From NCBI GenBank assembly GCA_017991835.1, contig JAGOPY010000002.1, positions 1-64,000 of the forward strand: a DNA stretch of 64,000 bases, written 5' to 3'. Under the pieces are notes generated by a model, which saw only the letters and a program-made list of their open reading frames with translations, was not told the DNA's origin and searched no databases. The translations under genes were made by a program, and so were the position numbers. Origin of the DNA: Bacteroidales bacterium (GTDB taxonomy: Bacteria > Bacteroidota > Bacteroidia > Bacteroidales > JAGOPY01). Every line of letters begins with the position of its first letter. The stretch's first letter is position 1. Shown here piece after piece: positions 1-64,000 of this stretch.

Positions 1-3000
1 TAGGTGCGGACGGTGGTCTCAATACAACCGTTCATCGCCGGGGTCCCGTCGGAGATCCAGGTGACGGTGGGTGTTCCGCAGTTGTCGTCTTCGTCGGTCA
101 CGACGGTGATGTCGGGATCGGGGAAGGTGCCGTTGCAGCCGGTGAGCACGATGTCAGCCGGGTTGGAAGCCGTCGGGTCGGTCTTATCAGCCGCAACACC
201 AAAATATCGGGTGATAGAAGCTGTCGAACAACCGTCAGTAACACTGTAGATAATTTCCACTGTATCTCCCGTGCAGATTGGCGGTGCTGTATATCCGCTG
301 AGATCTGGTGTAACCACTCCGCAACCGTCTTCCGTTACGGCAAACTGGCTCTTCCAGGTGGCAAAAGCATCATTAATTTCAGTCTGATCAGCATAATCAC
401 AGGTGTGTGAATACGAGTCGGGTGGACCCGTTACAGCAACATCAATTCCAAGTCCTGAAACCGAACCATCCCTGAAGTAATAACTTTCGGGAGTCCTGCA
501 ATATGTTAATGTAAATCCTTCAGAATAAGGCAAATATTCACTGGTAACCAAATCCCATGTTAGATCAGTGGGACCATCACAACCATTATAAATAAAGCTA
601 ACAGTAAATAGTACGGTATTATCCGGCAAAGTAAGACCTTCAGTATCCGCATAACCAGAAGCAACTACCTGTCCAGGCTCCGGATTTCCAATCAAAAAAC
701 TTGTCCATGTCATCAGCGGATTAACCGTATATGAATTATAAGTCAGTGAATCGGGATCATATAACATTGTCAATGAAATGATTCCAACTTTCATAAACTG
801 CGATACGGTCACATCAATGTCTACCTGGTCTCCGGCACAGTAACCTGTCAAATCGGGCAGAGTGGTGATAGGCCCGCCAACCCAGATAGTATCTTTGCAT
901 TGAATGGAATTATTACATTCATCAGTTGCAGTCCAGGTGATGATCGTCTCTCCTAAGGGCAGTACTTTCCCTGACAGGGAGGATCCTCCGCCGGAATAAT
1001 TATGAGAAACTGAAATTACACTACTGCAATTATCTGTGATATTGGTCGGGTCGAATTCTGTTCCAATTATTGTGTAAGTAGTGCCACCCAAAACGCTCGG
1101 ACAGCGGCTTCCGCTTGGAGCACAGGTTAATGTCGGAGGTTCATCATCACCTCCTGTATAGGAAACAACAGCATTCGGTGCGAAATTATTACACGCATCC
1201 TTAATCGAATAGGTATAGGTGGCTGACCATGAGCAGTCATCTCCTGTAATTGAAGTGTTGACAAGAGTAGCAATAACAGTGCCGCAATTGTCTGTATATT
1301 GTGCTTCGATATCTCCTGTGATGGGAGGATCTTGGGCATCGTCATAACAAACATTGCCCATATCTCCTCCCGGCAAAGTGCCGGTCAGTTGGGGCGGGGT
1401 ATTATCGACAGTTCGCTTCAGGTTTTGGTAAACATAAATAAAATTACCGCATTTGTCGGTAACTTTATATGTCCTGACCATCGTTTCCAGGCAACCATTC
1501 ATTGTGGGTGTACCGTCAGAAAAATGTGTTACGACTGGTGTTCCGCAATTATCCGCTTCATCGGTTACTACATGTATGTCAGGACTCGGATAAGTTTCAT
1601 TACAGGTTGTAAGGACGATATCAGGTGGGTTGGATGCAGTCGGATTGATATTATCATCAATAAATACAACCCTGGTCGCGGTATCTTTACATAATTCCGG
1701 AGAATTTGTTACAATCAGTTTTAAAGTATAAGAAGAATCACATAAGGCGCCTGTATTGACAGTGACAGATTGGGAAGTTGTTGAACCTGATATGGATCCG
1801 TTTCCGGTGATCGACCAGTTATATTGAAGCCCAGCCGGACCGGAATAGGTGTTCGTTGTTAATGGACACAACGATTCAGTGCCTGTTACCGTTATGGATG
1901 ATACAGGTGTGGGTTTGACAGTAAGGATCACTTCATCATCCGCGGTGCAATACGAGGTGCCATTATAGGTTACTACTGTCAATTTCATGGTGGCTGTTGT
2001 ACCATAAACTTTAACTGTCGTGGTATCGGAAGAAGCATCTGTGATTACCGGCGCTGTTCCCCCATCATAAGAAACGGTTGACCATGTGGTTGAAAAGACG
2101 TTATAACCCGGAGATGGATTTGCAACGCCTTTAAGTGTAAATTCGGTATAAGCCCCTTCGTCACATTCAGATTGAGCTGCTCCGGCTTCAGCCGTTCCAA
2201 ATTGGAGTTCGGTAACCTGGATGGGAGCAATAAAGTCGTCCAGGTTTGCTGTTGCCGAATTTGACATCTTCCCTTTGACGAATATGGTAGTAATCCTGAT
2301 GTCGTTGCATGCGCTGATGTTTCCGATCAAGCTGGTTAGATCGACCGCCACTTCAATAAATGTGTTAGTCTGATAAGTATTGCTTCCAAATGACAACCAG
2401 GGTGAAGGTACGGTTGTAAGATAATTTGATGATGCATACACAGAGCCCGCGGGGAAAGTAGTATAAAGCACATAATTATAGGTGCTTCCAACAAGCTGCC
2501 ATCTCCAGACTTCAAATGTGGCAGGCCCGTTATTGGCAAAATGGGCCGATATAACAAAGTCCCCAACAGTTCTGCCTCCTGTCGAAGCCGGGGCATCACT
2601 GACGAAAAGGTTCGTATTAAAATTTTGATATACACTATCCTGGAAAAATTCAAAGTCGATCCATGATTCTCCGGTATTGGAAAACCGGTCCGCACCAAGG
2701 ATGGCCCAAACATGTCCCGTGGTAGTATCGGTAGTGAGATGGATCATGACATGATTCATGTCATTTTTTCTATTTGTGGATGTATTTGTAAATCCCCAGG
2801 TGTTTGGATTGCCATTGAATTTATCCCCGCCATCGAAGGCATTGTCCTGGTTTGTATTCCATACATCTGTACTGAAATAAGTCGTACTGGCATTCACAGG
2901 AACACCAGTATTCGATAAGACAAAACCGCCGGTTCCAGTACCTCCTGCCGCCCAGTCACCTATTCCACTTGTTGGCACATTGGCCTGAAGATTCCCTTCA

Positions 3001-3194
3001 ATTCTAAATCCTCCGGTAGGGGGGTAAACAGGACCTGTTCCATCCATTTGAGCAAGGCTCGGCAGGCTCGAAAAACTAAAGAAGATGAGAATTATAAAGA
3101 CAAATGCCAATCTAACAAACAGAGGCAAAGTGCTTATGCTTTTAAAACAACAAACCTTCCTGTTATTTGACTCAATAGGTAGAAAATTTTTCAT
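1..3194 (-). CDS. Secreted HYR/Ig-repeat protein with cohesin-like module (partial, C-terminus outside window)
   Basis: An open frame runs from an ATG at 3194 to the window edge (about 1064 codons) with no stop, so the C-terminus is missing. A hydrophobic signal segment ends near SLPSLAQ (about residue 50). A beta-rich module follows (about 60-280), then Ig-like repeats. Next come HYR-like repeats with the recurring text TASNPxDIVLTxCN and DNCGTPxVT (one near 1490-1680, another at 1-200), and a cohesin-like segment (CAGDQVDIDVTVSQFMKVG and onward, about 770-850). The two HYR copies are close in protein sequence but differ in base composition. Such proteins are typical T9SS cargo in Bacteroidota; the sorting tail, if any, lies beyond the window. 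It is the last of six minus-strand secreted-protein genes. Function is probably adhesive, by inference. Confidence 0.85.
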   Translation of the reverse strand, partial: MKNFLPIESNNRKVCCFKSISTLPLFVRLAFVFIILIFFSFSSLPSLAQMDGTGPVYPPTGGFRIEGNLQANVPTSGIGDWAAGGTGTGGFVLSNTGVPVNASTTYFSTDVWNTNQDNAFDGGDKFNGNPNTWGFTNTSTNRKNDMNHVMIHLTTDTTTGHVWAILGADRFSNTGESWIDFEFFQDSVYQNFNTNLFVSDAPASTGGRTVGDFVISAHFANNGPATFEVWRWQLVGSTYNYVLYTTFPAGSVYASSNYLTTVPSPWLSFGSNTYQTNTFIEVAVDLTSLIGNISACNDIRITTIFVKGKMSNSATANLDDFIAPIQVTELQFGTAEAGAAQSECDEGAYTEFTLKGVANPSPGYNVFSTTWSTVSYDGGTAPVITDASSDTTTVKVYGTTATMKLTVVTYNGTSYCTADDEVILTVKPTPVSSITVTGTESLCPLTTNTYSGPAGLQYNWSITGNGSISGSTTSQSVTVNTGALCDSSYTLKLIVTNSPELCKDTATRVVFIDDNINPTASNPPDIVLTTCNETYPSPDIHVVTDEADNCGTPVVTHFSDGTPTMNGCLETMVRTYKVTDKCGNFIYVYQNLKRTVDNTPPQLTGTLPGGDMGNVCYDDAQDPPITGDIEAQYTDNCGTVIATLVNTSITGDDCSWSATYTYSIKDACNNFAPNAVVSYTGGDDEPPTLTCAPSGSRCPSVLGGTTYTIIGTEFDPTNITDNCSSVISVSHNYSGGGSSLSGKVLPLGETIITWTATDECNNSIQCKDTIWVGGPITTLPDLTGYCAGDQVDIDVTVSQFMKVGIISLTMLYDPDSLTYNSYTVNPLMTWTSFLIGNPEPGQVVASGYADTEGLTLPDNTVLFTVSFIYNGCDGPTDLTWDLVTSEYLPYSEGFTLTYCRTPESYYFRDGSVSGLGIDVAVTGPPDSYSHTCDYADQTEINDAFATWKSQFAVTEDGCGVVTPDLSGYTAPPICTGDTVEIIYSVTDGCSTASITRYFGVAADKTDPTASNPADIVLTGCNGTFPDPDITVVTDEDDNCGTPTVTWISDGTPAMNGCIETTVRT

Positions 3195-3375
3195 GATTTT
3201 GGGTTGTTTGATTTAATTTATTTGGACTTGGGATGATGGAGGGGGTATAACGATTTGGTTAAGAGGTATTATGGCGGTGATGTTGATCCGCTGAAATAGC
3301 AGATCAATAAAGCAAAAGAACAATCCCGGGGGTGGAAACTGTTACAATTCATGATCTTGGGTTTGCAAAAGTCTG

Positions 3376-3409
3376 CAAAGTTAAGCTTGGCAGCCAATTG
3401 ATAGGCAAA
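3376..3409 (-). promoter_or_regulatory. Candidate Bacteroidota promoter for the 3194 gene
   Basis: On the minus strand TTTG (3409-3406), a 22-nt spacer and TAACTTTG (3383-3376) match the -33/-7 pattern of this phylum. The leader to the ATG would be about 175 nt. Overlapping alternative -7 boxes lie nearby, so the exact start is uncertain. Confidence 0.4.
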
Positions 3410-3520
3410 TATACGTATTATTTTTATGATTTTGTTAAAAATACTTCAAAATTTAGAACAAATCTAAATAGTTTTTCCGACCCGGGTGCATTACTTGGTC
3501 AACTTTAGGAAATAATTAAC

Positions 3521-3558
3521 AAAAAAAGAGGCTGCCCGGATGAACCAAACAGCCTCTT
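3521..3558 (-). terminator. Intrinsic terminator after the small CTERM-type gene
   Basis: Read on the minus strand, a 9-bp stem AAGAGGCTG / CAGCCTCTT (3558-3550 and 3534-3526) with a 15-nt loop is followed by a T-run. A near-identical stem terminates gldJ at 18994-19029. Confidence 0.8.
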
Positions 3559-3618
3559 GGTTTTAATGATTAAGATTATCTCCTTTAAGGGAGACTTAAA
3601 ATCATTATCTTAGATTTT

Positions 3619-3858
3619 CTATTCTTCCAGTTTCTTCCTGGCGTCATAGACTTTCTTGCTGCCATATCCCGCACCCAGGGCAAGCAGGATGATCAATCCG
3701 CTGCCGATCGGCGCATAGCCGCCTACAGGCCCGTTTCCGCCACCTGACGGATCACCGCCCGGATCGGGTGGCATGGGCTGAGCCGCTAACGTAGTGACGG
3801 TAATCGCGAAAGTGATGAAGAAAACTGTCCGGAGAACTATTTTTATCGCTTTTTTCAT
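3619..3858 (-). CDS. Small secreted protein with CTERM-like Gly/Pro-rich tail
   Basis: About 79 aa from the ATG at 3858. I prefer this to a TTG 24 nt upstream, because the TTG lies inside a -7 promoter box and the signal peptide MKKAIKIVLRTVFF begins at the ATG. After cleavage near TLAAQ comes a Pro/Gly-rich linker (PDPGGDPSGGGNGP), the segment APIGSGLIILLALGAGYG, and a basic tail SKKVYDARKKLEE. This order (short motif, hydrophobic stretch, basic end) resembles the tiny CTERM-type sorting proteins widespread in Bacteroidota (PID-CTERM-like); I assign that from memory of the motif and could not search it. It has its own promoter box and terminator, so it is transcribed alone among large secreted-protein genes. 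Its function is unknown. Confidence 0.75.
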   Translation of the reverse strand: MKKAIKIVLRTVFFITFAITVTTLAAQPMPPDPGGDPSGGGNGPVGGYAPIGSGLIILLALGAGYGSKKVYDARKKLEE

Positions 3859-3879
3859 AGCTTTTATTTTTATCGTTTG

Positions 3880-3887
3880 CAAATTTA
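3880..3887 (-). promoter_or_regulatory. -7 box (TAAATTTG) of the small CTERM-type gene
   Basis: The octamer matches TAnnTTTG and lies 21 nt upstream of the ATG at 3858. I see no clear -33 TTG. Confidence 0.45.
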
Positions 3888-3912
3888 CTGTTTTTTAAGC
3901 CTTTTGAGCCGA

Positions 3913-6438
3913 TTACTTAACGAACACCTTCTTCGTCACCGTGTTATTGTCTGAAATAACCTTGACAATGTAAACGGCATTTCCTTCCGCGACAGCGATC
4001 TCATTCGTGCCTTTGCTTGCGGAAACACGACCGACTTCCTGTCCCAGGATGTTGTAGAGTATGATTTGTCCCGATGTTCCGGTGAAATCAACATAGATCA
4101 TTTTATTGGCAGCATAAATGCTGTTAACCTGTGTGGCCGGATCATCGCCTATACCTGCAAATTCGGCAAAGTGAACGGCAAACCGCTGCGACATCCCTTC
4201 CTGTGAATTGAACGTGTAAGAGGTGGTTTCGCGCAGGTTCATCTTCTGGCCCGTTACCTTATCTTCCAGGTAAACCGGGACACCGGCATCAAAGCTCTCC
4301 AGGTTGGAAACCAGGATCGTATATTCACCGGCTTCAGGAGTATTGACTCCCATATCGATTTTTACCGTTTGTGTATAATTATTGAAGGTGTTAATGGCCA
4401 TCATTTCATCGTTCAGCATCGTGTAAAGCTGAGGTGCATTCTGCGACAACAGTTTCTTTGCATCATACGAATAATCGATCTCCGGGGTTGCATTGGCATC
4501 GAAACGGATCAGGGCTTCATCGTTGATCTCCCCATTGGAAATGGTCAGACTCAGCATATTGTCAAAATTGCCGTTGGATTTCCAGAAATCCTGTGTGCTA
4601 TGAACCCTTACAGCATTGTTAACTCCCAGAGAACCGGCTGCGCTGGCATTGACAAAGAATCCCTGCGCGGCAGGAATAAATTGTGTTCCACCGTTTGTTC
4701 CGGGGCCGCCATAGACATAACTCGAATAAGTGCCGCCGTTCCATACGTAGTATGCATCGGTGGTAAGATTGGTCTTGGTCCATCCGGCTGCATCCCAGTC
4801 AACTGCCGATACATAAGGATTGCCGACAAAATTCCATCCATCCCCGTTTTTGGTGAGGCCTTTACTGATGGCTCCCGTATTCAGCGTACCATCGTAATTG
4901 ACCGTTGTATCGTCAACCGGATCCCAACCCTGGTGCCATGGGTTCACGCTGGAGGTCCACGCGGCATATCCCTTCATAAGGCTTAACGGTGTGGTCTCAT
5001 CTTCTATGAAAGCATCCCAGTCGCTGGCGCCTTCATTGTAAGTAAATAACCAGAGGTGCAGGAATACGTTCGCTGTAGCTGCTGTTGTGGGTTGTGTGAC
5101 ATACCAGAAGCGGTCTGCATCCAGGAAACGCTGTACTGAAGCCGTACCCGAAACCGTTCCGTAGGTGATCAACGATCCGTCGCCGTCAACCTCGTCTGAA
5201 GCAATGAGCAGACCAACTCCGGCGCCACCAATGGCCAGGTTATTGGCATAGGCATTGTCTCCGTTGGAGATCATAGGGACCGTTTCCCCTGCATTCGGAA
5301 TGGCTACATTATGACCTGCATCCGGGATGAAATTCTGTGCCCAGTTGGCTTTCAAACGCCACTCGGACGAAGGGACGCCATCCCAGGTGATCGTAGAACG
5401 GTGGCTTCCCGGGGTCATATCGGTATTCTGTGCCGCGCTGATCGCCCATTCGGAAGCAGTCATGGTCATGTTTGGCGCTATGATATCATACAATCTTACC
5501 GCATGTTTTCCGGTGAAATCAAATGTACTCCCATCATAAACATCAATACCTGTCCCGGTTGTATAATCACCATAGGTAGATAACAGGTAATTCGTCGCTC
5601 CTCCCGTTCCTACTACAGTGGAGGTCAGGGTAGGTGTGAAATCGACTGCATCATAGCCAACCGTATATTTTGCTCCGGCAGCCAGTGTGCCGGTCAGTTT
5701 CACGCTTGAACTGCCATTTGCATTCAGATACCATGCATAATGGTTAGTGAAATCGACAGCCGTTGCTCCAGCATTGTAAACCTCCACAAAATTGGTAGAA
5801 GAGTTCGACGGATCGCCCACTTCGGAAATGATCAGGCTTGTATTCGGGTTGGAGGGAAGCGTTAGCAGGTTGTTTTCTGCAGTAATAGGAGTGTAGTTTA
5901 TTGTTGTTGAAGCATTATTAACCAGGACATAATTTTGTCCGCTTTGCATACTTCCACCTCCGGAAATAAAGAAGCCAATACCACAATCACCACTTCCAGT
6001 TATAAGCATTTTATACCTGACCACACCCTGGTAAGTGGTTGTAAGATTGCTTAAAAAAGCAATCTTATACGATCCATTATGAGGGGGAAGGGTTTTAAAT
6101 GCAAGGAAAGTTGAACCAAATGTATTGGCGTCAATTGAAACAATATCAGTGTTAAAGTTATAACCCGTCGGTTGAGCCAGTACCAGCTTTTCAACCACAA
6201 CCGGTGTGGCGGAAGAGCCGAACACGGTTGTGCTGAAATCAACCTTTATTGTAAAGGTAGTGGTGTAGGTGGTGTTTGTTGTGGCCTTTGCCTCCACATC
6301 AAAAATCAGAGTGTCGGGCCCGGCGGCCGGAGCAATCTTGAAATTGTTGAACCGGTATGTGATCCCAACTTGCGATTGGCCGGTAAATCCAACCAGAATT
6401 AAGACCCCCAGGATTAAAAGTGATTTTATTTTTTTCAT
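3913..6438 (-). CDS. Secreted lamin-tail-domain protein with T9SS type A sorting domain
   Basis: About 841 aa from the start that gives the clean signal peptide MKKIKSLLILGVLILVGF; an in-frame ATG 24 nt upstream (6462) is possible. The region after the signal is beta-rich. A lamin-tail-like domain follows (about 200-270; SLIISEVGDPSNSSTNFVEV, YTVGYDAVDF). The middle carries repeated Trp/Gly motifs (WNFVGNPYVSAVDWD, YYVWNGGTY) common in large Bacteroidota surface proteins. The last 75 or so residues (IILYNILGQEVGRV ... YIVKVISDNNTVTKKVFVK) are a T9SS type A C-terminal domain, so export by T9SS and anchoring by PorU/PorV is expected. No catalytic motif is visible. It lies head to tail with the cohesin/dockerin gene upstream. 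Confidence 0.88.
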   Translation of the reverse strand: MKKIKSLLILGVLILVGFTGQSQVGITYRFNNFKIAPAAGPDTLIFDVEAKATTNTTYTTTFTIKVDFSTTVFGSSATPVVVEKLVLAQPTGYNFNTDIVSIDANTFGSTFLAFKTLPPHNGSYKIAFLSNLTTTYQGVVRYKMLITGSGDCGIGFFISGGGSMQSGQNYVLVNNASTTINYTPITAENNLLTLPSNPNTSLIISEVGDPSNSSTNFVEVYNAGATAVDFTNHYAWYLNANGSSSVKLTGTLAAGAKYTVGYDAVDFTPTLTSTVVGTGGATNYLLSTYGDYTTGTGIDVYDGSTFDFTGKHAVRLYDIIAPNMTMTASEWAISAAQNTDMTPGSHRSTITWDGVPSSEWRLKANWAQNFIPDAGHNVAIPNAGETVPMISNGDNAYANNLAIGGAGVGLLIASDEVDGDGSLITYGTVSGTASVQRFLDADRFWYVTQPTTAATANVFLHLWLFTYNEGASDWDAFIEDETTPLSLMKGYAAWTSSVNPWHQGWDPVDDTTVNYDGTLNTGAISKGLTKNGDGWNFVGNPYVSAVDWDAAGWTKTNLTTDAYYVWNGGTYSSYVYGGPGTNGGTQFIPAAQGFFVNASAAGSLGVNNAVRVHSTQDFWKSNGNFDNMLSLTISNGEINDEALIRFDANATPEIDYSYDAKKLLSQNAPQLYTMLNDEMMAINTFNNYTQTVKIDMGVNTPEAGEYTILVSNLESFDAGVPVYLEDKVTGQKMNLRETTSYTFNSQEGMSQRFAVHFAEFAGIGDDPATQVNSIYAANKMIYVDFTGTSGQIILYNILGQEVGRVSASKGTNEIAVAEGNAVYIVKVISDNNTVTKKVFVK

Positions 6439-6478
6439 AATGACCATGTTTATCTTGAACATTAATTAAATTATTTCA

Positions 6479-6486
6479 CAAAAGTA
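6479..6486 (-). promoter_or_regulatory. -7 box (TACTTTTG) for the lamin-tail gene
   Basis: TACTTTTG on the minus strand lies in the 67-bp gap upstream of the lamin-tail gene. If transcription starts 6-8 nt downstream, both candidate start codons (6462 and 6438) would be on the mRNA. Confidence 0.4.
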
Positions 6487-6505
6487 ATACTACTTAATGT
6501 ATTAA

Positions 6506-8779
6506 TTAGGGTATATAAGTGAATATTGGATAGTTAAGGAGCAAATAATACACATCACCCGCAAAAACTTCTCCATCCAGATCCAAATCAGAGTTAATAT
6601 AGGCTCCGAAAGTCGGATAATCATTCAGGAAAATACCTACGTCACCTGCGAAAACTTCACCGTCATTATCAATATCGGCAGAGTACATTCCAAATACTCC
6701 CGAAGCAATCTCCTTTTGCTGCGATCCATAGGCTTTTGCCACATCATCCGTAAAGTCGTAGGTATAAACCCCGCCAACCTGCGTTAGCGCGGCAGACGAC
6801 ATAACCCTTATATGGTTCCTGTGCCAGATGACAACATAGATATTATCTTCAAAAGAGGTGGGGAATAGCAGGTCACTTTCTCCATCCAGGTCAACAATAT
6901 ACCCATTGTCGAGTATAAATCCGGCTTTTCTGGCAACTGTGGTTGCAGCCGTTGCCGTTTCCACATCGCCTTCGGTTTCGCGGATCTCCACCAGGACCCA
7001 GTCAACTACATTTGGGTTTGGCATCTCTGTCACACTTTCCGTTCCGGTATATTCCCAGGGCAGGCCACCGTATGGCTGAGCCAGGGGAAGAAGGTCAAAG
7101 TCGTTCAGATAGGCATTCATGGTCGTACCGTTGAAAGGCCCTTCAAGGAAAGTCTTCAGGTTAAACAATGTTCCATTGATAACCCCACCGTCAAAGTATG
7201 CAACCGGTATGAATGTCAGGTCGTTCTGGGCAAAGTCGCAACCGGCATTGAAGGTCAACGGACAGGTGCCGCCAATGTATGTGAAATGCAATGTAAAGAT
7301 GACATCTTCATTATTCGGATCAATATCCCAACCGTTCAGGTCGGTCCATTGTACGCCGATCTGTGGCCCCGGCATGTTATTGATAAAGTAATTGGTCAAG
7401 GTACCCGGAGTGTGGCCGGTATATGTCAACACGTCGTCGTCGTATCCGATAAACAATGAGATAGCGGCCGGATCCATGATAAAGTTCCTGGCTGTAACAG
7501 GGATATTAATAGTTTGTCCGATAGTTCCGGTCAGTGTGGGCAGGCTCAGTTCCGGTCCGCCCAATACCGGCGAAATACTTCCGTCAACATAGGTCACAGG
7601 AAAAAGGACCAGCTCATTGTCGGTGATTTCGCAGCCCCCTTCAAAGGTGATGGCGCTGGCGCCGAAGTTATAGTCGAAGTTCAGCGTCAATAAAGTTCCG
7701 TCGATCAGGGCGCCATTATAATTGCTCCAGGTGATCCCTATCATTCCCGATCCCATCATATTAGCCGATGCACCTGTTATCGATCCACCGGTAATCCCGA
7801 CGAAATCGAGATGACCGGGGTTATAACCAATGAAAAGTGTTATAGCACCCATCATGTTTGGGTCAAAACCGGCAGCCGTAATCGGAATCCCGATGATATT
7901 ACCGGGAGTTTCCACGACATCGCCGATAGTCAGACTATAGGCTGATGCCAGCGGTTGAACAAATCCATTGTCATATGAAACCACCGGTGTTGTCAGGTCG
8001 GTATAGGCCACTTCGCATCCGGATTTGAAAATCAGGTCACTTGCACCTGTCCCGTCATAAACAAAATTCAGGGTCAGGAAGGAGTCGTTCAGGTCGCCGC
8101 CACCCGGATTGGAATAAGCCACGCTGATCATGCCCGAAGTATTGTTTCCGCTAACCAGAAGGGCAGTGAGTGTGCTTGAATAGCCTGTAAATTGCAGTAC
8201 GTCCGGATCAAACTCCATATAAAGAGTTACTGCGCCGGCCAATTGCCCAAAATCAGCCCCGGTCACGTTAACCGATACCGGGCCTGCTGTTGAGAGCACC
8301 TCGTCGATCGTGATGCTTGCGATGCCTGCGTTCGGAGTAATGCTTCCATTGGTGAATTCAACCGCAATCGGGTTAAGAGCATTGTCAGTAAACTCACATC
8401 CTGCATTAAAGGTAAGTTCGCAAGAACCACCCAGGGCGTTGTACTGAAAATTCAGCGACAACAATATCCCGTTAATATCCGCCCCGTATGGATCAGTCCA
8501 TTGAATACCAACCTGTTCCGTACCTGACATATTATTGATAAAATATGTGGCAAACTCTGCGTCGCCTGGAGTAGATCCTGTAAATGTCAGAACATTCGGA
8601 TCATAACCGATAAACAGAGATACCGCCCCGACATTTGTCGGCAGATCATTTACAGTGATATCAAAAGATACCGCTGAGCCGGGATTTGCTGTGAGTGATT
8701 CAATTTGAGCAGTCTGAGCTTTCAAATTAAATGACCACGCCAGAAGTACTGTTAGTAAAAGGTAAATTTTCCTATTCAT
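6506..8779 (-). CDS. Secreted protein with four cohesin-like modules and a C-terminal dockerin-like pair
   Basis: 757 aa with signal peptide MNRKIYLLLTVLLAWSFNLKAQ. Four tandem cohesin-like modules lie at about 26-148, 154-273, 282-402 and 411-533. Each has the pattern GAVSLFIGYDPNVLTFTG ... NGILLSLNF ... FNAGCEFTDN with a Cys in the same place. Residues 540-690 form a module often placed before dockerins in this phylum (NAYLNDFDLLPLAQPYGG, VVDWVLVEIR). The C-terminus (about 700-757) holds two calcium-loop repeats, DIDNDGEVFAGDV and DLDLDGEVFAGDV, typical of dockerin type I. I see no T9SS sorting tail, so the export route is unclear. Carrying both partner modules on one chain would allow end-to-end assembly with its neighbours; that is inference. 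It probably shares a transcript with the gene 44 bp upstream. Confidence 0.88.
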   Translation of the reverse strand: MNRKIYLLLTVLLAWSFNLKAQTAQIESLTANPGSAVSFDITVNDLPTNVGAVSLFIGYDPNVLTFTGSTPGDAEFATYFINNMSGTEQVGIQWTDPYGADINGILLSLNFQYNALGGSCELTFNAGCEFTDNALNPIAVEFTNGSITPNAGIASITIDEVLSTAGPVSVNVTGADFGQLAGAVTLYMEFDPDVLQFTGYSSTLTALLVSGNNTSGMISVAYSNPGGGDLNDSFLTLNFVYDGTGASDLIFKSGCEVAYTDLTTPVVSYDNGFVQPLASAYSLTIGDVVETPGNIIGIPITAAGFDPNMMGAITLFIGYNPGHLDFVGITGGSITGASANMMGSGMIGITWSNYNGALIDGTLLTLNFDYNFGASAITFEGGCEITDNELVLFPVTYVDGSISPVLGGPELSLPTLTGTIGQTINIPVTARNFIMDPAAISLFIGYDDDVLTYTGHTPGTLTNYFINNMPGPQIGVQWTDLNGWDIDPNNEDVIFTLHFTYIGGTCPLTFNAGCDFAQNDLTFIPVAYFDGGVINGTLFNLKTFLEGPFNGTTMNAYLNDFDLLPLAQPYGGLPWEYTGTESVTEMPNPNVVDWVLVEIRETEGDVETATAATTVARKAGFILDNGYIVDLDGESDLLFPTSFEDNIYVVIWHRNHIRVMSSAALTQVGGVYTYDFTDDVAKAYGSQQKEIASGVFGMYSADIDNDGEVFAGDVGIFLNDYPTFGAYINSDLDLDGEVFAGDVYYLLLNYPIFTYIP

Positions 8780-8823
8780 ATCATTAAATTTTAATTATTT
8801 TCTTATATTTTAATGTCTTTATT

Positions 8824-10518
8824 TTAATGTATCCTGAATATTTTATTCTCTCCGGTAAATACTTTACCTGATTTAACCCCTTTCATTTTCAGCAGAAACA
8901 GGTTCCCCGAGATTCCGGAAATATCCAGTTTGTAGCTGGATGCTCCGCGGATAGCTATTCCGTTTTCTCTTAGCAGCAACTTTCCGTCAACTGTATATAA
9001 TTCTAATAAAATCCATTCCGGGTTATTTCTAAATTCAATGTTTATTATATCCTTAACAGGATTAGGATAAACCGAAATAAAGTTTAGTCCCGGCAATTCG
9101 GAAACGAGGGTTAACGTATCAACAAATAATACTGCCGCTTCGGAAAAAACAGAGCAATAATTGCTTGCCAGCCGGCACGCATATTGATACTCGTGCAGAT
9201 CGAGGGAAGCAGGGCTGATGGTCAGGACAGGGGTTTGAGTATTATAATAAGGTATCGCATCGTCCAGTTCGTCCCAGCTGTTACCTCCGTCCTCACTGAC
9301 AAGCCACTGGAAACTTACGGCATCTGTCGCTTCCACTGAGAATTCCGCCGTCCCGTTTTTAAGTACCGTATCATTTACGGGTTGTATTATTAGATAAGGT
9401 ATGACATATTGGTTGATCAGCCCATCATTCAGGGTAATAGTCAACGGATTGAATGAGGAGTTAATGACAACGGTCCCTTCTTCAAAAGAAAGGGTTTGCG
9501 TTGCCGATTCATAAAACAATACCATTTGGAACAGCATACCATTGCTCACTGTGACAGGATCTTCATTGGTCCAGTGAATAGTGATCCCGGGTTGTCCGAC
9601 AAGTGGTGAGGTGACCATCTCGCCGGATTGCAGATCGGGATGGATATTTTCTAGCTCCAGGAAGGTTAGTTCTGTCGTATCAAATGAAATATTGAAGTTA
9701 AATTCGATTATATCAAATAAATCGCCTGCATAAACAGGTACTGAAACGATGTCGGCAGGGCAGGAGGCTGTCTGGCCGATGGTTGCCACCGGGAAAGCTG
9801 TGGCTACTTCCAATAGTGCAATGTCTGATACCAGGGTACATTCTTCGTAAGTCAGGATGCACTGGTAAAGATTTTCGTTAAAACTCAACGGGACGTTACT
9901 TATCGAAAGTGAGTCGGAGTTAACACCTGAATAAGGGCCGTTGTTTTGCAGGTTTGTCCAGCCGGAGCCTGAATCCTCCTGCCACTGGTAAGTTGTATTG
10001 CCCACCGAGGTGATCTTAAAGAACACATCGTTATTTGGGTAAGATTGTACACTATCCGGTTGGTTAATGATTTCGATACTGTTGAAGATACTGCCGGAAT
10101 AAGATTCCAGGGGGATAATTTCCAGCATGGTATTGGCTATTTCGGTGCCCGGGTTAAAGGTAAGAAGGGTTGAATCAACCAGGTAGGTAAAACTGAGATC
10201 AAACAGTTTTTCGCCCGAAATATAGAAAGGATTAGGGTTGCTATAGGCTATATTAACTTGTCCGCCGATATCGTTGTAAGAAATGAATCCGGGGATTTGC
10301 GGGTTTATATTCAGGATAGAATTGAAGATAGCCACATTGGTATCGTAACCGATGAAAATGGTCATGGCCCCGACATCATTGAAATCGACCACATCCATAG
10401 GAACCATGACATCTTCTCCGGCGCAGGAGGCGATATTTCCGAGAGTGGCTATGGCAGTTTGCGATTTCATGAGCAGGGGTTGAAGTGCGATAATCAATAT
10501 GACTATTGTAATCCGCAT
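8824..10518 (-). CDS. Secreted protein with two cohesin-like and two Ig-like modules and T9SS tail
   Basis: 564 aa with signal peptide MRITIVILIIALQPLLMKSQ. The modules alternate: cohesin-like (about 24-140, VGAMTIFIGYDTNVAIFN), Ig-like (about 150-240, YQWQEDSGSGWTNLQNNGPY), cohesin-like (about 246-370, FDTTELTFLELENI), Ig-like (about 378-465, FQWLVSEDGGNSWDELDD). The last 90 residues (FISVYPNPVKDIINIEF ... GENKIFRIH) are a T9SS type A sorting domain. It belongs to the same family of modules as the adjoining 757-aa protein and is probably the promoter-proximal gene of that pair. A strong terminator separates it from the giant gene upstream. No enzyme motif is seen. Confidence 0.88.
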   Translation of the reverse strand: MRITIVILIIALQPLLMKSQTAIATLGNIASCAGEDVMVPMDVVDFNDVGAMTIFIGYDTNVAIFNSILNINPQIPGFISYNDIGGQVNIAYSNPNPFYISGEKLFDLSFTYLVDSTLLTFNPGTEIANTMLEIIPLESYSGSIFNSIEIINQPDSVQSYPNNDVFFKITSVGNTTYQWQEDSGSGWTNLQNNGPYSGVNSDSLSISNVPLSFNENLYQCILTYEECTLVSDIALLEVATAFPVATIGQTASCPADIVSVPVYAGDLFDIIEFNFNISFDTTELTFLELENIHPDLQSGEMVTSPLVGQPGITIHWTNEDPVTVSNGMLFQMVLFYESATQTLSFEEGTVVINSSFNPLTITLNDGLINQYVIPYLIIQPVNDTVLKNGTAEFSVEATDAVSFQWLVSEDGGNSWDELDDAIPYYNTQTPVLTISPASLDLHEYQYACRLASNYCSVFSEAAVLFVDTLTLVSELPGLNFISVYPNPVKDIINIEFRNNPEWILLELYTVDGKLLLRENGIAIRGASSYKLDISGISGNLFLLKMKGVKSGKVFTGENKIFRIH

Positions 10519-10559
10519 TCTATTTTTCTTTCCGCCTAATTATTCAATTAATTTATTTT

Positions 10560-10601
10560 AAAGATAAAACCGAAGAGGGGAAGGGGACTTCCCCTCTTCG
10601 G
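10560..10601 (-). terminator. Strong intrinsic terminator after the 1887-aa repeat protein
   Basis: On the minus strand a perfect 14-bp stem (10601-10588 with 10583-10570) and a 4-nt loop are followed by TTTTATCTTT. It should stop transcription before the gene at 10518. Confidence 0.85.
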
Positions 10602-10613
10602 GTAATTCACATA

Positions 10614-13600
10614 TTATTGAGAGATAACCATACGTTGGGTTGAGATGAAGTCGCGTGTTTCGCCGTCGACAGTGATCTTATAGAGATACACTCCGGTTGC
10701 GAGACCGGCTGCGCTGAATTCGACGGTATATGAACCGGCGGTTTGCGTAGCATCTACCAGTACAGCGATTTCCTGGCCAAGCATATCAAGTACGCTTAGT
10801 TTGACTTTACCGCCTTCCGGCATAGTGTATTCGATAAAGGTCGAATTGTTGAACGGATTAGGCCTGTTAGCGCTCAGGAAGTAATCCACAGCAGCCGGGC
10901 TGGTGGTAACACCAAACGATTTCAGGGTAACCGGTTCAATCACCTTAGCCTGTGCATCGGCGAATTCGGAGTTCATACCTACGCTGAACATAGCTTCTGC
11001 AGTGGCTACTTCGCTGATTGCTTTCACTTTCAGTGTCACCACTACATCATTTTCAGCCAGGGTCATCGGGTTCACATTGCTGAACGCAATACCGACGTTA
11101 TTTTCGTTGATGTTGAAGATCATACCTTCAGCAGCAACAACGTCAACTACTTCGTAAAGTGCCGGGTTGTAGTCGAGCGTAAGGGTCATAGCGCCGAATG
11201 TGTTGGCATCGGCGATTCTGACCGGCAGTTCGAATACCTGTCCGGTAACCACGTTGATCGTACCATCAGTTACCAGGTCGATAGCCGGCATACTCTTCAT
11301 CGAGTTCGGGTTATTGGACCTGTTAGCATCACCCACGTTCAGGGCGAAGATTTCGTAACCATCCACAGCCTGAGTTGACATAGCCGGGTCGAATGCCCAG
11401 TTGCCTGCCGGGAAGTAGCCGATCATGTTGATCGCGCGCTGTTTGATCCACAGAGCGTCGGTAGCATTGATGGTTGAGCTGTTGTTAGCATCCATTGCTT
11501 CGGCCACAACATCGTCATAGATGAAGCCGACGGGCAGGTTGTTGATTGCTTTCAGTTCGACAGCGAGAGCATCAGTTGCATTGGCGCCGTACCATGGAGC
11601 ATCGTACGTTGCAGTCAATCCGAAGGAGGTCGTGGCATTCAGGCCGGTGAATTCAAAGTAGCCCATGCCATTGTCTTCGAGGTCGTTGAAGGATGTTGTT
11701 GTCATAACCGGTACATCACCGTTCCACAACTGGATTTCAACACCGTTCAGCGGAGTTTCGCCATTGTTATGGTAGTAGACATATCCTGCCAGGGTGGCAT
11801 CGCCAATGGTTCCGGCGGGCCATACCTTAACATCCATATAGTCGTAGTTGCAGCAGCCGGTGCAGGTGTCGAATACCGTCAGGGTAATTTCGCCCCAGCC
11901 ACCGTTTACATTGTAGTCGGTCCACAGAACTTCGATGCACTCCGTTCCCTGGCCTTCCACGATCTGTCCGCAATGTTCGGCGGTCCAGGTGTAGAGCAGG
12001 CAATCCATGTCATATTCTTCCGGGCATACATTGCAGTAGGTCGAGATCATATCGACTTCGGCAACGTCTGGTCCTTCGATATTGGCACACGGCAGGTGGT
12101 TCACGAAGAACTTCCATTCTTCGGTTGTGGTGCATCCCTGCGGGCTGGTGATGGTCAGGTACAGGCGGGCGGTATCGCAGCATTCGCCGAAGCAAATGAA
12201 TACGTCGTCGCTTCCTCTCCAGCAGTTGTCGTCGCAGTCGTACCAGTAAGGTTCGGCCTGCATATAGCTTCCGGCGGGTCCGATAAAGCTCCACTCGTAG
12301 GTGTAACCCGGGATCGGTCCTTCGTTGCAGAAGCAGCTCCAGTCGATGCCTAAGCTGATGCAGCTACCGGCGCAAACTTCGATAACTCCGGTTTCCGGAT
12401 CAACGCCGGGCTCCTTGGGCTCTATACGGTATCCATCAGGATACAGGCAGCTTACTTCGCAATTCGGGCATTCGCCGTCGTAGCAGTTTGAAGGATTGAT
12501 CGAGCCTTCCAGGGCAACTTCTTCCGGAATCTTATTGAAGGTGATATAAACGATATCTTCCCCTTCACATTCGCCAACACCGTTGACCCATTTGAAACCA
12601 TAGGTTCCATAATGTGTACCCAGGCAGTCGTCAACCACGCAGATCTCAGCATTTGGATCCAAAATATCGGAAATCTCATAGGCTTCGCTGTAGCTAATAA
12701 CAAACTGGTCTAAAGTACAAGGATCAACCGGAGGTTCATAGCTCACAAATTCCCAGTACGAATAACCGTTGTCTCCTGTACAGGTGTTCTCCAGGTAAGG
12801 TTCTGCCTGCATTTCGTAACAGTTGCCACATAATGAAGCATCTGGTCCTGCATCAGGTACGGGTGTTTCAACGAACACTACGAACACATCGAAATAGTCT
12901 GCGCACTCGGTTTCACCGTCAACTGATACATTAACCTCATTCCAACGAACGGTGTAGCAACCATAAACGGTTACACAGAGTTCGGTAGCCGGGTCGGTAT
13001 CATCGGCAAAGGTTACAGGTCCGGGTCCGTCGATCAGTTCCCAGTAGGATTGATCGTCGTAGTTCGGGCAATCACCTGCGTCAGTTCCAAAGTATTCATA
13101 TTTATCAATATAGGCTAAACCAAGGTCGATGCAGAGTTCGTCACATTCGGCCAGTAATTCGTCGTATTCGCCCCATGCAGTAGGCTGCTCGAGCAGATCG
13201 AAGATAACATCGTCGGATGCTTCGCATTCTTCAGCGTCATTCCATACCGTCCAGGTCAGGATATAGCGTCCGGGTTCCTGGAAGCAGGCTTCGCTTGCCG
13301 GGTCATTAACATCTGTAAATACTACATCACCGGGGCCGCAAGATTTGGTCCATACGCCATACATGCTGTAGCAGAAGTCGTAAGTGGCGGTCATCGTGTA
13401 GCAATACGGGGTGTAAGCGATATCGACGCAGGCGTTGACATCGTCACCGGCATCCGCAACCGGCTGTTCGAAGATAAATACGCTCACCAGGTCATAGGTT
13501 TCGCATACGCCTTCGTACATACCGTTGAATTCGGTAAACCGGAAGATATATTCGCCATATTTACACTCACCGGCACAAGGTCCGATCAGGACATCGGTTT

Positions 13601-16277
13601 CGAGCGAAGTCGGATCAGTGATGACCACATCGCACTGGGCGCCTTCCGGCTGTGATTCGAGTGTCCAGCTATAGTAGTTATTGTAGTTAACGCCAAAGTC
13701 ACCGCAATAGTCATAACCCACAGCGGTCAGGCTGAAAGCAAAGTCATTGCAGAGATACAGGTCTTCACCGGCGTCGACATCCATAGGTTGTTCAAATATC
13801 CATACCGAAACTTCGTCAGAATCTTCGCAGATCGGGAAGAAACGGATCATATCGCCAACCTGGGCATAGTAGCCATTGTACTGGGTCATGCGGAAGACAT
13901 ATTCACCATACTGGCAAGGAGAACATTCGGAAATATATACCAAAGGATCTTCAATGCTTTCAGTTTCAAAATCAACATCGCATGTTCCGGGCTGTGAGAT
14001 AAGTTCCCATTCGATTATGTAAGACCATCCTTCGGTGCAAAGCTCATCATAAGTACCATCCAGTTGGAATTCAAAAGTATTGCAGAAGTACAGGTCATCA
14101 CCGGCATCCACATCGGGTTGTTCGTAGATATAAACATCGACATCGTCATAGCCTTCGCATCCTATCTCTTCATTGTTGACCTCTACCTTATTATACTCGT
14201 TCCAGCGGAAGGTATATTTACCCCACGGGCAGGCAGGTGCGTCGGTGATCGTAACACCAGTTTCGGGATCATTGCTGTCGTCGAAAGTAACGGTTGCCGG
14301 AATGTCGCCGACATATTCCCAATAGCCGCCAGCAAAGTAGTTAACGCCGGCTTCTCCGCAGAAATCAGTCGGAATTGCGGTCAGGGTAAATGCAAAGTCG
14401 TTGCAGAGGCGCAGGTCGTCGCCGGCATTGGCAACAACATCTTCGAGCACCCATACGGAAACTTCGTCTGAAGATTCACAAACTTCGACAAACTGCTCAT
14501 TCTCATTATAATAGCCATTTGCCTGGTTCAGGGTGAAGACATATTCGCCATATTCGCACTCATCATCACATTCTGAAATAGTAACCAAAGGAGTCAGAAT
14601 ATTGGCATCGTTGAAAGTGATGAGGCAGTTACCGGGTTCTGAAGTTTTCTCCCAGGTATAAACGACTACAGTTTCTTCGTAGCAAGGTTCATCACCGATG
14701 CCATAAAGAGTAAATGCAAATGTATTGCAGAACGCCATGTCGTCTCCTGCGTCGGGTGCCGGGTCTTCGTAGATGGTATAAACAACGTTATCATCGTCGA
14801 AGCAACCACCCAGGTCTCTTCCTTTGGAGTTTTCCTCATTCCACTTGAATTCATAGGGACCCCAGATACAAGCATCAGGGTCAGTGGAAGTGATGGTTAC
14901 TGTGGTGTTGGGATCATTCGGGTCGGTGAAGGTAACGATAGCGGCCGGGTCCGGGGTGGAAACAACTTCCCAGTACCGGGTGGCCCAGTAGTTAACGCCT
15001 TCGGTTCCGCAGTATTCAAACGGTACTGCATTCAGGCTGAAGCTGAATGTATTGCAAAGGTGCTGGTCATCACCGGCATCTGCAATCGGCTGCTGGTAGA
15101 ACCGCAGGTACATTTCATCTTCATCGTAGCATTTTCCATTTTGGACCTGGAATTCGACCAGATATTCACCGTAGGAGCATACCGGAGGGAATTCTTCGCG
15201 GCACACATATGTCGTAAGCGCATATTCGTCATCGAAATCAAGGGTTCCCGGGCCACTCATCTGTACCCATGAATAGGCATAGGTAGGAGAATAGGGGGGC
15301 AGGGGAGGCTCGCCAAGGCCAGTGGATCCGTGCAGTGAGTAATAGCAAAGATCATTGCAGACATTCACATCGGGACCAGCATCAGCGATGGGTTCGCAGG
15401 CAAAGTTGATAATGATTGATGTCGAATCGGGGCAATCCCTGTCAGTACCTTCGTACAAGGTATGGACTACGAGTGTGAGTTCGTATAATCCGCAAGGATC
15501 AACGGTCAGCCAGAAACCTTCGGCTACTTCAGGACCTGCATAAGGCAGATCATTCAGGAACCATTCCAGGTCGTAAGTGAAATCATCCGGCATATCTACT
15601 AAAACGTCGACCCATGTGGTCAGACCGCAAACGTCATCAGCTTCCAGTTCAACCTCTTCCGGACCGAAGAAGAAATATTCGGTTTCCACATAAGCATATT
15701 CATATGTGAATGTCGGGTCATCCCACTCATAGGCCAGTGTATATACACCAGGAGCATTCACCTCGAAAATCTGCGAATACTCATTCAGGGGCAGTAAGAA
15801 ATTTACCGTAGAACCGGTAGGCTGATCGACCACCATCCAGGTACCCCATGAAGGATTAGCCGGAGGACAACAGTCAACCGGAGGGTAGTTAGGGCACTGG
15901 TCTGGTAATGTACCTGCCGAGGCAATCTGGGTTTCAAAGTCCCCCGGGTTTTCAACGTCAAAGCAAGCGACGTAGGAAACGATGAAGTAGGTACAACCGT
16001 CAGTATCGCGGTTGCCGTTTCCGGCATCACCTCTCCTGACTTTTGTTCCCGGAGTGGCCTGGATATTCAGGTATGCATAATACCCCGGTTCCAGTTCTAC
16101 ACTCCCGACAGCAGGATTTTCCAGGGCCTCAATCAGTTGCTGGTCGGTAGCCACTCTCACTGATTTGCCCACCTGGGCATTGGCCGTGAAGCCAATCAGT
16201 GTCATGGCTAATACCAGCAGTACTGCCTTTAGAGGCACCAGCAGGCATTTGTGTTTTAATTCGTAGTTTGTTTCCAT
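10614..16277 (-). CDS. Giant Cys-rich acidic repeat protein with dockerin-like, cohesin-like and T9SS sorting domains
   Basis: 1887 aa with a signal peptide ending near TANAQ (residue 35). About nine tandem units of about 105 aa each start with a DAGxD...C motif: about 298, 400, 509, 617, 724, 836, 942, a divergent one near 1041, and 1142. The units are acidic and rich in Cys and aromatic residues, as in PKD-type surface repeats. Cys-rich linkers follow (1250-1480). Then come a dockerin-like region (about 1555-1625; YGANATDALAVELKAIN and DANNSSTINATDALWIKQRA), a cohesin-like module (about 1665-1790; FGAMTLTLDYNPALYEVVDV) and a T9SS type A sorting domain (about 1797-1887; NRPNPFNNSTFIEY ... 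GVYLYKITVDGE). Length, repeats and Cys content point to an extended, probably disulfide-braced, surface protein. No catalytic residues are visible. It has its own promoter and terminator. Confidence 0.9.
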   Translation of the reverse strand: METNYELKHKCLLVPLKAVLLVLAMTLIGFTANAQVGKSVRVATDQQLIEALENPAVGSVELEPGYYAYLNIQATPGTKVRRGDAGNGNRDTDGCTYFIVSYVACFDVENPGDFETQIASAGTLPDQCPNYPPVDCCPPANPSWGTWMVVDQPTGSTVNFLLPLNEYSQIFEVNAPGVYTLAYEWDDPTFTYEYAYVETEYFFFGPEEVELEADDVCGLTTWVDVLVDMPDDFTYDLEWFLNDLPYAGPEVAEGFWLTVDPCGLYELTLVVHTLYEGTDRDCPDSTSIIINFACEPIADAGPDVNVCNDLCYYSLHGSTGLGEPPLPPYSPTYAYSWVQMSGPGTLDFDDEYALTTYVCREEFPPVCSYGEYLVEFQVQNGKCYDEDEMYLRFYQQPIADAGDDQHLCNTFSFSLNAVPFEYCGTEGVNYWATRYWEVVSTPDPAAIVTFTDPNDPNTTVTITSTDPDACIWGPYEFKWNEENSKGRDLGGCFDDDNVVYTIYEDPAPDAGDDMAFCNTFAFTLYGIGDEPCYEETVVVYTWEKTSEPGNCLITFNDANILTPLVTISECDDECEYGEYVFTLNQANGYYNENEQFVEVCESSDEVSVWVLEDVVANAGDDLRLCNDFAFTLTAIPTDFCGEAGVNYFAGGYWEYVGDIPATVTFDDSNDPETGVTITDAPACPWGKYTFRWNEYNKVEVNNEEIGCEGYDDVDVYIYEQPDVDAGDDLYFCNTFEFQLDGTYDELCTEGWSYIIEWELISQPGTCDVDFETESIEDPLVYISECSPCQYGEYVFRMTQYNGYYAQVGDMIRFFPICEDSDEVSVWIFEQPMDVDAGEDLYLCNDFAFSLTAVGYDYCGDFGVNYNNYYSWTLESQPEGAQCDVVITDPTSLETDVLIGPCAGECKYGEYIFRFTEFNGMYEGVCETYDLVSVFIFEQPVADAGDDVNACVDIAYTPYCYTMTATYDFCYSMYGVWTKSCGPGDVVFTDVNDPASEACFQEPGRYILTWTVWNDAEECEASDDVIFDLLEQPTAWGEYDELLAECDELCIDLGLAYIDKYEYFGTDAGDCPNYDDQSYWELIDGPGPVTFADDTDPATELCVTVYGCYTVRWNEVNVSVDGETECADYFDVFVVFVETPVPDAGPDASLCGNCYEMQAEPYLENTCTGDNGYSYWEFVSYEPPVDPCTLDQFVISYSEAYEISDILDPNAEICVVDDCLGTHYGTYGFKWVNGVGECEGEDIVYITFNKIPEEVALEGSINPSNCYDGECPNCEVSCLYPDGYRIEPKEPGVDPETGVIEVCAGSCISLGIDWSCFCNEGPIPGYTYEWSFIGPAGSYMQAEPYWYDCDDNCWRGSDDVFICFGECCDTARLYLTITSPQGCTTTEEWKFFVNHLPCANIEGPDVAEVDMISTYCNVCPEEYDMDCLLYTWTAEHCGQIVEGQGTECIEVLWTDYNVNGGWGEITLTVFDTCTGCCNYDYMDVKVWPAGTIGDATLAGYVYYHNNGETPLNGVEIQLWNGDVPVMTTTSFNDLEDNGMGYFEFTGLNATTSFGLTATYDAPWYGANATDALAVELKAINNLPVGFIYDDVVAEAMDANNSSTINATDALWIKQRAINMIGYFPAGNWAFDPAMSTQAVDGYEIFALNVGDANRSNNPNSMKSMPAIDLVTDGTINVVTGQVFELPVRIADANTFGAMTLTLDYNPALYEVVDVVAAEGMIFNINENNVGIAFSNVNPMTLAENDVVVTLKVKAISEVATAEAMFSVGMNSEFADAQAKVIEPVTLKSFGVTTSPAAVDYFLSANRPNPFNNSTFIEYTMPEGGKVKLSVLDMLGQEIAVLVDATQTAGSYTVEFSAAGLATGVYLYKITVDGETRDFISTQRMVISQ
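12800..15400 (-). repeat. Intragenic tandem repeat block (about nine units of about 105 codons)
   Basis: DAGDDxxxCN-type anchors recur at 102-112-residue intervals inside the 1887-aa gene. Units at about residues 400, 617 and 836 share the text CGxxGVNY. Those at about 509 and 724 share xISEC ... YGEYVF ... NGYY. The block is therefore an alternating A-B-A-B-A series with a two-unit period of about 216 codons. Confidence 0.75.
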
Positions 16278-16588
16278 AATAATAGAATTTTAATTAATAA
16301 TTAGTGTTTCAATTCCTAGATTGTTTTCTTTAATAAGTTATTGATATTTACTCTTTTTGCTTGGCAATTTCAGTTTAATTGATCTTAAAACAAATTAAAC
16401 AACAGATTCTTCCGATCCAATTCACAAACTTAAAACAATAAAATATAAAAAGCAAATTTTTTTTAATAAAATGCTAATTAAATTACGGTTTTTAGGAATC
16501 TATCCTCCGAAGTTCAAGATTTATAGATTAATACTGGTAATTATTTTCAAAGATACATAAGAACTGCGATTGAAACGGAAAAAAAATG
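16278..16588. other. Intergenic region, 311 bp, very AT-rich
   Basis: I find no gene. The region separates anmK (which ends at 16589) from the giant repeat gene (which starts at 16277), both on the minus strand. It carries a two-part promoter at 16425-16456 and another -7-like box TATCTTTG at 16555-16548 that lacks a clear -33 partner. No terminator for anmK is obvious. Confidence 0.6.
16425..16456 (-). promoter_or_regulatory. Bacteroidota promoter of the 1887-aa repeat protein gene
   Basis: On the minus strand TTTG (16456-16453), a 20-nt spacer and TAAGTTTG (16432-16425) match the phylum's -33/-7 consensus in sequence and spacing. The leader to the ATG at 16277 would be about 140 nt. Confidence 0.55.
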
Positions 16589-17668
16589 TTAAATGTTTGT
16601 TAAAGGTTGAAAAAGTTGATAAAGTGCGCCTCCGGTATGATCAAAGCGGCCTCCCGTAACGCTTCTCAATATATTAACACGATTTGTATACCTGAGTATG
16701 CCAAGGAATGCAAAAATGAGTGATTCTTTATAATCTACAAGCAAATTGTCCGGAATATACCAGTCATGATGACTCATATTTCTGATCTGTTGTATTAAAA
16801 ACCGGTTCCTGGCTCCTCCGCCTGTAACCAGTATCTTGCATGGCAATTCATCATTTATCGCCCGGCTTATTTGAAAAGCAATGTGTTCACAAACTGATCT
16901 TGTCCTGTCGGGAAGTGAAATAGTTTTATCTTCAGCAACCGGCATGAAAGCCTTTTCCAGCCACTCCCTTCCAAGCGATTTCGGCGGAGGGAGCTCATAG
17001 TATGGCAACCGGTTCAGTTTGTCAAGCAGCATCGGATCCGTGAATCCAGAACCGGCCAGGATGCCATCTTTATCATATTCCTGGCCATTTTCCTTTGCAA
17101 GCCGGTTCAGCGCAATATTCGCCGGGCAGATATCGAAGGCTATTCGTGCTCCTTCCGTTTCCATTGAAATATTGGCAAATCCGCCGATATTCAGGCATGC
17201 ACCATATTCTGAAAACAGCAGCCGGTCGCCAATAGGTACCAGCGGTGCACCCTGTCCGCCGAGTGCTACATCGGCCGATCTGAAATCGCAGATGACGGGT
17301 ATTCCTGTCTCCGCCGCGATGGCACTGCCATCTCCGATTTGTACGGTAAGCTTCCTGGCCGGCTGGTGAAAAATTGTATGTCCATGGGAGGCAATAATAT
17401 CAGGGCGGAAATTAGTTCGCTTTATGAAGTCATTTGCTTCTCTGCCGAGGAAATGACCATATTCTGAATGGGCCAGGGCAAAAGAAAAGGCGTCTGAAAA
17501 AGGCAACTGTTCAAGCCGGTTTTTCCATTCAACTGTATACGGAATGGTTTCACCGGTCACTATTTCGTAATGCCATTTATTATTTGATAACCGGAAATCT
17601 ATTGCCGCCAGGTCCAGCCCATCGAGGGAAGTGCCTGACATTAAACCTATGGCTTTATATCTCTCCAT
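16589..17668 (-). CDS. anmK: Anhydro-N-acetylmuramic acid kinase
   Basis: 359 aa, the normal family length. It should phosphorylate and open 1,6-anhydro-MurNAc to MurNAc-6-phosphate in cytoplasmic cell-wall recycling. The N-terminal signature GLMSGTSLDGLDLAAIDF is the family's nucleotide-binding motif. Further family features are IASHGHTIFHQP (about 92-103), QIGDGSAIAAETGIPVICDF, NIGGFANIS, and the C-terminal ILVTGGGARNRFL. It begins 2 bp after the murF stop, so the two are surely co-transcribed, pairing wall synthesis with wall recycling. Confidence 0.95.
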   Translation of the reverse strand: MERYKAIGLMSGTSLDGLDLAAIDFRLSNNKWHYEIVTGETIPYTVEWKNRLEQLPFSDAFSFALAHSEYGHFLGREANDFIKRTNFRPDIIASHGHTIFHQPARKLTVQIGDGSAIAAETGIPVICDFRSADVALGGQGAPLVPIGDRLLFSEYGACLNIGGFANISMETEGARIAFDICPANIALNRLAKENGQEYDKDGILAGSGFTDPMLLDKLNRLPYYELPPPKSLGREWLEKAFMPVAEDKTISLPDRTRSVCEHIAFQISRAINDELPCKILVTGGGARNRFLIQQIRNMSHHDWYIPDNLLVDYKESLIFAFLGILRYTNRVNILRSVTGGRFDHTGGALYQLFQPLTNI

Positions 17669-17670
17669 GG

Positions 17671-18963
17671 CTAAAGGAGATTTACCAGTTTCTCCAGCTG
17701 CATTTTACGTGATCCTTTGATCAGGATGGTTTTTCCCCTTTGAGGATTCATTTCAATCCATTTTGCGGCTTGTTCCGTGTCCGGGAAGCACCTTTCCTCA
17801 TAACCTGAGCTTACTTCGGTGAACTGTTCGCCGACCAGGATGATTTCATCGATTTTCAGCCTGCGGGCCAGTGACACGATTGCGGCATGTTCCTCAGCGC
17901 TCTGTATACCGAGTTCCATCATATCGCCTAAAATGGCAACTTTAGATTTGCCTTCCAGGGTGCTGAAATTCATCAGGGCAGCTGACATACTGGAGGGATT
18001 GGCATTATATGCATCGAGGATAAGGGTATTGAGTTTGGTTATTAACCACTGAGAACGATTATTATCAGGCAGGTAGGATGAAACGGCCTCATCTATCTTT
18101 TGAGGCTCGATATCAAAGGTTACCCCGGCACATATTGCGGCAAGAATATTACCGAAATTATAATTCCCGGTCAGTTGAGTAAAGGTTGAACCGGATATGT
18201 TTCCGGCAGACCATTCCAGGCCGAGAAAAGGAGTTTCTTTGATGATACGACCATAACACCGGGCCTCTTCTCCTGATCCATAAAAAATAGTATTCAAACC
18301 TTTTGATAATTTTATCAGCAGAGGATCATCCTGGTTGACAATGGCGGTGCCGCCGCTGGTTCTCAGAAAATCATATAGTTCCGATTTTGCTTTGATTACG
18401 CCATCATAGCTGCCAAATCCTTCCAGGTGTGCTTTCCCTATATTAGTAATGATTCCATAGTCAGGACGGGCGACTTGACAAAGGGCGGCTATCTCTCCCG
18501 GATGGTTGGCTCCCATTTCGATTACGGCTAGTTGTGTTTCCGGTGTTATGGAAAGAACAGTCAGTGGTACCCCGATGTGGTTATTGAAGTTTCCTTTTGT
18601 TGCGAGTGTGTTGTATCCGTTTGAGAGCACACGGGCTGTCAGTTCTTTGGTGGTTGTTTTGCCGTTCGATCCGGTTATGCCGATCACTTTTGCTTTAATC
18701 CCCGACCTGTGGATCATGGCTATTTCCTGGAGGGTTGCCAGGGTATCATCCACAAGGATATATCTCTCGTCGGAAACTGAATCCGGATCGTCGACGATCA
18801 CATAGGTGGCCCCGTTATTCAATGCATCGTTTGCAAACCGGTTACCGTCGAAATGAGAACCCCGGATAGCGAAAAACAGGGTTCCGGGCCGGATGTTCCT
18901 GGAGTCGGTTGAAATACCCGGGTGCTTTTGAAAGAGGGCATAAATTTCTTCGGCAGATTTCAT
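17671..18963 (-). CDS. murF: UDP-N-acetylmuramoyl-tripeptide--D-alanyl-D-alanine ligase
   Basis: 430 aa. It catalyses the last cytoplasmic step of the peptidoglycan precursor, adding D-Ala-D-Ala. It has an N-terminal Mur ligase domain (STDSRNIRPGTLFFAIRG), the ATP-binding loop VIGITGSNGKTTTKEL (about 108-123), the central motif VIEMGANHPGEIAALC, and the C-terminal domain with LDAYNANPSSMSAAL. The family is about 430-450 aa, so the gene is intact. It lies downstream of gldJ but is separated by a terminator and its own -7 box, so it is probably transcribed from its own promoter. Confidence 0.95.
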   Translation of the reverse strand: MKSAEEIYALFQKHPGISTDSRNIRPGTLFFAIRGSHFDGNRFANDALNNGATYVIVDDPDSVSDERYILVDDTLATLQEIAMIHRSGIKAKVIGITGSNGKTTTKELTARVLSNGYNTLATKGNFNNHIGVPLTVLSITPETQLAVIEMGANHPGEIAALCQVARPDYGIITNIGKAHLEGFGSYDGVIKAKSELYDFLRTSGGTAIVNQDDPLLIKLSKGLNTIFYGSGEEARCYGRIIKETPFLGLEWSAGNISGSTFTQLTGNYNFGNILAAICAGVTFDIEPQKIDEAVSSYLPDNNRSQWLITKLNTLILDAYNANPSSMSAALMNFSTLEGKSKVAILGDMMELGIQSAEEHAAIVSLARRLKIDEIILVGEQFTEVSSGYEERCFPDTEQAAKWIEMNPQRGKTILIKGSRKMQLEKLVNLL

Positions 18964-18986
18964 AGAAAGAAATTCATAGAAATTGA

Positions 18987-18994
18987 CAAAGATA
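18987..18994 (-). promoter_or_regulatory. -7 box (TATCTTTG) of murF-anmK
   Basis: A consensus TATCTTTG on the minus strand begins inside the T-run of the gldJ terminator and lies 23 nt upstream of the murF ATG. A TTTG 15 nt further upstream, in the terminator loop, is closer than usual for a -33 box. Confidence 0.5.
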
Positions 18995-19029
18995 AAAAAA
19001 GAGGCTGTTCAAAGATTTTAAACAGCCTC
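18994..19029 (-). terminator. Intrinsic terminator of gldJ
   Basis: Minus strand: stem GAGGCTGTT / AACAGCCTC (19029-19021 with 19009-19001), 11-nt loop, then seven T. The core stem is the same as that of the terminator at 3521-3558. Confidence 0.85.
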
Positions 19030-19058
19030 CGGATTTTAAAGCTTCAGTCTTTAATGTT

Positions 19059-20546
19059 TTATCTCCCTTTCATGGGGTCTCCGACGCGAACCATAGCACA
19101 CCGGAAACCAATCCAGTTGGTGGAAAGTTTTTCATCCATAAATCTTCTTGTTCCCGGGCTGAGGAAATAGGGACCATCTTTCCAGGAACCGCCTTTGATC
19201 ACTCTGGATTTATCGGTGATCAGGGATGTTGCTCCAAACTCGTACATCTCGTCGGTAGTATTCTTACCCGGGTCTGTGAGCCAATCCGAAGAGGAGACCG
19301 ACTGGTAGTCGCCATCGGCATAATTAATATTATCGGCTTTACGGTAATTCACGCGGTCTTTGCTTTCCTCGTCCGTAACGGGGATTCTTTGCATTCTGCC
19401 CAGGCTGTCGGGTTCGAGCAGAAATCCATCGGCATCGGTTGCTGGTTTGGTAAAGACGTTACCGCGGAAAGGGGCATAATCGGCAACATCTTCCGGTGAC
19501 AGGGGACGATACACATCCATAACCCATTCAGCTACATTGCCTGCCATGTTATACAGCCCATAGTCATTTGGCCAGTAACTGCCAACGGGTGCAGGCAGGT
19601 CCGCTCCGTCGTTCAGGTTTCCGGCAACCCCCATATAGTCGCCGCTCGACCTTTTGAAGTTGGAAATAAAACTTCCGTAATATTTTTTCTGATCGGTGCG
19701 GAGAAGGTTGCCGTTCCAGGGGTATATGCGTCGTTCGACAACTCTTTCATATAAGGTATTTCCCATAAGCCCCAGCGCTGCAAATTCCCATTCAGCTTCG
19801 GTTGGGAGCCTGTATTTGGGTAAGAGGATACCGTCCTGGAGATTGATGGAGCGTTCTCCTGTGCTGCTAGGGTTGAGGTTTGCTTTGGGTTTGTTGACCA
19901 CTCCAATGTATTGCCCTGCCAGGTATGCATCGGTATTGAAATTATCACGGTTTTTCTGATCGGGGTCAAAATCGAGATAACCTTCTGAAATGAGGATCAT
20001 TTCATTGACCCTGTCGGTACGCCACAGGCAGTAATCGTTTGCCTGGATCCAGTTAACGCCTACGACCGGGTAGTCCTGATAAGACGGATGCCTGAGGTAG
20101 TTTTCCACCAGAGGTTCGTTAAAAGCCAGGCGCTCACGCCAGACCAGCGTGTCGGGGCGGGCGTTCCGGACAACTTCCGGATAGTCTTCCCCGAAAACCC
20201 GTTCCAGCCAGTAAAGGTATTCCAGGTAGTCGATATTGCTCACTTCGGTCTGGTCCAGGTAAAATGACGGAACCGTAACCGTTTTGGGTATGTTATCCCA
20301 TTCATAGGTCAGGTTCTCAAAATTTGCTCCCATGGTAAAACGGCCGCCTTCGACCAATACCAGGCCCGGACCTGTTGCCTGTTCCCTGGCGGATGAAACT
20401 TCGAATCCACCGACAGAGGGATCATTGTATTTCCATCCTGTAGTTCTTGAGGCTTTCCTTGAGGCACCCTGCTGCTGGCAGGAGGCCAGGAATGCAAGCA
20501 AGACGCCTGCCAAAAAAATTACGCTCAAACTTTTAAATCTGATCAT
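19059..20546 (-). CDS. gldJ: GldJ-type lipoprotein of the T9SS/gliding apparatus
   Basis: 495 aa. A lipoprotein signal MIRFKSLSVIFLAGVLLAFLASC ends in the lipobox LASC. The rest is a formylglycine-generating-enzyme-like (C-type-lectin) fold: LVEGGRFTMGANFEN, SFYLDQTEVSNIDYLEYL, YRLPTEAEWEFAALG, GLYNMAGNVAEWVMD and IKGGSWKDGPYFLSPGTRR. The stretch YLRHPSYQDYPVVGVNWIQA is characteristic of GldJ. In Flavobacterium GldJ is an outer-membrane lipoprotein needed to stabilise other T9SS/gliding proteins. The gene sits beside the PorP-like gene (30 bp upstream) and close to porU and porV, which fits. No catalytic activity is expected. GldK is the main alternative. Confidence 0.85.
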   Translation of the reverse strand: MIRFKSLSVIFLAGVLLAFLASCQQQGASRKASRTTGWKYNDPSVGGFEVSSAREQATGPGLVLVEGGRFTMGANFENLTYEWDNIPKTVTVPSFYLDQTEVSNIDYLEYLYWLERVFGEDYPEVVRNARPDTLVWRERLAFNEPLVENYLRHPSYQDYPVVGVNWIQANDYCLWRTDRVNEMILISEGYLDFDPDQKNRDNFNTDAYLAGQYIGVVNKPKANLNPSSTGERSINLQDGILLPKYRLPTEAEWEFAALGLMGNTLYERVVERRIYPWNGNLLRTDQKKYYGSFISNFKRSSGDYMGVAGNLNDGADLPAPVGSYWPNDYGLYNMAGNVAEWVMDVYRPLSPEDVADYAPFRGNVFTKPATDADGFLLEPDSLGRMQRIPVTDEESKDRVNYRKADNINYADGDYQSVSSSDWLTDPGKNTTDEMYEFGATSLITDKSRVIKGGSWKDGPYFLSPGTRRFMDEKLSTNWIGFRCAMVRVGDPMKGR

Positions 20547-20576
20547 ATAAGGTATTCATTGAATTTCGACATATAA

Positions 20577-21581
20577 CTAAAAACCGGGTGCTTTTATTGC
20601 ATGAATCTTTCTTTTCTTTTCGATACAGTTGAACTGATAGGCAACTGAGATTTCATGCGCCCCCCCGGTATTGCTTTTCAATTTGGACAATGTGATGTCG
20701 TAACTATATCCCACCTTGAGATTTTTATAATTCAGTCCGACGAGGGCGATGACAGCATCAGAATTCTCAAAATTGTGCCGGAACCAGGCCCCGACGATAA
20801 TCGGCAGGCGGATCACATAAACCCCGGCATTCAACTGGTGAAATTCTCCCTGTTGCTGATACAAAAGGTTAGGTGCAATATAAAAGGTAGGTTCGACATC
20901 TTCAGCAAATCCCATTCCCCCACCTTCAAGGTTTATATTGGCTCCCAGGTGTCCGGTATATTTCATTGGAAGTTTATTGACATTTTCGGTATAAAATGCC
21001 AGTTCCGGCTGGGTCAGGTGGTGCGCTGCAAAACCTCCGTGCAGGATCCCTTTCCACCCGAATACCACTCCGGCGGAGAAGTCGGGCTGAATAACGGTAT
21101 TGTTATTCGGCGGGACTTCCGAGGTGGGAATAATGAATCCTTGCTGGGGATCTATCTCATCATAAAAATCCAGCATATCCCAGTTGAGTGATTTTTGGTA
21201 AAAGGTGCCCTGCAAAGCCATGTTGATGAACAAATTTTTCGAAGCCTGGAGGCTGAAGGCGTACATCAGGCTGGCCTGGGTTGTTTTCAGAATGCCGTTG
21301 CCCGCATTATCCATATTGAAAAGTACGCCGACACCACCGTGCAGTTTTTTGAAATACTGGTCATAGGAAGCATTATAGGTGACGAAACTTTTGGCAAGCC
21401 CGGGCCACTGATTCCTGTAATTGAGCACTGCCCGCGGGCAGATTTCGGCTCCTGCCAATGCCGGATTCAGGTATAACGGATTGCCATAAAACTGTGAGAA
21501 TTCGGGATCCTGTGCCTGCCCCTTGTAGTTGAACAAAAGTGCTGTTACAACAGTTAATATAGTTAAAATTCTTTGCAACAT
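20577..21581 (-). CDS. PorP/SprF-family T9SS outer-membrane protein
   Basis: About 334 aa from the ATG at 21581, which yields the signal peptide MLQRILTILTVVTALLFNYKGQAQ; a TTG 36 nt upstream is unlikely. The mature N-terminus DPEFSQFYGNPLYLNPALAG is the family signature. The rest is a predicted small beta-barrel with alternating aromatic strands (YNASYDQYFKKLHGGVGVLF, FRHNFENSDAVIALVGLNYK). Family members bind peptidoglycan-associated partners or T9SS cargo at the outer membrane. It lies immediately upstream of gldJ and is probably in the same transcript, divergent from porU. Confidence 0.88.
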   Translation of the reverse strand: MLQRILTILTVVTALLFNYKGQAQDPEFSQFYGNPLYLNPALAGAEICPRAVLNYRNQWPGLAKSFVTYNASYDQYFKKLHGGVGVLFNMDNAGNGILKTTQASLMYAFSLQASKNLFINMALQGTFYQKSLNWDMLDFYDEIDPQQGFIIPTSEVPPNNNTVIQPDFSAGVVFGWKGILHGGFAAHHLTQPELAFYTENVNKLPMKYTGHLGANINLEGGGMGFAEDVEPTFYIAPNLLYQQQGEFHQLNAGVYVIRLPIIVGAWFRHNFENSDAVIALVGLNYKNLKVGYSYDITLSKLKSNTGGAHEISVAYQFNCIEKKRKIHAIKAPGF

Positions 21582-21600
21582 CAATCCGGCCTTAAATTTG
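21572..21600 (+). promoter_or_regulatory. Candidate promoter for porU
   Basis: Plus strand TTTG (21572-21575), a 17-nt spacer and TAAATTTG (21593-21600). It lies at the very start of the divergent porP-like gene and would give porU a leader of about 145 nt. Confidence 0.35.
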
Positions 21601-21751
21601 AGGGTACAATTATACAATATTTTTTAATTCAAAAATTTTTTTTTGAATTTATTACAATGACAATATCAACATAAAACGGACGTTATATTTTACGTTTATG
21701 AATCTGTGTTTTCGGATTGGACGGTAAGCAATTCTAACTAAATTAAATTCC

Positions 21752-24700
21752 ATGAAATCAGCTGCATTGTTGCTCTTTTTATTTTTGACGGCAGAGATTT
21801 TCTGTACCGGACAAACTGTTTATCAGGGCCGCATTAAATGGACGGGGTTGGAAGTTGTGCCTGGCGACGAATCCGACTCGGTATTAAGGGCTGCATTCAG
21901 CGGGGCGAAATATGCTAAGGAGACAGGTGGCTTACCCATATTTTCCGCTGTTTATCCCTTAGATGGGGATCCGGCGCTGATTGAAGCAAAAATTGCAAAC
22001 CCGGTCTATGATATTGCGCCGGAAGGTTTTAATTTAATTTCGGGAATCGATCTTTTGGACGATGTGATTACCGTCAGCACTAAAAAAGCTTATGACAGGA
22101 AGATGCCTGTTGCCTGGTGTTCTTTCATCCCGGCCAGGATTAATCCATATAACGGAGAACCGGAGATTCTGATCGCTTTCGATCTTGTTGTTTCAGCCGG
22201 GGGATCATTACCTGACACACGCCAGACGGACGGCAATTATATCCAGAATTCGGTCCTTGCGACCGGGACGTGGTACAAACTGGCTGTTACTGAGACCGGT
22301 ATATACAGGATATCATATCCTGACCTTCAGAATTTCGGTATCAATCCTTCAGGAATAGATCCCCGAAATATCCGGATTTATGGTAACGGCGGTGGTATGC
22401 TGCCCGAGTCGCTCAACGAATTCAGGCATGATGACCTTGCTGAGAACCGGATATTCGTATCGGGCGAATCGGATGGAAAATTTGATCCCGATGATTATAT
22501 TTTATTTTACGGCGAATCTCCCCATGAGTGGAAATACCAGTCGTTCAGCCAGGCGTTTCACCATTTTCAAAACATATACAGCGATTCAACTTATTATTTC
22601 TTAACAACCGGTCTTGGGCCAGGAAAAAGGGTTGTCTCCGTTCAATCTTCGAATGAACCGCCTGATGTTTATATTTCCAGGTTTACGGATTACGACTACC
22701 ATGAGGTTGATCTTATCAACCTGACCAATATCGGCAGGGTATGGTATGGTGAGGTTTTCGATGTCAATACCATTTATGAGTTTCCGTTTTCATTTCCCAA
22801 TATTGACCCGGAAAGCCAGGCCTATTTCCGGGCCTATGCGGCGGCAAAATCGGAATCTGTTACATCTTTCAGTTTTTATGATAACGGAAGTAAGATCCTC
22901 AGCAGTAACATCAGCGGTATTCCGCCATCTTCCAATACATACGCCAGGGCATATATAGGCAGCAACTGGTTTACCCCTTCATCGTCCAACCTGATTATCA
23001 AAGCGGAATTTAATAAAAACATATCCAGTTCAATCGGGTGGCTGAATTTCCTGGAATTAAACGTTACCCGTCAACTCATTTTTACCGGCGGACAAATGTC
23101 GTTTCGTGAGCCCTCCGCCGCTTCTCCGGGAACAATAGCGGAGTTTGCCCTTGGCAATGCCGGTAATGCAGTCCAGATCTGGAATGTGACCGATCCGACC
23201 AGTGCTTCAAGGATTGAAACGATCACATCCGGAAACGGAAAGTTGTTTCGCATAGCCCAGGATACAATGTCCGAATTTATTGCTTTCGACGGTTCAAATT
23301 ATCTTAAGCCTGTGTATGCCGGCATAACGGGCAATCAGAACCTTCATGGCTCCGGACCTCAAGATATGATCATCATCACGCACGAGTCGTTCAGGGAGCA
23401 GGCCGACAGACTGGCCGGCTTTCACAGGGAGCACGATGGCTTGTCGGTTTTAGTCGCTGGAATTGAAGAAGTTTACAATGAATTTTCTTCGGGTGCTCAG
23501 GATATTACAGCCATCCGCAACTTTATGAAAATGCTTTACGATGTTGCTCCTGCCGGCCAGGAGCCCCGGTATCTACTGTTGTTTGGCGATGCTTCTTTTG
23601 ATTACAAGGACAGGATTCAGGATAACTCCAATCTGGTGCCAACATGGGAAGACGAGGAATCGCTGGTCATTGTATATTCTATAGCTTCGGATGATTATTA
23701 CGGTTTTCTGGATGGCCCCGGGGATAACCTTCTGGATATTGGGATCGGCCGGTTGCCGGTTCGTACGGTTGAACAGGCTACCGTAGCGGTCGACAAAATC
23801 ATTCATTATGCCACAAATTCGCCAAAAGTGATGAAAGAATGGCGTAACTACATTTGCTTTGTCGCTGACGATGAAGACGGTAATTTGCATATCCGGCAGG
23901 CGGAAGAGATGGCGACTTTCATCGACACCACCTACGGTGCCTATAATATTGATAAAATCTATATCGATGCTTTTCCACAGGTTTCAACGCCTGGCGGCCA
24001 AAGGGCGCCGGACGTCAACCGCGCATTGAACAACAGGATCGACAAGGGCTGCCTGGTGATGAACTACACAGGGCACGGGGGAGAGGTCGGCTGGGGGCAC
24101 GAGAGGTTCCTGGAAAACACCGACATCAATTCCTGGACGAATTACGACCATATGCCCATCTTCATTACCGCTACCTGCGAGTTCAGCCGCTATGATGATC
24201 CGGAAAGGATTTCGGCCGGGGAATACACCTTTCTGAATCCCCTGGGTGGGGCTATTGCCATGTTTACCACTGCCCGGGCAACCTTTGGCGGTTCCAACTT
24301 CAATCTTAATACTGCTCTTTTTGACTATATGTTTGAAAAAGATAACGGGGAGCATTACCGTTTCGGGGATCTGATCCGGCTGGCTAAAAATAAGGGGGGT
24401 GTGGATGCCAACGATAAAAAATTCATACTTCTGGGTGACCCTGCTTTGCACCTGGCCTATCCGGAACATGAAGTAGTAACAACCCGTATCAACGGGGAGG
24501 ATATTTCGGGTGTGCCCGATACGCTCCAGGCACTGAGAAAAATAACGATCGAAGGGGAAGTCAGGAGCTCAGGTTCAAGAGAAGAGGGATTTAACGGTAC
24601 GGTGTACCCGATTGTGTTCGATAAACCTTCCCGCGTGACAACCCTTGCTGCTGATCAGACAAGTTATCAGCGCACGTTCGATCTTCAGAATAACATTTTA

Positions 24701-25543
24701 TACAAGGGTAAAGCGCAGGTGGTCGACGGAGCTTTCAATTTTACATTCATTGTACCGCGCGATATTGCCTACCAGTATGGCTTCGGCAAGATAAGCTACT
24801 ATGCGGCCACTGAAAATGAGGATGCCCAAGGTTTTTACCGCAATATCCTGGTCGGCGGGCTGGATGCTTCGGCTGACCCGGACTTTGCCGGGCCGGAAGT
24901 GAGTTTATACATGAATGATGAAAATTTCCGGTCAGGGGGTGTTACGGATGAAAATCCCTTTATGCTGGCTTTCGTCGATGATGTCAGCGGTATAAACACG
25001 GTTGGATCGGGTATAGGCCATGATATTGTAGCCATTCTGGATGAAAATACTGAAAAACCGATCATACTTAACGATTTTTACGAATCCGACCTTAACAGCT
25101 ATTCCAGTGGCTCGATCCGGTTTCCATTCCATGACCTGGATGAAGGGCTTCACAGTCTTTCACTGAAAGTCTGGGATATCTTCAACAACAGTTCAGAAGC
25201 TTATATTGAGTTCAATGTGGTGAGGTCTTCCAATTTTATGATAGAGGAGCTGTCCAACAATCCGAATCCTTTCAGGGAGGGGACTTCCATTGTTTTTTCA
25301 CATAACCGGGCTGAAGGAAACCTGGAATTCTCACTGGATATTTTCAATCTAAATGGAATGATTGTCAGGTCTTTTAACGAAAATATTGTCCCTTCCGGTT
25401 ACCGTACGGAAGCGATATACTGGGATGGCCGCGGCCAGGACGGTAATTCACTTACAAACGGTATTTATTTTTGCAGGATCATTGTGAGAAGCGACGAGGG
25501 AGGCACTGCATCCAAAACCGCAAAACTGATCCTGCTCAGATAA
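21752..25543 (+). CDS. porU: T9SS sortase PorU (C25 cysteine peptidase), first paralogue
   Basis: 1263 aa with a signal peptide (MKSAALLLFLFLTAEIFCTGQ). PorU removes the C-terminal signal of T9SS cargo and links it to the outer-membrane lipopolysaccharide. The central gingipain-type C25 domain (about 540-900) keeps the catalytic pair: His775 in NYTGHGGE and Cys809 in TATCEFSRYDD. A T9SS-type tail ends the protein (NNPNPFREGTSIVFS ... GIYFCRIIVRSDEG); in PorU this tail is known to be retained. Length is close to Flavobacterium PorU. It is followed 63 bp later by a second PorU-like gene and then porV. Confidence 0.93.
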   Translation: MKSAALLLFLFLTAEIFCTGQTVYQGRIKWTGLEVVPGDESDSVLRAAFSGAKYAKETGGLPIFSAVYPLDGDPALIEAKIANPVYDIAPEGFNLISGIDLLDDVITVSTKKAYDRKMPVAWCSFIPARINPYNGEPEILIAFDLVVSAGGSLPDTRQTDGNYIQNSVLATGTWYKLAVTETGIYRISYPDLQNFGINPSGIDPRNIRIYGNGGGMLPESLNEFRHDDLAENRIFVSGESDGKFDPDDYILFYGESPHEWKYQSFSQAFHHFQNIYSDSTYYFLTTGLGPGKRVVSVQSSNEPPDVYISRFTDYDYHEVDLINLTNIGRVWYGEVFDVNTIYEFPFSFPNIDPESQAYFRAYAAAKSESVTSFSFYDNGSKILSSNISGIPPSSNTYARAYIGSNWFTPSSSNLIIKAEFNKNISSSIGWLNFLELNVTRQLIFTGGQMSFREPSAASPGTIAEFALGNAGNAVQIWNVTDPTSASRIETITSGNGKLFRIAQDTMSEFIAFDGSNYLKPVYAGITGNQNLHGSGPQDMIIITHESFREQADRLAGFHREHDGLSVLVAGIEEVYNEFSSGAQDITAIRNFMKMLYDVAPAGQEPRYLLLFGDASFDYKDRIQDNSNLVPTWEDEESLVIVYSIASDDYYGFLDGPGDNLLDIGIGRLPVRTVEQATVAVDKIIHYATNSPKVMKEWRNYICFVADDEDGNLHIRQAEEMATFIDTTYGAYNIDKIYIDAFPQVSTPGGQRAPDVNRALNNRIDKGCLVMNYTGHGGEVGWGHERFLENTDINSWTNYDHMPIFITATCEFSRYDDPERISAGEYTFLNPLGGAIAMFTTARATFGGSNFNLNTALFDYMFEKDNGEHYRFGDLIRLAKNKGGVDANDKKFILLGDPALHLAYPEHEVVTTRINGEDISGVPDTLQALRKITIEGEVRSSGSREEGFNGTVYPIVFDKPSRVTTLAADQTSYQRTFDLQNNILYKGKAQVVDGAFNFTFIVPRDIAYQYGFGKISYYAATENEDAQGFYRNILVGGLDASADPDFAGPEVSLYMNDENFRSGGVTDENPFMLAFVDDVSGINTVGSGIGHDIVAILDENTEKPIILNDFYESDLNSYSSGSIRFPFHDLDEGLHSLSLKVWDIFNNSSEAYIEFNVVRSSNFMIEELSNNPNPFREGTSIVFSHNRAEGNLEFSLDIFNLNGMIVRSFNENIVPSGYRTEAIYWDGRGQDGNSLTNGIYFCRIIVRSDEGGTASKTAKLILLR

Positions 25544-25573
25544 GATTTTTTAAACTTCAGGCAACTTTTTAAC

Positions 25574-25600
25574 TTGTAAGGGTGTCTTAGACTATATTTG
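25574..25600 (+). promoter_or_regulatory. Promoter-like element just upstream of the second porU
   Basis: TTG (25574-25576), a 16-nt spacer and a perfect TATATTTG (25593-25600). The -7 box ends 6 nt before the ATG at 25607, so transcripts from it would be nearly leaderless. Confidence 0.45.
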
Positions 25601-25606
25601 TACAGG

Positions 25607-28600
25607 ATGAAATATTTTGCCCTCAGACTCATATCCATTTTCATTGCCTTCCAGGCAGGTTCTTTCGCCCGGGCGCAAGATGAAGACCATTCGGTGAAAG
25701 TGGAATTAGACTGGCAATCCGACCTGAATTTATTTCCCGGGCATTCCCTTTTGGTTTTCGAAGGTTCTGTGAACCACGACAGCCTTGGATTCCTTCCGGT
25801 GTTTCATCACCTGATGCCTGAACATTCCAACCGGATCATAACCGGTGCAGTGATCCGGAATGAAATATCGGAACCATTTGAAATTGAAAACCCGGTGAAC
25901 TATCCCGATCTGGAAAAGATCGGTTCCAAACCTATCCTGTTAATTACCAATCTTACATCGAGGCGGTCATCGATACCATCTGCTTATGTTATGCCGGTCT
26001 ACCGTGATGAGAGCGGTAACTACCGCCGGTTGACCTCGTTCACACTTGAAGTCCCGGTAAGTACAAAAAATATAACCAATCGTGAGACAGGTGCCAGGGA
26101 ATATGCTTCTCATTCGGTTTTGCGCGAGGGGGATTGGTTCCGGATTGCTGTCAGACAAACCGGCGTGCATATCCTTACATACCAGGACCTTGTAGATATG
26201 GGATTTAATCCCGGCCAGTCGGATCCCCGTAAGATATCTTTGTTTGGAAACGGCAATGGAATGCTCCCCGAACCTAATTCCATGGACAGACCGGATGATT
26301 TGAAGGAGAATGCCATTTTTGTGGCCGGAGAGGAAGACGGGCGGTTCGATCCTGAAGATTATATCCTGTTTTTTGGACTGGGAGCCGTAAAAGTCTATTA
26401 CAACAATTTCTATGACTATTTTGAGCATGAGGTCAATTTCTATTCCGACGAGACGTATTATTTTCTGACCCAGCGGCCGGTGAACGGGAAAAGAATCCAG
26501 GAAGAGTCTGCCATTTATGCGGAACCGACACACGAGGTGACTACTTTCCAGGATTTCGTGTATTATGAAAAGGAGGCCGTGAACCTGATAAAATCGGGTA
26601 AAATTTGGTATGGCGAAGTTTTTGACCAGAAACTTGATTACTCATTTCCATTCCATCTGCCCGGTAAAGTAAACGAAGCGCCTGTTATTCTGAAGGTTAG
26701 CCTTGCCGGCAGAACGACATCACGGACAAATTTCGAGGTCATGGTATCAGACCAGCTTCAAATGGAACTTGAGGTACCATCCATTGTGCTGAATTCACAG
26801 ATTTACGGCCGGCCGATCATATCGGGATTCGAGCCGTTTTATACCAGTAACGATTCTGCTGTCATCCGGATCATTTACAATAAAACGGGAACGATAGACA
26901 AAGGCTGGCTGAATTATATCGAATTAAATTATATCCGGAAACTTGAACACACCGGGAACCAGCTGCTTTTCAGGGATATGAGGATTGTCGGAGATAGTGT
27001 TGTGGCCCGGTATCATCTTTCCGGAGCCGCGCCCGGAACAACCGTCTGGGATATCACCGATCCGGCGATGGTCCTGAATATTCCGGTAACAGCGGAATCC
27101 AATGGAATCACTATAACAGCATCAGCCGATTCCGGTCGGGAGTTTGTGGCATTCAGCCCGGGCGCCTATTATTCGCCCGAATTCGTTGAGCGGGTCGAAA
27201 ACCAGGATTTGCACGCAATGGGCAGTGCGGATTACATCATTGTAGCTCACCCGGTGTTTCTCGAGCAGGCAAACCGGCTGGCCGATTTTCACAGGCAATA
27301 CAGCGGCATGAAGGTGCATATCGTGACACCCCAGCAGATTTACAATGAGTTTTCATCAGGGGCTCAGGATGTGTCGGCCATCCGGGATTTTGTTAAAATG
27401 ATATACGACAGGGCCGGGGATGGTGAAGAACCGCGATACCTTCTGCTGTTTGGCGATGCTTCCTATGACTACAAAGGATTCCTGGAGATTGACAACAACT
27501 TTGTGCCGGCATACCAGTCGAGGGAATCATTGAAAGCCGCCGCTTCATTTGTTACAGACGATTTTTTCGGTTGCATGGATATTGATGAAGGCAGTAACGG
27601 ATCGGGGACGATGGACCTGGGTGTGGGCCGTTTCCCGGTGCACACGCTTGAGCAGGCGAAGGCGATGGTGGATAAGACGATCCAATATATGTCGCCGGTG
27701 CGCGAGAATTTTGGCCCCTGGCGGAATTCAATCTGTTTTATCGGGGATGATGAAGATAACAATACCCATTTCGGCCAGGCTGAAGGGCTGGTGAAAATTG
27801 CCGATTCGCTGGGTCCTGCCTATAACGTGAACAAGATCTACCTGGATGCTTATTCGCAGTTAAAAACACCGAGCGGAAACCGCTATCCGGATGTAAACAA
27901 AGCCATTGACCAGGTAGTCGGTGAAGGTGCCCTCATAGTCAATTATACCGGACACGGCGGGGAAATAGCCTGGGCCGAAGAGAGAATTCTTGATATCCCG
28001 GCCATTCAATCATACACCAATCTGAATTCATTACCCACATTTGTCACGGCAACATGCGAATTCAGCCGGTATGACGACCCGGGGCTGGTTTCGGCGGGTG
28101 AGTTGGTTTTCCTCAATCCGGAAGGCGCCGGGATCGGTTTGTTTACCACGACGCGCCTGGCTTTTTCACAATCCAATTACGCGCTTAATAAGCGGTTTTA
28201 TTACGAATCATTCATAATCGACCCTCTGACCGGGGAATACCCCAGGCAAGGCGATCTGATCCGTGTAGCCAAAACGCCTTCGAACCAGAATATCAAGAAT
28301 TTTGTGCTCCTGGGGGATCCGGCATTGATGCTGGCTTATCCGAAAATGAAGGTGAGTACGCTCAATGTGCTCAACGAGCGATCGGGCCGGATGACAGACA
28401 CTATCAGTGCACAATCGAAAGTAACGATAGAAGGCCAGGTGGAAGATCTGCAGGGCAACCGGCTGGAAGGATTTAACGGGACCGTTCATGTGACCGTATT
28501 TGACAAACCGGTGCTCTATACGACACGGGCGAATGATCCCAGCAGTAAAGTAGCCGATTTTTATATGCAGGATAAAAAGATTTTCAGGGGAGAGGCATCT

Positions 28601-29428
28601 GTGGCCAACGGTCTTTTCAGTTTTTCATTTATTGTACCGGTCGATATTTCGTATCAGTTCGGCGATGGTAAGATCAGTTATTATGCGCTGGATACAAATA
28701 ACCTGATAGATGCCCAGGGATATGACCATATCATTGTCGGTGGTCAGGACGAACTGGCCATTACCGATGATAAGGGGCCGGATATCAGCCTTTATCTCAA
28801 TGTTTTATCATTTGAATCCGGGGATATCACAACATCATCACCCACACTGATTGTCAAACTTTTTGATGAAAGCGGCATCAATACCGTAGGAAACGGGATC
28901 GGGCACGATATCAGCGCCGTTGTGGATGACAATAACAGGGAGCCGATCATACTCAACGACTATTTCACCCCTGCGACCGACAGTTACCAGTCAGGCGAAA
29001 TTTTGTACAGGATAGGTCCATTTGCAGATGGACTGCATACCCTGACTCTCAAAGCATGGGATGTGATGAATAACTCATCGGAATCGACCATAACATTTAT
29101 TATAAATACAAGTAACAGGCTGTTCCTGGGCAATTTAGAAGCCAGGCCAAATCCTTTCCGCGACCAGGTTTTCTTTCATTTCGGGCACAATAAACCCGGT
29201 GCATCGATGGATGTAACCATTTCCATCTTCAATCTTTCCGGACTTTTCATCCATGAACTCAGGTATGCGATTCAGCCTGAAAGTGCTGATTCAGGGCCTT
29301 TGTACTGGAATGGCCGGGATTCATCCGGAAATGAACTTCTTCCGGGATTGTATGTTTACAGGTTGAAGGTCCGTTCGGATGACGGTTATGAATCCATTCT
29401 TTCCGAAAAATTCTTCCGCATCAGGTAA
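25607..29428 (+). CDS. Second PorU-like T9SS sortase (C25 peptidase)
   Basis: About 1273 aa from the ATG at 25607 (signal peptide MKYFALRLISIFIAFQAGSF); a TTG at 25598 overlaps a promoter box. It is collinear with the upstream PorU over its whole length: ISxFGNGNGMLPEP early, SDYIIVAHPVFLEQ-type entry to the C25 domain, LLLFGDASYDYKG, then His783 in NYTGHGGE and Cys817 in TATCEFSRYDD. It also ends in a T9SS-like tail (ARPNPFRDQVFFHFG ... YVYRLKVRSDDGYE). Both catalytic residues are present, so it should be active. Divergence is marked outside the core, so this is an old duplication. It lies 106 bp before porV. Possible roles are a second cargo class or a second anchor; neither is shown by the sequence. 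Confidence 0.9.
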   Translation: MKYFALRLISIFIAFQAGSFARAQDEDHSVKVELDWQSDLNLFPGHSLLVFEGSVNHDSLGFLPVFHHLMPEHSNRIITGAVIRNEISEPFEIENPVNYPDLEKIGSKPILLITNLTSRRSSIPSAYVMPVYRDESGNYRRLTSFTLEVPVSTKNITNRETGAREYASHSVLREGDWFRIAVRQTGVHILTYQDLVDMGFNPGQSDPRKISLFGNGNGMLPEPNSMDRPDDLKENAIFVAGEEDGRFDPEDYILFFGLGAVKVYYNNFYDYFEHEVNFYSDETYYFLTQRPVNGKRIQEESAIYAEPTHEVTTFQDFVYYEKEAVNLIKSGKIWYGEVFDQKLDYSFPFHLPGKVNEAPVILKVSLAGRTTSRTNFEVMVSDQLQMELEVPSIVLNSQIYGRPIISGFEPFYTSNDSAVIRIIYNKTGTIDKGWLNYIELNYIRKLEHTGNQLLFRDMRIVGDSVVARYHLSGAAPGTTVWDITDPAMVLNIPVTAESNGITITASADSGREFVAFSPGAYYSPEFVERVENQDLHAMGSADYIIVAHPVFLEQANRLADFHRQYSGMKVHIVTPQQIYNEFSSGAQDVSAIRDFVKMIYDRAGDGEEPRYLLLFGDASYDYKGFLEIDNNFVPAYQSRESLKAAASFVTDDFFGCMDIDEGSNGSGTMDLGVGRFPVHTLEQAKAMVDKTIQYMSPVRENFGPWRNSICFIGDDEDNNTHFGQAEGLVKIADSLGPAYNVNKIYLDAYSQLKTPSGNRYPDVNKAIDQVVGEGALIVNYTGHGGEIAWAEERILDIPAIQSYTNLNSLPTFVTATCEFSRYDDPGLVSAGELVFLNPEGAGIGLFTTTRLAFSQSNYALNKRFYYESFIIDPLTGEYPRQGDLIRVAKTPSNQNIKNFVLLGDPALMLAYPKMKVSTLNVLNERSGRMTDTISAQSKVTIEGQVEDLQGNRLEGFNGTVHVTVFDKPVLYTTRANDPSSKVADFYMQDKKIFRGEASVANGLFSFSFIVPVDISYQFGDGKISYYALDTNNLIDAQGYDHIIVGGQDELAITDDKGPDISLYLNVLSFESGDITTSSPTLIVKLFDESGINTVGNGIGHDISAVVDDNNREPIILNDYFTPATDSYQSGEILYRIGPFADGLHTLTLKAWDVMNNSSESTITFIINTSNRLFLGNLEARPNPFRDQVFFHFGHNKPGASMDVTISIFNLSGLFIHELRYAIQPESADSGPLYWNGRDSSGNELLPGLYVYRLKVRSDDGYESILSEKFFRIR

Positions 29429-29485
29429 TAACTTATAACATCCGGCGTTAAGTAGTGGTTAACAATTTTGTTATCATTATTTCAT

Positions 29486-29493
29486 TACTTTTG
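29486..29493 (+). promoter_or_regulatory. -7 box (TACTTTTG) of porV
   Basis: TACTTTTG lies 41 nt upstream of the porV ATG. A TTTG at 29467-29470 is present but spaced only 15 nt away. Confidence 0.45.
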
Positions 29494-29534
29494 CACCTTC
29501 ATTTTTAATCAGTTAAATTAAACCGAAACCGGGA

Positions 29535-30752
29535 ATGAAAAGAGTATCAGTCACTTTGTTATTAATTGTTTCAGCAATTTTTTCTTTCAGCCAGAATGTG
29601 GATAAATGGGCAGGTCAGGACGGGTCAAGGGTCGTTACGACGGCTGTACCTTTCTTAATAATAGCGCCGGATGCGCGAAGCGGCGGAATGGGCGAAGTCG
29701 GTGTTGCTTCCGAGCCCGATGCCAGCTCGATGCACTGGAATCCTGCCAAGTACGCATTCATAGATAAAAAATTCGGCTTTGCTCTTTCATACAGCCCCTG
29801 GTTGCGGGAATTGGTCAGTGATATCAACCTGGCTTATCTGGCCGGTTTTTACAAAATTGATGACCGGCAGACTGTCGCAGCCTCATTATTGTATTTTTCA
29901 CTGGGCGAAATCACGTTTACGGATGAATTCGGAGAGGATCTCGGCACATATAAACCAAATGAGTTCTCGCTTGATGCTACATACAGCAGGAAATTCAGTG
30001 AGGAGATCTCGGGTGCCGTTGCCGGCCGTTTCATCTATTCCAATCTGACCCAGGGGCAGTTTGTCCAGGGCGTTGAAACCAGCCCGGGTACATCTATCGC
30101 CGCTGATGCTGCCGTGTATTATGAAAAGGAGGTAGATCTCGGAAATGTCAGCAGCGATGTAACCTGGGGAATCAATTTATCCAATATCGGAAGTAAGATT
30201 TCATACAGTAAACAATCCACCAAGAAGGATTTTATTCCAACGAACCTTCGCCTGGGAGGAGGATTGAAAATGAATTTTGACGATTATAATTCGCTGGCCT
30301 TGCTGCTTGATCTCAACAAGCTGATGGTTCCCACGCCCCCTATTTACCTGAGGGATTCGTCAGGGAACCCGGTCATTGATCCGGCTACCAATAATCCTGT
30401 CATTGATAAAGGGAAAGATCCGAATGTGTCGCCCGTTGCCGGGATTATCCAGTCGTGGTATGATGCACCTCACGGATTCAGTGAAGAGATGAGAGAATGG
30501 GCAATAGCTTTCGGAATGGAATACTGGTATGCCAAACAGTTCTCATTGCGTACGGGATTCTTTTATGAAGACAAGACCAAGGGCAACCGGAAATTTATCA
30601 CGGTCGGTGCAGGCTTGCGCTACAGTGTTTTCGGTCTGGATCTGTCGTACCTGATCCCCTTTGAACAGCAGCATCCATTGGAAAACACGCTCCGGTTCAC
30701 CCTCCATTTCAACTTTGATCCGGATAAAGAGAGCGATCTCCCCAGGAAATAA
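29535..30752 (+). CDS. porV: T9SS outer-membrane shuttle protein PorV (LptO)
   Basis: 405 aa with signal peptide MKRVSVTLLLIVSAIFSFSQ. PorV is a FadL-like barrel that takes folded T9SS cargo from the translocon to PorU. Diagnostic stretches are TAVPFLIIAPDARSGGMGEV (residues 36-55), ASSMHWNPAKYAFIDKK and the closing strands YSVFGLDLSYLIPF and ENTLRFTLHFNF. The length is typical. Its position after the two porU genes matches the porU-porV linkage known in other Bacteroidota. It converges on the next gene with a 13-bp gap. Confidence 0.95.
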   Translation: MKRVSVTLLLIVSAIFSFSQNVDKWAGQDGSRVVTTAVPFLIIAPDARSGGMGEVGVASEPDASSMHWNPAKYAFIDKKFGFALSYSPWLRELVSDINLAYLAGFYKIDDRQTVAASLLYFSLGEITFTDEFGEDLGTYKPNEFSLDATYSRKFSEEISGAVAGRFIYSNLTQGQFVQGVETSPGTSIAADAAVYYEKEVDLGNVSSDVTWGINLSNIGSKISYSKQSTKKDFIPTNLRLGGGLKMNFDDYNSLALLLDLNKLMVPTPPIYLRDSSGNPVIDPATNNPVIDKGKDPNVSPVAGIIQSWYDAPHGFSEEMREWAIAFGMEYWYAKQFSLRTGFFYEDKTKGNRKFITVGAGLRYSVFGLDLSYLIPFEQQHPLENTLRFTLHFNFDPDKESDLPRK

Positions 30753-30765
30753 AAACCGGGAACAA

Positions 30766-31527
30766 TTAATTCAGGCGGGTCAGATTGAGGTTTGCCATTT
30801 CGAGGCGGATCGTGCCGTTTTCATTAACGGTGAATTTAACGGAAACCACATCGCCTTCATTCAGTTCAATCAATCCTGAGAACGAAAAATTCTGAGCTTT
30901 GCTGCCTTCTTTGAACCAGCAGCGGGTGCGCATGTCATCCTGCCGGATACCATTAACGAAGAGCGCTGCTTCAGTGATCTTGCCACCGCTCGACATCTGG
31001 AGCGCCGCATTGAATGAGACGGTATATGTGCCTGGGTTTAAAATCGTTAAAGTGGAAGCAGAAGCGGCCATTTCACTGGTGTCTCCTTCCTGAGCCGTAT
31101 TCCAGGGCATCCAGGTTCCGCCTGAAGCGACCTGAATTGTTGTGAAATCCCCGATATTATGGTACTCGTATAATTCGCCAAAAACGGCTGCCGGCTGCGG
31201 AGCATTTGCCAAATTCATTACCTGTTCAACGGTGGCCATGGCCGACCATGTCATACCGTTCCAGATATAAAAGCCTGCATCGAGGTTGTTTCCGCCCAGG
31301 TTAAAAACCATCAATCCGGTTGCCGGATTTTGGATCGGAGCGTTATTATTGACTGTGCTTAAGAGGGTGACCCTGGGGATCAGGAGCCCTTTGTCAGGTG
31401 CGTTAATATCGAGGACTGCGCTGGGATCGGGATCGGCACCCGATGTATTGATCGCAACCTGCGAAAAGATGTTCTGCGAAAAAAACAATAAAATAACCAA
31501 CCGGCTTAGTATCACTAAGTTTTTCAT
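30766..31527 (-). CDS. Secreted protein of unknown function with TNF/C1q-like C-terminal fold
   Basis: 253 aa with signal peptide MKNLVILSRLVILLFFSQNIFSQ. The N-terminal part VAINTSGADPDPSAVLDI ... GLLIPRVTLL ... GLMVFNLGG ... GFYIWNGMTWSAM is a pattern seen in many Bacteroidota surface and tail-fibre-like proteins. The C-terminal part (about 130-253: TYTVSFNAALQMSSGGKITE, AALFVNGIRQDD, GDVVSVKFTVNENGTIRL) looks like a C1q/TNF-type beta sandwich, usually a trimerising binding module. No T9SS tail is visible. It is transcribed alone and converges on porV. The fold is inferred by eye. Confidence 0.75.
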   Translation of the reverse strand: MKNLVILSRLVILLFFSQNIFSQVAINTSGADPDPSAVLDINAPDKGLLIPRVTLLSTVNNNAPIQNPATGLMVFNLGGNNLDAGFYIWNGMTWSAMATVEQVMNLANAPQPAAVFGELYEYHNIGDFTTIQVASGGTWMPWNTAQEGDTSEMAASASTLTILNPGTYTVSFNAALQMSSGGKITEAALFVNGIRQDDMRTRCWFKEGSKAQNFSFSGLIELNEGDVVSVKFTVNENGTIRLEMANLNLTRLN

Positions 31528-31577
31528 GACCTTGGGGGTTTTGGGTTTAGCAGATGGTTTGGTTTAAAAAAGCGGTG

Positions 31578-31585
31578 CAAAGGTA
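31578..31585 (-). promoter_or_regulatory. -7 box (TACCTTTG) of the 31527 gene
   Basis: TACCTTTG on the minus strand lies 50 nt upstream of the ATG, in the gap after the helicase gene. No clear -33 was found. Confidence 0.4.
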
Positions 31586-31609
31586 GTATTTAATTTATTG
31601 CTTTTACAT

Positions 31610-33025
31610 TTATATGAAAAAATTTTCCATAAACCCGAGAAGATATACTTTTTGAGTGGCCCTGGTAAGGGCTGTATAAAGCCAACGGAGGTATTCGGCA
31701 TCCACTTGTTCCGCTTTCAGATACCCCTGGTCGATAAAGACATTTTCCCACTGTCCGCCCTGCGTTTTGTGGCAGGTGAGGGCGTAGGCGAATTTAACCT
31801 GTAGCGCGTTGTAATAAGGATTTGACCTGACCTTTTCCAGCCTGACCGATTTTTGCGGGATATCATTGACCTCTTCGAGGACTTTGCCAAAGAGTTCTTT
31901 TTGTCTTAAATCGGGAAGAGATGGTGATTCAGCCATCAGGACATCCAGCAGGATTTTCACATCAAACGCCGGTTCTAAGGGATAATCAATCATTCTGACG
32001 GTAACATCGGCAAACCGGAAACCATACAGGTCTTCCATATTCCTGACATTCTGGAGTTCGATGATATCACCGTTGGCAATAAAACCGGGTGCGGAATCCG
32101 GGTCAAGCCAGTAGTAATTGTTTTTGACGACCATCAGGTGATCTCCGGCTGATAATTCATTTTCCCTGAAGAGGATCCGGTTCCGGATTTCTTTGTTGAA
32201 CAGGTTAGCCCTTTTATTCGACCGGCAGATCACGACCGATCCGGAGATTCGGTCAGGGGCGAAGGCGCTGTGAAAGAGCTCTTCCAGTTCATTGCCCGGA
32301 ACTGTGAGGATGTCGCGCATTCCATTGATGGCAAACAGCGGGAGTGTGGTTTCACCGGCGGCAAGTTTCTGCCTGAGCGCTGTTGCATTCGACAAAATGC
32401 CCGATTCGAGCGATTGCCGCATGACTTCCGTCAGTTCATGGCGAAAGATCTTCAGGTTAAACCTCGATTTCAGGTAATCCAGGTCGAGGGCCGGGCTGAT
32501 AGCCATCCCGACGGGAGGCAACTGGGCTGTGTCGCCTATCAGCAGCAGCCGGCAGGATTCACCGGAGTAAACATATTCTACGAGGTCATCCAGCAGGTTC
32601 CGTGATGAAAACAGTTGATCGCGTTCAGCCTGATTACCGGCGATCATGGAGGCTTCATCAACAATAAACAGGGCATTCCGGTACAGGTTCTTCTGCAATA
32701 CCAGGTTCATGCTCCCGTCGCGCCCGACACGCTGGAAATAGATCCGTTTGTGAATGGTCCACGCAGGCTGGCCGGCATAGCCAGAGAGAACCTTGGCAGC
32801 CCTTCCGGTCGGGGCCAGGAGGACAGCTTTTTTGCGGATAACCGGAAGGATTCGTACCATTGCGCTGACAAAACTGGTTTTCCCGGTTCCGGCATAGCCT
32901 TTCAGAATAAAAACCGACCAGGGCTCGGGATCGCCGATAAATTTCGCCAGTTCATCGGCCAGGTATTGCTGGCCCCGCGTAGGCTCAAATGGAAAATTGC
33001 GGAATATTTCTCCCTGGATAGTCAT
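31610..33025 (-). CDS. RecD-like superfamily 1 DNA helicase
   Basis: 471 aa, an AAA_30 plus UvrD C-terminal-type helicase. Walker A is FILKGYAGTGKTSFVSAM (about 39-56), the Walker B region is ALFIVDEASMI, motif III-like LLLIGDTAQLPPVG, and the C-terminal motifs are FAYALTCHKTQGGQWENVF and YLRWLYTALTRATQKVYLLG. It is much shorter than RecD2 and lacks an extra N-terminal domain, so it is better called RecD-like than RecD. A role in DNA repair or recombination is likely. A TAATTTTG box (33033-33040) lies just upstream of its ATG. Confidence 0.88.
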   Translation of the reverse strand: MTIQGEIFRNFPFEPTRGQQYLADELAKFIGDPEPWSVFILKGYAGTGKTSFVSAMVRILPVIRKKAVLLAPTGRAAKVLSGYAGQPAWTIHKRIYFQRVGRDGSMNLVLQKNLYRNALFIVDEASMIAGNQAERDQLFSSRNLLDDLVEYVYSGESCRLLLIGDTAQLPPVGMAISPALDLDYLKSRFNLKIFRHELTEVMRQSLESGILSNATALRQKLAAGETTLPLFAINGMRDILTVPGNELEELFHSAFAPDRISGSVVICRSNKRANLFNKEIRNRILFRENELSAGDHLMVVKNNYYWLDPDSAPGFIANGDIIELQNVRNMEDLYGFRFADVTVRMIDYPLEPAFDVKILLDVLMAESPSLPDLRQKELFGKVLEEVNDIPQKSVRLEKVRSNPYYNALQVKFAYALTCHKTQGGQWENVFIDQGYLKAEQVDAEYLRWLYTALTRATQKVYLLGFMENFFI

Positions 33026-33032
33026 TGTGGCC

Positions 33033-33040
33033 CAAAATTA
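33033..33040 (-). promoter_or_regulatory. -7 box (TAATTTTG) of the RecD-like helicase gene
   Basis: The minus-strand octamer ends 7 nt before the ATG at 33025, again predicting a near-leaderless transcript. No clear -33 was found. Confidence 0.35.
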
Positions 33041-33148
33041 ACAAATCCCCCGGATCGGGGTGCCATAATGTCATCACCGGGACACGAATATTCCGCTGGC
33101 CTGGAAATTGCTGACAACCGCATCTTTTAACTTAAATATCGACATACT

Positions 33149-33541
33149 ATGAAGATTTATTTTAACGGAAACAAACAGGTTTTCGCCGATTTTAATGAGT
33201 TTACAGTAAAAACCGACCAGTCAGCCCGCGGAGGAGGCGACGGCCTTTACCCGGAGCCTTTTGCCCTTTTCCTGGCTTCTCTTGGAACCTGCGCAGGTAT
33301 CTTTGTTAAATCTTTCTGCGACCAGAGGGGAATACCCACCGAAAAGATACACTTGACGATGGAGCCCAAATTCGATCCTGTCCGTCATATGATCGGAGAG
33401 TTTGACATGACCATCCATGTTCCGGCTGATTTTCCTGAGAAATATGACCAGGCGGTCATCCAGACGGCCAGCCTTTGCACGGTGAAACGCCACCTGCGTG
33501 ATGATATCCGGTTCAATGTTGTTGTGAATCGATTGTCATGA
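33149..33541 (+). CDS. OsmC-family peroxide-reducing protein
   Basis: 130 aa. It has the OsmC fold features PFALFLASLGTCAGIFVKSF (about 36-55) with the first reactive Cys in LGTCAG, and the second Cys in QTASLCTVKRHL near the end. These two Cys act in organic hydroperoxide reduction in OsmC/Ohr proteins. The family is usually 130-150 aa, so it is complete. It stands alone, divergent from the helicase and convergent with mtaB. The physiological substrate cannot be told from sequence. Confidence 0.85.
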   Translation: MKIYFNGNKQVFADFNEFTVKTDQSARGGGDGLYPEPFALFLASLGTCAGIFVKSFCDQRGIPTEKIHLTMEPKFDPVRHMIGEFDMTIHVPADFPEKYDQAVIQTASLCTVKRHLRDDIRFNVVVNRLS

Positions 33542-33563
33542 ATCCGATAGAGTTGCATGAGAG

Positions 33564-33597
33564 GATTGCCGGCTCTCAAAGGAGGGCAATCTTTTTT
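33564..33597 (+). terminator. Intrinsic terminator of the osmC-like gene
   Basis: Plus strand: stem GATTGCC / GGCAATC (33564-33570 with 33585-33591), 14-nt loop, then TTTTTT. It overlaps the 3' end of the convergent mtaB gene. Confidence 0.7.
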
Positions 33598-34886
33598 GCG
33601 GCAGCCACCGGTTCGGCCTGTTCTGACAGGGTTTCGAGCATGACAAGAGCAAAACGGTTGTGGATATTTTCTTCAGAGCGGAATTCGACAGGAATGTAAT
33701 GCTGGCCATATCCCCTGGCCAGCTTTGTTTTCGGGTTGTATTTTTCCACCAGCACACATTGCTCTTTTCCCAGCATCGATTGCCGGTATTTACGCTTATT
33801 TTCGTCTGAAATATTCCGGATGATCAGGCTCCGTTCCTGCTTTATTTTTTCGGGGACCGGGTCGGGCATACGGGCGGCGCGGGTGCCGGTACGGGTGCTG
33901 TACTTGAATGTATGCACATGCGAGAAGCCAATTTCTCTTACAACCGTGCAGGTTTGGTTGAATTCTTCATCGGTTTCGCCGGGAAAGCCTACAATAATAT
34001 CGGTTGTCAGGTTGAAATCGGGCATCCGGGACCTGATCCTGTCGGCCAGGGATCGAAAATCATTTAACGTATAAAAGCGCCGCATTTGCAACAGGATCCT
34101 GTCGGAACCGCTCTGAAGGCAAAGATGAAGGTGCGGGGTCATTTTCGGATGGCTGAATAATTCCAGGAGTTTATCGCCGAATCCTTCCGGTTCGATGGAA
34201 GAAATTCGCAGCCGGAAATCACCGGGCAGTTCCAGAATCTTTTCCACCAGGTTCTCGAAACCGATACCATGGTCATTGTATCGGCCGATGTTGACGCCGG
34301 TCAGGACGATCTCTTTGAAGCCGAAACCGATGACCGTACGGATATTTTCCAGGATGTCGGCTGCCGGCCTGCTGATAGCCCGGCCCCTGACCTTTGGAAC
34401 AATGCAATAGGTACAGAAGTTATCACAGCCATCCTGGATTTTGATAAAGCTACGGGTATGAAAGGTCTCATCGGCAGGTTCAAAGGCGAACAAATCTCCT
34501 TCAAAGTCTTCGGGGCTTGCCGTTTCGCCGCTGAAATGGGCTTCGACCAGCTGGAATATTGAGGTCTTCCTGGCATTTTCCACAAAGTAGGTCACACCGT
34601 TCATAGTCTGCAGCATTTCTTTTTGGCTGTTGACCATACATCCGGTAACGACGACGACCGGTTGCTGCTGTTTCCTGATTGCCTGGCTGATGGCTTTCTT
34701 TGACTTGGCATCACCCTGGTTGGTGACGGTGCAGGTGTTGACGATACAGATATCGGCATCCCCGTCAAAATCCACGATGGTGTAACCATGGCGGCGAAAC
34801 TGGGCGGCCAGTGCGTCGGTCTCGAACTGGTTCAGTCTGCAACCCAGGGTTTTAAAGGCGATATGGCGGAGAGGAGGGTTAGTCAT
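33576..34886 (-). CDS. mtaB: tRNA t6A37 methylthiotransferase MtaB
   Basis: About 436 aa from the ATG at 34886 (MTNPPLRHIAFKTLGCRLNQ). It is a radical-SAM enzyme that converts t6A to ms2t6A at position 37 of ANN-reading tRNAs. The N-terminal MTTase domain has KTLGCRLNQFETDALAAQF, IVNTCTVTNQGD and VVTGCM. The radical-SAM motif CDNFCTYCIVPKVRGR is central, and a TRAM-like domain ends it. The GCRLN signature separates MtaB from MiaB. The start codon lies in an array of 7-bp repeats offering ATGs at 34886, 34893, 34900, 34907 and 34914. Of these only 34886 and 34907 are in frame, the latter adding MDNGQWT. miaB ends 49 bp upstream, so the two tRNA-modification genes form an operon. Confidence 0.92.
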   Translation of the reverse strand: MTNPPLRHIAFKTLGCRLNQFETDALAAQFRRHGYTIVDFDGDADICIVNTCTVTNQGDAKSKKAISQAIRKQQQPVVVVTGCMVNSQKEMLQTMNGVTYFVENARKTSIFQLVEAHFSGETASPEDFEGDLFAFEPADETFHTRSFIKIQDGCDNFCTYCIVPKVRGRAISRPAADILENIRTVIGFGFKEIVLTGVNIGRYNDHGIGFENLVEKILELPGDFRLRISSIEPEGFGDKLLELFSHPKMTPHLHLCLQSGSDRILLQMRRFYTLNDFRSLADRIRSRMPDFNLTTDIIVGFPGETDEEFNQTCTVVREIGFSHVHTFKYSTRTGTRAARMPDPVPEKIKQERSLIIRNISDENKRKYRQSMLGKEQCVLVEKYNPKTKLARGYGQHYIPVEFRSEENIHNRFALVMLETLSEQAEPVAAAKKIALL

Positions 34887-34914
34887 TGTCCATTGTCCAT
34901 TGTCCATTGTCCAT
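34884..34914. repeat. Heptamer array A, GTCCATT x4 over the mtaB start
   Basis: Tandem units of GTCCATT on the plus strand (AATGGAC on the coding strand), ending at 34914, put an ATG every 7 bp on the minus strand. The array lies across the mtaB translation start. Confidence 0.9.
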
Positions 34915-34935
34915 TTTAGTGGATTATTGGTTATT

Positions 34936-36288
34936 TTATTTGAGATTGTATTTAGAAGGATTGACCCGATCTCCTTCTAATGAAAAAGGTGTGGCGGAGC
35001 GGATCACGACGTCGATGAAGTTTCCGGTAAGGGAGGTGTCGCCGGAAGGAAATCTGAGGACGATTTTTCCTTCTGTCAGGCCGGACATAAAACCTTCTTT
35101 CCGGTCGGGGCCGGTAACCAGGGTTCGGAATGTTTTCCCGATCATTTCCCGGTTCAGTTCCAGGGAGAATTTCTGCAACTGGCCGGTCAGTTTCCTGAAG
35201 CGTTCTTTTTTCAGATCAGGCGAAATATCGTCGGCCCACCGGGAACTGGCGGCTCCCGGACGCGGGGAGTACTGGGCGATATACGCCATATTGAACCGGA
35301 ATTCCTCCATGGCCTTCACCGTATTTTCGAATTGCTCTTCCGTTTCACCGGAGAAACCGACGATAATATCGGTGAATACGGTTGCCTGCGGCAGGGTTTC
35401 GCGTATTTTTTGCATTACCGACCTGAATTTATCGAGCGAATGTTTGCGGTTCATCCGGATGAGTACTTTGTCGTCGCCCGATTGCAGGGGGAGGTGAATC
35501 TGTTTCCCCAGGTTCGGATAAGCGGCAATGACGTCGATCACTTCATCCGACATATCCCTGGGATGAGGCGATGTAAAGTACACCCAGAATTCCTTTCCGG
35601 AGGCCTTTCCGATTTCACCGATTTCACGCAATAATTGCGGGAATAATATTTCTTCTCCTTTCTTGTCGATGCCATAGGAATTGACATTCTGCCCCAGCAG
35701 GGTGATGGATTTATAATTCCTGCCGATCAGGCTTTTGACCTCATCGAGTATTTCGGCCGATGGCCTTGAAATTTCGCGGCCTCTCGTGTATGGGACAGCA
35801 CAGAAAGCGCAGAATTTGTCGCATCCGTTCTGAATGGGAACGAAAGCCTCGAAGGCGGAGTTGTAATGAGCAGGGATATGCCAGAATTCATGTATGCTTT
35901 CATTGAGCCTCATTTTTTCGGCCATGGCTTTCAGCGAGGCGGGGGTGACCACTCCGTACTGGCTGAGCATTTCCGGGAACTGGTTGAGTTCGCTCATAGG
36001 GAATACGAAATCAAACAGTTTCAGGAACTTCTCCCTGTCGGCCGGCAGGATACATCCGGAGATGAAAGTGACCAGGTTTTGACGGTCTTTCCTCCGGTTC
36101 CATCGATTGATCCGGGAATAGACTTTATCGATCGATTTTTGCCTTACTGAACAGGCTATGATGCCCAGCAGACCCGCATCTTCTTCCGATTCGGTCCACT
36201 GGTATCCCATCCCGTCGATGACGGTTCGCACCCTTTCCCCGTCGGAGAGGTTCATCTGGCAGCCGAGAGTTAGTAAATGATAGTTCAA
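34936..36288 (-). CDS. miaB: tRNA i6A37 methylthiotransferase MiaB
   Basis: 450 aa. A radical-SAM enzyme that adds the methylthio group to i6A37 of UNN-reading tRNAs. It has the three N-terminal cluster Cys (LLTLGCQMNLSD, IIACSVRQKS, FISGCILPAD), the radical-SAM motif CDKFCAFCAVPYTRGR, LLGQNVNSYG, LQSGDDKVLIRMNR and the C-terminal TRAM region. The start is a TTG at 36288, because a TGA stop lies in frame at 36294-36292 and the next ATG would remove the first cluster Cys. That TTG comes from a 7-bp repeat unit. It precedes mtaB in the same operon. Confidence 0.93.
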   Translation of the reverse strand: MNYHLLTLGCQMNLSDGERVRTVIDGMGYQWTESEEDAGLLGIIACSVRQKSIDKVYSRINRWNRRKDRQNLVTFISGCILPADREKFLKLFDFVFPMSELNQFPEMLSQYGVVTPASLKAMAEKMRLNESIHEFWHIPAHYNSAFEAFVPIQNGCDKFCAFCAVPYTRGREISRPSAEILDEVKSLIGRNYKSITLLGQNVNSYGIDKKGEEILFPQLLREIGEIGKASGKEFWVYFTSPHPRDMSDEVIDVIAAYPNLGKQIHLPLQSGDDKVLIRMNRKHSLDKFRSVMQKIRETLPQATVFTDIIVGFSGETEEQFENTVKAMEEFRFNMAYIAQYSPRPGAASSRWADDISPDLKKERFRKLTGQLQKFSLELNREMIGKTFRTLVTGPDRKEGFMSGLTEGKIVLRFPSGDTSLTGNFIDVVIRSATPFSLEGDRVNPSKYNLK

Positions 36289-36306
36289 AGTTCAGCGTTC
36301 AAAGTT
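36283..36306. repeat. Heptamer array B, GTTCAAA units over the miaB start
   Basis: Units GTTCAAA, GTTCAGC, GTTCAAA and a partial GTT. On the coding strand they read CTTTGAA and supply both the TTG start of miaB and the in-frame TGA just before it. Confidence 0.8.
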
Positions 36307-36352
36307 ATGCGTGAGAGTTACGGGTATTATTTTTTAATAGCTGATGGGATTC

Positions 36353-37024
36353 CTAAAAATATACTTCTGCGAACAGGTTTTCGGAAGGGATGCCCTGCTG
36401 CAGCATGATGTCATAGGCTTCGTGTATCATTTCGCAGTTTCCGCAAAAATAGCACAACGTATTTTTATCTTCTACGGGGTGAGCCCTCAGGTAGTCGGTC
36501 ACCCGGCCATGGAAATCGCCGTTCTTATCCCGGGAGGTGCAAACAATCAGCCGGTTGCTATCATAATCCTGTTTTTCATAAGTTTCGCTCCCAGTCCTTA
36601 CCCCGTGAAGCAATTTGTAATCAAGTCCCGGATACGATCTGACGAAACTGTGGAAAGGGGAGATGCCGGTACCGCTGGCTATAAATAAGAATTTCCGGTC
36701 GCGGATGTCTTCATCTCTCAGGATAAAATAACCCAAAGGACTTTCAAAGTTGACCGGATCGCCCGGGGCCAATCTTTTTAATTGTTTTGAAACAAGGCCC
36801 TCTTCCACTTCCTTGATCAGGACTTCGAAATGATCATCCTGCTCGGCGCTGTAAACACTGTATTCACGGGCCTGAAGTTCTCCTTTTTTTCCGAGGAGGA
36901 TATGCTGGCCGGCCCGGAAAGGGATATTGTTCCGTTCGAACCGGAGGACATAGGCAGAAGGTGTAAGCTCACGGATACTCCTGACCCGGAGCGTGTTATA
37001 TTCTGTAGTTATATTTGGATCCAC
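36353..37024 (-). CDS. Ferredoxin-NADP reductase-like FAD protein
   Basis: 223 aa. It has an FAD-binding domain (FRAGQHILLG, REYSVYSAEQDD) and an NAD(P)-binding domain (FLFIASGTGISPFHSFVRS, LLHGVRTGSETYEK, CYFCGNCEMIHEAYDIM). The length fits the compact FNR/Fpr family, which moves electrons between NADPH and ferredoxin or flavodoxin. The start is a GTG at 37024; no ATG is available at the N-terminus. It lies 64 bp upstream of miaB on the same strand; supplying electrons for the radical-SAM enzymes is an attractive guess but is not shown. Divergent from the DEAD-box gene. Confidence 0.82.
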   Translation of the reverse strand: MDPNITTEYNTLRVRSIRELTPSAYVLRFERNNIPFRAGQHILLGKKGELQAREYSVYSAEQDDHFEVLIKEVEEGLVSKQLKRLAPGDPVNFESPLGYFILRDEDIRDRKFLFIASGTGISPFHSFVRSYPGLDYKLLHGVRTGSETYEKQDYDSNRLIVCTSRDKNGDFHGRVTDYLRAHPVEDKNTLCYFCGNCEMIHEAYDIMLQQGIPSENLFAEVYF

Positions 37025-37118
37025 TTTATTTATCGCTTATTTTAATTTAATCTTAATAATTTGCAAAGAAACAAATTTTCCGGTTTATGCCGTTTTCGTC
37101 GAGGGTCGGATTAATCCT

Positions 37119-37126
37119 TACCTTTG
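37119..37126 (+). promoter_or_regulatory. -7 box (TACCTTTG) of the DEAD-box helicase gene
   Basis: TACCTTTG lies 17 nt upstream of the first ATG. A TTTTCG about 20 nt further upstream is only a weak -33. Confidence 0.45.
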
Positions 37127-37143
37127 CCGGAAAATGAATATTG

Positions 37144-38376
37144 ATGATGACTTTTGAAGAATTCGGCCTGGATGAGAAACTGATTGAGGCTATTACGTAC
37201 ATGGGTTACGAGAAGCCGACGCCCATCCAGGAGGCTGCCATTCCCGAAATCCTGAAAGGGCGTGACCTTATAGCCGGCGCTCAGACGGGGACGGGAAAGA
37301 CGGCCGCATTTCTTCTTCCCATCCTTAACAAAATTACCCGCCGGGATGTTCACGATGTGAATACATTGGTGATTGTTCCTACACGTGAACTGGCGTTACA
37401 GATCGATCAGCAGATCCATGGCATCGGGTATTTTCTGCCCGTCACTTCCGTTTCGATCTACGGAGGGGGCGGGACGGTCGACTGGGAGACGGAGAAACGC
37501 TCTTTGACCGGCGGCGCCGACATTATCGTGGCCACCCCGGGCAAGCTGATTGCTCACCTGAATATGGGCTACGTAAAATTCGAGACGCTGGAACATCTTG
37601 TGCTCGACGAAGCCGACAGGATGCTGGATATCGGGTTTTATGACGATATCATGAAAATCGTTGCCTACCTTCCGAAGAAAAGGCAGACGCTAATGTTCAG
37701 CGCCACTATGCCTCCCAAGATAAAAGAACTTGCCTCCAAAATCCTGAACGATCCATTCATTATTTCGCGTGAACTGGCCAAACCGCCATCAGGCGTATTA
37801 CAGGGGGCCTACCTGGTATTCGAAAACCAGAAATCGGCGCTCATTAACAGCCTGATCGAAGGCAAGCCGCAATGCAAAAGCATCCTCATCTTTACCTCTA
37901 CCAAGAGCAAGGTAGGGCAGATCGTCAGGGCCCTAAAGGGCAGAGGATACAAAGTGGAAGGGATTTCTTCGGATCTGGAGCAGCAGGAGAGGGAAGAGGT
38001 GTTGCTCCGCTTCCGGAGCCGCCAGACCCGCGTGCTTGTAGCCACTGATGTGATGAGCCGCGGGATCGATATCAAGGATATCGACCTGGTGATTAATTAT
38101 GATGCGCCGCATGATGCCGAAGATTATGTGCACCGCGTAGGCCGGACCGCCCGGGCCGAGTCTTCAGGAATCGCATTGACACTGGTTAATCCGGAGGACA
38201 TGGAACGGTTTCATAAGATTGAGAATTTGATCGGCCAACTGGTTTATAAAATTCCATTGCCGGTTGAGTTGGGTGAAGGCCCTAAATGGGAGATAAAGCC
38301 CGGCGGGAGCGGCAGGGGTTTTCGCCGGAAAGGCGCCGGGCCGGGAGCTAAAAACCCGGGAAAGAAGAGGCACTAA
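37144..38376 (+). CDS. DEAD-box ATP-dependent RNA helicase
   Basis: About 410 aa. All core motifs are present in order: Q motif region YMGYEKPTPIQEAAIP, motif I AGAQTGTGKTAAF, Ia PTRELALQI, motif II VLDEADRML, motif III MFSATMPP, IV SILIFTSTKSK, V ATDVMSRGIDIKD and VI HRVGRTARAE. The C-terminus is a basic Gly-rich tail (GGSGRGFRRKGAGPGAKNPG) that usually binds RNA. It is the RhlE-like type common in Bacteroidota and acts in RNA unwinding. Two adjacent ATGs (37144 and 37147) are possible starts; homologues usually begin MTFEEF, favouring the second. Confidence 0.92.
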   Translation: MMTFEEFGLDEKLIEAITYMGYEKPTPIQEAAIPEILKGRDLIAGAQTGTGKTAAFLLPILNKITRRDVHDVNTLVIVPTRELALQIDQQIHGIGYFLPVTSVSIYGGGGTVDWETEKRSLTGGADIIVATPGKLIAHLNMGYVKFETLEHLVLDEADRMLDIGFYDDIMKIVAYLPKKRQTLMFSATMPPKIKELASKILNDPFIISRELAKPPSGVLQGAYLVFENQKSALINSLIEGKPQCKSILIFTSTKSKVGQIVRALKGRGYKVEGISSDLEQQEREEVLLRFRSRQTRVLVATDVMSRGIDIKDIDLVINYDAPHDAEDYVHRVGRTARAESSGIALTLVNPEDMERFHKIENLIGQLVYKIPLPVELGEGPKWEIKPGGSGRGFRRKGAGPGAKNPGKKRH

Positions 38377-38552
38377 ACCCGTGATGTTGCCACTCAATTT
38401 TGTTGAAACTGCTCTTGAGGATTACGATGAAAATGCTATCATCTTATCTGAATTCTTTATAAATTATACTTATAAATATTTGAATAAAAGATAATAATAA
38501 ATTCTCTATCATTTATTCAAACATTCACATAATTTCATATCGAATTGCTTAT

Positions 38553-38560
38553 TATTTTTG
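38553..38560 (+). promoter_or_regulatory. -7 box (TATTTTTG) of the 38579 small gene
   Basis: TATTTTTG lies 18 nt upstream of the ATG at 38579. No clear -33 was found. Confidence 0.4.
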
Positions 38561-38578
38561 CACCGAATTTTAATTGAT

Positions 38579-38950
38579 ATGAATACACAGATCGGGAACA
38601 GGGATAAAAGGATTGCGCTGCTGCTGGTTGCTGCATTTGCGTGGCTTTTTATCGGTTCCCTGGTCGTTTTCCACCAGGAGCATGTCCTGGGAAAACATTT
38701 CAGGATGAACACCCATTTGTTCATCTCTCCGAAGCTGAAAGACAAGGAAAATTACTCCGTCGCGCTTCAGAAATCATTGTTAAAGTTCCAGGAAACCGGC
38801 CAGATGGCCGGTATCGTACCCGGAGATCATGCCCAGCCGGGACTCATATCCTATTCATTTTCAGCATACAAGGATACTTATGTTTTCAGGCGTTTGCATG
38901 ATATTGTCGTGACGAACGCCCCGCTTAGGGCGCCCCCGGTTACCTGCTAA
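38579..38950 (+). CDS. Small single-span membrane protein, unknown function
   Basis: About 123 aa from the ATG at 38579; a TTG at 38558 lies in a promoter box. One hydrophobic span near the N-terminus (IALLLVAAFAWLFIGSLVVF) follows a charged start, so the rest is probably periplasmic. The body is rich in His and Lys (HFRMNTHLFIS, KDKENYSVALQKSLLKF) and ends in NAPLRAPPVTC. I do not recognise the family. It lies about 100 bp upstream of the HmuY/TonB uptake operon on the same strand, so a link with metal or haem uptake is possible but unsupported. Confidence 0.65.
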   Translation: MNTQIGNRDKRIALLLVAAFAWLFIGSLVVFHQEHVLGKHFRMNTHLFISPKLKDKENYSVALQKSLLKFQETGQMAGIVPGDHAQPGLISYSFSAYKDTYVFRRLHDIVVTNAPLRAPPVTC

Positions 38951-38957
38951 TCAGGAT

Positions 38958-38982
38958 GTGGTCTGTCGGACCACCTCTTTTC
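38958..38982 (+). terminator. Weak terminator-like hairpin after the small membrane protein gene
   Basis: GTGGTC / GACCAC stem (38958-38963 with 38969-38974) and a 5-nt loop, followed by CTCTTTT. It is short and the T-run is imperfect. Confidence 0.4.
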
Positions 38983-39056
38983 CTTCATTTTCTTTCATTC
39001 ATTTTTCCTCTGTAATTTATTAGCATTCAATGTTTCACAATCTAATCATATCACGC

Positions 39057-40334
39057 ATGAAATATTTTTCACTAATCACTTTAGTATCGATTTTATTTTT
39101 GAACGGATTCAGCCAGGGTTACAAAGCAGGCGCTTTTGAGAGCAGCCTGGATTCGGTTCAGATGGGGCCCGGTTATGCCAATGATGTTTATTACAGTTTT
39201 GAAGAGGGCGTTGTAGCCGTTGTGCCCCGAACGAACTGGGACATTGCCTTTCACACGACGCTCTGGTCGGCCACGATTCTGAGCAACGGCGCTTCCACCA
39301 TCAATGGAGTATATCTTTATACCTATCCGAATGCCGATACGGCGGGATGGAACACGGTGGATACAGTCGGAATGGCCGGATGGCCCCTTTTGTATGATTC
39401 AGAAGAATACTGGGAAGAAGGCGCTTTTGTACGCAATGCAACCGGCCATCCCGATTATGGATGGGGAAAATACAATCCCATATCGCATGATGTGGTCGGG
39501 GACTCCATTTACATCCTGAAAACCAGTGCCGGACAAATGAAGAAATTATGGATCCAGCGCAAACATTCGGCTGCCAATACCTATTACATTCGCCATGCCA
39601 ATATGGATGGCAGCGACGATATCGAGCAGGTGCTGCAGATCAATCCGTATACTACGAAAAACTTTGTCTATTTTTCCTTTGCCAATAATGAACTGATTGA
39701 CAGGGAGCCTGACACGGCAGCATGGGACATCGTGTTTACACGTTACATGGCGATCCAGGATAATGGAACCCCATATCCTGTAGTAGGCGTATGCAATAAC
39801 CTGGAAGTTTATGCGAATGAATTTTACCCGGTCGCGCCTGATTTCATCGATTATATGAGTATGCCGTTCGATTCCACCAAGTCGCCGATCGGCTGGGAAT
39901 GGAAAACATTCGATATGGGGACATTTACATGGAGTGTCGCCGATTCCACTGCTTTCTTTGTCCATACGCGCAAGGATAATGTTTATAAACTGGTATTCAC
40001 AAAATTTGAAGGCAGTACCACGGGGAATATCGTATTCAGCAAAGAGGCCCTTCCATCTTCCGCCGTAAACGAAAATATTCCGGATAATCCGGTCCGAATT
40101 TACCCGAATCCTGTCAGGGACAGGATCAGCGTTGAATTCAACAGAATTATCAAAGGAAAGGCAGAGATCCGGGTATTCGACATGACGGGGCGCGAGGTTT
40201 ATAACACCCGGCTGACAGCCGATGGCAAAACCTTTTCGTTTGCATTGCCTCAAAATGCAGATATGAAGGGTTTATACATCCTCAGGGTGAGTACGGAAGA
40301 AGGCATTTATACCACCCGTTTTATTGCCGATTAA
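39057..40334 (+). CDS. HmuY-like protein with T9SS type A sorting domain
   Basis: About 425 aa from the ATG at 39057 (signal MKYFSLITLVSILFLNGFSQ); an ATG at 39030 would add nine polar residues before it. The body matches the HmuY family pattern of VPRTNWDIAFHTTLWSATI (first half) and a second TAAWDIVFTRYMA ... TPYPVVGVCNN (second half). HmuY proteins bind haem or related porphyrins outside the cell. The last 80 residues (VRIYPNPVRDRISVEFN ... LYILRVSTEEGIYTTRF) are a T9SS sorting domain, unlike classical HmuY, which is a lipoprotein. It is the first gene of a three-gene operon with a TonB receptor (3 bp downstream) and a second HmuY. Confidence 0.85.
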   Translation: MKYFSLITLVSILFLNGFSQGYKAGAFESSLDSVQMGPGYANDVYYSFEEGVVAVVPRTNWDIAFHTTLWSATILSNGASTINGVYLYTYPNADTAGWNTVDTVGMAGWPLLYDSEEYWEEGAFVRNATGHPDYGWGKYNPISHDVVGDSIYILKTSAGQMKKLWIQRKHSAANTYYIRHANMDGSDDIEQVLQINPYTTKNFVYFSFANNELIDREPDTAAWDIVFTRYMAIQDNGTPYPVVGVCNNLEVYANEFYPVAPDFIDYMSMPFDSTKSPIGWEWKTFDMGTFTWSVADSTAFFVHTRKDNVYKLVFTKFEGSTTGNIVFSKEALPSSAVNENIPDNPVRIYPNPVRDRISVEFNRIIKGKAEIRVFDMTGREVYNTRLTADGKTFSFALPQNADMKGLYILRVSTEEGIYTTRFIAD

Positions 40335-40337
40335 GCG

Positions 40338-42566
40338 TTGAAGTTTATTTTTTCCTATATAGCGTTGTTTACATTGACCGTGCTGCTGGCCATTCCGGAA
40401 GGTTATGGCCAGCATGCTCCGGTCAGGGTTGTTGATGGTAAAACGGGCCAGCCGGTTCCGTTTGCCCATGTTTGTTTTCAGCCACTCGACGGAACGGCGC
40501 AAACCCATTCCATTACAGGCGAAGACGGGGTTGTCCCCAATGCGGTATCATCCAGGTCGGTGGTGGCCGTATCTTTTGTGGGTTATGAAACGATTTACGA
40601 TACCATTGATCCCGGGATGCCGGTCACTTTATCGTTACGGCCGAAAATTCAGGAAATGAATGAGGTGGTCGTAACGGCCCAGTATGCCCCGGTTCGCGCC
40701 GATCAGTCCATTTACAAGGTGAAAGTGATCAGCAGCAAGCAAATTGAGCGGAAGGCCGCCAATAATCTGAATGACCTGCTGAGCAGCGAATTGAATATCA
40801 GAATCTCGCAGGATGGCGCCCTGGGTACGAGCATGAGCCTGCAGGGCCTTTCCGGGGAGCATATTAAGTTTTTGATCGATGGAGTACCTGTCATCGGCCG
40901 GATGAACGGCAATATCGATATCAGCCAGTTAAATCTTTACAATGTTGATCATATCGAGGTGATTGAAGGGCCGATGTCGGTGGTATACGGATCAAATGCA
41001 CTGGCCGGGGTTATCAATATCATCACCAAAGAAAATAAAAATACCCGGCAGAGCGCTTATGCCAGGGGATACGTTGAATCGGCCGGGGTGTATAATTTTG
41101 ACCTGGGCGCCTCCCGTAAATTCGGCGACCATGTGGTTTCTGTAACAGGCGGAAGAAATTTTTTCGACGGTTTCACCGATAATGATTCTCTCCGATCGAT
41201 GCGCTGGAAGCCCAAAAGACATTTTTTTACCGATGGATATTACCTGTATGCCCGGCCGAGAACCAAATTCAAACTGTCGTCATCGTGGTTCGACGAAAAG
41301 CTGCAGAGCAGGGGGAACCTGATGCCCCCATACTATGAAACGGCTTTCGACAGCTATTTCTTTACATCGAGATGGACGACCCGGGCCGAGGTCAATCAAA
41401 AGGTCGGCGAACACCGCTATCTGAACCTGACGGCTTCCTACGCCTATTACCTGAGGCAGAAAGAAACTTTCTTCAAGGATTTGACCACGCTGACAGAGAC
41501 AGCGACCACGAATCCGGAAGATTACGATACAACCCGCTTTTATAACAGCCTGTTAAGGGGGACTTTCAGCAAGAGTGACCAGAAAAGCCGGTTCAATTAC
41601 CAGCTGGGTATTGACATCAATCTTGAATCGGGCAAGGGCAAAAGGATCACGGAAAACCATCAGCAGATCGGCGACTATGCGGCCTTTTTCAGCATTCAGT
41701 ACAAACCGGTGAAGTGGATGGAACTTCAGCCGGGTTTACGATATATATACAATACCAAATACCAGGCTCCGCTGGTCTACTCATTTAATTTGAAATTTGC
41801 TTTCCTGAACAATTACAGCATCCGGTCCTCATACAGCCGGGGTTTCAGGGCGCCTTCCTTAAAGGAACTGTATCTTTATTTTGTGGATGTTAATCATAAT
41901 GTACAGGGCAATCCTGACCTGAAAGCGGAAAATTCGCACAACATCAATCTTTCATTCCAGTATAACCGAGAGACGGCCAAATCGTTTGCCGGAGCGGAGA
42001 TCAATCTTTTTTACAACAATATTAATGATGTAATTACGCTGGCCCAATCCGCCGGAACATTGTACACTTATATCAATGTCGACAAGTACATCACCCAGGG
42101 TTTCCAGGCAGCCGTCAGTTACCGGTTGTATCCTTGGGCAACCTTGCGGGTGGGCGGCGGTATGACCGGCCGGTTCAATTCACTGGCGGAAGAGCAGGGT
42201 GTGGAAGAAAGGTTTTATTACAGCCCCGATGCCGTTACAACCTTGACCTACAAGTGGCTGAAATATGATATGGAGTTGACGGCAGATTACAAGTTCACGG
42301 GGAAACTCCCCCAGTTTTACATTGTTGGTGACCAGGTAATTGAAGGATATATCAGCGCTTACCACACGATGGACCTGACGCTTCAGAAAACTTTCTTAAA
42401 GAACCGGTTCACGGTTGGCGCCGGTGTCAAAAATTTATTCGATAACACGACTATTCCAGCTGCGGGCGGATCGGGCGGAGTTCATACAGGAGGGACGACC
42501 TCATATCCTGTCGGCTGGGGGCGAACGTATTTTATCCAGGCATCGGTGAATATCAACAAATTTTAA
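40338..42566 (+). CDS. TonB-dependent outer-membrane receptor (HmuR-like)
   Basis: 742 aa. A TTG start at 40338 is supported by the signal peptide that begins there (KFIFSYIALFTLTVLLAI) and by its position 3 bp after the previous stop. A carboxypeptidase-like N-terminal extension (VRVVDGKTGQPVPFAHVCF) is followed by the plug (MNEVVVTAQYAPVRADQSIY, LLSSELNIRISQDG, VIEGPMSVVYGSNALAGVIN) and a 22-strand-type barrel ending in GWGRTYFIQASVNINKF. Given its place between two HmuY-like genes, haem or another porphyrin is the likely ligand, though the receptor sequence alone does not prove it. Confidence 0.88.
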   Translation: MKFIFSYIALFTLTVLLAIPEGYGQHAPVRVVDGKTGQPVPFAHVCFQPLDGTAQTHSITGEDGVVPNAVSSRSVVAVSFVGYETIYDTIDPGMPVTLSLRPKIQEMNEVVVTAQYAPVRADQSIYKVKVISSKQIERKAANNLNDLLSSELNIRISQDGALGTSMSLQGLSGEHIKFLIDGVPVIGRMNGNIDISQLNLYNVDHIEVIEGPMSVVYGSNALAGVINIITKENKNTRQSAYARGYVESAGVYNFDLGASRKFGDHVVSVTGGRNFFDGFTDNDSLRSMRWKPKRHFFTDGYYLYARPRTKFKLSSSWFDEKLQSRGNLMPPYYETAFDSYFFTSRWTTRAEVNQKVGEHRYLNLTASYAYYLRQKETFFKDLTTLTETATTNPEDYDTTRFYNSLLRGTFSKSDQKSRFNYQLGIDINLESGKGKRITENHQQIGDYAAFFSIQYKPVKWMELQPGLRYIYNTKYQAPLVYSFNLKFAFLNNYSIRSSYSRGFRAPSLKELYLYFVDVNHNVQGNPDLKAENSHNINLSFQYNRETAKSFAGAEINLFYNNINDVITLAQSAGTLYTYINVDKYITQGFQAAVSYRLYPWATLRVGGGMTGRFNSLAEEQGVEERFYYSPDAVTTLTYKWLKYDMELTADYKFTGKLPQFYIVGDQVIEGYISAYHTMDLTLQKTFLKNRFTVGAGVKNLFDNTTIPAAGGSGGVHTGGTTSYPVGWGRTYFIQASVNINKF

Positions 42567-42567
42567 A

Positions 42568-43590
42568 ATGAAGTCATTAAATATCAGCTTGTTGATGTTG
42601 TTTCTTTTCCTTATAACTTCTTGTTTTAAGGAAGATGAGAAGATATTGCCACACGATCCGGGGGATGTGAATACCATAACCATTGAGATGACTAACAACT
42701 ACCGCTACCAGTCGTGGTTTGACCTGGGTACCGGGGAGGTGGTACGGACTGGCCTGAAAAAGAGCTGGGACCTTGCGTTCGATGCTTCTCCGCAAGGGTG
42801 GCTTATCCTGTTGAATTCGTCGAACTTTATGCTTGCAGCCCGTACCGGCATGGATGATATCTCGGTGCCGCTCGATACGGTTGGCCTGGACTGGAGATTC
42901 GATGCTTCTTCGGGCAATCCCGACTCCCTCTCATTTTCCGGCTGGGTTAATTTCAGTGAAGGCGATTCCGTAAAAATTTACTCCAATGAGGTATTTGTCA
43001 TTGACAGGGGGTACGACGAGGCCGGGAACCTCCGCGGGATGAGAAAAGTTGTTTTTGAGGAGGTCAGCGACAGCATATACCGGTTCCGGTTTGCCCATCT
43101 CGATGGCACCGGTGTGACAGAGATGGTGATCCGGAAAGACAGTGGAGTGAATTATGTCTGTTTTACTTTTGATGAAGGGGGCAGGCAAATCGACATTGAA
43201 CCGGAGAGCCAAAGCTGGGACCTGCTGTTTTCGCAATACACAACGCTGTTGTACACAAACGAAGGGGATCCCTATCCATATTTATTGACAGGTGTTTTGT
43301 CGAATCCTGCCGGTGTGGAAGTGGCTCAGGATACGGTTTTTAATTTCGGAGACATAGATTTTGATGTGGCCCAGGGGTTACTCTATTCGAAAGCGCTGGA
43401 TGAAATCGGATACGACTGGAAAGATGTTGTTGGGGACGTAAGCAGCGGAAGTGTGACCTATGTGATCATCGAAGGGCTCAATTATATTGTTCGCGATCCC
43501 GAAGGCTATTACTATAAACTTCGTTTTACGGGATTTTACAATAACAGCGGTGAAAAGGGTTATCCGACCTTTGAGTACCAGCGGCTTTAA
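42568..43590 (+). CDS. HmuY-like lipoprotein
   Basis: 340 aa. The lipoprotein signal MKSLNISLLMLFLFLITSC ends in the lipobox ITSC. Two HmuY-type halves are visible: GLKKSWDLAFDASPQGWLI (first) and ESQSWDLLFSQYTTLLYTNEG ... PYPYLLTGVL (second), plus a C-terminal YYKLRFTGFYNNSGEKGYP. It follows the receptor by 1 bp. It is the surface-lipoprotein counterpart of the T9SS-sorted HmuY at the head of the operon, so the cell would carry two differently anchored binding proteins for one receptor. Its 3' end abuts a heptamer repeat and the LytTR regulator gene. Confidence 0.85.
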   Translation: MKSLNISLLMLFLFLITSCFKEDEKILPHDPGDVNTITIEMTNNYRYQSWFDLGTGEVVRTGLKKSWDLAFDASPQGWLILLNSSNFMLAARTGMDDISVPLDTVGLDWRFDASSGNPDSLSFSGWVNFSEGDSVKIYSNEVFVIDRGYDEAGNLRGMRKVVFEEVSDSIYRFRFAHLDGTGVTEMVIRKDSGVNYVCFTFDEGGRQIDIEPESQSWDLLFSQYTTLLYTNEGDPYPYLLTGVLSNPAGVEVAQDTVFNFGDIDFDVAQGLLYSKALDEIGYDWKDVVGDVSSGSVTYVIIEGLNYIVRDPEGYYYKLRFTGFYNNSGEKGYPTFEYQRL

Positions 43591-43591
43591 T

Positions 43592-43619
43592 GGTTCGGGG
43601 TTCCAGGTTCCGGGTTCCC
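43592..43619. repeat. Heptamer array C, GGTTCCN x4, between two convergent genes
   Basis: Units GGTTCGG, GGTTCCA, GGTTCCG and GGTTCCC fill the gap between the hmuY-like and LytTR stop codons. Confidence 0.85.
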
Positions 43620-43621
43620 GG

Positions 43622-44374
43622 TTATTTCGAGATTTTTGCCATCTGCAATAAGAACAAATCTTTTTTCCCCCGTGAGATGGGGACGTTAGAGCCGTCGGTC
43701 ATTTCGATATACCCGCCCTCGTGCCGGATAAACTTTTTTACAAAATTCATATTGATGAGGTGGGAATTATGGGGCCGGAAGAAGTTAAGGTCCTGCAAAA
43801 GTTCCTGGTATTCTTTGAGATTTCTGGAAACAAGGTATTTTCTTTTTTCGGTCAGGTAAAACCAGCTGTAACTCCGGTCGGCTTCAATCCGAACGATTTC
43901 GGAGGTATTCAGGTACTCGATACCGTCGGAAGTCGGAATAGCCAGTTTGCTGGGGAAAGGCACGGATAGGTTCTCCAGCAGGTGGGTGAAATCGAGGTTT
44001 CGGTATTCGCGGCTGGCTCTTTTCTCTTCGACTTTTTTAACGGCTTCTATCAGTTCATTGATATTCACGGGCTTGAGGATGTAATCCACCGCGCTGAATT
44101 TGATGGCCTGGATTGCGTAATGGTTAAATGCCGTAATGAAGATCACATCGAAAGTTTTTCCGGGAAAACCGGAAAGCAGGTCAAAACCGCTGCCATGGGG
44201 CATTTGCACATCGAGGAAGACCAGGTCGGGCTGGTTCTGCTGGATCACTGCGACGCCATCGCGGGCCGAATGAGCTACTCCTGCAACCAGCAGGTTCGGG
44301 CAATATTCTTCGATGATCCCCTGGATAAATTTCACCGCATCCGGTTCATCGTCAACAATGACAACTTTAAGCAT
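43622..44374 (-). CDS. LytTR-type response regulator
   Basis: 250 aa. An N-terminal receiver (MLKVVIVDDEPDAVKF; phospho-acceptor Asp in DLVFLDVQMPHG; conserved Lys in DYILKPVN) is joined to a C-terminal LytTR DNA-binding domain (about 145-250; GIEYLNTSEIVRIEADRSYS, RPHNSHLINMNFVKKFIR, VPISRGKKD). It lies 13 bp after the partner kinase gene and converges on the HmuY operon. Target genes cannot be read from sequence. Confidence 0.93.
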   Translation of the reverse strand: MLKVVIVDDEPDAVKFIQGIIEEYCPNLLVAGVAHSARDGVAVIQQNQPDLVFLDVQMPHGSGFDLLSGFPGKTFDVIFITAFNHYAIQAIKFSAVDYILKPVNINELIEAVKKVEEKRASREYRNLDFTHLLENLSVPFPSKLAIPTSDGIEYLNTSEIVRIEADRSYSWFYLTEKRKYLVSRNLKEYQELLQDLNFFRPHNSHLINMNFVKKFIRHEGGYIEMTDGSNVPISRGKKDLFLLQMAKISK

Positions 44375-44387
44375 AGTATGTTTTATT

Positions 44388-46346
44388 TCAGGTTATTATA
44401 GGAATATTGATTTCGACTTTTGTCCCGGCGGGCTCACCCGATTCATCCATCAGGTCGGTATAAACAACCTGCATATTTTTGCCGTAAATTTCATTGACCA
44501 GTTTCAGCCTGGATTCGGTAATGTTCGTGCCCAGGCTGCGATGGTTCTCGTTTTTCTGGTGGCGGATTTCCAAAGCCCGGGCCCTGCCGATGCCGTTGTC
44601 TTCCACAATGCAGCAGATATGGTCGGGCAGGAGCTGTAATTCGACGGTTAATGCTCCTTTTCCGTTTTCCTTATTCATCAGCCCATGCGTTATAGCATTT
44701 TCAACATATGGCTGGATCAGCATGGTCGGAATTTTATAGGCCAGCGTATCGATCTCTTCATCGACCCGGATCGACCACTCGAATTTCTCTTTGAACCGAA
44801 GCTCTTCCAGTTCCAGGTAAAGCCTTAACGAATCCAGTTCCTCTTTGATGGATATTTCGGTGTGCCGGCTGTTTTCCAATGTCTTACGGATCAGGGAAGC
44901 AAACTTGGTCATGTAATTATTGGAAGAGATCTTATCATTCTGGAATACATAATACTGAATCGAATTCAGCGTATTAAAGATGAAATGCGGATTCATCTGC
45001 TGCCGGAGGTTGGTCTGGTTCAGTTCGGAAATGGTGTGGTTCATGGCGTCGATACGCTGCCGGGATTTGTACCGGTAACGGTTGATCAGAAGGAAGGTGA
45101 CAGAGGTGACCAGGAAGAACCCTCCGATGAGTACCCAGGTAAACAACCGGTTGCGTTGCAGTTTTACCGAAAGCAATTCGAGTTCTTTGGCCGTCTTTTC
45201 CGCTTCATACTGGGCCCTGGCGCTGGCCAGGTTTTGCTGGTAAGTCATGGTGGCCAGGGAGTCGCCGTAAGCCGAAGCCAGGAGCTGATTTTCATAAGCC
45301 AGGCGGTAGTCGCCGATCCGGTGGTACAACACGCTGATATCCTCATAGAGCCACGACAGGTTATAAATATCCCGGTTCTTCCTGGCAAGCTCAATGCTTT
45401 TGTTATAGTTGGAGATGGCTTCGGGATACCGCTCCCAGTCACGGTATATATTTCCGATATTGCCATAGACATTTGCCAGGGCATTGCTTTTCTCCGAATG
45501 GTAAAAACCGATATTCTGCCGGTAAAGCTGAAGTGACTTCTCCAGGTTACCCATCTCATAATAGTACCATGCCATATGGTTCAGGGCTGCCCCCATCAGG
45601 ATGGAGTCTTTTATCTGCGATGCAATCGTAAAGGATTTCCAATTGGCGTCGATGGCTTCCTGAAACTCGTTCCTTCCCCGCCAGTAGGTTCCGAGTATCC
45701 GGTAAGCGTCGGACAGACGCCGTTTCTCCGTAACCGAATCGGCATAAAGCAGGTATTGATTGATCGAGTTTTGCAAGCCTTCCAGCTCTTCAAAAATATT
45801 ATATGTCACCACCTTGCCGAACCATGCGTCGGATAGCAGCATTGTGTCTTTGAGTATGACTCCCAGTTCGATGGCTTTGTTGAATTCGAAGAGCGCCGAA
45901 GGAACATTGCGCAGTGCATAATAGTGATAACCGGTACCATTGTGAATCCAGGCAATTGACGCCGTGTCTTTCTTTTCCATGGCCAGTGTCATGGCGGTCT
46001 TAAAGTTCGCCAGCGCTTTTTCATTATCCGGAATACGGCTGTATGCCCGGGCTTTGGTCAGGAAAACCATTGGATCGACCGGAAGATGGTTGGTTTCGGA
46101 AATCCCGATCAATTCATCGCAATAGTCAAGGGTTTGCCGTGCATCTTTGCTCAGTAAAATCTTTGACAGTGATTTTAATACCAGTATTCTCGCAGTATCT
46201 CCGGTTGCCATGGTATTCAGCACATTAACCAGGCTGTCGGTTTTCTTTTCAGGGTTCTTCCTGGTTTGGCCAAAACCGTCTTTCATCAATAGTAATATTA
46301 TTAATGCACTGATAATGAATCGTATATTTTTTCCAAGACGGAACAT
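44388..46346 (-). CDS. LytS-type sensor histidine kinase with TPR sensor region
   Basis: About 652 aa from the ATG at 46346. I reject the extended ATG at 46469 because a promoter lies inside the extension and the signal segment begins at 46346 (RFIISALIILLLMKDGFGQ). The periplasmic region has several TPR-like repeats (about 40-360; NEKALANFKTAMTLAMEK, ALNHMAWYYYEMGNLEKSL). One TM helix (LFTWVLIGGFFLVTSVTFLLI) precedes a His_kinase domain with NPHFIFNTLNSIQYYV and an ATP-binding domain (MLIQPYVENAITHGL, VEDNGIGR). Its partner regulator is immediately downstream. TPR sensor kinases of this build are frequent in Bacteroidota; the signal is unknown. Confidence 0.9.
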   Translation of the reverse strand: MFRLGKNIRFIISALIILLLMKDGFGQTRKNPEKKTDSLVNVLNTMATGDTARILVLKSLSKILLSKDARQTLDYCDELIGISETNHLPVDPMVFLTKARAYSRIPDNEKALANFKTAMTLAMEKKDTASIAWIHNGTGYHYYALRNVPSALFEFNKAIELGVILKDTMLLSDAWFGKVVTYNIFEELEGLQNSINQYLLYADSVTEKRRLSDAYRILGTYWRGRNEFQEAIDANWKSFTIASQIKDSILMGAALNHMAWYYYEMGNLEKSLQLYRQNIGFYHSEKSNALANVYGNIGNIYRDWERYPEAISNYNKSIELARKNRDIYNLSWLYEDISVLYHRIGDYRLAYENQLLASAYGDSLATMTYQQNLASARAQYEAEKTAKELELLSVKLQRNRLFTWVLIGGFFLVTSVTFLLINRYRYKSRQRIDAMNHTISELNQTNLRQQMNPHFIFNTLNSIQYYVFQNDKISSNNYMTKFASLIRKTLENSRHTEISIKEELDSLRLYLELEELRFKEKFEWSIRVDEEIDTLAYKIPTMLIQPYVENAITHGLMNKENGKGALTVELQLLPDHICCIVEDNGIGRARALEIRHQKNENHRSLGTNITESRLKLVNEIYGKNMQVVYTDLMDESGEPAGTKVEINIPIIT

Positions 46347-46386
46347 AATACCAGTAAGCCGGTTAATTTTTTTGGTCAAGTAAATG

Positions 46387-46420
46387 CAAAGATATGATGG
46401 AAAGTTGAAGATTCGGGCAA
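46387..46420 (-). promoter_or_regulatory. Promoter of the LytS-LytTR operon
   Basis: Minus strand TTG (46420-46418), 23-nt spacer and consensus TATCTTTG (46394-46387). The start of transcription would fall near 46380, upstream of the ATG chosen for the kinase. Confidence 0.5.
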
Positions 46421-46533
46421 GAGTTTTCCGGTACCGGATGCGAACCGATGATTTGCCGGATTGGAACAACAGATTGGATAAACTGTCGGAGTTATTGGTT
46501 AATAATTAATTTTACTGCGTTAAATACCGGATT

Positions 46534-48018
46534 ATGAAAATTCTTTTGTTATTTCTTGTATTGACAGGCATGTGTGCCTGCATGGCGCCGGAACCGCCGA
46601 AAGCGGAACCTGCCGGAGATGAAAAAAATGTCGCTGATGAAGTGCGTGTGATCAATCAGGGCAATGTGGCCTATGACAATTACTTTACGGAAAAAACGAT
46701 GCGTTTTGATTATTTCCACACCGGTACGGCGGTTTCGGAGGTCTTTGCGCCCGACAGGATCGTATCCGATGGCCCCTGGCCGGGAAGTAAAACGATCCTG
46801 ATCGACCCGTTGCGACTCGGTTTATATTATTTTGAAATTACCGACAAGGAGACAGATATCCTCCTGTACTCCAGGGGCTTTGCCAGCATTTTCGGAGAAT
46901 GGCAGACGATTCCCGAAGCCGGCGAAGGGTATGGGACTTTCCATGAATCGATCCGGTTCCCCTGGCCGAAAAAGCCGGTGAATATCATCTTGAAGAAAAG
47001 GGATACCATAAATGTTTTCCGCCAGATATGGTCGACCTCCGTTGATCCCGCATCCCGAAAGGTAAACCCGGCCGACCTGGTTCATGATGAAAAAGTCGAT
47101 GTTATCCTGGATAACGGGCCAGCTCCCGTAAAATTGGATATTGTCATCCTGGGCGATGGTTATGCAATGAATGAGATGGAGAAATTCAGGATGGATTCGA
47201 AGCGAATGGCAGAAGTCTTGCTCAGCCGGGAACCATTTTTAAACCGGAGAGCCGACATCAATATCCGGGCGGTTGAGACTCCATCTCCCGTTTCCGGCGT
47301 CCTGCGGCCACACCCGGGAGTTTTCAGGCGAACGCCACTGTCGGCCCATTACGGCAGTTTTGACTCGGAGCGGTATGTCCTGGCCTATGATAACCGGACC
47401 ATCCGGGATGTGGCATCCGCTGTGCCCTACGATTTTATGGTTATTCTGGTAAACGAGAGAAATTATGGCGGCGGCGGAATCTATAATCTCTACACAACCG
47501 TTTCGGTGGATAACAAGTTTGGCGAATACATTATGGTGCATGAAATGGGGCACCATATGGGCGCACTGGCCGATGAATATTACACATCTTCCATCGCTTA
47601 TGAAATCCCCGTTGTTAAGACCGAACCGTGGGAGCCCAATATTACCGCGCTCTTTGATAAAGATAACCTGAAATGGAAAGACCTGGTTGACCCCGGCACC
47701 CCCATTCCTACTCCCTGGAATAAAGAACCGTTCGACCGTTTTGGTTACAGGATCCAGCAGGAACGCGACAGCCTGCGTGCCGCCAAAGTGCCCGAAGAAC
47801 TTATGGAAGCGCTTTTTATGCGCCAGATGAAGCAGGAAGACGAGTTCTTCGCCGCTGAGAAGTACCGTGAACAGGTCGGGGCCTTCGAGGGTGCCGGCTA
47901 CCTTGCCAAAGGACTGTACCGGCCACAAATCGATTGTATCATGTACACACGGCATATGGAATTCTGTAAAGTCTGCCGGCGAAGCCTGGAAGATGTGATA
48001 AATATGTATTCCAGGTAG
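46534..48018 (+). CDS. M64-family zinc peptidase, lipoprotein
   Basis: 494 aa. A lipoprotein-type signal ends at MCAC (KILLLFLVLTGMCAC). The catalytic zinc motif is HEMGHHMGALADEYY (His336, Glu337, His340), typical of IgA-peptidase M64. Upstream parts LDIVILGDGYAMNEMEKF and VPYDFMVILVNERNYGGGG are also M64 signatures. The beta-rich N-terminal domain (about 50-170) is often present. It should be a surface or periplasmic protease, but the substrate is unknown. The acyltransferase gene follows 5 bp later. Confidence 0.88.
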   Translation: MKILLLFLVLTGMCACMAPEPPKAEPAGDEKNVADEVRVINQGNVAYDNYFTEKTMRFDYFHTGTAVSEVFAPDRIVSDGPWPGSKTILIDPLRLGLYYFEITDKETDILLYSRGFASIFGEWQTIPEAGEGYGTFHESIRFPWPKKPVNIILKKRDTINVFRQIWSTSVDPASRKVNPADLVHDEKVDVILDNGPAPVKLDIVILGDGYAMNEMEKFRMDSKRMAEVLLSREPFLNRRADINIRAVETPSPVSGVLRPHPGVFRRTPLSAHYGSFDSERYVLAYDNRTIRDVASAVPYDFMVILVNERNYGGGGIYNLYTTVSVDNKFGEYIMVHEMGHHMGALADEYYTSSIAYEIPVVKTEPWEPNITALFDKDNLKWKDLVDPGTPIPTPWNKEPFDRFGYRIQQERDSLRAAKVPEELMEALFMRQMKQEDEFFAAEKYREQVGAFEGAGYLAKGLYRPQIDCIMYTRHMEFCKVCRRSLEDVINMYSR

Positions 48019-48023
48019 CCAGT

Positions 48024-48890
48024 ATGAAACTGACCGGATTTATTTTCTTCCGCTTGTTCTCGGGATTTATCGGGCTGTTGCCTTTTCCCGTATTGTACTC
48101 ATTCTCCTGTTTTTTATCCTTCATCTTAAAGAGGGTTATTAAATATAGGAAGAGAATAATACTTCAAAATCTCACCGGTTGCTTTCCCCGAATGGATGAA
48201 CGGGCCCTGAACGATACAATGGGGAGGTTTTACCTAAACCTGACCGATGTTATGCTGGAAGGGCTCAAAGCTTTTACAATGAGCGGACGGCAGGTACTTG
48301 CCCGGTATCGCATCCGGAATGCAGAGGTTATAAAACCTTACGTTGATGCCGGACGGAGTGTGATCTGTGTCACAGGACATTACGGGAACTGGGAATGGGG
48401 TGCCCTGTCACCACCTCTACAGACGCGTTTTCGCTTCATAGCTTTTTATAAGCCGTTGAAGTACAAAAGGTTTGACTCATACGCCAGGAATAACCGGTCG
48501 CGTTTCGGAACATATCTTGCCCCGATCCGGGAAACGACCAAGACATTTGAGGAAAACCGGGGCAATCCGTCGGTTTATCTCATGGCAGCCGACCAGAATC
48601 CGTCGAACCGGGAGATGGCTTACTGGGTAGATTTTTTGAACAGGGAAACCGCTTTTCTGCATGGCCCGGAAAAACATGCACGCATCAATAATTATCCGGT
48701 CGTATTTGCTGCTATCCGTCGCACAGCCAGAGGTTTTTATGAACTGGAATTGTCGGTTCTGGCAGATGATCCCTCTGTTTTACCGGAAGGGGAGATCACA
48801 GCCCGTTACGCCGCAAGCATGGAAAAGCTGATCCGTGAAGATCCTGCCAATTGGTTATGGTCACATAATCGATGGAAATATTCACGATGA
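48024..48890 (+). CDS. LpxL/HtrB-like lipid A acyltransferase
   Basis: 288 aa. An N-terminal hydrophobic span (LTGFIFFRLFSGFIGLLPFP) anchors it in the inner membrane. The catalytic motif is ICVTGHYGNWEWG (His-X4-Glu), followed by AFYKPLKYKRFD and MAADQNPSNREMAYWVDF, as in late acyltransferases of lipid A synthesis. It is the usual length for Bacteroidota members (280-300 aa). It runs from 5 bp after the M64 gene, and its 3' end overlaps that of the acyl-CoA synthetase gene by 9 bp. It would use acyl-ACP to finish lipid A, the T9SS cargo anchor. Confidence 0.88.
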   Translation: MKLTGFIFFRLFSGFIGLLPFPVLYSFSCFLSFILKRVIKYRKRIILQNLTGCFPRMDERALNDTMGRFYLNLTDVMLEGLKAFTMSGRQVLARYRIRNAEVIKPYVDAGRSVICVTGHYGNWEWGALSPPLQTRFRFIAFYKPLKYKRFDSYARNNRSRFGTYLAPIRETTKTFEENRGNPSVYLMAADQNPSNREMAYWVDFLNRETAFLHGPEKHARINNYPVVFAAIRRTARGFYELELSVLADDPSVLPEGEITARYAASMEKLIREDPANWLWSHNRWKYSR

Positions 48891-50669
48891 ATACATTTCT
48901 TCTATTACTGCGATGTGCTTTTCAGTGATCACTTTCCGTTTAAGCTTGAGCGTACTGGTCATTGCATTGTTCTCAATACTGAAAGGCTCGGTCAGCAAAG
49001 TGAACTTAACTACTCGTTCGTAAGGGGTCAGCTCCTGCTGCAGCTCTTCCAGTTTATCCCGGAATATTTTTTGAACGGTATCGTGGGAAACGACTTTTTG
49101 CCTGTCGTTGATGTCAATCCCCAGGTTTTCTGCAATCGTTTTCAGGTTATCGAATGATGGGACAATCAGCGCCGAAACGAATTTCCGGTTATCACCCACA
49201 GCAATTACCTGTTCGATCAGCTTTTCCTGCCCGAGCAACAGTTCCAGTTTTTGCGGAGAAACATATTTGCCAACCGAAGTCTTGAACATATCCTTCAACC
49301 GGTCGGTCATAACCAGGTCACCCTCTTTTGTCATATGACCTTTGTCTCCGGTCATATACCAGCCATCTCGCAACACCATTTCGGTTTCGGCCTTTTTCCT
49401 GTAATATCCCCGGAACACTGTAGGCCCTTTGACCATGATTTCGCCTTCTTCGGTGAATTTTATATCCAGGCCGGGCATTGCGGTTCCGCAGGTCTGAAAA
49501 CTATATTCATCCTTTTTAAAACAGGATACCGTTGCGGTAGTTTCTGTTGCCCCGTAGCCATAATTGACAAATAATCCTGCAGCATGAAAGAACCGGAGGA
49601 GATCTTCACGGATGGCTGCACCGGCACACGGCATCTGGCGCATTTTGTTTCCGAATACCTTCCGGAGTTTCTTTAGTACAAGCAGGTCGGCAAGTGTTAA
49701 TTTAAAATTCAGAACCGCCGGAATTTTTGATGAAGATTTTTTGTACTCGTTGCACCGCAGCCCCGTCGCTATAGCCCAGTTAAAAATGTTTTGCTTGATT
49801 TTGGGCCATTTTTCTTTTTCAACCTGTATCCCGTCATACGTTTTTTCGAAAAACCTTGGCACGGTGCACATGACCGTAGGATTGACCAATGGCAGAACTT
49901 TGATGACTTCCCTCGGATTTTCAAGAAAAACATTCACTGCACCGCAATGCATCAGGTAAAAGGTCCAGGTCCGTTCAAATATATGGCTTAATGGCAGGAA
50001 ACAAAGTGATACGTCCTTGCGGGTAATATCCAATCGTTTATCGTGAATAAGGAAGCACTCCATGAAATTATCATGCCCCAGCATGACACCCTTGGGCTCC
50101 CCGGTAGTGCCCGATGTATATAAAATCGTGGCCAGGTCGTAGGGCTGTGCGTTATCAAAAGCAAGCTGAAATTCATGGTTATACACCGGGCCTTCACCCA
50201 GCTGTAAGAATTGTTCCCAGTCAAGGCATCTTTTATCCGCACACACTGTCGCGCCGGGAAAATAAACAACCGTTTTAAGCGTCTTCGAATGGTCGAGCAG
50301 CCAGATCGCTTTATCCAGTTGTTCCTGGTTTCCCGCAAACATCAGTTCCATCTCCGTCTCATCAACAATATACTGCACCTGCCTGACCGAGGCCGTGCCG
50401 AAAAATGGCACCACTACACCCCTGACGGAGAGGATACCGATATCGGCAAGAGTCCATTCCAGCCGGTTATCACTGAATATTCCGATGCGGGATTGGTGCC
50501 CGAAACCCATGGAAATCAATGAGCAGGCGATCTTTTCCGAATCACTGGCAAACGATTCCCATGAATAACTTTTATACGATTCATCTTTCTTATCCATGAA
50601 CCGGAAAACTTCATCGGAACCGAACCGGGTGGCACGGTCGCGAACCATATGGGCAATGTGCTCTTTCAT
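48882..50669 (-). CDS. Long-chain acyl-CoA synthetase (AMP-forming)
   Basis: 595 aa. AMP-forming ligase motifs are LATILYTSGTTGEPKGVMLGH (P-loop A3, about 167-187), CFLPLSHIFERTWTFYLMH, FVNYGYGATETTATVSC (A5), DGWYMTGDKGHMT and DRLKDMFKTSVGKYVSPQ (A8). Closest in build to the FadD15/AcsL-like group of Bacteroidota, which activates fatty acids to acyl-CoA. The gene is complete. It is divergent from the AsmA gene and overlaps the acyltransferase end to end. Confidence 0.93.
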   Translation of the reverse strand: MKEHIAHMVRDRATRFGSDEVFRFMDKKDESYKSYSWESFASDSEKIACSLISMGFGHQSRIGIFSDNRLEWTLADIGILSVRGVVVPFFGTASVRQVQYIVDETEMELMFAGNQEQLDKAIWLLDHSKTLKTVVYFPGATVCADKRCLDWEQFLQLGEGPVYNHEFQLAFDNAQPYDLATILYTSGTTGEPKGVMLGHDNFMECFLIHDKRLDITRKDVSLCFLPLSHIFERTWTFYLMHCGAVNVFLENPREVIKVLPLVNPTVMCTVPRFFEKTYDGIQVEKEKWPKIKQNIFNWAIATGLRCNEYKKSSSKIPAVLNFKLTLADLLVLKKLRKVFGNKMRQMPCAGAAIREDLLRFFHAAGLFVNYGYGATETTATVSCFKKDEYSFQTCGTAMPGLDIKFTEEGEIMVKGPTVFRGYYRKKAETEMVLRDGWYMTGDKGHMTKEGDLVMTDRLKDMFKTSVGKYVSPQKLELLLGQEKLIEQVIAVGDNRKFVSALIVPSFDNLKTIAENLGIDINDRQKVVSHDTVQKIFRDKLEELQQELTPYERVVKFTLLTEPFSIENNAMTSTLKLKRKVITEKHIAVIEEMYSS

Positions 50670-50775
50670 TTCTTTGGGAATAAATTATTGAAAAACAGAG
50701 GCAAAAGTGAGGCAATTAATTTAATATTCAAAATTTTACATGTAAATGGTTAAAAAAACTTGTCGCATTTATGAT

Positions 50776-50783
50776 TAAATTTG
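50776..50783 (+). promoter_or_regulatory. -7 box (TAAATTTG) of the AsmA-like gene
   Basis: TAAATTTG lies 40 nt upstream of the ATG at 50824. A TTG is present but only 13 nt upstream of the box. Confidence 0.4.
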
Positions 50784-50823
50784 CTTTTTCTGTAATGGAA
50801 ATCCTTACATAATCTTAGTAAAC

Positions 50824-53664
50824 ATGAAGAAACCGGTTAAAATTATAACAGCCGTCATTCTGATCCTGGTATTGGCGATAATTCTGCTACCCGTTATCTA
50901 TAAAGGGAAAATCAAAGGAATTTTACTCGATGAGGCTGAAAAGAACCTTGACGCCCGCCTGGATATTGAAAGTGTCAATATTTCCCTTATAAAGAGCTTT
51001 CCTTCATTTACCATAGGATTGAAAGGACTGATCATCGTCGGAAAAGGGGCCTTTGAAACCGATACCCTTCTTCGGGTCGAATCGGTTACCATCACAACCG
51101 GTTTTATGGACCTGCTGAACGGAAGCCCTTACAGTATCCGGAAAATTCTGATCGACAGGGCTGATGTGCGCCTGAAAGTCCTGGCAGATGGCCGTGCCAA
51201 CTGGGATATTGCCCCCGCTTCCGAAGAGCCGGTAAAGGAGGAGCAAACCGGTACAGGCGGAAGCTTCAGGCTTTTACTGAAGGATTTGAGCATAAGCAAT
51301 TCGCGGTTTATTTATGATGATATTCAAAATCTAACATATGCCGGACTGGACGATTTTAATTTTTCCATGAACGGCGATCTGGGAGATGAAAGGACCGTAT
51401 TGGGTTTAAAGGCTGGAATTGGCTCGGCCTTAGTTCGTTACGACGGAGTGGAGTATCTGAAAAACACGAAGATCACCTGGGATGCCGGTATCGATGCCGA
51501 TTTGAAGAACAGTATTTATACTTTTGCCGATAATAAGTTGTTTATCAATGATTTTCCGTTGATCTTCAACGGTTCGGTCGGGCTGCCCGACAATGGCTAT
51601 GACCTGGACATTTCTTTCTCGACACCGTCCGGCGGATTTAAAGCGCTGCTTTCGCTGGTACCAGCCGTTTATGCCAGGGATTTTGAATCTGTAAAAACCG
51701 ATGGAACAGTCAGTTTCAATGGTTTTGTCAAAGGTGTATATTCAGAGGATGGCTACCCTGCTTTCAAAGTCGACCTCAGTGTGGGTAACGCCTGGTTCAG
51801 GTATCCCGGTCTTCCGGCGGAGGTCAACAAAATTAATATCAACGGGACTGTCGAAAACCCGGGCGGCGATCTTGACAATACGGTTATCGATATCCGCGAA
51901 CTGAGCCTTAACCTTGCCGATAATCCTGTCATGGCAAGGCTTTATCTTAAAAATCCCATGTCGGATCCTTTCATCGATATGGAGGTCAATATTGACCTGG
52001 CACTGGCTGATATCGGCAAACTCTACCCGTTGTCGCCCGGAGAACAGGTGACCGGCCAGATCATGGCTGATGTGGCCGTGAAAGGTAATCTGTCTGATTT
52101 TGAAAAGCTTAATTACACAAAGATTGAAGCATCGGGTAAACTGAATTCCTCTGGTATCAGATATTCCACTGCTTACCTGGCCCAACCGCTTCAGATCGAC
52201 AGGATCTCCCTATCAGTCACACCGGCATTCCTTGATCTGGCAGACCTTAAAATTCGTGCCGGGAACAGCGATTTCGGGCTGACCGGCAAGGTCACCGGCT
52301 ACCTGGGTTATTATCTTAAAAATGAAACGCTGGGAGGAATCTTTGTCCTGGAATCGAAACGGATAGATGCCAATGAGTTATTAACATTTGCAGGAACTGA
52401 GGAGGAGCCCTCCTCGTCGGATACGGCTACCGTTTCTGCTTTTATCGTTCCGCCTGGTCTCGATCTGACACTCAAAGTTTCAGCCGGGTCGGTTGCCTGG
52501 CTGGATTACGATATTCGCAACCTGAACGGAACAGTCAGGGTTAAAGACCAAAAGCTTTTGCTTGATGGCCTTACCATGAATGGAATGGGAGGGACACTCC
52601 GGATGGATGGAAGCTATGCCACAACCGATCCGGTCAATCCAACCATTGATTTCAGCCTGGGACTGAAAGATATAAGTATCCGCGAAACGTTTAAACAAAT
52701 CGGGATTGTCGAAAAATTTGCCCCGGTTGCCGAAAAGATTGCCGGCGATATTTCGGGAAACTTCAAGCTTTCAGGTTTGCTGGATGAAACGATGATGCCA
52801 AAGATGGAATCGCTCCTGGGAGCCGGCGATCTCACCACAACCGCCATACAGGTCAAAAATGTAAATACACTTAACCAGTTGTCGAATTCATTGAAGATGG
52901 ACCAGCTTCGTGAACTGAAGATCAATGGTGCCCGGATCATTGTGGAATTCATCAACGGCGCGATGAATGTCAAGCCATTTGACTTCAAAGCACTGGGCAT
53001 CGATATGAACCTGGGAGGCCGGACGTCGCTCGATCAGACCATTGGCTACGAATTGAAAATGAAGATTCCCAGGACAATGATGGGCGGCGAGGCAAATAAA
53101 GTGGTCGACGACTTGCTGGCGACTGCCGGACGTGCCGGAGCTGACCTGAAACCCGGCGACCAGATAAATGTCGATGCTATGATCGATGGGACGATTACCG
53201 ACCCGAAGGTAAAACTCAACCTGGCAGGGATGGGCAAGAACATGGTTGAAAACTTGAAAGAACAGGCGAAGGAGGAGGTCGAAAAGAAAGTGGAGGAGGT
53301 GAAAGACATGGCAAAAGAGGAGGCTGCGAAGATCCTGGCGGAAGCGGATAAGCAGGCTCAGGCTATTCTTGACCTCGCCTCCAGGCAATCGGAAGAGTTA
53401 CTGCGAAATGCGCAAAAACTGGCTGACGAAACAAAGAAAACTGCTAATACACAGGCCGACAATATCGTGAAAGAAGCCAAAGGGAAAGGATTTATCGCGG
53501 AAAAGGCGGCCGAAAAGTCAGCAGAAGAGGTGCGGAAACAGGGCGATAAAAAGGCTCAGGGAATTATGGACGAAGCACGGAAGCAATCTGATTCTGTATT
53601 GGCCAAAGCCAGGCAGGAAGCAGATAAGATCAAAACCGAAGCCGGCACACGAATCGGTCAGTAA
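50824..53664 (+). CDS. AsmA-family protein with long C-terminal coiled coil
   Basis: 946 aa. One N-terminal membrane span (KKPVKIITAVILILVLAIILL) precedes a typical AsmA beta-rich periplasmic region (about 30-810; FTIGLKGLIIVGKG, KILIDRADVRLKVLADGRANWD, FALVD-type repeats, INVDAMIDGTITDPKVKLNLAGM). AsmA-like proteins are linked to phospholipid transport between membranes. The last 135 or so residues are Lys/Glu/Ala-rich heptads (VEKKVEEVKDMAKEEAAKIL, ADKQAQAILDLASRQSEELL, EARKQSDSVLAKARQEADKI), a long coiled coil unusual for the family. It is divergent from the acyl-CoA synthetase. Confidence 0.87.
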   Translation: MKKPVKIITAVILILVLAIILLPVIYKGKIKGILLDEAEKNLDARLDIESVNISLIKSFPSFTIGLKGLIIVGKGAFETDTLLRVESVTITTGFMDLLNGSPYSIRKILIDRADVRLKVLADGRANWDIAPASEEPVKEEQTGTGGSFRLLLKDLSISNSRFIYDDIQNLTYAGLDDFNFSMNGDLGDERTVLGLKAGIGSALVRYDGVEYLKNTKITWDAGIDADLKNSIYTFADNKLFINDFPLIFNGSVGLPDNGYDLDISFSTPSGGFKALLSLVPAVYARDFESVKTDGTVSFNGFVKGVYSEDGYPAFKVDLSVGNAWFRYPGLPAEVNKININGTVENPGGDLDNTVIDIRELSLNLADNPVMARLYLKNPMSDPFIDMEVNIDLALADIGKLYPLSPGEQVTGQIMADVAVKGNLSDFEKLNYTKIEASGKLNSSGIRYSTAYLAQPLQIDRISLSVTPAFLDLADLKIRAGNSDFGLTGKVTGYLGYYLKNETLGGIFVLESKRIDANELLTFAGTEEEPSSSDTATVSAFIVPPGLDLTLKVSAGSVAWLDYDIRNLNGTVRVKDQKLLLDGLTMNGMGGTLRMDGSYATTDPVNPTIDFSLGLKDISIRETFKQIGIVEKFAPVAEKIAGDISGNFKLSGLLDETMMPKMESLLGAGDLTTTAIQVKNVNTLNQLSNSLKMDQLRELKINGARIIVEFINGAMNVKPFDFKALGIDMNLGGRTSLDQTIGYELKMKIPRTMMGGEANKVVDDLLATAGRAGADLKPGDQINVDAMIDGTITDPKVKLNLAGMGKNMVENLKEQAKEEVEKKVEEVKDMAKEEAAKILAEADKQAQAILDLASRQSEELLRNAQKLADETKKTANTQADNIVKEAKGKGFIAEKAAEKSAEEVRKQGDKKAQGIMDEARKQSDSVLAKARQEADKIKTEAGTRIGQ

Positions 53665-53726
53665 CTTGGTGTAATTCCTTTGAATATCAACACATATTTT
53701 GTATATTTACGCGAAAACAGAAAGCA

Positions 53727-54317
53727 ATGAAACGTATTCTGTCTTCTGCCTTACCCATCGTTTTAGCATTATCATTATTATCCTGTAAGAAAGGCGATAA
53801 TAATAATTTAAGCCATTCATATACAGGAGTATTGAGTGTTGAATATTCCAAAGGTTTTCCTGATTTCACGGCTAAGGCAAAATTGAATGTCGGACTTGAT
53901 AAATCGGGTGTCTTTACTTTTACCGGTAACGGGGATATGGATGAATTTGATGAAGAAGATATCCTTTACGAAGATGGAAAGCCGGTTACAAAAATCAGGA
54001 TGGCCGGAACGCTTGTGTTCAATGGCGCTCAGGGCGACATATCGATATCGGGCGAAGATGAATTTGCCATGATTAAAGTGAGTGCCAATTTATATGTTCA
54101 GATGATCGTTTGGGCATGGGATGATGAACTCGGATGGATTCAGATGATGGACGAACTGCATACTCAACAGGATCAATACAGCGATGGCGCAATGCAGTTT
54201 AACATTTTACATGCCAGCAGCCTGAACGGACAGGATATAAAAAGCACGCTTCCCGATATACAGGGAACCTTTACATACGGATATAATCTTACCCTTATTC
54301 CATTGCTGGATGATTAA
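53727..54317 (+). CDS. Lipoprotein of unknown function
   Basis: 196 aa. A signal MKRILSSALPIVLALSLLSC ends in a lipobox (LLSC), then beta-rich sequence with strands such as VLSVEYSKGFPDFTAKAKLNV and acidic patches (NGDMDEFDEEDILYEDG). No family is recognised. It overlaps the next gene by 8 bp, so the two are co-transcribed. A near-consensus -7 (TATATTTA) lies just upstream. Confidence 0.75.
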   Translation: MKRILSSALPIVLALSLLSCKKGDNNNLSHSYTGVLSVEYSKGFPDFTAKAKLNVGLDKSGVFTFTGNGDMDEFDEEDILYEDGKPVTKIRMAGTLVFNGAQGDISISGEDEFAMIKVSANLYVQMIVWAWDDELGWIQMMDELHTQQDQYSDGAMQFNILHASSLNGQDIKSTLPDIQGTFTYGYNLTLIPLLDD

Positions 54318-54930
54318 AAGAAAGATGCTTTTTTTTGGAATTATTTCGATTTCATTGATCGTTACAGGCTTTACGGCGTGCCGTGATCCGGAGAGGCAAA
54401 GAATTTCACGGTCTGTTTCTGTTCTACTGGAAAAATATCCGGCCGCAACCTTGCAGGATATTTACAAGAGTTTTTTCCAGGATGAATTCGGGCCGGGGCA
54501 TTTGCTGGAAGATACAGCCGCGGCACGAAAATACCTTGCTGACGAGCTGGCCAAAATGACCTCCAGGGGCAATTACACGGCTGAACCATGTGGCGCAGGA
54601 TTGAATTTTTACAGGGTTCCGCTTGACCTGGTAAAGGACGAAAAAATTTCATTTAATGAATATCTGACTGCCTTTCTGGAAAGTGGTTCCTCTTTCAGGA
54701 TTCCGGCAACCGGTGAATGGAAAGCAAAGTGGGGGATGATTGTATTAGAAATAGAATCAATGAATCTGGAAATCAAGAATTTTGAGTCAGATAAGAAAAA
54801 CTTGTCGAAGATGTTGGATGAAGGAGAAACTACAGTTCATCATAGCGAATCTTACTCGCTCGCATATGATCCGCACTATCGTATCATGAGCAGAGTACAG
54901 TGCGAAAGGTTGGTAGGATCTGTTCGTTGA
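54310..54930 (+). CDS. Lipoprotein-like protein of unknown function
   Basis: 206 aa. A signal ending in TGFTAC gives a likely lipoprotein (lipobox FTAC, not ideal). The body has the text LQDIYKSFFQDEFGPGHLLED and NFYRVPLDLVKDEKISFNEYL, found in uncharacterised Bacteroidota proteins; I cannot give a function. It starts inside the preceding gene (8-bp overlap). REP-like palindromes begin right after the stop. Confidence 0.7.
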   Translation: MIKRKMLFFGIISISLIVTGFTACRDPERQRISRSVSVLLEKYPAATLQDIYKSFFQDEFGPGHLLEDTAAARKYLADELAKMTSRGNYTAEPCGAGLNFYRVPLDLVKDEKISFNEYLTAFLESGSSFRIPATGEWKAKWGMIVLEIESMNLEIKNFESDKKNLSKMLDEGETTVHHSESYSLAYDPHYRIMSRVQCERLVGSVR

Positions 54931-54937
54931 AGAAGTG

Positions 54938-55119
54938 CAGGGCTAAAGCCCTGGCGGGTCTTTCCCGGTTGCTTTACGCCCAGCCTGAAGGCTGGGGTAA
55001 TTCAGGGCTAAAGCCCGGTTGGTGAGCACCCAGCCTGTAGGCTGGGGTAAGTCAGTCTTCAGTTTCTCCCGGCTTTAGCCGGGTGGCAGGCTGCTTTCTT
55101 CCTTTTCGGGCTTTAGCCC
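54938..55119. repeat. Cluster of six REP-like palindromes
   Basis: Short palindromes: 54938-54953, 54979-54996, 55005-55016, 55029-55046, 55068-55083 and 55108-55119. They are GGGCTAAAGCCC types alternating with CCCAGCCTgAAGGCTGGG types. They lie immediately downstream of the RAYT gene, the layout known for REP elements with their transposase. Confidence 0.85.
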
Positions 55120-55704
55120 AAAACTTAAAACCCGATATGCCTCCTAAATTCTTCATATTCGCGCTGATAAGAATACTTGGAATGATGGCTTTCCTGGTTC
55201 CTGATATAATCCCTAACTCTGTTGATATTTCTTATATTGACAGAAATCCCGTAATATTCCCGTTGCCACTCAAATTTGCCTTTAATAAGTTTGTGCTTAT
55301 TAATCCAGTAAGAGGATTCTCCTTTGATTAATTGGATGGTTTGTGAAATTGATTGATCAGAATTCAATGAAATCAGACAATGTACGTGATCAAGATAGCC
55401 ACCAATGAAATCAATATAAATTTCTTTGGATCTTGCGTTTTCACGGATGTGAGTGAAAATTATTTCCCGGATTTCTTTGTGAAGCAAAGGTTCCCTGTTT
55501 TTAGTTGTCCAAACAAAATGGACATAAATTTTAATGTAACCCATTTTCTCAATATTTAATAGTTAAAGAATCAAATATTGGTCGGGAAGATGAGAGTTAG
55601 TTGGCGAAGAAGAGATAAACCTTTTAAGGTTTAATTACTGCAAAACTAATAATTTTTTTGATGATAATAGTTTTTATTTCATGGCTAAAGCCCAAAACTT
55701 AAAA
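55108..55704 (-). mobile_element. RAYT gene bracketed by matching palindromes and a 16-bp direct repeat
   Basis: A 16-bp sequence AGCCCAAAACTTAAAA is found at both 55116-55131 and 55689-55704, each directly next to a GGCTWWAGCCC palindrome, with the RAYT gene between them. The left copy contains the RAYT stop codon. This is the layout of IS200/IS605-type ends, or of REPs flanking their transposase. Confidence 0.7.
55125..55544 (-). CDS. REP-associated tyrosine transposase (Y1/HUH, IS200/IS605 TnpA-like)
   Basis: 139 aa. It has the HUH motif in YLDHVHCLISLNSDQ and a possible catalytic Tyr in the C-terminal helix (RVRDYIRNQESHHSKY). The start MGYIKIYVHFVWTTKNREPL is typical. RAYTs cut and join single-stranded DNA at REP hairpins. 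It is complete, of family length, and sits inside a REP cluster. No other transposon gene is nearby. Confidence 0.9.
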   Translation of the reverse strand: MGYIKIYVHFVWTTKNREPLLHKEIREIIFTHIRENARSKEIYIDFIGGYLDHVHCLISLNSDQSISQTIQLIKGESSYWINKHKLIKGKFEWQREYYGISVNIRNINRVRDYIRNQESHHSKYSYQREYEEFRRHIGF

Positions 55705-55905
55705 ACTGCTTGCATTTCGCTTAGCAACTTATTTATCTTTGTCGAAAATAAACTATTATGCATCTGCCGCAATACCCTCTTTTCAGAATGTATACCCGCC
55801 GCGGCCGGGGATTGTTTTGTTGTCGTATGACGTGAAGTCGGTCGGAGGTCGTAAGTTTTTCGAGACCATATACATGCAGCTAATTTAGGTATAAAATTTT
55901 AAATT
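55545..55905. other. Intergenic region, 361 bp: REP end, promoter and a 25-codon open frame
   Basis: Holds the right-hand palindrome (55683-55693) and a promoter at 55710-55741. A 25-codon open frame (55758-55835, starting MHLPQYPLFRMY) follows the promoter; I see nothing that makes it a gene. No full-length gene lies here. Confidence 0.55.
55710..55741 (+). promoter_or_regulatory. Promoter upstream of the glycyl radical activase
   Basis: TTG (55710-55712), a 21-nt spacer and the consensus TATCTTTG (55734-55741). The leader to the activase start would be about 155 nt. Confidence 0.55.
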
Positions 55906-56700
55906 TTGAACTCCCTCGTTTTCGATATTCGTCGGTTTACAATTCATGATGGCCCCGGAATCCGGACCACCGTATTTTTTAAAGGATGTCCGCTTCGGTG
56001 CCAATGGTGTCATAATCCTGAAAGTCAGGAAGTAGCGACAGGGAAAGTTACTATCCGAAGAGTCCTCGATGGAAGGAATTATCATTGTGAAGAAACAATA
56101 GGTAGATGGTATTCTGAAATAGAAGTGATGCACGAAATTGAGAAGGATATGGTGTTTTACCGGGAATCGGGCGGGGGAGTCACTTTTTCCGGTGGCGAGC
56201 CCTTGATGCAGGGCGACGCGCTAGCACAATTATTGCATCTTTGCAAGGAAAGAGAACTGCATACGGTCGTGGATACCTCCGGGCATGCCGAACCTGCTGC
56301 GTTACAAAAAGTTATGCCGCTGACCGATTTATGGCTGTACGACCTGAAGCTGATGGATGACCTGAAACATGTTGAATACACAGGAGTCTCAAATGATCTT
56401 GCATTGAAAAACCTGGAAATGCTGTCATCCCGGGGCAATAAAGTCATTATACGGTTCCCGTTAGTCCCCGGAATTACGGATCATATAGAAAATCTTCAAG
56501 GAATTGCCATCCTTATGAGAAAAAACAGGCTGAACCGGATTGACATTTTGCCTTACCATTCCATTACCAGGGAAAAGTACAGGCGCCTTGGGCAGGCCTA
56601 CCTGCTTGAAAACCTTTTGGAACCTGATAAAATTAGAATAGATGAGGTCAGGTCATTTTTTAGCGGATTGGGATTTGAAACCGGACCGGATGAAAATTAA
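55906..56700 (+). CDS. Glycyl radical enzyme activase (radical SAM, short form)
   Basis: 264 aa. Radical-SAM cluster CPLRCQWC (Cys28, 32, 35) lies within FKGCPLRCQWCHNPESQ. Other activase motifs are RRFTIHDGPGIRTTVFFKGC, VTFSGGEPLMQGDALAQLL, DTSGHAEPAAL and LWLYDLKLMD. It lacks the Cys-rich ferredoxin insert common in activases for HypD-type enzymes, and so is of the short PflA-like form. The start is TTG at 55906 because a stop lies two codons upstream. The glycyl radical enzyme it should activate begins 85 bp downstream. Confidence 0.88.
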   Translation: MNSLVFDIRRFTIHDGPGIRTTVFFKGCPLRCQWCHNPESQEVATGKVTIRRVLDGRNYHCEETIGRWYSEIEVMHEIEKDMVFYRESGGGVTFSGGEPLMQGDALAQLLHLCKERELHTVVDTSGHAEPAALQKVMPLTDLWLYDLKLMDDLKHVEYTGVSNDLALKNLEMLSSRGNKVIIRFPLVPGITDHIENLQGIAILMRKNRLNRIDILPYHSITREKYRRLGQAYLLENLLEPDKIRIDEVRSFFSGLGFETGPDEN

Positions 56701-56784
56701 AAATTTAGTGTACTTTGGTGTTTTTGTTCTTCTGTGGCATAAAATGGAATATTTGATAAAATCATCGATATCTGCCAGAATAAA

Positions 56785-59181
56785 ATGAATGAAAGAATAA
56801 AAAGGCTGAGGGAAGCGACTTTAATTGCGACGAACACGCTTTCAGAGGAGAGGGCGGTGCTGTTAACTGAGTTTTACCGGTCGGATATGGCAAAGAAAGT
56901 TTCCGTTCCGGTTCAGAGAGCGCTGGCATTCAAATATATACTGGAGAATAAAAAGATCTGGATTAACGAAGACGAACTGATCGTTGGGGAGCGGGGGCCT
57001 GGGCCCAAGGCGGTTCCGACTTATCCTGAGATCTGCCTTCATTCTCTGGATGACCTCGAAATCCTTCATTCCAGGCCGAAGGTCTCCTACAAATCGGAAA
57101 ATGCCATGCGGGAGGCCTACCGGGAAAAAATCATCCCATTCTGGAAAGGGAGGACACAGCGTGACCGGATCTTTGCCGCCATGACCCCCGAGTGGCTGGC
57201 AGCTTATGAAGCCGGCATTTTTACCGAATTCCAGGAACAGCGGGCGCCGGGACATACGGTGCTGGGGGATAAGATTTTCCTGACCGGGATGCTGGATCTG
57301 ATCGGGCAGATCGATAAGCTCCTGGAGGAGAGTTCCAGGTTCCAGGTTCCAGGTTCCAGGTTCCAGGTTTCAGGTTCAAAGTCTGAAGAGCTGAAGGCGA
57401 TGAAGATAGCGGCGGAAGCGATCATCATATACGCAAACCGGTATGCTGAGGCGTTGGTTCAAAGTTCCATGTTCCAGGTTCCGGGTTTGAAAGATGAAGA
57501 GAGAAGGGAAGAGTTGCTTGCGATGGCCCGGATCTGCCGCCGGGTTCCTGCGCACGCACCGCAGACATTCCACGAAGCACTGCAGTATTACTGGTTCGTC
57601 CATATCGGCGTCGTTACGGAGCTCAATCCCTGGGATTCGTTCAATCCGGGCCGTCTCGACCAGCACTTGTTCCCATTCTACGAGAAAGGATTGGCCGATG
57701 GCACCCTTGACCGCGAACGGGCCAGGGAGTTGCTGCAGTCATTCTGGGTAAAATTCAATAATCATCCGGCCCCGCCAAAGATTGGCGTTACGGCTAAAGA
57801 GAGCAGCACTTATACCGATTTCGCCCTGATCAATGTCGGCGGATTGAAAGCCGATGGGAGCAATGCCGTTAATGAACTCAGCTACCTGATCCTGGATGTG
57901 GTGGAAGAGATGCGGATTCTGCAACCAAGCTCCATGGTCCAGCTAAGTGTGGAAAACCCGGATGCGTTCATTGAAAGGGCCATGCATATCGTTAAAACCG
58001 GTTTCGGCCAGCCCAGTATTTTTAATACGGAAGCAATCGTAGCCGAACTGGTCCGTCAGGGAAAAAGTCTTGAAGATGCGCGCAACGGAGGCGCCAGCGG
58101 TTGTGTGGAGAGCGGCGCTTTTGGCAAAGAGGCTTACTGGCTGACAGGCTATTTCAACCTGCCTAAAGTGCTGGAGATCACGCTACACGGCGGTCTCGAT
58201 CCGAGAACCGGTAAGCAGGTCGGGATGGCGTCCCGGGGGATGGCGTCCCTTGAGTCTGCTTTTCAAGCCCAGCTAAACTATTTCATCGATATAAAAATCA
58301 AGGGCAACCTGACAATAGAACAACTCTTTGCCGAACATATGCCCGCGCCATTCCTCTCCCTGCTGATCGACGATTGTATCGCCAACGGCCTGGATTACAA
58401 TGCCGGCGGCGCCCGGTACAATACGTCTTATATCCAGGGCGTGGGACTGGGAACGGTAACGGATATGCTGGCTGCGCTGAAGTATTGGGTTTACGATGAT
58501 GCGGCAGCAGGACGGTATGACGGTAAGACTTTAAGTATGGAGGTGCTGATGGAGGCTCTTCGTGCTGACTTTGTGGGTTTTGAAGAGCTTCGTTACAAAC
58601 TGGTCTACGAAACGCCGAAATACGGCAATGACGATGATTTTGCCGATGAACTGGCAGTGAAAGTCTTTGAGATGTTTTTCAGCGCTGTCGACGGGAAGCC
58701 GAATGCCCGCGGTGGAAAGCATCATATCATGATGCTGCCGACCACAAGTCACGTGTACTTTGGCAGCGTCACCGGCGCCACTCCCGATGGCCGGAAAGCC
58801 TGGGAGCCGCTGTCTGAAGGCATTTCACCCGTGCAGGGAGCCGATATCAACGGACCAACGGCGGTCATGAAATCGGCAGCAAGGATTGATCACCTCAGGA
58901 CCGGAGGCACCCTGCTCAACCAGAAATTTACCCCCCAGATCCTGGAATCGGCCAAAGGGATTACTGCAGCGGCTCAGCTTGTGCGCAGTTATTTCCGGAT
59001 GAATGGCCATCATGTTCAGTTTAATGTCGTTACGGCAGATACCCTGAAGGATGCCCAGAAACACCCGGAGAAGTACCGCGACCTGATCGTCCGCGTTGCC
59101 GGGTACAGCGACTACTTCAACGACCTGAGCGAAGCCCTCCAGAACGAGATCATCAGGCGCACAGAACAATCTAGCCTCTAA
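56785..59181 (+). CDS. Glycyl radical enzyme, probably trans-4-hydroxyproline dehydratase-like
   Basis: 798 aa. The active-site Cys440 lies in NGGASGCVESGAFGKEAYWL and the glycyl radical is Gly773 in RVAGYSDYFNDL. The GCVE context, with the Glu two residues after the Cys, and the YWLTGYFNLPKVLEITL that follows suggest the hydroxyproline dehydratase (HypD) group. Pyruvate formate-lyase would have two adjacent active-site Cys, and glycerol and choline enzymes differ here. Substrate is inferred; no proline-pathway gene is nearby. Heptamer repeats add SRFQVPGSRFQVSGSK (about 183-199) and VQSSMFQVPGLK (about 225-236) in loops, in frame. The extra residues bring it slightly above the usual 780-790 aa. 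Confidence 0.87.
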   Translation: MNERIKRLREATLIATNTLSEERAVLLTEFYRSDMAKKVSVPVQRALAFKYILENKKIWINEDELIVGERGPGPKAVPTYPEICLHSLDDLEILHSRPKVSYKSENAMREAYREKIIPFWKGRTQRDRIFAAMTPEWLAAYEAGIFTEFQEQRAPGHTVLGDKIFLTGMLDLIGQIDKLLEESSRFQVPGSRFQVSGSKSEELKAMKIAAEAIIIYANRYAEALVQSSMFQVPGLKDEERREELLAMARICRRVPAHAPQTFHEALQYYWFVHIGVVTELNPWDSFNPGRLDQHLFPFYEKGLADGTLDRERARELLQSFWVKFNNHPAPPKIGVTAKESSTYTDFALINVGGLKADGSNAVNELSYLILDVVEEMRILQPSSMVQLSVENPDAFIERAMHIVKTGFGQPSIFNTEAIVAELVRQGKSLEDARNGGASGCVESGAFGKEAYWLTGYFNLPKVLEITLHGGLDPRTGKQVGMASRGMASLESAFQAQLNYFIDIKIKGNLTIEQLFAEHMPAPFLSLLIDDCIANGLDYNAGGARYNTSYIQGVGLGTVTDMLAALKYWVYDDAAAGRYDGKTLSMEVLMEALRADFVGFEELRYKLVYETPKYGNDDDFADELAVKVFEMFFSAVDGKPNARGGKHHIMMLPTTSHVYFGSVTGATPDGRKAWEPLSEGISPVQGADINGPTAVMKSAARIDHLRTGGTLLNQKFTPQILESAKGITAAAQLVRSYFRMNGHHVQFNVVTADTLKDAQKHPEKYRDLIVRVAGYSDYFNDLSEALQNEIIRRTEQSSL
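57332..57380. repeat. Heptamer array D, GTTCCAG x7, inside the glycyl radical enzyme gene
   Basis: Seven units (five GTTCCAG, then GTTTCAG and GTTCAAA) encode SRFQVPG-type text in frame. 49 bp long. Confidence 0.92.
57457..57491. repeat. Heptamer array E, five degenerate units, inside the glycyl radical enzyme gene
   Basis: Units GTTCAAA, GTTCCAT, GTTCCAG, GTTCCGG and GTTTGAA, 77 bp after array D. They encode VQSSMFQVPGLK in frame. Confidence 0.82.
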
Positions 59182-59195
59182 ATACAGACCATTGG

Positions 59196-59216
59196 CCAAC
59201 GACTAACAACCAGCGA
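59196..59216. repeat. Heptamer array F, CCAACGA-like, before the EamA gene
   Basis: Three degenerate units CCAACGA, CTAACAA and CCAGCGA end 4 bp before the EamA start codon. The match is weaker than the other arrays. Confidence 0.55.
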
Positions 59217-59220
59217 CCCG

Positions 59221-60183
59221 ATGCTACGTAGTTCAACCCTCCGCTCCGACCTCCTGCTGCTCCTGGCTGCAGTGATCTGGGGGTTTGCATTCGTCGCCCA
59301 GCGGATGGGGATGGACCATATCGGCCCTTTTCTGTTCAATGCCATCCGGTTTGCACTGGGAGCAGGAGTGATGGTGGTAGTCCATAGAATAACCGACCGC
59401 CGACTGCCGACTGCCGACCGCCGGCTGCCGACTGCTGACCGCCGACTGCCGACTGCCGACCGCCGACTGCCGACTATATACGGTATCCTCCTGGGCCTGA
59501 TCCTCTTTGCCGGCGCTACGTTCCAACAGGTAGGCATTGTCTATACAACGGCCGGAAATGCCGGTTTTATTACCGGGCTCTATGTGATTCTCGTACCTGT
59601 TTTTGGAATCTTTTCCGGGCAAAAGGCAGGTGTCAACCTCTGGGGAGGGGCTCTGATCGCTACGGTGGGGATGTATTTCCTTTCGGTGACAGAAGCCTTT
59701 TCGATTTCAAAAGGCGATCTGTTTGTTCTGACAGGCGCCGTTTTCTGGGCGGTGCACGTACTGTATACAGGGTGGGTCAGTCCGAAAGTGTCAGCAATCA
59801 GGCTGGCCGCAGTTCAATATGCGGTGTGCGCCCTGCTGAGCCTGTTCGCTGCATTGATTTTTGAAAAGAATACCCTTTCAGGTATTTACGATGCCGCGAT
59901 CCCATTGCTGTATGGCGGTTTTCTTTCGGTCGGGGTGGCTTTTACGCTGCAGATTGTCGGACAAAAGAAAGCGCCGCCGGCTCACGCAGCCATTATTCTG
60001 AGCCTGGAAGCAGTGTTTGCAGTAGTCGGAGGCATGTTGATCCTGTCGGAAACCATGACCGACCGCAAATGGTTCGGCTGTGCCCTGATGCTTGCAGGCA
60101 TGCTGCTGGCGCAGGTTAAAAGCAGGCAGTCGGCAGTCAGCAGTCAGCAGTCGGCAGTAAGCAGTAAGTATGGTGAAAATTGA
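59221..60183 (+). CDS. EamA/DMT-family transporter with heptamer-derived insert and tail
   Basis: 320 aa with about ten hydrophobic spans ([17 protein letters not shown] first, [16 protein letters not shown] last) in two EamA halves, as in drug/metabolite exporters. Residues about 57-85 ([19 protein letters not shown]) are a heptamer-encoded insert in a loop after the second span. The C-terminal [15 protein letters not shown] is also repeat-derived, and the stop TGA belongs to a further heptamer unit. The 84-bp insert keeps frame (12 units). The substrate is unknown. It lies 39 bp after the glycyl radical enzyme gene, perhaps in its operon. Confidence 0.85.
59391..59474. repeat. Heptamer array G, TGCCGAC x12, inside the EamA gene
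   Basis: Twelve contiguous units (variants CGCCGAC, TGCCGAC, TGCTGAC), 84 bp, equal to 28 codons. Confidence 0.95.
60125..60166. repeat. Heptamer array H, GGCAGTC x6, at the EamA 3' end
   Basis: Six units GGCAGTC/AGCAGTC/AGCAGTA encode the C-terminal tail. The unit is the complement of array G (GACTGCC), so G and H are inverted copies of one family. Confidence 0.92.
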
Positions 60184-60300
60184 AACTTGAAAATAGAAAT
60201 TTGAAACCCGGAACCTGGAACCCGGAACCTGGAACCCGGAACCTGGAACCTGGAACCTGGAACCTGGAACCTGGAACCTGGAACCTGGAACCCGGAACAA
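60181..60300. repeat. Heptamer array I, TGAAACY then GGAACCY x12, before cutC
   Basis: Four degenerate TGAAACT units (60181-60208) are followed by twelve GGAACCT/GGAACCC units (60210-60293) and a partial one. The first TGA is the EamA stop. The GGAACCT unit is the complement of the GTTCC family (arrays C, D, E). It ends 12 bp before the cutC ATG. Confidence 0.95.
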
Positions 60301-60311
60301 AACCTAAACAC

Positions 60312-61061
60312 ATGAACCTAAAACTAGAAGTCTGTGCCGGTTCGCTGACATCAGCCTTGAATGCCCAGGCTGGCGGGGCGCACCGGATCGAGCTCTGCGA
60401 TAACCTGAATGAAGGAGGGACTACTCCCTCGGCTGGAACGGTCATTCTAGCAAAAAAACTCCTGGGAATTCCGGTATTTGTTCTGATCAGGCCGAGGGCC
60501 GGCGATTTTACTTATTCAGATGTAGAATTTGAATCGATGCAAGAGGACATCCTGTTTTGCAAACGGAATGGCCTCGATGGCATTGTCACCGGAATTTTGA
60601 CCGGAAGCGGCAATGTAGATATCGACAGAATGCGAATCCTGGTCGATCTGGCCCGGCCCATGCAGGTTACTTTCCACCGGGCATTCGATTTGACTCCGGA
60701 TCCTATTAAAGCGCTTGAAGAGATCATCAGCCTTGGCATCGAACGTATTCTTACTTCCGGACAGGCCGAAAATGCACTGGCCGGCGCTAAGCTGATCAAA
60801 CAATTGAACAATCGAACTAATAACAATATCATCATTATGCCCGGAGGAGGAGTGACTGAAAACAATATTCATCTTCTTGTTAATCAAACAGGTGCCCAGG
60901 AGGTGCATGCTTCTCTAAGGTCTCCGGTTAATAGCACCATGTGTATCCGGAATACAACGGTTTCGATGGGGACAAACCTCTCGGACGACTATTGCTGGAT
61001 GGAAACAGATCGGCACCGGGTAAAAAAAATGTACGAATTAATGACAAAGTTGTACGAATAA
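60312..61061 (+). CDS. cutC: CutC-family protein
   Basis: About 249 aa from the ATG at 60312. An open frame continues upstream to 60180 only because the heptamer array has no stops; that extension is repeat text (NLEPGTWNLEPGTW) and is rejected. TIM-barrel CutC motifs are LEVCAGSLTSALNAQAGGAHRIELCDNL, GTTPSAGTVI, VFVLIRPRAGDFTYSD, VTFHRAFDLTPDPIKAL and RILTSGQ. The family was named for copper homeostasis, but its biochemical role remains debated. Length is normal. Confidence 0.92.
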   Translation: MNLKLEVCAGSLTSALNAQAGGAHRIELCDNLNEGGTTPSAGTVILAKKLLGIPVFVLIRPRAGDFTYSDVEFESMQEDILFCKRNGLDGIVTGILTGSGNVDIDRMRILVDLARPMQVTFHRAFDLTPDPIKALEEIISLGIERILTSGQAENALAGAKLIKQLNNRTNNNIIIMPGGGVTENNIHLLVNQTGAQEVHASLRSPVNSTMCIRNTTVSMGTNLSDDYCWMETDRHRVKKMYELMTKLYE

Positions 61062-61146
61062 ATGCTTTGAGAATTTTTTAAATAATTGATATATAAGTCA
61101 TTAATAATTTGCGATATTTTGTTGAATTTTTTGTCTCTTGACGGTA

Positions 61147-61177
61147 TTGAATTTTGATGTCAGTCATTGTATATTTG
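61147..61177 (+). promoter_or_regulatory. Promoter of the 61216 gene
   Basis: TTG (61147-61149), 20-nt spacer and perfect TATATTTG (61170-61177), 38 nt before the ATG. Confidence 0.6.
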
Positions 61178-61215
61178 CCAAACAATCCTGAAAATTTAAC
61201 TTTAAAACTATAATT

Positions 61216-62052
61216 ATGAAAAAGATCTACATTTTATTGATTATGATGCTGTCTGTCAGCGGCTTTGTGTTCAGCCAGGTCAGTTCACAAATGGATAATC
61301 CGCCTGCTCCGGTCATGGCCTCACCGGAAAGTCACGTTTATCGCAGTTCAGGATGTAACTTCCTGGTTTTTATGGATTATCTTCCATGGAATAGCAGTGC
61401 CATTCAGACAATTCTGACCGCCAATGGAGAATCCTGGGTGTTGCAAAATTCTGCATCGATGGCATCAACAGATTTTTCTATGTATGATGTGATCATCATT
61501 GCTTCCGATCAGATACCTTCATTTTATGATAATTTTGCGGCTAATTTTGCGAAGTTTGTAACTTTTGTTACCAACGGAGGATCGCTTGAGGTTCATGCAG
61601 CTACCTGCGGATGGAATTCTCCATGCGGCTACTCTGTTCTGTTACCAGGAGGTGTTTTTACCACGGAGCAATACGATGATTATAACCTCGTTGTTGACGC
61701 TGCCCATCCGATTGTAGCCGGAGTATCAAGCCCATTTAGTGGTAGTTATGCAAGCCACGGTTACTTCTCAAACCTTGTTGCCGGCACGGATATTATAACA
61801 GAAACCTCTTCCAACAATAAGCCCACGACCATACAATACGTTTATGGAGCGGGAATCGTCACTGCTACTACCTGTACTTATGAATTCGGCTATGACTTTG
61901 GTCAGGAAGCAGGTGAGATGCTGGTCAACAACCTGAACTACGGATGTGAACATGCCATCGACGCTAAGGTGCCGGTTTCCGACTGGGCCATCGCCATCGG
62001 TATCTTCATGATCCTTTTTGCCGCTGTATTGCGCTACAGAAGAGTATTCTAA
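61216..62052 (+). CDS. Secreted GATase-like-fold protein with CTERM-type C-terminal tail
   Basis: 278 aa with a signal peptide (MKKIYILLIMMLSVSGFVFSQ). The body resembles a class I glutamine amidotransferase-like or ThuA-like fold (YDVIIIASDQIPSFYDN, FVTNGGSLEVHAATCGWN, HPIVAGVSSPFSG, GIVTATTCTYEFGY); the catalytic triad is not clear, so activity is doubtful. The last 28 residues are VPVSDWA, a hydrophobic span IAIGIFMILFAAVL and basic RYRRVF. This three-part end matches the build of IPTL/PEP-CTERM exosortase-type signals; a plain membrane anchor is the alternative. It has its own promoter and terminator. Confidence 0.78.
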   Translation: MKKIYILLIMMLSVSGFVFSQVSSQMDNPPAPVMASPESHVYRSSGCNFLVFMDYLPWNSSAIQTILTANGESWVLQNSASMASTDFSMYDVIIIASDQIPSFYDNFAANFAKFVTFVTNGGSLEVHAATCGWNSPCGYSVLLPGGVFTTEQYDDYNLVVDAAHPIVAGVSSPFSGSYASHGYFSNLVAGTDIITETSSNNKPTTIQYVYGAGIVTATTCTYEFGYDFGQEAGEMLVNNLNYGCEHAIDAKVPVSDWAIAIGIFMILFAAVLRYRRVF

Positions 62053-62076
62053 TAATAGATATTTAAATATTTGCAG

Positions 62077-62116
62077 AGAGTGTCTCGTTTACCGGGGCAC
62101 TCTTTTTTTTATTTTT
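62077..62116 (+). terminator. Intrinsic terminator after the CTERM-tailed gene
   Basis: An AGAGTG...CACTCT stem (62077-62082 with 62098-62103), extended inward by wobble pairs, is followed by eight T. Confidence 0.75.
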
Positions 62117-62136
62117 ATCCAAAATATCCGCGATAA

Positions 62137-64000
<1,864 letters not shown>

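Follow-up and report, generated by a model that had tools for sequence, protein, structure and literature searches.

Can neighbouring secreted proteins that carry cohesin-like and dockerin-like modules, without an enzyme among them, build a calcium-dependent scaffold on the surface of a Gram-negative bacterium? This question is raised by one end of contig C6, part of a 3.48-Mb MAG from the Bacteroidota (76% complete). The first 64 kb of the contig were analysed and are referred to here as the window.

Organization of the gene cluster

Five neighbouring genes, all on the minus strand, lie within positions 1-16277, and four of them carry cohesin modules (eight in total). In the order of transcription they encode a 1887-aa protein (10614-16277), a 564-aa protein (8824-10518), a 757-aa protein (6506-8779), an 849-aa LTD protein (3913-6462) and, truncated at the contig end, a PKD/HYR/cohesin protein (3-3194). 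A previous sequence-only reading had named the four cohesin genes, and each was recovered at the coordinates given. The existence of a cohesin/dockerin gene cluster is confirmed. The gene of the LTD protein, which lies inside the cluster and carries no cohesin, had been left out of that list. Pfam identified no enzyme among the products of the five genes, so the description of the cluster as devoid of enzymes stands for these genes; in relatives the dockerin dyad described below is found on peptidases, GH57 proteins and a phytase, and there the description fails.

Type IX (T9SS) sorting tails were detected with PF18962 (cut-off 27 bits) and TIGR04183 (cut-off 23 bits) on the 1887-aa, 564-aa and 849-aa proteins (the last with 26.2 bits to TIGR04183). 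Two of the four cohesin genes thus encode such a tail, as had been claimed. The Pfam and NCBIfam profiles gave no T9SS tail on the 757-aa protein or on the distal end of the cut one. Genes of the T9SS itself adjoin the cluster: gldJ is located about 3 kb away, and after it come a tandem pair of porU genes and porV. The products of the pair (21752-29428) are both full-length homologues of the PorU sortase (1343 and 1287 bits).

Position 1 of the window is the contig end. The reverse complement of the window start is the start of another contig of the same assembly (C20), with an exact overlap of 127 bp, which looks like a graph junction within a repeat. The search for linked genes beyond position 1 was rewarded, since this contig continues the cut gene. 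The joined protein, for which the count of HYR units across the junction is provisional, closes with a module that also forms the C-terminus of the 757-aa protein. The same protein end, together with a similar next gene, is present in a relative of the same genus. This next gene (L056:1545-2378; its counterpart in the relative is L062:1438-2241) encodes a 277-aa secreted protein that scores only 12 bits with the cohesin profile and has no match in Pfam or NCBIfam. Its C-terminus, a hydrophobic stretch with arginines (IPLSDWSLYLAIGLMVILSLFIYRRRISG), resembles an exosortase-type sorting tail.

The window genome contains a second large region with cohesins (contig C1:40000-120000, loci L050-L053). 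It holds cassettes of the anchor type (dockerin-cohesin-T9SS tail, see below), as well as variants of the C-terminal module followed by T9SS tails.

Cohesin modules

The cohesin profile PF00963 (cut-off 24.1 bits) recognized three of the four genes: that of the 757-aa protein (105.4 bits) in four stretches (8336-8722, 7958-8320, 7571-7939 and 7181-7558), that of the 564-aa protein (25.8 bits) in two (10087-10464 and 9415-9795) and that of the 1887-aa protein (24.9 bits) in one (10929-11282). The modules of the first two proteins were also matched by a lineage profile. The cohesin of the cut gene (531-872) scored 19.4 bits in hmmscan, which is under the cut-off, and 24.6 bits in the genome search, which is over it; the lineage profile gave 88 bits.

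A profile built from 52 modules of this kind matched 33 PDB sequences at E<=0.01. Every one is a chain of a cohesin, a scaffoldin or an anchoring protein, or else the cohesin-like module of clostridial NagJ; for two that bear the label endoglucanase, the titles of the entries give ScaB cohesin. The same profile has 27 matches in the whole window genome. The jelly-roll fold was compared for the cohesin of the 1887-aa protein, whose predicted structure superposes on the clostridial cohesin 1g1k over 119 residues (Z 12.9, 2.2 A), while those of the 757-aa protein were assessed by sequence. The modules had been picked out by eye and might have failed to match profiles or structures; instead, they matched. 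We conclude from the profiles and the model that they are real cohesins, for which the binding of dockerins is predicted.

On a phylogenetic tree the cohesins of the T9SS-tailed proteins formed two clades of their own and those of scaffoldin-like proteins were placed elsewhere, with 11 label changes compared with a mean of 46.5 for shuffled labels. As judged from this tree, the two are separate types.

The scaffoldin-like protein and its XDoc module

The 757-aa protein is composed of a signal peptide, the four cohesins and, at the extreme C-terminus, a 220-aa module (6509-7168), referred to below as XDoc (X-module-dockerin). Neither Pfam nor NCBIfam contained a match for this module, and Dockerin_1 (PF00404, cut-off 22.9 bits) did not match the protein. 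XDoc could therefore not be treated as a known Pfam or NCBIfam family, and PF00404, which misses it, was rejected as a means of counting dockerins; two XDoc proteins from a MAG with an archaeal label do pass this profile. One scan yielded at least 570 relatives of XDoc.

An AlphaFold2 model computed from the family alignment (105 sequences) had a pLDDT of 96.8. The ten best Foldseek rows for this model were all clostridial cellulosomal X-module-dockerin dyads. A second aligner (VIA) gave Z values of 9.6-10.8 over 141-148 residues for the model (1-220), with the CipA XDoc at the top (10.8); for comparison, a lone dockerin gave 4.7 and the next unrelated row 4.5. Lower rows (pilotin and transthyretin-like folds, Z 3.5-4.5) were set aside. 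In solved XDocs, the X module is carboxypeptidase-D-like and packs on the dockerin (PMC5141474). The dockerin part of the window module consists of two loop-helix F-hands with calcium loops of 12 residues each, DIDNDGEVFAGD (6641-6676) and DLDLDGEVFAGD (6554-6589); in the alignment, residues 1, 3 and 5 of both loops are conserved as D or N and residue 12 as D. Despite an identity of 12-17% to the clostridial dyads, the module is, according to its predicted fold, an X-module-dockerin dyad of type II, and binding to type II cohesins is predicted.

The combination of several cohesins with a dockerin, one of the features by which a cellulosomal scaffoldin is recognized, is thus present in the 757-aa protein and also in its relatives. 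Cohesin was the sole Pfam match of the window protein, which has no carbohydrate-binding module. Judged by its modules and by the XDoc model, its layout resembles that of a primary scaffoldin.

Proposed anchor proteins

The 1887-aa protein has a signal peptide, a PKD-like region, an X-like (CarboxypepD/SdrB-like) domain with a dockerin (11310-11801), the single cohesin and a T9SS type A sorting tail (10617-10904; TIGR04183 34.6 bits, PF18962 29.2 bits). The presence of dockerin-like calcium loops had been proposed for two of the four cohesin proteins; it is borne out for this protein by a family profile and for the 757-aa one by the XDoc model. PF00404, the profile suggested for this check, gave 18.0 bits, under its cut-off, for the 1887-aa protein. 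However, a profile (A6) made from 15 sequences of the X-like domain and dockerin matches PDB dockerins with E values between 5e-7 and 8e-6 (4dh2_B 5e-7, 4wi0_B 2e-6, 1ohz_B 8e-6) and aligns to two stretches of clostridial XDocs. In the alignment the second calcium loop is canonical and the first degenerate. An AlphaFold2 run with six homologues covered the region from the X-like domain through the dockerin and cohesin to the tail; the cohesin and the tail of the resulting model are usable, and the dockerin has a pLDDT under 50. Because of the degenerate loop and the poor model, the function of this dockerin is less sure. In one further genome (G053) the anchor-type X-like domain with dockerin was matched about 30 times, so this lineage seems to have expanded the dyad.

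The 564-aa protein is probably a second anchor. It has the order cohesin-Ig-cohesin-Ig-like-T9SS tail (tail at 8875-9072, PF18962 28.7 bits).

Distribution of XDoc and of its predicted partners

Within a survey of 296 Bacteroidota genomes, XDoc was found in 42, cohesin in 98 and PorU in 203. The distribution of XDoc is thus phylum-wide. A T9SS-tailed cohesin anchor followed by a cohesin scaffoldin with XDoc is a recurrent gene pair, seen in this order in twelve other genomes (L054, L065, L068, L070, L077, L133, L145-L149 and L153); in L145-L149 the profile gives a weak score or none for the dockerin part of the anchor, and the scaffoldin of L133 has one cohesin. Where XDoc is abundant, it greatly exceeds cohesin, the XDoc:cohesin counts being 110:7, 74:10, 53:5, 49:12, 48:4, 36:5, 33:3 and 13:0. 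Cohesin accompanies XDoc in 27 of the 42 genomes, and among T9SS genomes the proportions are 27/42 with XDoc and 66/161 without (p = 0.009, relatedness of the genomes ignored).

According to Pfam, the proteins tagged with XDoc include peptidases of families C25, C10, C1 and M14, GH57, phytase, CUB and LTD proteins. The enzymes among them are mainly peptidases, and GH57 occurs in two. A crude test placed a hydrophobic segment near the N-terminus of 81 of the 94 complete XDoc ORFs. Weak matches to multihaem cytochromes (cytochrome c7 or MtrC-like) were seen at L071:8252-10711, L084:9106-11562 and L100:8255-10669, and hint at surface cytochromes held by XDoc. The search of a viral collection gave three loci.

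The XDocs of scaffoldins were intermixed with those of cargo proteins on the tree, and a separate scaffoldin type of XDoc was rejected for want of a clade of its own. The two-tier specificity of clostridia is therefore not mirrored on the dockerin side. It follows that scaffoldin and cargo XDocs may share partners, and scaffoldins could perhaps form chains.

A probable surface scaffold and its alternatives

These data make it probable that the cluster encodes a calcium-dependent, cellulosome-like surface scaffold anchored through the T9SS. The 1887-aa and 564-aa proteins would be exported by the T9SS and fixed to the surface by their tails, with the cohesins facing outward; export of tailed proteins by this system follows from its known biology. 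The 757-aa scaffoldin, which has no such tail, would be caught by an anchor cohesin through its calcium-loaded XDoc and would offer four more cohesins. Proteins tagged with XDoc would then plug into the cohesins: for the window genome these are the PKD/HYR protein and a small number of others, for relatives dozens of proteins, peptidases included. In the window genome such an assembly probably forms a surface layer of protein or an adhesin array, and in relatives that tag many enzymes it would be a peptidase-rich complex held at the cell. Docking between cohesin and XDoc is predicted from the fold, the calcium loops and the organisation of the proteins.

This reading, which the sequence-only reading had put forward as a self-assembling structure, draws its strength from the conserved anchor-scaffoldin pair, the two types of cohesin, the canonical calcium loops and the up to 110 tagged proteins per genome; self-assembly itself is a prediction. 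The many plugs and few sockets of XDoc-rich genomes, the co-occurrence of XDoc with cohesin and the enzymatic nature of the cargo point in the same direction. The incompleteness of the window genome, the low-confidence model of the anchor dockerin with its degenerate first loop, the lack of a separate scaffoldin clade among the XDocs and twelve XDoc genomes in which a sensitive profile found no cohesin at E<=0.01 (five of them single-contig genomes, and also G047 with 13 XDocs) count against it.

The last observation would be expected if XDoc were a signal for export or retention at the surface, an alternative to the T9SS tail whose dockerin fold does not serve cohesin docking in Bacteroidota. 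Several features of XDoc would suit such a role. PorU is encoded in all 42 XDoc genomes (p = 4e-8), but this test, too, ignores phylogeny. In 119 of 135 copies XDoc lies no more than 30 aa from the C-terminus, and [VIL]P forms the last two residues of 109 of 121 such proteins; some copies, however, are internal or N-terminal, and some stand ahead of a genuine T9SS tail. On peptidases of C25, the family of the classic T9SS substrates, XDoc takes the place of the tail. Against this explanation stands the fold itself, which is that of an XDoc dyad, and also a MAG labelled Ca. Thermoplasmatota, which has 10 XDocs and 2 cohesins and in which no T9SS tails were found, so that XDoc does not depend on the T9SS. 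Bacteroidales genomes of this analysis have about 100 or more such tails each, and their lack in this MAG argues against contamination of the bin from Bacteroidales. We regard this explanation of XDoc as rather unlikely. Some XDoc proteins from five loci (L090, L099, L100, L128 and L131) reach a little beyond the usual end and close once more with CQVP or SQVP, which would suggest selection on the terminal residues themselves.

That the cohesin-like modules are beta-sandwich spacer or adhesion domains, with calcium loops that stabilise chain ends and with no docking at all, seems more doubtful still: cohesins outnumber dockerins in the window genome (27 vs about 12), their identity to solved pairs is low, and cohesin domains without dockerin partners exist, for example in the TMEM132 adhesion proteins (PMC6030884), but docking, and not a spacer, would predict multi-cohesin chains with a complete XDoc dyad at their end, a tailed anchor as conserved neighbour and two classes of cohesin.

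Comparison with known cohesin-dockerin systems

One of the closest parallels to the proposed scaffold is the clostridial cellulosome with its type II anchoring (the XDocs of CipA and ScaA with their anchoring cohesins; PMC5141474). There, too, a primary scaffoldin carries several cohesins and, at its C-terminus, an X-module-dockerin; the anchor cohesins are separate, the X module is carboxypeptidase-D-like and the dockerin has two calcium-binding F-hand loops. The system described here differs in its Gram-negative hosts, in the use of T9SS tails as anchors, in the presence of XDoc not only on the scaffoldin but also on cargo, in its peptidase-rich cargo without any cellulase seen, and in the low identity of XDoc given above. 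No dockerin-tagged plant-cell-wall glycoside hydrolase is encoded by the five window genes. By its membership the cluster is not a cellulosome, in agreement with the earlier view that it is not a standard one (enzymes and carbohydrate-binding modules are both missing), although it would work like one if the predicted docking is right.

A rumen study found no cohesins or dockerins in its genome and considered this consistent with other Bacteroidetes genomes (PMC5831590). This remark does not hold for the genomes surveyed here. As the window XDoc is unmatched by Pfam and NCBIfam and the module is present in 42 of 296 genomes in up to 110 copies, profile-based surveys of cellulosomes can miss it.

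It is conceivable, if at present tentative, that uncultured Bacteroidales possess a counterpart of the cellulosome that is bound to the cell and rich in peptidases. Dozens of enzymes, members of the gingipain family included, would bear XDoc in place of the T9SS tail, the T9SS would have to install no more than a few cohesin anchors, and XDoc proteins would be exported and retained by an undescribed route. If docking is confirmed, it would represent a second Gram-negative way of holding enzymes at the surface beside the T9SS tail, supply new cohesin-dockerin pairs for designed assemblies and provide a handle on protein degradation by uncultured Bacteroidales.

Related proposals have been made for other phyla. 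In the cellulosome-like complex suggested for Ca. Stygibacter (Cloacimonadota), secreted enzymes with C-terminal dockerins (C25 and GH57 among them) are likewise combined with a scaffoldin that a C-terminal sorting domain holds in place. It is a single scaffoldin of 3,755 aa with tandem cohesins and CBM2/CBM3, and neither an XDoc dyad nor an anchor-scaffoldin pair was reported (PMC8542988). The planctosome of Nemodlikiaceae (Planctomycetes) is a hypothetical peptide-degrading cohesin-dockerin complex that shares LTD, HYR and M14 with the proteins described here. It differs in having LTD as the proposed membrane anchor and one cohesin per chain, and no T9SS tail or multi-cohesin XDoc scaffoldin was described (PMC6461901). 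In ANME archaea a single chain can combine a dockerin with as many as five cohesins, again with no link to cellulose, but these proteins belong to an archaeal envelope, have ABC-transporter binding proteins as common cargo and feature S-layer domains (PMC9012536).

In the Thermoplasmatota-labelled MAG, XDoc proteins adjoin NosD/beta-helix proteins (L091, L151 and L159), one protein having a C-terminal membrane segment. The occurrence of XDoc and of two cohesin proteins in this MAG may reflect a transfer between domains of life.
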